From IMG/VR virus record IMGVR_UViG_3300017763_000070, positions 1 to 35,133 of that record: a stretch of 35,133 nt of DNA. One strand, 5' to 3'. Below are positions 1-35,133 of the stretch, in pieces. This stretch comes from a virus. Made by a program: the position numbers and the translations under genes. The notes under the pieces are model-generated. The model made no database searches. It saw only the letters and a program-made list of their open reading frames with translations, and was not told the origin of the DNA. Numbering within the stretch: position 1 is the first letter of the stretch; every line of letters begins with the position of its first letter.

Positions 1-330
1 GACGCCACTAGATTCAGTCGGTTCATTATTTAGTTTATCAAGTTCGTGTCTTTTCTTTTGTAAATCAATTAATTGTGTAGTTACATCAGCTGAGGTTTTA
101 AACATTCCCGCAAGAACTTCAAATGCTCTGGGGTGTTCGGCTTCAACTGCAACTTGCATCATGTGGTCAAGAGCTTCATCAGATTTATCAAGTAAACTTT
201 TTAAATTGTCTCGAGCAATCTTATAATCTTCTTCAGCATCATCAGTAAGATTAACTTCTTTTTGAATAGGAACAAGTGGTTTCGAGTTTGAAACCAACGC
301 CTTATTTATTCTGTCAAGTTTATCGCTCAT
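1..330 (-). CDS. 16: Terminase small subunit gp16, N-terminal 110 residues (3' end outside window)
   Basis: The frame opens with ATG at 330 (MSDKLDRINKALVSNSKPL...) and runs without a stop to base 1, so the C-terminus is missing. The segment 'ARDNLKSLLDKSDEALD' followed by 'AVEAEHPRAFEVLAGMFKT' is the conserved helical core of the T4-like small terminase. That protein forms a ring which recognises DNA and stimulates the large subunit gp17 during head packaging. T4 gp16 is 164 residues, so about two thirds is visible. The gene follows gp15, exactly as in T4, and starts inside the gp15 stop codon (TAATG, one-base overlap). No clear Shine-Dalgarno sequence is present, so translational coupling is likely. 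The family call rests on the core motif plus position. Confidence 0.88.
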   Translation of the reverse strand, partial: MSDKLDRINKALVSNSKPLVPIQKEVNLTDDAEEDYKIARDNLKSLLDKSDEALDHMMQVAVEAEHPRAFEVLAGMFKTSADVTTQLIDLQKKRHELDKLNNEPTESSGV

Positions 331-3062
331 TAGGTATTTCTAGTATTAAACACAGTTCGTGTTCTACCACTTTGTTGGCCAGTTACTAATTCATCTTCAG
401 CATACAATTGTTCTAAATTATTTACTGTAGCTTTATTATTATTTGCACTTAAAACGATCGCTTCTCCAGCTGATATATTTCCTGTTATTCTTTCACCAAC
501 ATTAAAGTCTAAATTTTCTGTAGTTGAAATTGCCATATTTGCTGTATTTCTTCCTACTATTGTCCATTGAGTAAATGGTACATTAAGCACGGGGGAATCT
601 GCATTAGAACTCGCGAGCTCTGGGTCAGCACTAGCTAAGTTTTCATTACTTTGTTGAAGAACCCATTGACTTCCGTTATAATTTATTTCAGCACCACTTG
701 TAGTAGTATGTACATATCTTGGTTTTTTATTAAGTCTACCCGATTTACTATATACTCCATTTAACACGGCAGTATCAATAGAATCAACACTCATTACTAA
801 ATCAGTAAAGGGTGCGTCATATTCATAAATCTTAGCACCCACTCTTTTTAAATCCGCAGTTGTATTCACAACACTTGCTACATTAAATGTTAAATCAAGT
901 GAACCACTACCACCCATATCAGTATCTGCAATAGTAATAGTTTCGCCGACAACATATCCGGTACCAGCAGTAAAATTAGATGAAGATAAAATTACAAAAC
1001 TATTTAGTGTTGCTACATCAAATGTTAAATCCGCGCCTCCGCCTAATGTACTACCAGCAATAGTAAATGTGTCATCAACAGAATACCCAGTACCACCTGC
1101 AATAACGGAAATTGCAGCTTCACCAACAATATCAACTATAACACTAAATTCAGCTCCAGTACCACCAGAAGGTGATACACTATAGTCAGAACTACTAATT
1201 GTATATGTATCCGCAACACGGGCTGTATCCGCAGCACTGATAGTATCAATCGTCGCAATAATTGAAGATGTTGTAGTTACCTCAAATGTTGCTCCAGTAC
1301 CCGAGCCAGATGAAGTACTATTTAAATTACTATATGTACCAGCAGTCCGAGGCCCTTCAGCAGAGCTGACATTATCAATTCCTAATATACCACCGATAAG
1401 AGACAATGAAGTTAATGAACCCGTGCCGTCTTCATTAACTCCAGTAATGGATAATACTAAATCAGTATCTAATGCAGCCCCACCCGGCGCGTTAGCCCCT
1501 AATTGAGCAGCAGATACTGTTAAGGTGTCATTAAGAGCATAGCCACTTCCCGCTTCTCGAATAGTTGGATTAGATAATGCTCCAGTCTGGCTATCTAGTG
1601 TGACATCAATAGTTGCATTAGTACCACTACCCGATGAGGTTGTGGTTCTGTTTTGTAAAACAAATGAAGACTCGGTTTCTCCTAAAGCAACTCCGCTAAG
1701 TTTAATTTGTTGGGTTGTATTATAATCAGCTCCGCCGCGAGCAATTGTTGCTGCGGTTATTGCGCCTGTTTTGTCAAGGGTAATATTAACTGCAGCTCCT
1801 GTACCATGTAGGCCAGGAGAGTCGTTGGGACTATTTAAAACTGGCTCAGTTGCTAAATTTGTTCTAGTAAATGTTGGAGCGTATGTAGCAGTAAAATTAG
1901 AATTAGCTCCATTCCCGCTTGTAATTGATATTGTATCGATTGCACCAGCAAGGTCATCACCCGTGCCATCAAACACACTATCTACAGTTAAAACTAAATT
2001 AACACTATCATAGGGTGATGTGGATATCGTAATTGTTTCAGACGCAATATAACCCGAGCCTCTATTTAATATAGATACACCAGTTGTGGCTCCAGTTAAA
2101 CCATCGACAAGAGCAGTAAAAGACGCATCAACCCCACCGGTATTTGCAACTCCTGTTAAATTAGCTACTGAAGAACTAAAATTCTCGTCTTCTACTCTAT
2201 CAAAATCTGCTGTAGTACCGCTAACAATGGATATTCCGGTTAATCTATTTATTGGCTCAACACCAGCAACTGTAATATCTTTATAGACTAAATCTAGTGT
2301 ATGTACATCTGCAGGGTCTATTAAAGATACAAATGTTCTTATGGTATCTGCTGGAGAATTAGAACTAACATTTACGGAACTTAATGTTCTCGCACTCGAA
2401 GTTGTTACATTTGTAAAATCTGCGATGTCAGTTTCAACCTTTTTAATAATTGAAACTGATGATGTATTAGGAGCAAATCTAGCTCTAATAGTAAAGTCTA
2501 AAGTATATGTAAGTGTTCGTCTTCCAACGTAGTCGCCTTCATAAGTATCATCAAATGATACACCGTTTAAAATAAAAGGAACGTCTGTTTTAGAACCGGG
2601 GCCCTCAATATCTTTTATAGTAACTGTGTATTCGGGTGAAAAGGTTGGAACTATTTGCTCTAGAATTTGTAATGCATCTTCTTGATTTCGAGCTAAAATA
2701 TTTAATTGCATTCCAATTGTATAAGGAACGCTTTGATACATTTTATTTCTTGTTCTAGGAGAATTATTAGTACCTGAAGTAAGTGTTGTATTTAGTCTGT
2801 TTAACTTAGTAGTTGTATCATATTCAATAGAGGTTATTTCAAATGACATTCTCGGCAATTTAATAGCAACTTTGTTACCATCTAAGTCAACATTCATTCT
2901 TGTAATAAACTTTTGAGATGGGCCATACGAAATTGGCACTCGTTGGATATTAGAAATTTTGTCTCCACTGTGTCTGCCCACAGTAATATTATTAAAGAGT
3001 GTACCAAATACTGATACAATTCTTTTTATAGTTGCGTGATAAAAATGTGTTCCGCTAAGCAT
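330..3062 (-). CDS. 15: Tail sheath stabiliser / tail terminator gp15, greatly enlarged
   Basis: gp15 caps the contractile tail and joins it to the neck of the head. The start at 3062 gives 'MLSGTHFYHATIKRIVSVF', the usual gp15 N-terminus, and has a GGAG box six bases upstream. The frame stays open to a GTG at 3089, but that start would overlap gp14 by 35 bases and lacks such a box. The first ~200 residues ('FGTLFNNITVGRH', 'VPISYGPSQKFITR', 'LPRMSFEITSIEYD', 'GRRTLTYTLDFTIRARF') are a complete gp15-like core. T4 gp15 is 272 residues, while this one is about 910. The extra ~640 residues hold GxGY-type repeats, then a segment with 'YNGSQWVLQ' and a final 'GERITG...SAGEAIVL' module. The gene overlaps the gp14 stop by eight bases and the gp16 start by one. 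Core identity is secure; the role of the extension is unknown. Confidence 0.93.
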   Translation of the reverse strand: MLSGTHFYHATIKRIVSVFGTLFNNITVGRHSGDKISNIQRVPISYGPSQKFITRMNVDLDGNKVAIKLPRMSFEITSIEYDTTTKLNRLNTTLTSGTNNSPRTRNKMYQSVPYTIGMQLNILARNQEDALQILEQIVPTFSPEYTVTIKDIEGPGSKTDVPFILNGVSFDDTYEGDYVGRRTLTYTLDFTIRARFAPNTSSVSIIKKVETDIADFTNVTTSSARTLSSVNVSSNSPADTIRTFVSLIDPADVHTLDLVYKDITVAGVEPINRLTGISIVSGTTADFDRVEDENFSSSVANLTGVANTGGVDASFTALVDGLTGATTGVSILNRGSGYIASETITISTSPYDSVNLVLTVDSVFDGTGDDLAGAIDTISITSGNGANSNFTATYAPTFTRTNLATEPVLNSPNDSPGLHGTGAAVNITLDKTGAITAATIARGGADYNTTQQIKLSGVALGETESSFVLQNRTTTSSGSGTNATIDVTLDSQTGALSNPTIREAGSGYALNDTLTVSAAQLGANAPGGAALDTDLVLSITGVNEDGTGSLTSLSLIGGILGIDNVSSAEGPRTAGTYSNLNSTSSGSGTGATFEVTTTSSIIATIDTISAADTARVADTYTISSSDYSVSPSGGTGAEFSVIVDIVGEAAISVIAGGTGYSVDDTFTIAGSTLGGGADLTFDVATLNSFVILSSSNFTAGTGYVVGETITIADTDMGGSGSLDLTFNVASVVNTTADLKRVGAKIYEYDAPFTDLVMSVDSIDTAVLNGVYSKSGRLNKKPRYVHTTTSGAEINYNGSQWVLQQSNENLASADPELASSNADSPVLNVPFTQWTIVGRNTANMAISTTENLDFNVGERITGNISAGEAIVLSANNNKATVNNLEQLYAEDELVTGQQSGRTRTVFNTRNT
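869..2100 (-). repeat. Diverged GxGY-type protein repeats inside gp15
   Basis: At least five degenerate copies of a unit can be read by eye. Its pattern is roughly G-S-G-T-x-A-x-x-x-V-T ... A-G-S-G-Y-x-x-x-D-T-x-T-I ... L-G-G. Examples are 'RGSGYIASETITI', 'REAGSGYALNDTLTV', 'AGGTGYSVDDTFTIAG' and 'AGTGYVVGETITIADTDMGG'. Unit spacing varies from about 43 to 150 residues. The copies differ at the DNA level, so these are old protein repeats rather than recent tandem duplications. The same type of unit occurs once in the giant gp7-like protein, near base 25400. Confidence 0.75.
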
Positions 3063-3945
3063 TGGGTTCTCCAAATGGGTTAAATTCACTAAAGTCGATA
3101 TAGTTATTATTTATCGCTTCAAAGTCGGCAGAGTCGTCGAATGCATCTGTACTATATGTTTCTGAAGTCTTATCTTCGCCGGCCGAAATAGTTGCAATAG
3201 CACCAGACTTGGTTCCTGTAATAACATCTCCAACACCAAGAGTATTAACTGTTCCATCTGTGACAGTTAACGAACCAAGACTTAATATAACTGGTGATTG
3301 GTCTTCATCAATTCCAAGAACTTCTGAAGTGCCAGTTGAAGAATCTGTAAATGCAATATTAACTTCTTCTCCTATAGTAAATACAGAAGTATTTGAATAA
3401 GCTATTCCAACGCTGGTCGTGACTTCTTTAATCTTTTGAACATCATCAATTAAATCAAGTCCGGTATCAATATCTTCACCACTATATTCAAACAGCTCAC
3501 ATGATAGTTTGTATGTTGTAAGATTGTTTAATTGATAAAAAGGTTGTTCATGTTCAACAAACTTAAGTTCAAATAAAGATTTAGACAAAGGTAAATATAT
3601 TAAATCACCTTCTCTAGGCCTTGTTAGATTAGAACCACGAGTCGCTCTAGAGAAACTTCTACGAGCTAAAATTAATGTTACTTGGTCTCTAATTTCAATA
3701 CCAAACTTACCAAGTAAATCTCCATCGCCATCAAAGCCTTCAGTATTTTCAATATACATTTCAACGAGGTAAGCATCATTAAACTTACTCTCTATTGTGC
3801 TATTTAAAATATCGTCTTCACTAATTATTTCGCGAGGAATATAATAGACATCTTGGCCATAAATACTCAGAGCTTCTACGATCATATCCTCGTAGAGGTC
3901 TTTCTCTCCTACAGAGCCCTGTGAAAAATAAGTATTTCTTGCCAT
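3055..3945 (-). CDS. 14: Neck protein gp14
   Basis: gp14 forms the head-completion neck with gp13 and is the site where the tail attaches. The 296-residue product begins 'MARNTYFSQGSVGEKDLYED' and contains 'YYIPREIISEDDILNS' and 'FGIEIRDQVTLILARRSF'. These are followed by 'LIYLPLSKSLFELKFVEHE' and 'YKLSCELFEYSGEDIDTG', the conserved order of T4 gp14 (256 residues). The C-terminal ~130 residues carry a 'GVGDVITGTKSGAIATI' module and end 'IDFSEFNPFGEPNA'. Tails of this kind are typical of marine T4-like phages. The gene starts 12 bases after the gp13 stop, with GAGA upstream, and its last eight bases overlap the gp15 start. Confidence 0.94.
   Translation of the reverse strand: MARNTYFSQGSVGEKDLYEDMIVEALSIYGQDVYYIPREIISEDDILNSTIESKFNDAYLVEMYIENTEGFDGDGDLLGKFGIEIRDQVTLILARRSFSRATRGSNLTRPREGDLIYLPLSKSLFELKFVEHEQPFYQLNNLTTYKLSCELFEYSGEDIDTGLDLIDDVQKIKEVTTSVGIAYSNTSVFTIGEEVNIAFTDSSTGTSEVLGIDEDQSPVILSLGSLTVTDGTVNTLGVGDVITGTKSGAIATISAGEDKTSETYSTDAFDDSADFEAINNNYIDFSEFNPFGEPNA
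3069..3072 (-). promoter_or_regulatory. Shine-Dalgarno GGAG deciding the gp15 start
   Basis: GGAG on the minus strand lies six bases before the ATG at 3062 and inside the last codons of gp14. It supports MLSGTHFYHA... as the true gp15 N-terminus rather than the upstream GTG at 3089. Confidence 0.75.
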
Positions 3946-3957
3946 AATATCATCTCG

Positions 3958-4770
3958 TTATCCTACGTAGAATGCTGGAGGCATTTCATATTTGAGTTGA
4001 ACTTCTTCCTCTATCTTTAGGATTTCTTCGTTAGCTTCATCGTAAATTTGCTGGCCATTCATAGTAACTCCACCTGGAAGCTGCATTCCGTCAAACTTTT
4101 TAATATTTACACCCCATTGTCTTTTAATTAGTGCAGTTAAATACTTCTTTAAAAACATATCATTATATACTTTAGTTGATGTAGCCTCTGTTGGCGCTGC
4201 TACATCAGTACCCGAGCCATAAGTATCAGCGTGATTACTTGTTTTTGGTACTATAGCCTCATAACCTTCAAATACTATAATATCATTTTCTTTTAAATCT
4301 GTGCCCCATCGAGTTTCGATATAAAGTCGACTGATATGTCTATTGAATCGTGTTGTCTGGTCTTTACCATCAAACATGTGGTCTATCAATGCAAGGTGTT
4401 GTTGAGTCATTGAATAGTTCAACATTGAAGAACCGGGCTTAGCCAAATCATACATATCGTTTAACATCATTTGGTACTCAATGTTAAAATCTCCAGTCCC
4501 TCCGGTATTTGAGTTGAATGGAAGAACTCTACTAATAGTAAGATATGTGTCGGGTATAGTAATATACTGATTAGTTATATCAGCAGCCGTTAACTGATAT
4601 TTACGAAATCGTTTAATGACCGCATCAGAATGATATTCTTGATAAAATTGCAATGCTTCGTCAAGACGATCACCTAATTGGTCGTCATCTACATTGATTT
4701 CAATTACTGGAGCCCCAAGAGCTCTTAGGCAATAATCAACTAATGTTTGTCTAGAATATGGCTTTGACAT
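3958..4770 (-). CDS. 13: Neck protein gp13
   Basis: gp13 is the head-completion protein that, with gp14, seals the filled capsid and accepts the tail. The 270-residue product contains 'CLRALGAPVIEINVDDDQL' near residue 14, 'DRLDEALQFYQEYHSDAV', 'YITIPDTYLTISRVLPF' and 'YDEANEEILKIEEEVQLKYE' at the C-terminus. All are strongly conserved in gp13 of T4-like phages (T4: 309 residues). It is the first gene after the fibre block and heads the 13-14-15-16 unit. A TATAAATA late-promoter box ends only five bases before its ATG, and no Shine-Dalgarno box lies between, so a late mRNA may begin at or next to the AUG. The next in-frame methionine is about 100 residues inside, so a later start is unlikely. 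Confidence 0.96.
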   Translation of the reverse strand: MSKPYSRQTLVDYCLRALGAPVIEINVDDDQLGDRLDEALQFYQEYHSDAVIKRFRKYQLTAADITNQYITIPDTYLTISRVLPFNSNTGGTGDFNIEYQMMLNDMYDLAKPGSSMLNYSMTQQHLALIDHMFDGKDQTTRFNRHISRLYIETRWGTDLKENDIIVFEGYEAIVPKTSNHADTYGSGTDVAAPTEATSTKVYNDMFLKKYLTALIKRQWGVNIKKFDGMQLPGGVTMNGQQIYDEANEEILKIEEEVQLKYEMPPAFYVG

Positions 4771-4775
4771 ATATC

Positions 4776-4783
4776 TATTTATA
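4776..4783 (-). promoter_or_regulatory. T4-type late promoter TATAAATA before gp13
   Basis: There is an exact minus-strand match to TATAAATA, the box read by the T4 gp55/gp33/gp45 late system. It lies in the 64-base gap between the 150-residue gene and gp13. Spacing to the gp13 ATG is five bases, which would put +1 at about the A of ATG. Confidence 0.75.
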
Positions 4784-4784
4784 T

Positions 4785-4805
4785 AAAAGCCACAGCCTGC
4801 CTGGC
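4785..4805 (-). terminator. Weak possible terminator upstream of gp13
   Basis: On the minus strand, GCCA - nine bases - TGGC is followed directly by TTTT, which runs into the TATAAATA box. The stem is only four perfect pairs, so a real terminator is uncertain. Its position after the fibre block and before the gp13 promoter is what makes it plausible. Confidence 0.3.
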
Positions 4806-4834
4806 GATTTTAATGTTGAATTATATCCGCGGTT

Positions 4835-5287
4835 CTAAGCGGTTCTAATACCCTTGCCGTTATATACTACTTCATCATCTTCACTATAATTTGGAATCGC
4901 ATCCAATGCAGCTCGAGCAGTTTTTCTTGCTTGAAGTTCTCCACTATACTTATCTAATAGTGGTTGTGTATCTTCTCCTAGAATGCTCGCTTCTTGAATT
5001 TTTGCAACAATCCAATCTGATTCTTCAAGAATCTTTATATTAGCATCAGTTCCAATTAATTCATCAAGAAATGCTTCTGTCAACAGAGTATCATTTATTG
5101 TGGTCTTTCTATTAACCGGGTGTGATTTGTGATTAGGACTATCATTTTCGAAGTCAAATGTGGGGTGGCAATAACAGTTATCGAGCTTTTGCTGTATCAA
5201 AAATGATACGTCAACAAACCCACTGTTCATATTATCTATTTCACCATTTCTTTTATATATTTTGAATAAAAATTTATTTTTTGCCAT
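4835..5287 (-). CDS. Protein of unknown function; possible tail-fibre assembly factor
   Basis: This is a 150-residue protein starting 'MAKNKFLFKIYKRNGEIDN', with an AGGA box upstream of the ATG and 16 bases after the tail-fibre stop. I do not recognise it with certainty. The C-terminal part, 'ILEESDWIVAKIQEA' followed about 20 residues later by 'QARKTARAALDAIP', resembles the 'sDW ... R-x-x-LR-x-IP' pattern of phage tail-fibre assembly and tail-assembly-chaperone proteins. Its place directly downstream of a large fibre gene fits such a role. The N-terminal half has a 'CYCHPTFDFEND' segment with two close cysteines and no family I can name. It has no signal peptide or membrane segment. A minor structural protein is the main alternative. 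Confidence 0.82.
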   Translation of the reverse strand: MAKNKFLFKIYKRNGEIDNMNSGFVDVSFLIQQKLDNCYCHPTFDFENDSPNHKSHPVNRKTTINDTLLTEAFLDELIGTDANIKILEESDWIVAKIQEASILGEDTQPLLDKYSGELQARKTARAALDAIPNYSEDDEVVYNGKGIRTA

Positions 5288-5303
5288 AATTATTTCCTAT
5301 TAT

Positions 5304-8300
5304 TTATTGAGAGTCTGCTAAATATGTTCCCATTTCAGCGAAATAGAAGTTCGTGCCACCTTGGCCTCTTAATAGTACATTTAAGAATCCACCTCTATCA
5401 CCGATATTAGAGCCAATCTTATTGCCAGGAATTTTACATCCAACTAATCTGTGGTTTCCTTGTTGCATATTCATTCCACTACTTACACTCATTCTATCAC
5501 TAAGCCCAGTTAATTGAGTAAAGAACTCGCCATTTGTTCCGTTATTGGAATTTTGAACCCTGCTAGTACCAGCTATTTCCGTCCAACTGCTACTTGTAGA
5601 AATAGCTGTGCCTTCTGCCCTTTGTTGACCATAGTTAATTGATACTCCTTGAAGTTGGTCATTACTCTGGTTACTATGTTGAACAATGAATAATATTAAA
5701 TCTTTTCCTGTGGTGCCAGGAGCAACCGGCACTTTACATAAAGCCCATGTGCTACCTTCCACATAAGCTAAGTTTCTTTCATTCCAGTCACTATTATTCC
5801 ATTCCGCGCCTCTATCATTATGTCCACCATAACTTCCGCCATTAACCGCCCAATGATAGTCAATAGCCCGCGATGAGGCAAATTTGTATTTATTTTGAAC
5901 AAAAGCTAAGCCACTAATCCAACCACCTTCTGATCGATTTATATAATGGTGTCCTCTTTGTAAGAGCCAGTATGTTTCGCTTGACGACCTTGGAATATTA
6001 AACCAACATCCACCATGATGGTCTTGGGTACGACGGACATGGCCAAAGGGAGTATACTGAGGGCCGGAGTGGCCGTAGCCAGCAACTCTATAATTATTAC
6101 CAGGACGTCCATTGGCTCCATTAGCTGAACCAGGCACATTAGCTGTAGTTTGAGATAATAATGCAGTACCAGCAGAATTAAATGGAATCAATCTTAATAT
6201 TTGCCAGTCGTTATGATGGCAATCAACATAAATAGCGTCTGTATTTGCCGGTACATTGATTCTCATACCTTTGTATGTACCACTGGTGTCACGTCTGTGC
6301 CAGCCAATCTCGTACATATATTCTCTATTCCAAGCGGAATCATCATGCGAAGTCATATTGCCCATACCGGAATTATAATTTTCCCAAACTCTACTACGAG
6401 ATGAACTTGATGGGGCATTATTTGCAGCCCACCACATATTAAAAGAGAACTGGCCATTAGATGATCGTGAATTATCCACTGAGTCACCACCACTACCATT
6501 TATACTTGAATAATGATCGTATGTGTGATTTCTATATCTTCCATTTCCGCCAATTGCGGTTGGCTGATTCTCGCTGAACATATTAACAATACTTCTATTG
6601 TCAACATCTGGGTGGCTAGTAAGGAAAGTTCCATCACTAAATTGTAAGCCATCAGTACCAAGGTATAATTTACCCGTAACCTGTGCAGTTCCTGCGGAAT
6701 ATATATTTCCTGTTGCGCTATCAACAGAGAATTGTCTATTTGTAGCGCTAGTTCCTACAAATAAATCACCATTGAATACTCCGTAGTTTGATGAGCCGGT
6801 TCCATTCTGAATGAAAGATGTACATTTTATCTGACCGTCTGATGTTATATTTCCTACATCATCAATATGGCCTGTGTTGGAAACATTAAATGCGTATTGT
6901 CCAGCTTCTCCTGATGCATTACTTCGGATTCTGGCTGATCGAATCGCACCTTCGACTGATAATATAGTAGGATTAGTAGTAGTAAGATTATCGGGGTGAC
7001 CAATTTCGTGAACTCCGTTATTATGTGCTTCAATTACTCCACCAGACCTAATTGACTTAGCTACTGATATTCCACCCTTAAACACCGCTGAGCCTGAAGT
7101 TAAAGTACCATGTGTAGTAGAGCGATCAGATGTGCTATCAACTACCAACTGGTCGCGAACTCTGGTTTGAGAAGTGGTAATTTGCACACCATTAGAAGTC
7201 GAATTATCTGGCATTAGATTAATGACCTTACCAGTACTTTGGTTAACTGCAATGTTCATACCATTTGTAGCATGAACATCAATAGTACCTTGGTGGCCAC
7301 CACCAGAAGTTTCAAATCTTAAATGGTCAGATGAATGACTTCTTAAGTGAAGTACTGCACTCGGGTCTCCGTCAATAGTAGCCTGTTCGTCGTATATAAC
7401 TGTCTGACTATTCATGTGAATAGTACCAGAAGCTACAACAGATAATCTGTCAAGTATCGAACCACTATCTTTTGAGCGAGTCGATAAAGTAAATGGATTA
7501 CCCGTACCCGAAGCAGCTGACATCCGTACTTGTTGGGCGCCAGCCACATTCAAATCAATTATATTGCCAGATTCATTGGTATTTAAAATCAAGCAAGAAC
7601 CATCTTGTCTTGAAGCATAAATTATACCACCTCTATCAGCGCCCGCGGTTCTTCTTAACGAAATTCCTAAGTGTGTATTACCATCACCTACATTGACTGC
7701 ACTGCCATAGTTTTCTGTGGTTGAACCAACCTCAATGTCATCATCTATTGCAGTAACACCAACGGTCAAAGCATTATTCGACTTAGACGCGGAGGTCATA
7801 GGATTCATCGCATGCATTTGGACGAAATTCTCTGATCCAAAAAACATCCGTGGAGTTCTGAAATGAATGTGGTCTCCTCTAGGCGTATCATTACCAGTGG
7901 CAGTTGTAAAAGTATTTGTCTGTATATAAATTGCTTGTTCTCCTCTTGGACCAGAGGTTTCACCAATTCCTATATCGCCATCGTTATAATACCTAAATCC
8001 ATACTCTTCAGCAGTACCCGCGATGTTATTACCAGATGAGTCCTGGTCGTATGTAAATGGGGTTGTCGAATTTGTATTTCTACGAATAGAAAACGTGCCG
8101 CCATCTCCTACAAGTCTGAAATGACCACCTGAAGTATTAGGCGCGGCTTTTCCAACGTAGCCCGGCGAGTTATGTTGACCTATAGTTTGATCCAGTTCTT
8201 CGAAATGAATACCCGCGTAAGAGCCACTTAGTTTGAGGAGCCCAGCACCGCCAGTCTTTTTAACATGTAGAGGGGCTTCTGGACCTGTAGTTCCTATACC

Positions 8301-11300
8301 AAGAGAGCCACCGGTGTCGAGCGTCATTTTTGATACATTATTCGCACGCCATTGTAGTTTATCGGCATCACTATTGTCTAGACGCATGGTCCAGCCATTG
8401 TCGGCAACATAGGAACCTGCTACTTGAAAATGAAGTACTGCATCAGATGTTCCGGTCGACCTCGCAGTTATTCTAGCTTCATCAGTATCGACTACTTCCA
8501 GAGTATTGCCCGCTTCAGCTACTCCAATACCAACTTTACCGTCTTTACCGATACTAAATCTAGTATTATTATCTGCTAATGCAGAATAATTCTCGTGGTT
8601 AGTATATGTTTGTACTACAAAACTTCCGGCTCTAACTCGAACTCTATCGGAAATGTCGGTATTATTTAACATATCATTACCCTTAAATAAGAGTAATTCT
8701 GAAGATTCAGTACCGCCATAAATTCTTTCTACAATTCTGGTATGAGTATCTGCTGAATCTCCAAATGTACCAGCAAATATGATTGAATTTTCAGGTTGAC
8801 CAGCAGTAGAGTTTGCAGAAGCACCAATTGTAATGCTTCCTTTATGAACTGTATTACCTTCAAATGTAACTGTGTTGCTTCCTTCGGGGTATGAGAATAC
8901 TAGAGCATCAGTACCAGCACTTCTTCTAAAGAACCCTACATCATCTAATGGTGCGACCATGGCTGGATTATTGTCACCATTATATTCTATACCACCACCA
9001 TGCGACATCGACTGTCCTACATAGATTCTACCACTACCTTGGCTAGTACCACGAACTAGTAATTCTGAAACTTCAGCATCTGGTGAAACAATATCAATAC
9101 CATGTCCGGTAAAATGACCGCCTGGTGTTACGGTTCCTACACCTACTCTTTGAGCTGACTTGTCGACAATAAATACATCATTAGTAGAATCAACTATAAG
9201 GTCATCTTTAAAGGCAGCAGCCCCTTGAATATTAAGAGTTCCATCTCCATCGATATTACCATCTACAAACAGTTTCTTTTCGATTGAAACACCACCTCTA
9301 GTATGGATTGATGCATCTTCATCTGTAGCACCAGTTGCATCTGCAGTACTATCAATTCTTATTTTTCCGTCAAATTCTGATGTGCCTGAAACGAATAATG
9401 ACCTAACATCATTTTGACTATTTTCACCACCGATTTTAAAGTCTTCAAATGTTCGAACCTCACCCGGCCTAATTCTGAATAGCATATCAGTATTATAGTT
9501 TGCTCCATTGGTCGAGGTTCCTATGAAAGCAAATCCACCGTCGACATCAGTATTATGATTTCCGTCGGTTTTTTCGAATACAATAAAATCGTTAGCACCA
9601 TAATTACCGGTAGTCTGCGATGACATATCGGAAATTTTAATTCTAGTACCATCTGGGTGATTGCCCGGCATGGTCGTCCTAATTCCCATTCTGAACCTGT
9701 CACCATCTGGCGTATCATTTGTATCACCACTCAGAGCATGATCGTGGATTGTAAAAAGGCCATTTGTAAACTTAAAGTCATTGTTTATTTGGACTAAATC
9801 GCCAAATGCATTACCAATTGTAGCATTATTATTGATTGTAAGATTTCCAGTTGCAGATATGTTTCCACCTGAAACAATATTACCTACATCTGAAATATTA
9901 CCTGATGCATCAACATCGAAGTTACCAGATGCTGCTTGGATAGTTGTTCCTACTACTAAATTAGCACCGGCTCTTAAAGTTGATTGAGCGCGTATATCGC
10001 CATTAACATCTAATTTATAAGACGGAGCCATATCTCCGATACCAACTTTTTGAGTAGCGCCATCAAATATTACATAATCAGTGTATGCTTGAGCAAATCG
10101 AATACTTTCAGAGCCATGAGTTCTAATTCTATGGTTGGGATTGGCCTCACTCGCATCAACTAATCCGAAAGATAAATTACCGCCTGAAGCATAAGCAATA
10201 TTAAATGTATCAACATTCGTGCCGGTAGTTCTTTCATCAGCTAATGCTAATCTATGAGAATCAGATGTAGTAGCTCCGTTGATCGCAAATACATTAGTAC
10301 TTGGGTTCATGTCCAATATAGTATTGCTGGCAGATTCATCTCTAAATTGGTGTCTAGCTGAATCATAATATATTCTATTAGCATGGCTACTATTAGTTGA
10401 ACCATATAGTTCAATATTACCACCGCCGCCCGCGGTTGCAAGATCGCCTTGTAATGTAAGGGCAGTGCCTGAAGTCCGACGTCCTATTCTTCCATCGTGA
10501 ATTGTAACCCCAGCATTTGCAATATCTAAATCAGCAAGAGGATTATTTGTTCCGATACCAACTTCATTTGTAGATACATCAACGAATAGAGTATGGTTAG
10601 CATTTGAGCCAACATCTAAATCACCATGTGTGTGGGTATCTCCTGTAGTATTTACAACTCCAAATTTTGCATCGACAGTCGCTGTAGAAGTAGAACTTGA
10701 TGCGCCAACTCTAAAGTCTTGAACAACATTCATTCCGCCGGAACCATTAGCTACTATAACTCCACTTGCTCCAATTATTCTATTCCCAGAGCCGTCGAGT
10801 GCGACTCCGCCAGCATCATTTTCTATTGATGTTAATCTAATTGCATGTGCTCTAAAGTCTGATTCTCTCGGTACATTTAAATCAAAAGTCTGTCCTGTAT
10901 CATATCCGCCTTCAGCATTAGTTTTTAATCCGTATGTAATAAGTGATTGTTCTAATTTACTGATGTGGCCATATGCATCAACTTCTAAATCTGAAATTCT
11001 TTTAAATGAATTATGTGGGTAACCGGGAGTATCATTTACATTTCCGGTATGAGCAAAATCTTTATTAGTAACACCACTTGCAATAGTATTATGTTTTATT
11101 TCATACGTTGATACTTGAGATGCGGCTGCATTAAGAGTGAAAGAGTTTGTACCATTTAATCCATTTACACCATTAATATTAATAGTCGTATTATTCGCAG
11201 AGAAACCTGATACGGTTTGGGCAGCTGTTAATTGCCCTTGAGCATTAACTGTAAATGTTGGCATTGTAATTACTTTTTGATTCTGAGAACCAATAGAGCC

Positions 11301-12071
11301 GTAAGAACCAGCCGAAACTGTGGTATCAGTAATAGATACAACCTTTGTGGTTGTTTCTTCATCAGTTCCAGTAACTGTAATACCAGTAGAAGCATTCACA
11401 TCTTTGACATAATGTCCACGAGTTTTTACGCCCAACTCAATAGCATTATCTAAAATTTTCATATAGCCACTACTATCAACTCCGACGTGGCCATTAATTG
11501 CATTCTCGGCTGTAGTTCCAGTAGTTTCAGCGATTGATTCATTGGAAGCTAATACACCTCCAATTTCACTTGTATCGGAAACATTTAGTGATAAAGTTCT
11601 ATCTGCTTGAAGATTTCCAGTATTTCCGCGATTAGCTGAGCTATCAGTACCTGAAGTTTTTCCAGTTTCGTGAATAGATAAACCTCGTTCTGCAGTAATG
11701 ATAAATCTATCATACGCCTTTTGGTCAAGGTCTCTTGCAATATGTCCTAAATCTGTATCATGTTCAGAAAGCTTTATTGCAACTGTATCTAAATCTGTAT
11801 CATTGCGAGCGATTTGTAATTGTAGACTGTCTAATTCAGTATTATAATCAACAGCTAATTGATTAAAGTTTCTACGAAAATCATCAATAGTAGCTGTGGT
11901 TTTTAATCCGCCACTAGGAAAGGCTAATGTGTCAGCGGCCGCAATAGACAAGCCATAATTAACTGGAATTGTTCCAGTTAAATTTGTACCTAAAGTTAAT
12001 GGTGTGTACGATGGAGTACTATGCTCTCCGCCTAATGCTCCGTTCGGTGTATTGTTTCCGCCTATTGCCAT
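5304..12071 (-). CDS. Large tail fibre / receptor-binding protein (2255 residues)
   Basis: The N-terminus (residues ~1-60) is rich in Gly and Thr and may attach to the baseplate. Residues ~65-130 ('FRRNFNQLAVDYNTELDSLQ', 'DTDLDTVAIKLSEHDTDLGH') look like a trimeric coiled coil. The long shaft contains at least six 'GIGT--P' repeats typical of phage and bacterial fibres, at about residues 504, 674, 975, 1184, 1255 and 1370. Examples are 'VGIGTNNPLADLDI', 'KVGIGDMAPSYKLDVNGDI' and 'LGIGTTGPEAPLHV'. From about residue 1850 the repeats stop. A ~400-residue domain rich in Trp, His, Gly and Asn follows ('MYEIGWHRRDTSGTYKG', 'HHGGCWFNIPRSSSETYWLL'), probably the receptor-binding tip. No S74 self-cleaving chaperone is seen at the C-terminus, although fibres with this repeat often have one. 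It starts ten bases after the 74-residue gene, with an AGGA box. Target receptor unknown. Confidence 0.86.
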   Translation of the reverse strand: MAIGGNNTPNGALGGEHSTPSYTPLTLGTNLTGTIPVNYGLSIAAADTLAFPSGGLKTTATIDDFRRNFNQLAVDYNTELDSLQLQIARNDTDLDTVAIKLSEHDTDLGHIARDLDQKAYDRFIITAERGLSIHETGKTSGTDSSANRGNTGNLQADRTLSLNVSDTSEIGGVLASNESIAETTGTTAENAINGHVGVDSSGYMKILDNAIELGVKTRGHYVKDVNASTGITVTGTDEETTTKVVSITDTTVSAGSYGSIGSQNQKVITMPTFTVNAQGQLTAAQTVSGFSANNTTININGVNGLNGTNSFTLNAAASQVSTYEIKHNTIASGVTNKDFAHTGNVNDTPGYPHNSFKRISDLEVDAYGHISKLEQSLITYGLKTNAEGGYDTGQTFDLNVPRESDFRAHAIRLTSIENDAGGVALDGSGNRIIGASGVIVANGSGGMNVVQDFRVGASSSTSTATVDAKFGVVNTTGDTHTHGDLDVGSNANHTLFVDVSTNEVGIGTNNPLADLDIANAGVTIHDGRIGRRTSGTALTLQGDLATAGGGGNIELYGSTNSSHANRIYYDSARHQFRDESASNTILDMNPSTNVFAINGATTSDSHRLALADERTTGTNVDTFNIAYASGGNLSFGLVDASEANPNHRIRTHGSESIRFAQAYTDYVIFDGATQKVGIGDMAPSYKLDVNGDIRAQSTLRAGANLVVGTTIQAASGNFDVDASGNISDVGNIVSGGNISATGNLTINNNATIGNAFGDLVQINNDFKFTNGLFTIHDHALSGDTNDTPDGDRFRMGIRTTMPGNHPDGTRIKISDMSSQTTGNYGANDFIVFEKTDGNHNTDVDGGFAFIGTSTNGANYNTDMLFRIRPGEVRTFEDFKIGGENSQNDVRSLFVSGTSEFDGKIRIDSTADATGATDEDASIHTRGGVSIEKKLFVDGNIDGDGTLNIQGAAAFKDDLIVDSTNDVFIVDKSAQRVGVGTVTPGGHFTGHGIDIVSPDAEVSELLVRGTSQGSGRIYVGQSMSHGGGIEYNGDNNPAMVAPLDDVGFFRRSAGTDALVFSYPEGSNTVTFEGNTVHKGSITIGASANSTAGQPENSIIFAGTFGDSADTHTRIVERIYGGTESSELLLFKGNDMLNNTDISDRVRVRAGSFVVQTYTNHENYSALADNNTRFSIGKDGKVGIGVAEAGNTLEVVDTDEARITARSTGTSDAVLHFQVAGSYVADNGWTMRLDNSDADKLQWRANNVSKMTLDTGGSLGIGTTGPEAPLHVKKTGGAGLLKLSGSYAGIHFEELDQTIGQHNSPGYVGKAAPNTSGGHFRLVGDGGTFSIRRNTNSTTPFTYDQDSSGNNIAGTAEEYGFRYYNDGDIGIGETSGPRGEQAIYIQTNTFTTATGNDTPRGDHIHFRTPRMFFGSENFVQMHAMNPMTSASKSNNALTVGVTAIDDDIEVGSTTENYGSAVNVGDGNTHLGISLRRTAGADRGGIIYASRQDGSCLILNTNESGNIIDLNVAGAQQVRMSAASGTGNPFTLSTRSKDSGSILDRLSVVASGTIHMNSQTVIYDEQATIDGDPSAVLHLRSHSSDHLRFETSGGGHQGTIDVHATNGMNIAVNQSTGKVINLMPDNSTSNGVQITTSQTRVRDQLVVDSTSDRSTTHGTLTSGSAVFKGGISVAKSIRSGGVIEAHNNGVHEIGHPDNLTTTNPTILSVEGAIRSARIRSNASGEAGQYAFNVSNTGHIDDVGNITSDGQIKCTSFIQNGTGSSNYGVFNGDLFVGTSATNRQFSVDSATGNIYSAGTAQVTGKLYLGTDGLQFSDGTFLTSHPDVDNRSIVNMFSENQPTAIGGNGRYRNHTYDHYSSINGSGGDSVDNSRSSNGQFSFNMWWAANNAPSSSSRSRVWENYNSGMGNMTSHDDSAWNREYMYEIGWHRRDTSGTYKGMRINVPANTDAIYVDCHHNDWQILRLIPFNSAGTALLSQTTANVPGSANGANGRPGNNYRVAGYGHSGPQYTPFGHVRRTQDHHGGCWFNIPRSSSETYWLLQRGHHYINRSEGGWISGLAFVQNKYKFASSRAIDYHWAVNGGSYGGHNDRGAEWNNSDWNERNLAYVEGSTWALCKVPVAPGTTGKDLILFIVQHSNQSNDQLQGVSINYGQQRAEGTAISTSSSWTEIAGTSRVQNSNNGTNGEFFTQLTGLSDRMSVSSGMNMQQGNHRLVGCKIPGNKIGSNIGDRGGFLNVLLRGQGGTNFYFAEMGTYLADSQ

Positions 12072-12080
12072 ATTTGTATC

Positions 12081-12305
12081 CTATTTTTGGTTAAGAGCTC
12101 CGCCTTCAACCATTTTATAAATCATATCTTTTAAATCTTCTATTTCTTTTCTTAAGCTCACTATTTCTTGGTCTTTGGTTAGTTGATGTTTCTTTTTTTC
12201 CATGTACCTTTCATAAGCTTCGTTGTCTATATTTATAACAGCGTGCGATGATTTATCGCGAACTAAACTAGGATTATTTTCAACATGTAAATATTCTTCA
12301 CTCAT
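12081..12305 (-). CDS. Small coiled-coil protein of the structural cluster
   Basis: This 74-residue protein starts inside the stop of the DUF4815 gene (TAATG), which suggests translational coupling. The N-terminus 'VENNPSLVRDKSSHAVINID' matches a short motif I recall from small hypothetical proteins of marine T4-like phages. Residues ~28-67 are charged and heptad-like ('LTKDQEIVSLRKEIEDLKDM'), predicting a coiled coil. Its place between the DUF4815 baseplate protein and the tail fibre suggests an adaptor, a fibre accessory protein or an assembly factor, but no function is established from sequence. It has no signal peptide or membrane segment. Confidence 0.83.
   Translation of the reverse strand: MSEEYLHVENNPSLVRDKSSHAVINIDNEAYERYMEKKKHQLTKDQEIVSLRKEIEDLKDMIYKMVEGGALNQK
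12230..12237 (-). promoter_or_regulatory. Possible internal late-promoter box before the tail fibre
   Basis: An exact TATAAATA on the minus strand lies within the 74-residue gene, about 160 bases upstream of the tail-fibre ATG. It could give the fibre its own late transcript. However, it lies in coding sequence (Val-Ile-Asn-Ile codons) of AT-rich DNA, so chance is a real possibility. Confidence 0.3.
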
Positions 12306-15300
12306 TATGCTGTTGCTATCGCTCTAAAGTTCATACATCTTGGAATTATTGCGCTGTCATCTCCTGTAATATTTCCTGCGGTGTGTGTACTTAATACTAA
12401 TTTAATTTGGAATAAATCAAAGTTATATTCAGCAGCAGCCGCAGAGTCAGGTGTTCTAAAGTGGACTTCGTTGAATCCGCCTGCTACAGGTATTTCGACC
12501 GAATCTAATTTAGTAAACGTCCCACCTCTTGTAAATCTGATATAAGCTTCTACATTAGCCTGTGGTGCTGGTCGTTGTACATCTAGATAACAATCTACTC
12601 TTGAAGCAGCACTATCTAGTCTAACCATATTTGTAATATATCGAGCCTTAGCAGTACCATGAGTAGCGCCTGTTTCTCCTGTTAAATTTGCTCCACCATT
12701 AATTGTATTAGCAAAAGTCAGTAAAGATAATCTATCCAAATCAATAGTCGGTGTTAAGAACTCGTTTCCGGTCGATAATTCACAATATAATTGAAGTTGA
12801 GTAGGATCGTCATACTTAATAGTTTCGCCTAATTCTAGTACTTCATTAGGTTCTATTTGATACGTTGTTGTTACATTTGCTTGAGATTTTACTTTCAAGA
12901 AATATCTTATTTCGGTTTCTGGTAATACAACTGATTCTGCTATTAAATTAATAGAATCAATTCTTAGTTGATTACTTGAACTCAATGCTGCGTCATAAAC
13001 ATTTTCAGGTGATATCGTTACAAAATCTCCGTATGCAGTGTGTGTTGAAGAATTACCAACTGTTCTAGAGTATGGAGAGGATGTTGATAATTCACTTTCG
13101 TTGAACTTAGCATATCTTAAGTGAAACTTAAAGTCTTTATTTTGGTCTGGTGTCCAAGTTGATGCATTAGCTGATTTAAGAGCTACACCAGTATAAGGGT
13201 TCTTTGTAATTCTTTTACCAGTAGTGACATCATCTTTACCAACTTCTGAATGCCATAGGAAATATTCAGGCGAATTAGATAATACTACAATAGCATATTC
13301 AACCCCGCCTTTAAGATGGACTAATGACTCAAAAGTAAATGTTGTTGCAGTCGCTGCAGTAGTAGATACATTAACTTCGTCAAATTCTTTTTCTACTTCA
13401 GAAAAAGGAATTACGTTTTGAGTTGGTATACCATTTTCACATGGTACAAGCTGTATTCTCACTGGTAATGCGTTGTGCTTCTGTCTGAAGAACAAGTCAA
13501 CATCTTTTACAAATACTCCTGCAGGATATTGGTCGGGGTCTACTACAAACGTTTGAGCTAATGGGTCAACGTGACGAATAGCCTTAACAGCTTCTTCAGT
13601 TCTTGTAACAGACTTGCTCTCTTTTACTCTTCGCTCACTAACTTTTACAGTTCTTGTTGATATTATAGTCTCTTGGAGTGTATTTACTATACCACGAGCA
13701 GTATACGTAGCCATGGCATAAGTAGTTGAGATTGATAAATCATTTGAAGTATTATCAATTAATCTAAATTCTCTTTCTCCAGTTTTAAATCGTAATCTTC
13801 TCTGATTAGGAATAATAAAATCACCGGAAACTCTACCTCGACTATCACTTACAATCGCGCTACTGGTAATGCTACCACCTTCGCTAGTGGGCCGACTATT
13901 GAATCTGTCTCGTCTAGTTATATTGTTTCTCCACCTTCTACGAGTATAACTTGAATTTCCTGTGGCGTAACTAGAAATATTTACACCATCAAAAAACGGG
14001 TAAAGAGTAGTATTTGGTTTAAACCCGCTTCCGAAAAAATAAACTCTCCTAGAACGAATAAATGGTACAAAAGATACATCAACTATCTTATCACCTAAAG
14101 ATTGCGTGATTGGTGGACCTTCTTCGGCGAATTGCCTAATACCAGTCCTTGTCATAGTACCTTTTTCTGCTTTTTGCTCAATTTGAACTCGAGCTCGCCG
14201 TAAATTTGTAGTACTTACTGTGCCTCCATTAAATGTTGGAAAATTAGTAGATGCTGGTGTCCACCGCCATCTCCTATTGCTTCTCAGCCGCCAGCTACGC
14301 GTAGCGGCCGTAGGCCAGAACCCAGGTGTTGTAGTTCCTAATCCACGAGCCACAGCCTGCGCGCCAGTTATTTCACCTAAATTTGTTTTAGTTACCTTAC
14401 CACTCCAAGTAGTATTCCAATCATTCCAGCGGGTGCCTTGAGAAGCTAACTGCTCATTCATTACATTTAATAACGCATCTACGTTACCATCTTGTTTAAT
14501 AATAACATCTGGTCTTCGTCTAGTATCTTTCCAATGGTCTGACGATGGAGAGAGTCTTACTTTACCTACCCAAGATGCAACATCGAATGGATTAACACTT
14601 ACAGCAACTGCTGCTTTGTCTTGATTAATTAAAGTTCTTACAGAAGTAACTGGTAGTCTAATTAAGTCTTCTCCTGCTGGGTCATTTGCTGCTCCAGTTT
14701 TTGGTGTAGAACCAAATGTCGCATCAGTAGTAAGATTTGTAGCAGTATTTCTAATGCCCAAATCCTGAGAAGTGAACGAAGGTCTTAATATACCTTCTTC
14801 GGGGTCTACCGCAATAGCAAATCCAGGGTCGCGAGTATCAGATTTGCCGTGTCCTTTAAACTCGTCAACTAAAATACCATTCTTGAATCGGTCACCAGTA
14901 TTATCAAATATTTGTTTATCTGATGTAGCTTGTTCTAATAAAGATAATGATGTATAATATTCTAAACTCTTAACCCGCTTTTCAAGTTTACCAATGTCAC
15001 GCATTGTGTATCTTTTATTATTTTTATATTCAATTTGAATGTTTTGAACCGAATTTGTAAATGGAGGTATATACAATTCGTAAAGCATCATTGAGTCATT
15101 TGGTACTTCAAGTGGAACTCCCGCGATTGAGTTACCTTCTAAATAAACAAATTTACCAGCAGTATTTAATACTATACGGTCGTGACGATCAAGATAAAAT
15201 TCTATTCCGCCTATTTCGATTATACCATTTGGGTCTAAATCTGAATGAGAAGTGTGTCTAAAATCTAAAAAGTCACTTGCAGGAGCACCATCAACAAATG

Positions 15301-17533
15301 GTAACTCAGCTCTGTCTAAATCGCCGACCCCAGTATCATCTAAAGGATAAGAGTCTACAGAAAAGAAGCTTCCTGGTGTAGTATGCTCAAGGTATCTATA
15401 TGCAACATTAACTGCAGTAGAAGATAATGCTTTAATACAAATCAATCGGCCATTTCCATAAGTTGTGGCAGTGGCGCCATCTTCCATTATAAAGTTATCT
15501 GCTAAATCTGTTCCACTTCCGTCGGCGGCTGAATTAATTGAAGTTATTGAAATTATATCACTGTTACTTAAAGCGATTGTATCACCAATAGCATATGCTG
15601 CAGCTCCAACAGTTGTTGAACCATCAGTTTTTAGAGTTTTAGTACCGGCCGAACCAGTAATTCTCTTGGAGAATGTAACATCTACATTACCAGAAGATAA
15701 TCCTAATGTTAATGTTGCGGTGTCCAGAGTAGAAGTTGTAGTACTTAATGCAACATTTGTCACAGCAACCGGAGCACCTGTAGATTCATTTACTACAATA
15801 TACTCGTTTGGATTATCGTGATATAATTCGGCCGAGGTTATAGTAAAGGCAAGAGTATTGCTACTTACTGATTGATTTTGTAATTTATCTCTAACTGGAA
15901 TTTTAATTCCAGTAGATGTTACACCACTTGGTGTTAAAGTTTTAATTACTTCGTAGGGTAAATAGAATATGTTATTATTCTCGCCAGTCTGCTCAATGTT
16001 CATGCCCCGCGACTTGGCATTTAAGTATCCATAAAATCGGTTTGAGCCATCGTTTTCGGCGGAGGAAGTACCCCCATAAATTGTTCTTCCACTTGAAATA
16101 GGCTCACTATCAGTATTATCCACATGCTGAGCGACATCATAAACAAAAAGTCTATATTTTTTGCCGGTATATTCTATTCCTTTTATCTTACAAGTTGCAA
16201 TATTTAATGTACCTGCAGCAAAACCAGAAGTACTGACTCCATTTGAAATAGTATAGGTTTCAGTATTTACAAGCTTGGGTAAAAAATCTATTCGGTCTAC
16301 TTCAATATAAGAGCCAAAGGTAGCCTGAATTTTAATACCTTCCTCTTTATCAGTAGTACGTCCTTTGTTCTGAGTTGAGGTTTGCTTATTTAAAATTTCA
16401 ATTCTTTGGCCCTTAACATATGCGGTAGAAGGTTCAAGTGTTACAGTAAATTTAGCTTTATCACCACTATCGGAACGGCCGTTATTAAAACCAGTATCAA
16501 AGTCTTCTCTTAAATCTAATTGGAATGGCTGTAGCGCATAGTCACCACTCTCTTCAAACGTCCTTAGTGCTAAAGTTTCTCCTATTCTGCTATATTTTGT
16601 GTCTACTGGTATTACTGGCTTTGACTCGGTTGCTATAGGTAATACATCAACAGTGTTTAATACAGTAGTTGCAACAACATTATTTGTTCTATCAATATCT
16701 GTGTTATCTGATATTAAAACCAATGTAAGTTGCATTGTATATCTATCAGCACCTGGAGCAGAAAAGTTTGGTGAACCAGTAGCATTATCATATAAAGTAG
16801 AATCATTTGTAGCATTTATAATTGGTTCTGTAATAAGAAATCCAACCGACCCTTCAATTGTTTCGAGTGGAGCAGATGAAGTGGTGTCGACATATTTAGT
16901 TTGCTCAGGCGCTTCTACAAAATATCCTTTTACGAAATAAATTCCCTTTGCATTGTGCATCTTAAATGCATAACCAGATGTTATTGCTCCGGTACCATTT
17001 CCAATTGCAGCATCAGAGGCTATAGTAATACCTCCACCAGAAAGAGCTTCACCCGTCTTAAAGTCAGCAAAGGTTCTACTTCCGCCCGCAAAATTAGTAG
17101 TGTCTGAAGTATACCTAAGATAAAATCTGTAGTCATTATCAGATTTTAATTCATAGTCCATAATAGTCGCAGAAACATCAGCCCCATCATAGCCCGAACC
17201 AGAAGCTCGGCAATATATCTTTTTACCAACTAATGGTCTAGTAGTATCTGCTGCAACTAATGCTCCGTTTGCAGTTAATGTAACATCTATCCATTGAACT
17301 TTATTATCAACATCAATTTCGCCATCTAAAACTGTAGAGCCATCTTGAAATATGTGTTGACCAAACTTATCAATTTGGTCTTGTATAGCAGACTGCATTT
17401 GATTCAACTCGCGGGTCTGTACTGCTCTACCGGGCTGAAATAGTATTCTTAAATAATTCTTTGATGAATTACCTTTATCGCTATAGTCGTCCCAGTAAGG
17501 GCTTCCTTGAGTTGTTGTTGTATCGATAGCCAT
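12305..17533 (-). CDS. DUF4815-type virion structural protein (1742 residues), in the gp9/gp10 position
   Basis: Residues ~13-70 ('YWDDYSDKGNSSKNYLRILF', 'PGRAVQTRELNQMQSAIQDQ', 'FGQHIFQDGSTVLDG') match the N-terminal DUF4815 pattern found in many tailed-phage structural proteins. The middle has beta-rich filler. A conserved block then reads 'VDVSFVPFIRSRRVYFFGSG' and 'FKPNTTLYPFFDGVNISSY' near residue 1150-1175. It is followed by 'SRGRVSGDFIIPNQRRLRF', and 'HVDPLAQTFVVDPDQYPAG' lies near 1323; all are familiar from large structural proteins of marine T4-like phages. The gene lies directly after gp8, where T4 carries genes 9-12, so it probably replaces outer-wedge or fibre-connector functions. 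It starts 10 bases after the gp8 stop, with an AAAGGAT box. A Trp/Arg-rich patch sits at residues ~1079-1091. Confidence 0.87.
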   Translation of the reverse strand: MAIDTTTTQGSPYWDDYSDKGNSSKNYLRILFQPGRAVQTRELNQMQSAIQDQIDKFGQHIFQDGSTVLDGEIDVDNKVQWIDVTLTANGALVAADTTRPLVGKKIYCRASGSGYDGADVSATIMDYELKSDNDYRFYLRYTSDTTNFAGGSRTFADFKTGEALSGGGITIASDAAIGNGTGAITSGYAFKMHNAKGIYFVKGYFVEAPEQTKYVDTTSSAPLETIEGSVGFLITEPIINATNDSTLYDNATGSPNFSAPGADRYTMQLTLVLISDNTDIDRTNNVVATTVLNTVDVLPIATESKPVIPVDTKYSRIGETLALRTFEESGDYALQPFQLDLREDFDTGFNNGRSDSGDKAKFTVTLEPSTAYVKGQRIEILNKQTSTQNKGRTTDKEEGIKIQATFGSYIEVDRIDFLPKLVNTETYTISNGVSTSGFAAGTLNIATCKIKGIEYTGKKYRLFVYDVAQHVDNTDSEPISSGRTIYGGTSSAENDGSNRFYGYLNAKSRGMNIEQTGENNNIFYLPYEVIKTLTPSGVTSTGIKIPVRDKLQNQSVSSNTLAFTITSAELYHDNPNEYIVVNESTGAPVAVTNVALSTTTSTLDTATLTLGLSSGNVDVTFSKRITGSAGTKTLKTDGSTTVGAAAYAIGDTIALSNSDIISITSINSAADGSGTDLADNFIMEDGATATTYGNGRLICIKALSSTAVNVAYRYLEHTTPGSFFSVDSYPLDDTGVGDLDRAELPFVDGAPASDFLDFRHTSHSDLDPNGIIEIGGIEFYLDRHDRIVLNTAGKFVYLEGNSIAGVPLEVPNDSMMLYELYIPPFTNSVQNIQIEYKNNKRYTMRDIGKLEKRVKSLEYYTSLSLLEQATSDKQIFDNTGDRFKNGILVDEFKGHGKSDTRDPGFAIAVDPEEGILRPSFTSQDLGIRNTATNLTTDATFGSTPKTGAANDPAGEDLIRLPVTSVRTLINQDKAAVAVSVNPFDVASWVGKVRLSPSSDHWKDTRRRPDVIIKQDGNVDALLNVMNEQLASQGTRWNDWNTTWSGKVTKTNLGEITGAQAVARGLGTTTPGFWPTAATRSWRLRSNRRWRWTPASTNFPTFNGGTVSTTNLRRARVQIEQKAEKGTMTRTGIRQFAEEGPPITQSLGDKIVDVSFVPFIRSRRVYFFGSGFKPNTTLYPFFDGVNISSYATGNSSYTRRRWRNNITRRDRFNSRPTSEGGSITSSAIVSDSRGRVSGDFIIPNQRRLRFKTGEREFRLIDNTSNDLSISTTYAMATYTARGIVNTLQETIISTRTVKVSERRVKESKSVTRTEEAVKAIRHVDPLAQTFVVDPDQYPAGVFVKDVDLFFRQKHNALPVRIQLVPCENGIPTQNVIPFSEVEKEFDEVNVSTTAATATTFTFESLVHLKGGVEYAIVVLSNSPEYFLWHSEVGKDDVTTGKRITKNPYTGVALKSANASTWTPDQNKDFKFHLRYAKFNESELSTSSPYSRTVGNSSTHTAYGDFVTISPENVYDAALSSSNQLRIDSINLIAESVVLPETEIRYFLKVKSQANVTTTYQIEPNEVLELGETIKYDDPTQLQLYCELSTGNEFLTPTIDLDRLSLLTFANTINGGANLTGETGATHGTAKARYITNMVRLDSAASRVDCYLDVQRPAPQANVEAYIRFTRGGTFTKLDSVEIPVAGGFNEVHFRTPDSAAAAEYNFDLFQIKLVLSTHTAGNITGDDSAIIPRCMNFRAIATA
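14294..14305. repeat. 12-base perfect palindrome in a GC-rich patch
   Basis: GCTACGCGTAGC reads the same on both strands. It sits in an unusually GC-rich stretch (about 14275-14320) of the DUF4815 gene, which is otherwise AT-rich. The codons there encode the Trp/Arg-rich segment. It may be only a by-product of Arg, Ala and Trp codons. Confidence 0.6.
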
Positions 17534-17543
17534 ATTTTATCCT

Positions 17544-19337
17544 TTAAAATTGTAATATAAGTCTTACTTCTTCAGTTTGTTGTGTATTTCTTGTAATTGG
17601 TTTTCTAGTATCTACAAATAATACATCGCCTTCACCTTGAACATATTCACCGCCTTTTATTACAGTATATGCAAGAGCAGAACTTCCAATTTGTGTACCA
17701 TTTGGATTTCTAAAAGTAAGACTTCCGCTGGACGAAAAGGGAAATTGATTTATTTGCCTAGCCGAATTTTGATGGAAATAAATTCTGAAACCACCTTGTT
17801 GACTACCAGTATCGTTAGGATCAGCATCTGCGGGATCACTAGTTTCAAGTCTAGATACTTGGTCTAACCAAGCCCTTGCTTTCACTCCGCTACCAATATC
17901 TTGTTCGACATAAGCACCTGGAATTGCATTTGCTGCAGCAGCATTAGCTTGAGCGGTAGAATCATTTAAACATTGGAAATATTGTAAACAATTTAAAGCT
18001 TGTTCTGCAGTGTAGTCGGTTTCTGACCAAGGTGAGTCATCTTCAGCATGATCACCAGAACTGTATTTAGTTGCCATAGTATTATTAGTGTCAACTAGTA
18101 AAGATACTTCTCTAATCTGAACATCTACTAAAGCTTCTTCAACATATTCATTTTCGCCAGCGTTATCTCCAGTTGCCTCATTACCAACTCCGCCTTTAAA
18201 GTCTGCAGAAATACCTGCGTAATAAGAAGGCATATCTAATTGTGGTGAATGACCGAATCCATTCTGTGGTGCTATCAAGCAATCTATTTCAGCTTTTTCA
18301 AATCCAGCAGCATCAAAATCTCCTTGTCCTGTTGCAATTCCACCTACAGTTAATGAAGAATCTGTGATTACTAAACTAGCTTCTTTAATTCCACCACTTC
18401 CAGTTTCTGTTAGCCCGGTCACAGCACTACCAGCAGAATTTGTAGTATTTGTTCTTCCATAACCTAAAGCCTGAGCTTGTGTTAAAGTCCAATTTACTCT
18501 TGCAATCTCCCCGTTAGTTCCTGTAGTCACTGTGCATGTATTATTTGCACTGATCGTGTCACCATCAATATGTTTACCTACAATAGTTGCATTTAAAGTT
18601 GTGGGGTGAACGCCTGGATAGCTTTTCCCGTTTCTAGTTGGGTGTATATGAAATCCATATAGTAGACCAGCAGTTCCTTGTGCTGCTCTTGAACGCCCGT
18701 TAGTAATGCCTGATAAAATTGTATCAACATCTTCATTTCTAGGTAAATCGATGAATGTTCTAGAGTCAGAAAATTTATTAGCATCTACTCTATTAAAAGT
18801 AAAAGCATACGCCCAAATATAATTATCAGTTGAATTTTGGACTGCCGTATATGGAAATAAAGTACCGGCTATCATTGGTGGAATTACTTCAGATGTTACT
18901 CCACCATTATTATTTCCTAAACAAACATATACTCGTTGTACATTATCAGTACCAGTATATAAAGCATAACATGGAAGAAAGTCACCATCATTTGCAGCGT
19001 CAAAACAAGTTGGGTCGGACGGATTATATACTTTGAACTTTCTACCAATTTGAAACTTTATCTGTGGCACTAATCTTTTAACATCAGTGGTTCCAACCTT
19101 AATCAAAGTCATAAGATTCTTTTTAACATCATCTTTTTCTATTACACTACCAGTAGGTACGGGTGGGTCAAACGCAGTAACTGATTCTAAATCGCCTTCG
19201 GTGTCTGCCTCGTATGGGTCTGTCTTACCAATTCCCACGTAATAGTTTTTACCACCTGAGCCTTGAGCCGTAAACACATCGTTAAAAAATCTGTCGATGT
19301 TGTTTTTTCTAAAATCGTCTGTTATAATTGCTGCCAT
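17544..19337 (-). CDS. 8: Baseplate wedge protein gp8 (597 residues)
   Basis: gp8 is a wedge subunit that binds gp7 and gp10 around the baseplate hub. The N-terminus 'MAAIITDDFRKNNIDRFFND' and 'YYVGIGKTDPY' carry the usual gp8 start. 'DNYIWAYAFTFNRVDANKF' and the C-terminal 'GDVLFVDTRKPITRNTQQTE' plus 'EVRLILQF' match the most conserved part of the family. T4 gp8 is 334 residues. The extra length is mainly in the middle (roughly residues 215-500), as in marine T4-like phages. It lies downstream of the giant gp7-like gene, has its own TATAAATA promoter 28 bases before the ATG, and has an AAAGG ribosome-binding box. Confidence 0.94.
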   Translation of the reverse strand: MAAIITDDFRKNNIDRFFNDVFTAQGSGGKNYYVGIGKTDPYEADTEGDLESVTAFDPPVPTGSVIEKDDVKKNLMTLIKVGTTDVKRLVPQIKFQIGRKFKVYNPSDPTCFDAANDGDFLPCYALYTGTDNVQRVYVCLGNNNGGVTSEVIPPMIAGTLFPYTAVQNSTDNYIWAYAFTFNRVDANKFSDSRTFIDLPRNEDVDTILSGITNGRSRAAQGTAGLLYGFHIHPTRNGKSYPGVHPTTLNATIVGKHIDGDTISANNTCTVTTGTNGEIARVNWTLTQAQALGYGRTNTTNSAGSAVTGLTETGSGGIKEASLVITDSSLTVGGIATGQGDFDAAGFEKAEIDCLIAPQNGFGHSPQLDMPSYYAGISADFKGGVGNEATGDNAGENEYVEEALVDVQIREVSLLVDTNNTMATKYSSGDHAEDDSPWSETDYTAEQALNCLQYFQCLNDSTAQANAAAANAIPGAYVEQDIGSGVKARAWLDQVSRLETSDPADADPNDTGSQQGGFRIYFHQNSARQINQFPFSSSGSLTFRNPNGTQIGSSALAYTVIKGGEYVQGEGDVLFVDTRKPITRNTQQTEEVRLILQF

Positions 19338-19365
19338 ACTTACCTTTTATTATTAGAATTATCCT

Positions 19366-19373
19366 TATTTATA
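19366..19373 (-). promoter_or_regulatory. T4-type late promoter TATAAATA before gp8
   Basis: There is an exact TATAAATA on the minus strand, in the 77-base gap between the gp7-like gene and gp8. It lies 28 bases from the gp8 ATG, with an AAAGG ribosome-binding box in between. This is the conventional layout for a T4 late gene. Confidence 0.8.
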
Positions 19374-19414
19374 TAGTTTTACCTACTTGTTTTTAATAAA
19401 TTATTAGACTTATG

Positions 19415-22400
19415 CTATACTGCACCGCCATCTGTTATTATCCAGTTTTTACCTGTTATACTTGATGCCGAAGATGTATGAGAAGTTGTCAATACTGCCT
19501 TAGAGGTAACTGGATTAGTTAATACTGAATCTACCGTTGCGCTAGAATCAAGTTGAGTTGTTTTTGCTAATATATTTTTATAGTTACTACTTCCAAAATG
19601 AGCATTAAATTTATCTGCATCAGTAAATTGGATTGTCATAGCATTTGTACCTGGCGCAGCTATAACTGCAGAGATTACGGGTTCTGCTTGATTAGTTGCA
19701 TCTGTAACTTTAGGAGTACCAGAAATTCCTGTTCCACTTACAGTCATTCCATTTACTATAGTGCCTGATAGAGTACCAGTCAATTTAAGTTTATTTGATG
19801 TGAACACCAAATTTGAGTTGTTGCCTACAACGCCATCTCCCGTAGAAGTCAGTGCCGGTGTTATAGTAATTGTTCGTGCTCCAACTGCTGTTACTGTACC
19901 AGGATTTGGGAAATCCGCGTCTCCCATATCTACTGTCATACCAACTTCGATACTTCCAATAGCATTACCAGATGCTCCTGTAAATGTATCGACCGGAATT
20001 ACTGTATGACCAGCTATACTTGGGAATTGAAATTGGACATTAGTTGTAATATTTTGAGTCAGGTTAGCGGCTGCTCCATTATCTTGTCTTACGATAGTAA
20101 TAACATTTCCAACTATAGAACCAATTACTACTGTCATACCACTTGGGAACCCCGCATTTTGTGATTTAACTATATCACCGACTGCTAAGTCCGCAATGGT
20201 TTGTGTTTCTCCATTTGTGAAGTTCTTTAAGGTAATTGTATTTGAACCACTGGCAACTGAACTAGCAGCTTTTGCAAACTTCTGATTTATCTTAGCAGTA
20301 ACAGCTGCTGTAGCAGTTCCACCAGTAATCGCTCCGGTAATAAATACTCCGCTAGGTAATGAACTATTTTGTGACCAAGTTAGATAGCATCGGTTTAGTT
20401 CGTCTGTATTAATTTTGTTATTAAGGAACGCGTCTTTGAGACCTCCAGCGGTTCCTCGAACTAAAGAGTTTATATTTCTACTATGCAATCCAATAACCTT
20501 TAGCGTTCCACTAGTAGCACTAGATAATTTAGCTAAGTTAGCCATAGTTGTTACATTAGAAGTATCCATACCTCTCATATCAAGAGTTACTAGAGCTGAG
20601 CAATTTTCGAATGCGGAAGTCATATCAGTTACAGCACTAGTATTAGTTACTCCTGCAACAGTTGTAACACTTTTCAGTTTTACGCAATCTTTAAACATTG
20701 TAATCATACCAGTTGAACTAAATGGATTGTTACCAATATATGCGGTCTCTAAAGAATTTTTCCAATTAGCTCTTGCTGTGGTTTTAGCCGAACTGGATGC
20801 AGTTGATGAACTAGCAGATGTAGTACTAGAAGAGTTTAGTACATGATAGCTGCCTGATATTTTTATGTCATATGTATTTCCAACTCCACCAGTGTATGTG
20901 TGATATAAATCTTTGTCTCCGGTAAATTTAATAATATTAGTTGAACCATCACCCCAGTCCACGAATGCACCCATCGCGCCACTAATATTTTGTAATGGCA
21001 GAATAATTGAAGCATTAGTTCCAGTAAAGCCATTAGCTGCAGAGAAGTTAACATTGAATACTGAATCAGTACTACTAGGTATTGGTGTAAATTTCTCCTC
21101 AGCAATATCAGTATAATTTGTTGTTTTATTATTTACTGTAAATGATTCATTTAACTTTACACTAAACTTATCATCTTCAATCGCGTGGAAATACTCGCCC
21201 AGTGTTTTCTTATTATCTGATATAACCCCTCTCCAAGATATAACTGGTATTTCTTTAGAGGTCATTTGTGGATTAGTTTTATATGTAAATTCACCTTCTA
21301 CCAACTCTTTAAGAGAAGGTTCTGAGCCATCAACTAAATCAACCCGCGGACTATAAAATTGTACTGGGTCTTCTGTATTTCTTGGATTTCCTTGTATTAA
21401 GCAATCGACTTTGATGTGAGCAATATTTGAACTAAATATCCAATCACCCTGTTTAGTATTTGTAACAGTACTTATCTTATTGGTATTACCTGCAAGGTAT
21501 ATTCCACTATCAGCATGAGCTGAAAATCCAGTAGGGTCTGTAGATGCTGGGTGTATGTGAGCTACGAACAATAACCATTTATCATTATTTCCTTTAGCAG
21601 ATTCTGCAACACTTGTAGCAGAGTTCGGCCCAATATCAAAATCATTAATAAATGTTCCAATTGGTGTTTGGGTATTTCCATTACTCACTTCTAACGGAGT
21701 TGTAATTGCAGCATCAGTAGCTCCACGCCATCTAATAATTTTGTGAGCTCCCATATCACTAGTATAACTAGAAGAGCCGGGTGAATCAGCAGAGAATGTA
21801 GTATCAGATTGTTTTACCCAAACTGAGAATCGATACATTCTTTTGCTATCTACCGCAACTGATGGAGTCCTAAATCCACCATCAAAGTAACTAAAGTTGG
21901 TTGAAACATTACCTGGGCTATCATCTCCTGTTGGGTCTTCTGATATATTACCCTTAATAACTTCTCCAGTTCCTTTTTCTAATCCAAATAGAGGGTCTTC
22001 ATAAGCTACTACTTGGCCATCGGTTAGTGAATTTGTGAAATAATCAGTCACGACTTGCGTCTGACCAGGGCTTTGGTGTACAATTGATTTTATGTTAAGA
22101 GGAGACCCTATGTAAAGCGTTTCTTTCATACCTGCTTTAAGCACCCCACTACCAACAGTACCAGTTTTTGCAGCCCGCTCTTTTAGGTTAATAGTTCGAG
22201 TTGCTGGTCTAAATGTTAAAGTAGTATTATTGCTAATAGTAGCTGCTTGGCTTAATACAATAGGAATAACAGACTTTCCAGTATCATTATCTCCTTTAGT
22301 GCCTTCATAATTTACTGATGCGACAGTAACAGTTCCACTGATTCCAGTTCCAGTTACCCGCATACCTGGTTCGATCGCTCCCATTGTTGTAGCTGGGCTA

Positions 22401-25400
22401 TTTCCAATATTATAATTAGTTGTACTAGTAGCAGTCCCTGTTACCTGACTCTTACCTGCAATTGAAGGTGCAGTTTGGTTACCATTAATTTTAGCACTAA
22501 CGGCTTCTGGCGAATCACCATAGGCATCAGATACTGTAACAGTTCCCATTCCGTTTGTTTCAAAATTACTTGGAAGAGTTGATAAGCCATAATCTTTTAG
22601 TGGACCAGTCGCAGTAAATATATCTCCGACAGATGGTGTAAAGGTTCCAGCTAATCCTGTTGGGTGTATCGACCGCCATTCTCTTGGGGAATTATTTCCA
22701 ACTGTTTTAACTGTAGCCCGTTGCCCAGCGACTAATTCTGAAATTGGAATGTCTTTTGTTGCATCATCTCTTGCAGAAGCTGCATTAAATTTAGGTCCGA
22801 CAGCAAATTTCATTGGTATACTATATACAGCGGTTTGATTTCTTCCGTAGTTAAACCCTCCTTTACCACTCACCATTGTTACACTTTGAATTACTCCACT
22901 ATTCTGAACTATTACATTTGCAAGACCACCTTTACCGACAGCCTTTGAGCCAGTATCAATTATAGGAACGTTTGAATATGTCTTACCACCACTTGCTCCC
23001 GTAAACCCAGTGCCGGCAGTAGTTCTAGTAAATTTTCTTAATACTCTAAAAGTATTATCTGTATTTCTTGCTTCCCATATTGCGTCTCTACCACCGAATG
23101 GGGTCAAATCCATTTTACCAATATTTTCGTATGTAGTGGTGTACGGTGAATTAGATGAACCAGAATTTATTTTTGTAGGATTGCCAACTGGAGTAAAGAA
23201 GTTGGGTGAGTTAATTAAATCTGCCGGAGTATTACTTTCATTTCCACTTGTGGTTGTGTGAATATTAATATGTTCATTGCCGTACGACGCAGTCAATGTG
23301 CTAGCATTTAATGGGAAAGGAAGATTACCTGCAAGTAAATTACTTTCTTGACCATTTAAAGTATCTAAAGTAAGTAATGAATTTGAGTAGGGCTTTGTAT
23401 TATCGCCCATTCTTAGTTTATACGTATTAGTTGCAGCTCCAAATTTTATTCTAGTTGAGAATAATGAATCTTCGCCAATACCTGGAGTATTAGATTTTAA
23501 ATCATATTTTCTTCTATCGATAACATTAATTATTGTTTCTCTTCGTGCATCAATAATCTCTTTACCTTCTGCGAGGTCGGGGTCAACACCTTCTTTAACT
23601 CTTAAAGATTTAATATAAAAGTATTCGCCTGATGCATCTCCACTATAAGCTGCAACATCTCTTTCGGGTATTGCATTTCCGTTTAGATTAGACACAAACC
23701 TAAATACTGGTGTTGGGTCTTCTGTATCAGATCGAGTAAAGAACTTATGAGTGAATGGAACCCAAGAACCCTTAGTAGTAATTACAGTTTTGTCCGTAGA
23801 AAGATAGTCAAATCCTGCACAAGGCCCAGTATTTATTTGGTGTGTACCCTTAGTATTTTTAAATAGTGGATTTCCGTTAGCATCTGATACTGGCTGTCCT
23901 CTAGTCTCAGATAATTTTCTTGGATTGACTCCAGCCATCACACATAATTTTTGTAACTTACTATTACCACTTGGAATAAATACCTGTCCACTTATTTCGT
24001 ATTGTGTATTCGGAGTATATGTTCTATCTCCGGTTGTAACGTCATACGGGAATATAGTTCTATCACTACCAAAATCAACATAATGAATATTTTGTGAAGT
24101 CGCAATAAATTTAAGAACCCCGTAATTTCCTTTAGGTATACCCAAGTATAAAGTGCTACCACTTTTCTTATTGCCAACCTGAGCGTCCGAATCATATGTC
24201 TCAATAGATGGTACTATAACTTGTCCGCCCGTAGCTAATGCTCCATCAACAGCTGTAATACTAGAAACATCAAGTGGTCTATACGCAGCGGTTCCATAAT
24301 TTGGGTCAGTGTTTACTGAACCAGTGAAAGTTACTGGTGGGTCTGCGACTATTGATTGGAATTTTCCTTTATAAATAAGTTTTCTTTTCTTTCTGATATT
24401 TAAATTTTCTAATTTATAAGCAAATGCGTGTTTCTTTTCGTGAGCATTAACAATTGCAGAAGCTTCTACGCTTCTTCCAGTATATCTAGTTGCATCTCTG
24501 TCAGTTACATTATCTAAAACAATTTTAGAATTGGCAGTATTACTATCCATATATACGACATGCTTATTAGCACCATCTCTTACTAATCCATTATTAGCTC
24601 CTGCTGGTAATACTTCTATAAATGCACCGGTCATACCGTCACCACTAACTGAGTAAAATTGAATAACATTTTCTCCATAAGTTAGCCATTCAGTTTCAAA
24701 CATAAACAATCCGTAATCATTTAGTGCACCTGGGAAAACGCCGTCATAGTTATGATGTGCTTCATTGTCCGCAGATAATCTAGCTGAATGGTCCATTTGG
24801 AAATTATCATCTGGTATTGAGATAGTCTGATTATTAAACTGCCACTGTTGTGGTATTTTTGCTATTCCTATTCTGTCACTATTAGTATTTTTAACTCTTA
24901 GTGTATGGCCATTATGAGCTAATAGCCAACCATTTTCGACTTCTTTTACAGATAAAAAGATTCGTGCAAAGCCTTCTGCAGAACTATGGAATATAAATTC
25001 GTGTGGACCATCACCATTACCATTACTTTGTGGTACATGTGGGTTTCCTCTAGCATTGTTCATACCAGCATACCCAAATAAATTATGGTATGAACCAATC
25101 TTATCGCCACCGCCTATGTATAGATTACTAGGAAAGTTATAATCGTATAAACGTTTACAATCGAAATTAACTTCATATTCTACTTCTTTGTCGAAGAGTC
25201 GGTTATCTCCAATAGAATTAAGTTCTGTAGAATCTGTACTAATAGAATCCTCGAGCGTGAAAGTAACTGGTTTAGTTACAAGTGATAATGGTTTAGTAGA
25301 GTCTGGTATACTAATCTTACCCGGCGCTAATCTAGATACTTTAATTTGTAATGCAGGAGCTCCTGAGCTTCCTATTTTTGCATCTGGTATTGTAATTATT

Positions 25401-28400
25401 TCGCCTTCTCTAAAATTACATCCTGGTTCTAATATCTGCGACCTTGCATAATAATGATTACCGGCTTTGCCAAAAGTAATTAACAATTTAGCTCCAACAC
25501 CAGAATGGCTGGTAGTATAATCAGAATCAGTTAAAGTGAATGCGGTGGCGGTAAGACCTGAATATAAGATATTGGAATGGCCATTGCTTACATCATCAAC
25601 ATTTTTAATACCACCCGATTTTAATACAAGGGCATTTCCACCAGCATTTAATATAGCATTTTTAAGTTCGCCATTTAAAATTTTATTTTCTAAAACTGCA
25701 CCATTTGGAATAACATCTGGTCTTGCACCTGATGTTTCGGTAGCAGGTATTGATGTTATCGGTTGGGCTTCATATGCATGATAGGATTCGCCCGAAACTG
25801 TTTCATCGGTGGCTCCTCTATCGTGTTCGGATATTGTATATCTGAAATCAAATTCTTTTGTATTGCCTCCTGTTAATGTAGATTTATTAACTAAAGCTGC
25901 TGATGCGACATTAATACTAGCTGGATATTGAGATACTCTATGTTTTGGAAGTGTTAAGCATTCTTCGTGTGCTCTTTCAGTGCCATCTAAAACTTCTACA
26001 GTCGGAGTGCCAAACTCTATTTCGTCGGCTGAAGATGTAGCATTATAGAATTGATATGCCCTAACCAATAGCCTTCTAGTTTCAGTAGAAGCAAGCTGGA
26101 ACGATTTAGTTTCAAGGTTTTCTATCTTCTTACCAGTAGAATAGTCCCATACCCCTACAAAGTCTGGTATAACACCTTCTATAAATGTAGGCCTTGCGTT
26201 ATCATCAGAAGTTACATTCCTTGTAGCTTTAATATAGCCACTTACTAGATACCATTTATTTGATTCTAATTGCGTGTTTTGAAGATTATAACTAAGGAAA
26301 TAACGATTCTCTGCCCCTATTTTAACTACTTGTGGATTATTTACAAAGCTAGTAATCACTGCGGCGGTTCCGCCATTAGTAATTTTATTAGTAGTTCTAG
26401 ATATATTAGTAAACAGTTGGATTCTTTTATTTCCATTGTCTGCATCACTCAAGCGATTTATGTAATAATAATCATAGTTGCTACCATGATTTAATTCTTG
26501 GTTACTTGAGTCAAAATCACTATTGCTGAAATGCTTAAATAATACTATATTACCTGTTGATATTGAAAATGATGAAGGTACTTCAACTATAGTAGAATTG
26601 GCTGTACAAGTAACCGATTGAACTGTACGGGTATGGTATGTAGACAATCCAGTTTCACTCCCCTCTGCGAGATCAATTAATGGAATATCGGTAGAACTAT
26701 TTGATGCGTCTCCAACATTTCTTCCTCCGCCGACGTTACTAGAACCAGCTTCTTCAGCACCACGAACGCCAAAGTATATGTTACCATCATTACCAGCTCT
26801 AGATTTTATTTTAAACGGGAATGTAAATTTATGATCTTTATACGGGTTGACTTCGACGTATGGTGAGTGATATCCGCCATCATTTGCATTATCGGTAGAA
26901 CTATTTTTTGCAATCCATGTAACTTCTTTTTCGCCGAATGGACCAGTAGAAATACTTCTTAGTTGTTCTTCAGCTGAACCATTCATACTCCACTGTGAGC
27001 CATTGACAATATTATTTCCATCGCCAGGAGTCCATGGTAAATAAGGACTCAGTAAATTTGTATCGGTAAATGAATCATCGACTTCGTGTAAGCCCGATAG
27101 TTTTTGATTTCTATTTAATGTTCCAATTGCTATACTATTTGTTTTAACACCATTAACAGTACCAGAATCTAATAGTGCTGGAAGAACTTGGGTTTTTCTT
27201 ATTAAAGTAAAGTTAGTAATTGTTACAACTGCGTCAGAGTCGTCCGCATAGAAATAAAGTCCTCGGTTGTCTGATTCAGTCGCAGTAAGATTTGTTAAGC
27301 TCACCGTTCCACTAGTTGCAGTTGTTCCTAGGGTATGTCCTCCAACACCTTCAAAGTTGAAATATGCAGTTCCTGTTGAAATAGAATTGATTTCAAAATC
27401 AAAACTAATATCATAATTACCCGCTCCTATTTTTTCACCATTGGGTAATCTAAGATTATAATATCTACTAGCACCTGTACTAAATTGAATTTTAAAATCT
27501 TTAATATCAGTGGTAGCTGACTTTATTACTGTTATACCAGAACTTACACTGCTCTCTTTTAAAGTGTTGGATAAATCTACTGAGCCAGAGAAAGTTGTCT
27601 GAGGCGCATCTAAGCTATTCATGTGTAGAATATTTTTGATACCCCATTCTGGTGCATACTTTGGAATACTATCAAATTCAATAGCTTCACCATCAACTCG
27701 TTTTATAGAAACCTTTTTAATTAACAAAGATGGAACGTGAGCACCAAGCGCGCCTGAATTTGTATAATTATTAATAAGTACTAGATTAAATTTCTTGGCT
27801 CCAAAATCAAATTTACTAGCAGAATCGGTTGTTACATCTTGATAACCGTGCTCTGGGTCAAAGGGCGGGTTAATCCCACCAACCGTTTTAGTAAACGTTT
27901 TCTCTACACCAGCATTTAACAAGAAATTACTGGCTATGCCCCAGTTATATGTATTAAATCTATCAGTACCTAAGCTATTATTAGATGCATCTAAACTCTG
28001 CAGGCCAGCATATACTCTTATATTTCTGTTCGATATATTTTTATAGGTAACTTCTATTTCAAACTTAGTATCTAAATTATCAATTATAGAACGATTATTA
28101 AGATTAAGCCATCTAGTACCACCAGTAACTACAACGCCATTTAATTCATCGTCATAATATATCGCGCCGGAGTTGTCTCTGTTAGTTAATGAATCAATGT
28201 CGCGGAAACCTTGACTAGTAAATGCGTCACTAAAATCATAATTTTCTAATAAAATCTCTTTAACATTTTTAGGAGAAGCCGCTTCTTTTTTGCTACGAAG
28301 AATAGCGTCGTCGAGCATAACCTGGCCATTAGCATGAACCCGCAATGTTTTGAATGTTCCAGCAGTTCCTAAATCAACTATAAGTGGTGCGGAATAATTT

Positions 28401-31400
28401 AATCCCTTTTCAGCATCTGGTAGTTGGTAAAATTTATCTCTTTCAAATGGACCGTGTCTTATAATTGGAATTGCCGGTGTACCGGATAATCCAGCAGTAC
28501 TAATTGTATTTGATTGATACTGCAGAGATACCGTTTTTGCTGCAGTATCACCTGTATTTTCACTAATTCTTTCTATACATCTTTCTTCATCAAGGCCCAC
28601 TGTGGTCGAGGAATCAGTATTAGAATTTCTTACACCAATAAATGAATGGGAAATTCTCTCGCCATTGATATCACTTGACTGAGCAAATTCTGTTTGTCTG
28701 TTGGGTGCTCCAAAGTATCTTGCCAATGCCCATCTTAAACCTTCAGTGCCTACCGCTCCAGAAGTATATTGATAACCAGTAGCAGAATCAAAATTATATC
28801 CACCAGTTGGCTTTACCGACGTGCCTAATCTAGTTGCGTTAACTTTACATTTTGCTGCATCGTATGTGTATATAGCAACTATTAAACCAGATTCAGTATT
28901 TTTAAGTTTATCGTGAAGAGCATGTTCAGCTTCATCAGAAGTAGAATGGCCAGATACACTCCCGCCATAAGTATCAAAGTAAAAATGTCTGTACTTGTTA
29001 GGCGCGTATGTGTCTCCGTCACTGGTGACAGTTCCACTGGTTTGATTAAATATAATTACATTGTGGCCTCTAAATCGTTTATTGTAAGTATTATCACCAC
29101 TACCACTTCCATTACCAGAAGTCTCTTGAGAAACGGAAGGGTCACTAAATTTAACACCATGCCCCGAGGTGTGGTAATTTAAATTAGTACCAGTACATTG
29201 TATTGCATCAAATACTCTACTGTCATTTTGGTCTTCGGGCCTACCAGAAGCAGTTGAACTATAATCTGAAACAACAACTTCAACTTTATTATCTGCATAG
29301 CCTTTAATTGATAGTTCTCTAAAATTACCATCAGCCACTCCACGAAATTTAGTTCCTGCTAAATATTTTCCTTTAATAGAGGTACCACTGGTTTCTTTAA
29401 GTTTGAATTTTAGTTCTAATTCGCTTTCCTGAGTCAGCTCTCCGCCCGTACTAATTGCAGTACCATTACCGTCAAGCTCGATATATCTTTCATCAATTGT
29501 AGTTGAATCATCAGTAGTATCTAAAATTGCCTTTTTGGCATTTCCACTCAATACATCAGATGGACCTTCTAGTTTTAATCCTTTTTCATAGTTATAGGCT
29601 ACATCACCCATTCTATTGAACTGAGATTGTTTCTGCGCAAAGAAGGCCGATTGAAATTCGTATAGAATAATTTCTAAGTAAGCGTTATAGAAGTATTCTA
29701 ACCAACCAGGCTGGTATGTAGGACTATGAGAACCGTCACTAACTTGGTTTTGAAGAAGTCTAAAGGTACCAATAGGATCAGAAGCTTTAAACTCTGGTGG
29801 CTTAAAGAATTCGCCTTCAGCATTTGGAGCTTCAACACTATCACCTAAAGGCATATATGTGTCTTCTTGATAAGGCTTTCTTATTTTTACCAATTCCAAG
29901 AAAAGAGCCGTGAAGAATTTCATTCCAGCTGGGTGAACTAATTTATTAAATTCTGTTTCCCAACTGTCAACTGATAGCTTAGTTCGAACAACATAAGAAA
30001 ACTCTTGAAAGTAATCACCATCATGCAATTTCATAGCATCAGATAAATATCCGCGAGTATCTTTCCAGCGAATCACTCTTGGATACGCAGTACCACTCGA
30101 AGACAGACCATAATTTAATTCTTCAATTACTGGAATAGATGTAACATCTGGGTTATCATCATATCCACCACCTTTAATAGCTTTTGCAACCACGATGCTC
30201 GAGCCTTTATTTGTGATATTCACGCTTCCGCTGTTATCTAAATCAATATCAATTATCGTATTCTGTGGTACAACCTTATTAGAAAGAAAGTTAGACATCT
30301 CAGTATCAGATGCTAATGCAGGAATAAAGCTAAATCCGTAATAATACAATGGACCATCGGGGTTCTCTACCGCCGCGCCAGTCAATGAAGGCTTTAGTGC
30401 AGAGCTTCCAACACTACCGAAATTGTAGGCTGAACCAATTGCACCCGGGTATAAATTTACTGTATTCACTCCACCACCACTGGTTGATGCATTAGTTAGA
30501 CTAGATGTCAATGGTGCTGCAGCGTAAGCAGTATTTAACGCAGCAATTTTAACCGCGGTCAAAGTAAATTCATCTTTTTTAAATTCTAACGATTGGCCCG
30601 TGTTTAAATTTACTGGATTAGTAACAACCAAAGCTCCGGTGGAGGTATTATAACTTACAACAACAGTATTGCCTTGTTGGTTTGATATTCCAATACCTAT
30701 TGCATCTCCAACTGTCATATATTGCCCAGCTTCTATAGTTCCAGTTACTGTAGATGTATCAAGTGTAAGCGAAGTAACACCATTAGCATCAGCATTAAGA
30801 GAAGCTACTGCTTTATTTCCAACGGCTGAAGCCTGAGTTCGACTAGAGTCTACAGAAATAGCTAATCTTAATCTTTGCTTTGATAAATTTATTTCTGACC
30901 TAAATGGGTAATCGGTTGAATTATCAACATAATTATTAAAGGTAGCATTAAAATCATTTTGCCAATTGCCAAGCCTTCCTCCAATTACGAGATGACCATC
31001 ACTGGTAATTTTTAGAAAAACACCAGCGTTTTTAATCGAATCTCTTGTAAATGTTCCGCCTGTTACTGAGCTCGCCGAAAAGAGATGCGTATTGGGAAAT
31101 GAAGCTATCGCATGTGTGTTTGGTAAATCAGTATTAGAAACACCTAACTTAAAATCGTCTCCAAATTCTATGTCTAAGAAATAAGTACCCTGCCGTACAT
31201 CAGCATACGTACTATTCCTATAAAAATGAAGCCTTCGCATATTATCATAACCTTTTTTATAATAATACTTTTCTTTTGTAACTGCTTCGGCTGATGTTCC
31301 TTGGTAGTCACCATCAGATGTTTTAAATAATACTTCTTTAGGATAGGATACAGAAACAATTTCATCAAAGAATATTTTAAAGAATGACTCAATGCTTGAT

Positions 31401-32428
31401 TCACTACCTCGAGTATTATAATATTCTACAATCTTTTTATATAAAGCGTTTTTATCTAAGTTCTTTGCATCAGGTATACCCTTTGCAATTTCCATAGCAA
31501 TTCTATCGATATAATCATCAGTAGTTTTATCAATATCGTGTTCCTGTAAAACTCTTCGAGTAACATTACTTGGAGAAGCTATTACTTCTGAAACTGAAAT
31601 CACTGATGATTGTAAAATCGGCAATTCCATATAATCGTCTATTCTATAACCGTAGCCGGATTCGTTAGGAATTACACTTACTACTTTACCGTTATCAGCA
31701 GTGATGTCTAAGGTCAAACCTTTACCGTGTCCACCACTAGCTACAATATTAGAAAAATTAACTAAAGTAGTTTTAATCGAGGTTTGACTATTGACAGAAG
31801 AAGCTAAAGCAATAGGGTCTATATTACCAGCAATAAATGCTCCAGCATCTCCAGTGTCTAATGTGTTGAATGACCCACCGGAGTTTCCTCTAAAGACTAT
31901 ACTTGATACGTCATCGGTATTTGAACCAGTCGCAGTATCTGCAAGGCTATCATAAAAATCGCATTGCAATGAACCATTATTATTATATGCCATTACCCAT
32001 GTGTTATACAGAGCAGTACGTGAAGCTCCAGCTCCAACGTTTTTATCCATTTTCAAAAGAAAATAATTAGCATTTGTTAATCCACGATATGCAATGGCTG
32101 AACCAAAATTAAGTGCGGAATTTTCTACATCCGTTAATTTAATATATTGCTGATTATAATTTGACGGTACAAAAGAAAAACATTCAGCGCCAACTATTGC
32201 AGTTGATTGTAATAAATCCGCATAAGAAATAACTGAACCAGTTCCTGGTGATACTATATTTAATGCTTTAACGATACCATCTTCATTCATGTAATCATAA
32301 TACTCAGTTAAGAGTTCAATTAGATTACTTGCTTGATTGCGTAATTGGTCTGGTACCAAGGCTCTAGTCCTTGATGCCTCTACATTATGTGGTACAATTG
32401 CGAATGATTCAGTTGATTCGTGCGACAT
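19415..32428 (-). CDS. 7: Giant gp7-like baseplate wedge protein with adhesin-like extension (4337 residues)
   Basis: The N-terminal ~960 residues look like gp7 of marine T4-like phages. They include 'IELLTEYYDYMNEDG', 'DKTTDDYIDRIAMEIAKGI' plus 'YYNTRGSESSIESFFKIFF' (residues ~300-352), and 'LVHPAGMKFFTALFLELVK' near 830. T4 gp7 is 1032 residues and forms the wedge scaffold with gp6, gp8 and gp10. After that comes a chain of beta-sandwich-like modules, for example 'NSNVRVYAG'-type folds around base 28000 and two 'KW-L' modules. There is also a GxGY unit near residue 2334, a 'VDWGDGSTN' PKD-like segment near 3820, BspA-type leucine-rich repeats (~3880-4000) and GM-V-GTGISG repeats to the end. 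The gene lies between gp6 (two-base gap) and gp8, as gene 7 does in T4, with an AGGGA box upstream. The frame is unbroken over 13 kb. The gp7 call rests on core motifs and position; the extension is inferred to bind host-surface glycans. Confidence 0.82.
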   Translation of the reverse strand: MSHESTESFAIVPHNVEASRTRALVPDQLRNQASNLIELLTEYYDYMNEDGIVKALNIVSPGTGSVISYADLLQSTAIVGAECFSFVPSNYNQQYIKLTDVENSALNFGSAIAYRGLTNANYFLLKMDKNVGAGASRTALYNTWVMAYNNNGSLQCDFYDSLADTATGSNTDDVSSIVFRGNSGGSFNTLDTGDAGAFIAGNIDPIALASSVNSQTSIKTTLVNFSNIVASGGHGKGLTLDITADNGKVVSVIPNESGYGYRIDDYMELPILQSSVISVSEVIASPSNVTRRVLQEHDIDKTTDDYIDRIAMEIAKGIPDAKNLDKNALYKKIVEYYNTRGSESSIESFFKIFFDEIVSVSYPKEVLFKTSDGDYQGTSAEAVTKEKYYYKKGYDNMRRLHFYRNSTYADVRQGTYFLDIEFGDDFKLGVSNTDLPNTHAIASFPNTHLFSASSVTGGTFTRDSIKNAGVFLKITSDGHLVIGGRLGNWQNDFNATFNNYVDNSTDYPFRSEINLSKQRLRLAISVDSSRTQASAVGNKAVASLNADANGVTSLTLDTSTVTGTIEAGQYMTVGDAIGIGISNQQGNTVVVSYNTSTGALVVTNPVNLNTGQSLEFKKDEFTLTAVKIAALNTAYAAAPLTSSLTNASTSGGGVNTVNLYPGAIGSAYNFGSVGSSALKPSLTGAAVENPDGPLYYYGFSFIPALASDTEMSNFLSNKVVPQNTIIDIDLDNSGSVNITNKGSSIVVAKAIKGGGYDDNPDVTSIPVIEELNYGLSSSGTAYPRVIRWKDTRGYLSDAMKLHDGDYFQEFSYVVRTKLSVDSWETEFNKLVHPAGMKFFTALFLELVKIRKPYQEDTYMPLGDSVEAPNAEGEFFKPPEFKASDPIGTFRLLQNQVSDGSHSPTYQPGWLEYFYNAYLEIILYEFQSAFFAQKQSQFNRMGDVAYNYEKGLKLEGPSDVLSGNAKKAILDTTDDSTTIDERYIELDGNGTAISTGGELTQESELELKFKLKETSGTSIKGKYLAGTKFRGVADGNFRELSIKGYADNKVEVVVSDYSSTASGRPEDQNDSRVFDAIQCTGTNLNYHTSGHGVKFSDPSVSQETSGNGSGSGDNTYNKRFRGHNVIIFNQTSGTVTSDGDTYAPNKYRHFYFDTYGGSVSGHSTSDEAEHALHDKLKNTESGLIVAIYTYDAAKCKVNATRLGTSVKPTGGYNFDSATGYQYTSGAVGTEGLRWALARYFGAPNRQTEFAQSSDINGERISHSFIGVRNSNTDSSTTVGLDEERCIERISENTGDTAAKTVSLQYQSNTISTAGLSGTPAIPIIRHGPFERDKFYQLPDAEKGLNYSAPLIVDLGTAGTFKTLRVHANGQVMLDDAILRSKKEAASPKNVKEILLENYDFSDAFTSQGFRDIDSLTNRDNSGAIYYDDELNGVVVTGGTRWLNLNNRSIIDNLDTKFEIEVTYKNISNRNIRVYAGLQSLDASNNSLGTDRFNTYNWGIASNFLLNAGVEKTFTKTVGGINPPFDPEHGYQDVTTDSASKFDFGAKKFNLVLINNYTNSGALGAHVPSLLIKKVSIKRVDGEAIEFDSIPKYAPEWGIKNILHMNSLDAPQTTFSGSVDLSNTLKESSVSSGITVIKSATTDIKDFKIQFSTGASRYYNLRLPNGEKIGAGNYDISFDFEINSISTGTAYFNFEGVGGHTLGTTATSGTVSLTNLTATESDNRGLYFYADDSDAVVTITNFTLIRKTQVLPALLDSGTVNGVKTNSIAIGTLNRNQKLSGLHEVDDSFTDTNLLSPYLPWTPGDGNNIVNGSQWSMNGSAEEQLRSISTGPFGEKEVTWIAKNSSTDNANDGGYHSPYVEVNPYKDHKFTFPFKIKSRAGNDGNIYFGVRGAEEAGSSNVGGGRNVGDASNSSTDIPLIDLAEGSETGLSTYHTRTVQSVTCTANSTIVEVPSSFSISTGNIVLFKHFSNSDFDSSNQELNHGSNYDYYYINRLSDADNGNKRIQLFTNISRTTNKITNGGTAAVITSFVNNPQVVKIGAENRYFLSYNLQNTQLESNKWYLVSGYIKATRNVTSDDNARPTFIEGVIPDFVGVWDYSTGKKIENLETKSFQLASTETRRLLVRAYQFYNATSSADEIEFGTPTVEVLDGTERAHEECLTLPKHRVSQYPASINVASAALVNKSTLTGGNTKEFDFRYTISEHDRGATDETVSGESYHAYEAQPITSIPATETSGARPDVIPNGAVLENKILNGELKNAILNAGGNALVLKSGGIKNVDDVSNGHSNILYSGLTATAFTLTDSDYTTSHSGVGAKLLITFGKAGNHYYARSQILEPGCNFREGEIITIPDAKIGSSGAPALQIKVSRLAPGKISIPDSTKPLSLVTKPVTFTLEDSISTDSTELNSIGDNRLFDKEVEYEVNFDCKRLYDYNFPSNLYIGGGDKIGSYHNLFGYAGMNNARGNPHVPQSNGNGDGPHEFIFHSSAEGFARIFLSVKEVENGWLLAHNGHTLRVKNTNSDRIGIAKIPQQWQFNNQTISIPDDNFQMDHSARLSADNEAHHNYDGVFPGALNDYGLFMFETEWLTYGENVIQFYSVSGDGMTGAFIEVLPAGANNGLVRDGANKHVVYMDSNTANSKIVLDNVTDRDATRYTGRSVEASAIVNAHEKKHAFAYKLENLNIRKKRKLIYKGKFQSIVADPPVTFTGSVNTDPNYGTAAYRPLDVSSITAVDGALATGGQVIVPSIETYDSDAQVGNKKSGSTLYLGIPKGNYGVLKFIATSQNIHYVDFGSDRTIFPYDVTTGDRTYTPNTQYEISGQVFIPSGNSKLQKLCVMAGVNPRKLSETRGQPVSDANGNPLFKNTKGTHQINTGPCAGFDYLSTDKTVITTKGSWVPFTHKFFTRSDTEDPTPVFRFVSNLNGNAIPERDVAAYSGDASGEYFYIKSLRVKEGVDPDLAEGKEIIDARRETIINVIDRRKYDLKSNTPGIGEDSLFSTRIKFGAATNTYKLRMGDNTKPYSNSLLTLDTLNGQESNLLAGNLPFPLNASTLTASYGNEHINIHTTTSGNESNTPADLINSPNFFTPVGNPTKINSGSSNSPYTTTYENIGKMDLTPFGGRDAIWEARNTDNTFRVLRKFTRTTAGTGFTGASGGKTYSNVPIIDTGSKAVGKGGLANVIVQNSGVIQSVTMVSGKGGFNYGRNQTAVYSIPMKFAVGPKFNAASARDDATKDIPISELVAGQRATVKTVGNNSPREWRSIHPTGLAGTFTPSVGDIFTATGPLKDYGLSTLPSNFETNGMGTVTVSDAYGDSPEAVSAKINGNQTAPSIAGKSQVTGTATSTTNYNIGNSPATTMGAIEPGMRVTGTGISGTVTVASVNYEGTKGDNDTGKSVIPIVLSQAATISNNTTLTFRPATRTINLKERAAKTGTVGSGVLKAGMKETLYIGSPLNIKSIVHQSPGQTQVVTDYFTNSLTDGQVVAYEDPLFGLEKGTGEVIKGNISEDPTGDDSPGNVSTNFSYFDGGFRTPSVAVDSKRMYRFSVWVKQSDTTFSADSPGSSSYTSDMGAHKIIRWRGATDAAITTPLEVSNGNTQTPIGTFINDFDIGPNSATSVAESAKGNNDKWLLFVAHIHPASTDPTGFSAHADSGIYLAGNTNKISTVTNTKQGDWIFSSNIAHIKVDCLIQGNPRNTEDPVQFYSPRVDLVDGSEPSLKELVEGEFTYKTNPQMTSKEIPVISWRGVISDNKKTLGEYFHAIEDDKFSVKLNESFTVNNKTTNYTDIAEEKFTPIPSSTDSVFNVNFSAANGFTGTNASIILPLQNISGAMGAFVDWGDGSTNIIKFTGDKDLYHTYTGGVGNTYDIKISGSYHVLNSSSTTSASSSTASSSAKTTARANWKNSLETAYIGNNPFSSTGMITMFKDCVKLKSVTTVAGVTNTSAVTDMTSAFENCSALVTLDMRGMDTSNVTTMANLAKLSSATSGTLKVIGLHSRNINSLVRGTAGGLKDAFLNNKINTDELNRCYLTWSQNSSLPSGVFITGAITGGTATAAVTAKINQKFAKAASSVASGSNTITLKNFTNGETQTIADLAVGDIVKSQNAGFPSGMTVVIGSIVGNVITIVRQDNGAAANLTQNITTNVQFQFPSIAGHTVIPVDTFTGASGNAIGSIEVGMTVDMGDADFPNPGTVTAVGARTITITPALTSTGDGVVGNNSNLVFTSNKLKLTGTLSGTIVNGMTVSGTGISGTPKVTDATNQAEPVISAVIAAPGTNAMTIQFTDADKFNAHFGSSNYKNILAKTTQLDSSATVDSVLTNPVTSKAVLTTSHTSSASSITGKNWIITDGGAV
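19700..20200 (-). repeat. GM-V-G-GISG-type repeats at the C-terminus of the gp7-like protein
   Basis: Three copies are readable here: 'LAVGDIVKSQNAGFPSGMTV', 'SIEVGMTVDMGDADFPNPGT' and 'IVNGMTVSGTGISGTPKV'. Related copies lie near base 22380 ('IEPGMRVTGTGISGTVTVAS') and near 30720 ('IEAGQYMTVGDAIGIG'). Each is followed by a hydrophobic strand ending in L-x-F or similar. Such short beta units are common in phage tail and fibre proteins. Confidence 0.7.
20430..20790 (-). repeat. BspA-type leucine-rich repeats in the gp7-like protein
   Basis: The stretch 'METMFKDC'-like units can be read as 'MITMFKDCVKLKSV', 'TDMTSAFENCSALVTLDMRG' and 'MDTSNVTTMANLAKLSSA', followed by 'GLHSRNINSL'. The pattern M-x-x-x-F-x-x-C-x-x-L and 'DTSNVTxM' is characteristic of the BspA/DUF285 leucine-rich repeat family, best known from bacterial surface adhesins. 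A Ser/Thr/Ala linker (about bases 20780-20840) separates it from the upstream WGDGS segment. Confidence 0.75.
21305..21590 (-). repeat. Beta-module copy B in the gp7-like protein
   Basis: It begins 'NDKWLLFVAHIHPASTDPTG', contains 'DSGIYLAG', and ends 'VQFYSPRVDLVDGSEPS'. It has the same order as the segment at 25975-26262 ('NKWYLVSGYIKATR' ... 'EFGTPTVEVLDGTE'). The similarity is weak at residue level but consistent in pattern, as in duplicated carbohydrate-binding-like modules of phage tails. Confidence 0.55.
25975..26262 (-). repeat. Beta-module copy A in the gp7-like protein
   Basis: It runs 'NKWYLVSGYIKATRNVTSDD' ... 'GVWDYSTGKKIENLE' ... 'RRLLVRAYQFYNATSSADEI' ... 'GTPTVEVLDGTE'. It pairs with copy B at 21305-21590. 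Both modules follow a segment in which 'Y/H-K/R-F-x-V/F' strands precede the K-W motif, which suggests a larger duplicated jelly-roll unit. Confidence 0.55.
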
Positions 32429-32430
32429 AT

Positions 32431-34293
32431 TTAAGCGTCCCTAGTAAACGTATTATATTTAGATGACCCAGCCGACCCTGCGATACTCATGTTATCAATA
32501 TCTCCAGTGATACTAGTTGCGTCTATATCAATTTGTAAAATTTTCTTTTTCTCTGAAATAATATCATCGGATGCTGGTCGTACTTTTATTTGTACACTCT
32601 GATCGTTATCATTTAATAAACCAGCCAAATCAACTAATCCAGTTGACGGATATACAAATCCAATTTTATTGTTTGTTCGAACTACCTGTCCGTCCGCGCC
32701 TATTTTAAATGAATAAACTCTTCTCTTTTGAGTATCACCTACTATAGGCTCATCTGCCAATCTAACGTTCTCTCCACCTACTACAATATCTGAAGTTGCG
32801 ATCATTGAGCTGGCCTGTTGAACATCACCATCGAGCGAAAATCCAAAGTCGGCTGTTGTGGTATCCGCAGCTGAAGACGTGACTTTAACATTTTTATATG
32901 TATATACTCGAGCAGTCGTATTTAAAATTGCTGGACTAAGAGCATCAATCGCAGAAACTAAATTAGAATGTCGATATACACCCGCGAAATTATTTAACTT
33001 AGTGCTATTATAACTCATCAAGGCCTGTTTAACCGATGCAGATAAAGCTCCGGCTGAAGAAGACGTCGCAGATGGATCGTATTTATAGAAAATTTCAAAA
33101 TATATAAAAGTGTATTCGGGGTCTACTATAATTGGTGTTAATCCAACAACTTTTTTCTTGGCTAAATATGCTAGGATTTCATCTTTCTGAGCTGAAGTTA
33201 AAAACTCAGTTGCTGTAGGTTTAACCGATAAGTAAATTCTTCCATATTGAGCAGGTACTTCTGTTTCACCACCCCATGCTGCAACATTTTCAATACCAGT
33301 AAATTTTTTCATTATCAAAGACTTATAGTCGTCTGATGTTACTGCTCTTTCTTGAGCTATAAAAGATAAAGGTGCATTATATTTAATAGAATCGATACCT
33401 TCTGCAGCGCTTCCACTGGCAGCCTGACTCACTGTTGATACAATTACTGATGATTGAACTCCAGTCACTTGACCAGATTTAAAAGAGAATACTTTAGCAC
33501 CATTAGTTAAAGCTCCGTCAGATACTAAGTATGTTAATCTAACTAAACCAGATGCCTGAGGTCTTTTACCAAATAAGCCATTACCAAATCTAATTTCATA
33601 ACTGCCATCTGCATTTTCGTCAATAAAATAAATTTTAGATGTACCATCAACATTTGGGAAATCAGAAAACAATTCATAAATTTCTGAAACACCAGAGCCA
33701 TCAAGTGTAGGAAATACTTCAACTTTTAACGTAGAGGTATCAACTTTATTAGAATTAATAACAAATCTTTGGTCATAACTATTATCAACAGAATAATTTT
33801 CTATTTTAGTAGTACCTTGTTTAATAATTAAATCTCTAAATGTAAATGTATTACCAGTTCCACTATCAATTTCTACCGTAGCAGCATCCATTGTCTCAAA
33901 TGAATATGTAATATCATTAATATTTGAAATAAACTGTGTGCCAGCTGGAAGAGTTAATGTTCTAGAACTTGTGTCGGAAGCAGCTCTATTAAATACTACA
34001 TTAACTGTAGCTGCCGGAGCAGTTACAGACTTAGGAGTATATCCAAGAAGCTTAGCCCTGGAAACCACATTACCACGAACCTGAGCAGAATCAAGGAATG
34101 ACTCATTCATAGCCATGTGAGAATTTACTGCATTATAATGAGTATTATATGCGAGGATGTCCATTAGCTGGTCCATGCCCGACCCAGTAAAATCGTAATC
34201 TCTAAATTGCCCGCCTTGTCGCTTAAAGTAACTAATTAAGTTTCCTTTAATTTTATCGAAATCTAGTTCCGTAGTATTAAATTGTTGTGCCAT
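32431..34293 (-). CDS. 6: Baseplate wedge protein gp6
   Basis: gp6 dimers form the inner iris-like ring that ties the six wedges together and opens when the sheath contracts. The 620-residue product has the conserved start 'FDKIKGNLISYFKRQGGQF', 'YDFTGSGMDQLMDILAYNTH' and 'NESFLDSAQVRGNVVSRAKL'. The central 'YNAPLSFIAQERAVTSDDYK' and 'NVAAWGGETEVPAQYGRIYL' are typical of gp6/gpJ-like proteins. T4 gp6 is 660 residues, so the length is normal and there is no large insertion, unlike its neighbours. It starts one base after the gp25 stop, with a GAGAGG box inside the gp25 end, and ends two bases before the giant gene. Confidence 0.96.
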   Translation of the reverse strand: MAQQFNTTELDFDKIKGNLISYFKRQGGQFRDYDFTGSGMDQLMDILAYNTHYNAVNSHMAMNESFLDSAQVRGNVVSRAKLLGYTPKSVTAPAATVNVVFNRAASDTSSRTLTLPAGTQFISNINDITYSFETMDAATVEIDSGTGNTFTFRDLIIKQGTTKIENYSVDNSYDQRFVINSNKVDTSTLKVEVFPTLDGSGVSEIYELFSDFPNVDGTSKIYFIDENADGSYEIRFGNGLFGKRPQASGLVRLTYLVSDGALTNGAKVFSFKSGQVTGVQSSVIVSTVSQAASGSAAEGIDSIKYNAPLSFIAQERAVTSDDYKSLIMKKFTGIENVAAWGGETEVPAQYGRIYLSVKPTATEFLTSAQKDEILAYLAKKKVVGLTPIIVDPEYTFIYFEIFYKYDPSATSSSAGALSASVKQALMSYNSTKLNNFAGVYRHSNLVSAIDALSPAILNTTARVYTYKNVKVTSSAADTTTADFGFSLDGDVQQASSMIATSDIVVGGENVRLADEPIVGDTQKRRVYSFKIGADGQVVRTNNKIGFVYPSTGLVDLAGLLNDNDQSVQIKVRPASDDIISEKKKILQIDIDATSITGDIDNMSIAGSAGSSKYNTFTRDA

Positions 34294-34294
34294 A

Positions 34295-34729
34295 TTATCT
34301 TAACCTCTCTAAGTAAAAATCAACTGTTTGTTCATTTGCTACACTTGTTACATTAAATGTTACTGTAACATGTACCGAATTTTCATCTAACTCTTCTTGA
34401 AGTTGAACTCTTATAGAATTAATTCTAGGCTCAAAAGAATTTAACATATCTTTTATATTCTGTCTAATTGTTTCGTATACAAATGGATTAGCATTTTCAA
34501 ATAGTTGATGCGTTATATTACTTCCTACAGTTGGTTGAAACGGTCGGTCTCCTTTATTTGTTAATAGTAAATTTTTAACTGAGTTCTTTACCGCGTCAAT
34601 GTCTGTTAATGGTGTGATATCATTAAACGCAGGATGTTTAGTTAAACTCAAATCCAAGTCAGAATACACCCTATCCGAGGTAGGTACTATAATCTGTGAT
34701 TTCCCTTGGTTGTAATCTGAGTAACTCAT
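34295..34729 (-). CDS. 25: Baseplate wedge protein gp25
   Basis: gp25 is the small wedge protein at the sheath-baseplate joint that nucleates sheath assembly. Homologues occur in all contractile systems (P2 gpW, T6SS TssE). The 144-residue product contains 'SDRVYSDLDLSLTKHP' and 'NLLLTNKGDRPFQPTVGS', followed by 'HQLFENANPF', the diagnostic gp25/lysozyme-like-family block. T4 gp25 is 132 residues. In T4 gene 25 lies elsewhere on the map; here it precedes gene 6, as in marine T4-like phages. A TATAAATA box ends six bases before the ATG with no Shine-Dalgarno box between. The next in-frame methionine is about 90 residues inside, so the start is firm. Confidence 0.96.
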   Translation of the reverse strand: MSYSDYNQGKSQIIVPTSDRVYSDLDLSLTKHPAFNDITPLTDIDAVKNSVKNLLLTNKGDRPFQPTVGSNITHQLFENANPFVYETIRQNIKDMLNSFEPRINSIRVQLQEELDENSVHVTVTFNVTSVANEQTVDFYLERLR

Positions 34730-34735
34730 ATCAAC

Positions 34736-34743
34736 TATTTATA
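34736..34743 (-). promoter_or_regulatory. T4-type late promoter TATAAATA before gp25
   Basis: There is an exact TATAAATA on the minus strand, in the 38-base gap upstream of gp25, six bases from its ATG. The flanks resemble the gp13 promoter: both read GCTTTT(T)ATATAAATAG. Predicted +1 falls at or one base before the start codon. Confidence 0.78.
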
Positions 34744-34745
34744 TA

Positions 34746-34766
34746 AAAAGCTGATGTTTTTTTCAG
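34746..34766 (-). terminator. Weak possible terminator upstream of gp25
   Basis: On the minus strand CTGA - eight bases - TCAG is followed by C and TTTTT. It starts one base after the stop codon of the upstream gene and runs into the late-promoter box. The four-pair stem is marginal. A weak A-tract/T-tract pairing is an alternative fold. Confidence 0.3.
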
Positions 34767-34767
34767 A

Positions 34768-35133
34768 TTAAGATTGAGAATGCATATATCCTAACTTAGA
34801 AAGACGCACATGCTCTGGGTATGTGTTAACAAAAATAGTACTTCCTGATTTATACATATAATGTGGCTGGAATGAACTAGAAGAATACACCTCTAGTTGC
34901 TCTCTTTGTTCGTCACTAACATCAGCAAAGGTTTGTACTTCATACATAGGACGATTCCCGCCCAAGGGTTTTATTAAAAACTCTTTATAATCGGGTAGCT
35001 CTGATACTACATCTTTAAATAATTTCCCTTGTGCATATGCAGTTCTAGAAGCCAATGCGCTTAAACCATTACTCATTTTGGCTTCGAACATCGCCTTTAA
35101 TACATCTTCTACTATAGTTTTATAATTCTCATC
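34768..35133 (-). CDS. Unknown protein upstream of gp25 (5' end outside window)
   Basis: The frame is open from the right edge of the window to a TAA at 34768, giving 121 visible residues. An ATG at 35091 exists, but the frame continues upstream as 'DENYKTIVEDVLKAMFEAKM', which reads as natural protein, so the true start probably lies outside. Other visible segments are 'SALASRTAYAQGKLFKDV', 'FADVSDEQREQLEVYSSSS' and 'TYPEHVRLSKLGYMHSQS'. I do not recognise a family, and it does not resemble T4 gp53 or uvsY. It has no membrane segment. Its place directly before gp25 suggests a structural or assembly gene of the same late unit. Confidence 0.8.
   Translation of the reverse strand, partial: DENYKTIVEDVLKAMFEAKMSNGLSALASRTAYAQGKLFKDVVSELPDYKEFLIKPLGGNRPMYEVQTFADVSDEQREQLEVYSSSSFQPHYMYKSGSTIFVNTYPEHVRLSKLGYMHSQS

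Follow-up and report, generated by a model that had tools for sequence, protein, structure and literature searches.

A long insert with GxGY beta modules in the T4-type tail terminator gp15 of an uncultured marine virus

Tail terminators are usually viewed as compact, conserved rings. In the stretch of DNA analysed here (35,133 nucleotides, hereafter the window), which comes from an uncultured marine T4-like virus, the gene for the tail terminator gp15 (positions 330–3062, minus strand, stop codon at 330–332) encodes 910 residues (95.0 kDa), against 272 in T4. This 3.3-fold enlargement raises the question of what the additional sequence is, where it has come to lie within the protein and what it might do at the neck of the virion.

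Identity and anatomy of the long gp15

The frame is open throughout its 910 codons, from an ATG at 3062 to the stop. A GTG at 3089 is an alternative start that adds nine residues, but the ATG was preferred because homologues favour it. The Pfam profile T4-gp15_tss (PF16724) matched the product with 222.6 bits (E=5.9e-66, cut-off 25) over approximately residues 6–225, that is, 15–234 of the 919-residue frame that was scanned. It was the sole Pfam match at E≤1, with no Ig-like, lectin or carbohydrate-binding domain retrieved. PHROG 227 (tail sheath stabilizer) also matched (E=7e-71), and a PDB sequence search returned the T4 gp15 structures (4huh, 4hud, 3j2m and 9mkb) as the only solved relatives, with residues 6–214 aligned to T4 residues 4–217 (E=8e-21). 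Structure prediction of the whole product, which an earlier note on this DNA had proposed as a check, proved informative for the core and not beyond it. In the AlphaFold2 model, most core blocks reached 60–92 pLDDT (the first and last blocks were lower) and the core model matched T4 gp15 (9mkb) in Foldseek with E=1.8e-16, whereas nearly everything past residue 208 or so fell below 50.

The neighbourhood is that of T4 as well. The gp14 neck or head closure gene (3055–3945, minus strand, 296 aa; PF11649 E=1.9e-35, phrog_460 E=1e-82) precedes gp15 and shares eight bases with its start. It is itself preceded by the gene for the neck protein or head–tail adaptor gp13 (3958–4770, minus strand, 270 aa; phrog_211 E=1.1e-37), which could be aligned with T4 gp13, and gp15 is followed by the small terminase gp16 (1–330, minus strand; phrog_445 E=1e-25), cut by the window end. 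The order 13-14-15-16 is also found in contigs L002, L003 and L098, in the isolate Pelagibacter phage Mosig EXVC030M and in T4. The window protein is thus a genuine T4-type tail terminator, with the family, fold and gene order of its T4 counterpart. A scan for promoters and terminators gave chance levels, and megablast of the first 25 kb of the window against isolated phages returned zero matches.

Two other large genes of the window are worth recording. Directly upstream of the neck genes, positions 5304–12071 (minus strand) encode a 2255-residue protein of fibre-like composition, for which no Pfam or PHROG match was obtained. Between gp6 (baseplate wedge) and gp8, positions 19415–32428 (minus strand) encode 4337 residues with a Pfam Baseplate_wedge match at residues 322–389 (E=7e-7) and a weak ILEI match at 1120–1196; it is possibly a very large wedge protein of the gp7 type.

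Four parts can be distinguished in gp15, all on the minus strand. Residues 1–214 (2421–3062) form the core with the tail terminator fold, delimited by the Pfam and Foldseek matches and by its low dN/dS (see below). They are followed by a linker (approximately residues 215–255; 2298–2420) that aligns with T4 gp15 203–245, the stretch contacted by the C-terminal arm of gp14 (PMC12270204); a similar linker, SPTAIRTFVSFINPDD, is present in L018. The core had earlier been considered complete within the first 200 residues or so. It is indeed there, but together with the gp14-contact linker it reaches to about residue 255. At the other end, residues 842–907 (342–539) form a terminal module of the GErITG.iSaGeA type, retrieved with 41.3 bits (E=2.3e-11) by an HMM trained on the tails of eight gp15s from outside the window's family. 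This module is not apparent in the aligned T4 gp15. It also ends ordinary gp15s of approximately 310–340 aa, where it directly follows the linker, and modules of its type occur in gp14s too. In L018, the nearest fetched relative outside the long-gp15 family by core identity, the linker, approximately 20 residues and then the terminal module follow one another before the contig ends inside the gene. The intervening segment (approximately residues 256–841, with inferred and approximate boundaries; 540–2297) is absent from about 90 IMG/VR gp15s. Because the terminal module matches the tails of short gp15s and the segment is missing from these proteins, the additional sequence is best read, from the alignments, as an insert of some 585 residues between core plus linker and terminal module, rather than as the plain C-terminal extension that had been supposed.

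The sequence beyond residue 255 amounts to 66.6 kDa per chain with a pI of 4.05. Lysine and arginine together make up 2% of residues 300–735, and the whole protein has zero cysteines. The motif GxGY occurs four times, against 0.20 expected from shuffles. A 42-position module profile was started from the modules in the window's gp15 and refined iteratively on every frame fetched; as a control, the HMM was rebuilt without any gp15 member and 500 shuffled extensions were scored. The control HMM still matched gp15 with 58.2 bits (E=1.6e-17), the best shuffle reaching 8.5. It placed module 1 at residues 310–350 (2013–2135; 27.4 bits, iE 7e-8), module 2 at 420–456 (1695–1805; 14.4 bits, iE 8e-4), module 3 at 480–519 (1506–1625; 21.7 bits, iE 4e-6) and module 4 at 634–671 (1050–1163; 17.7 bits, iE 7e-5), all on the minus strand. 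A degenerate fifth module at 680–718 (909–1025, minus strand) scored 24 bits with the all-member HMM and 7.7 bits (iE 0.098) once gp15 members were removed. An hhalign comparison of a gp14-type array alignment with the window extension was weak (E=0.015), and the homology of the modules is therefore based on the HMM scores and their shuffled controls. The earlier claim of a gp15 enlarged more than threefold and bearing GxGY-type beta modules is therefore borne out by the PF16724 match, the two lengths and the module HMM. The roughly 640 further residues of beta-repeat sequence are not: the extra part exists, but the four clear modules and the weak one cover only about 190 residues in all.

Recurrence, variation and selection of the long form

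The long architecture was found in five further IMG/VR contigs (L002, 977 aa; L003 and L004, 725 aa; L098 and L099, 725 aa), each with gp14 before it and gp16 after it. L003/L004 and L098/L099 are near-identical pairs, which leaves about three lineages with the window's included. Among 176 complete gp15 frames, a biased and non-random sample made up of the top matches for a small number of queries, the median length was 269 aa and only seven exceeded 500 aa, six of which belong to the window's family. In the 2010 isolate records that gave a gp15-type match, query coverage nowhere reached 80% and was about one-third for the best ones listed.

In the array and C-terminal region of the long gp15s, dN/dS was mostly 0.15–0.34, compared with 0.03–0.06 in the core for informative pairs. 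The closest pair, L003/L004, gave 0.03 in the C-terminal region with few changes. From these values it follows that the extra part is translated and constrained, evolving faster than the core, and it is under purifying selection. Its length varies by segmental gain or loss: L002 carries a block of approximately 66 aa absent from the window's gp15, and much of the window's array is missing from L003. In a patch beside the insertion site (residues 215–300, 86 codons), the window and L002 differ by a single synonymous change, whereas the 214 codons of the core have 38, which looks like recent recombination.

GxGY modules in neck, sheath and baseplate proteins

Scored independently of gp15, the GxGY module was detected in the gp14 of 11 loci. 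In gp15 it was detected in eight, namely the six long ones, L101 and Mosig. It is also present in the sheath protein gp18 of L101 and in baseplate-type proteins of L100, and the extension of the window's gp15 reaches gp9 of S-RIM50 by BLAST. No locus had the module in both gp14 and gp15, but with 170 loci chance alone would give only about 0.5, too few for mutual exclusion to be read from this; most loci had it in neither neck protein. Within gp14, the GxGY modules come after the core and ahead of a conserved anchor at the C-terminus (D-F-T/S-E-x-N-P-F-G), which a strict pattern retrieved from 83 of 91 gp14s. The window's own gp14 lacks the module and ends in DFSEFNPFGEPNA. Since the C-terminal arm of T4 gp14 contacts gp15 203–245, the insertion sites of the two proteins map to one region of the neck.

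Cultured phages show both arrangements. The gp14s of cyanophages S-SSM7 (762 aa), P-SSM2 (470 aa) and B23 (468 aa) contain four GxGY modules each, while their gp15s, of approximately 280–360 aa, have none. The Mosig gp15 (QOI69014.1, 532 aa) has two GxGY-type modules after the core, with about half the extra length of the window's protein and a different domain between the modules, so that outside the core the two are similar at module level only. Among 80 proteins closely related to the Mosig gp15 (core 71–90% identical), the match was confined to the first 258 residues or so, and the Mosig extension thus appears to be optional. A lectin fold suspected by eye in this protein was not confirmed. 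Adhesion-type domains were retrieved elsewhere: Laminin_G_3 in the gp14 of L080 (E=2.7e-9) and in that of S-SSM7 (7.6e-6, just below cut-off in one search and above it in a separate one), and a Big_9/cadherin-like match on the gp15 of L093 (4e-18). In the literature searched, we recognised no account of inserts in cyanophage neck proteins.

The fold of the module was approached through the four-module gp14 array of L071, modelled with a mean pLDDT of 77.6 and a pTM of 0.55. No PDB entry matched the model (best E=1.4). Predicted cyanophage structural proteins, one of them named Gp14 neck protein, matched it down to E=4e-9, at module level, because superpositions of the whole array were poor (TM-scores at most 0.51).

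Several further irregularities were noted in these loci. In two different contigs (L084, 2786–4998; L045, 3149–5001), gp14 is split inside the first GxGY module: the first frame ends TCA-TAA, a stop overlapped by the ATG that opens the next frame (−1; TCATAATGG), and the second frame carries the GxGY modules and the C-terminal anchor. A programmed frameshift or coupled re-initiation yielding two chains could account for this, as could mutation; the related gp14s of L061, L074 and L087 are single frames. The gp13 of L002 (1132–2154) has 340 aa, with approximately 70 residues inserted after residue 60, and insertions in the neck therefore extend beyond gp14 and gp15. A cupredoxin-like stretch (YYYCKNHAKMGG and YTYQCTVGGHENMVG), recognised by eye and with a sub-threshold Pfam hit in L043 alone, lies at the end of the 424-aa gp15 of L043 (2857–4131) and inside the gp14 of L080. 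In S-8S29 (L189), two proteins of 1464 and 2489 aa (1185–5579 and 7150–14619) are encoded in the baseplate cluster and annotated 'neck protein', labels that were probably carried over through shared modules.

Possible roles of the insert at the neck

T4 gp15 forms a hexameric ring that caps the sheath and the tube (PMC3004832). In the virus studied here, the gp15 core would likewise cap the sheath and dock to gp14, and the insert of about 585 residues would project from the outer surface of the neck. A hexamer would then bear six acidic, beta-rich arms of about 65 kDa each, every arm consisting of four to five small GxGY modules and other sequence that is probably beta-rich as well. A location of the extra part on the outside, as had been suggested earlier, is what would be expected from its position and its mass per chain. 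Such arms may form a variable, exchangeable display site, built of modules also used in gp14, sheath and baseplate proteins, and their likeliest use would be to give the virion a weak, multivalent hold on glycans of the host or the extracellular surroundings ahead of receptor binding. We give this reading as a whole about an even chance.

What speaks for adhesion is that adhesion-type domains occur at these sites in relatives (gp14 of L080 and S-SSM7, gp15 of L093), that sheath and baseplate proteins share the GxGY modules, that the insert varies in size among close relatives, and that a neck carbohydrate-binding module (CBM) of one 936 lactococcal phage binds the host (PMC6669499). Against it, Pfam recognised no lectin or carbohydrate-binding domain in the window's gp15, the GxGY fold had no PDB match that might hint at binding, and the full-length model gave no confident shape or placement for the arms. 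The 936 neck protein (NPS) resembles this gp15 in bearing variable C-terminal binding modules, one CBM of this group having bound host cells, but it is a separate siphophage protein with a BppU-like base, and the window's gp15 has no recognised CBM. T4 Hoc is comparable in that variable modules displayed on the surface are strung on a conserved portion that binds the virion (PMC10385173); it differs in being a separate capsid protein with Ig-like domains, for which gp15 has no Pfam match.

The main rival, to which we assign a rather low probability, is that the arms wrap the neck or the top sheath ring, stabilising the head–tail joint as capsid-cementing decoration proteins do. It is consistent with the contact between T4 gp15 and gp14, GxGY modules being found at that junction in both proteins, and with the location of the segment between core and terminal module, which would allow tethering at either end. 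However, most relatives do without an insert, as the median gp15 length and the module-free gp14 and gp15 of most loci indicate, and neither the strong variation in insert length between close relatives nor a dN/dS several times that of the core is what a fixed structural clamp would be expected to display.

It is unlikely that the arms replace T4 fibritin (wac) as whisker-like rods holding or retracting the tail fibres, although the location would be right. The earlier note had found no recognisable wac in the window, and the profile search agrees: Fibritin_C (PF07921) was undetected there, the T4 control giving E=2e-34. It likewise had no match in seven records from marine relatives (Mosig, HTVC008M, P-SSM2, S-SSM7, Syn19, B23 and C48C1); that of Mosig is estimated to be 76% complete (PMC7892664), and a divergent fibritin may escape such a search. 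HTVC008M and C48C1 have gp15s of only 271 and 258 aa, so the absence of a detectable wac does not track the extension, and the suggestion that the extension stands in place of wac is weakened. The fibritin-binding domain of T4 gp13 (residues 190–239; PMC12270204) points both ways: most aligned marine gp13s are shorter in this span (29–33 residues), in favour of a replacement, but the window's gp13 keeps 50 residues there, of unrelated sequence. Moreover, T4 fibritin is a separate trimeric coiled-coil protein that shares with the insert only its neck location, and what can be recognised within the insert is beta modules rather than coiled coil. Adhesion or surface decoration fits the comparative sequence data better than fibritin replacement would.

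We consider it very improbable that the extra part is translated and then missing from the virion, cleaved after assembly or serving as a folding aid. Processing is common among phage structural proteins, and the predicted structure beyond the core is not confident, but the terminal module of ordinary gp15s is retained at the very C-terminus, under selection. Finally, although the window is a metagenomic fragment, the chance that the long gp15 is an artefact, through misassembly into a chimera or misreading of a gene fusion, is negligible, given five independent further contigs with the same architecture, an open frame and dN/dS well below 1.

Under the favoured reading, a six-armed display site used for weak adhesion, the enlargement is modular virion decoration, known in kind, with a fold that has no solved match. 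More tentatively, GxGY may be an undescribed small beta module without a solved relative that marine T4-like phages shift among gp14, gp15, sheath and baseplate for display, with the gp14/gp15 junction as a preferred site and a fast-changing role of the neck in host holding. Shared modules of this sort may mislead annotation, as with the S-8S29 baseplate-cluster proteins called 'neck protein'. Cultured phages with module-bearing neck proteins exist, namely Mosig for gp15, and S-SSM7 and P-SSM2 for gp14. The gp15 family described here tolerates an insert of approximately 65 kDa per subunit and the adjoining gp14 accepts similar ones, so that the neck of such marine phages is a variable surface and not a plain joint. 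Present in several virion proteins, the GxGY modules look like surface decoration that can be moved between proteins and that probably helps to hold on to host cells.
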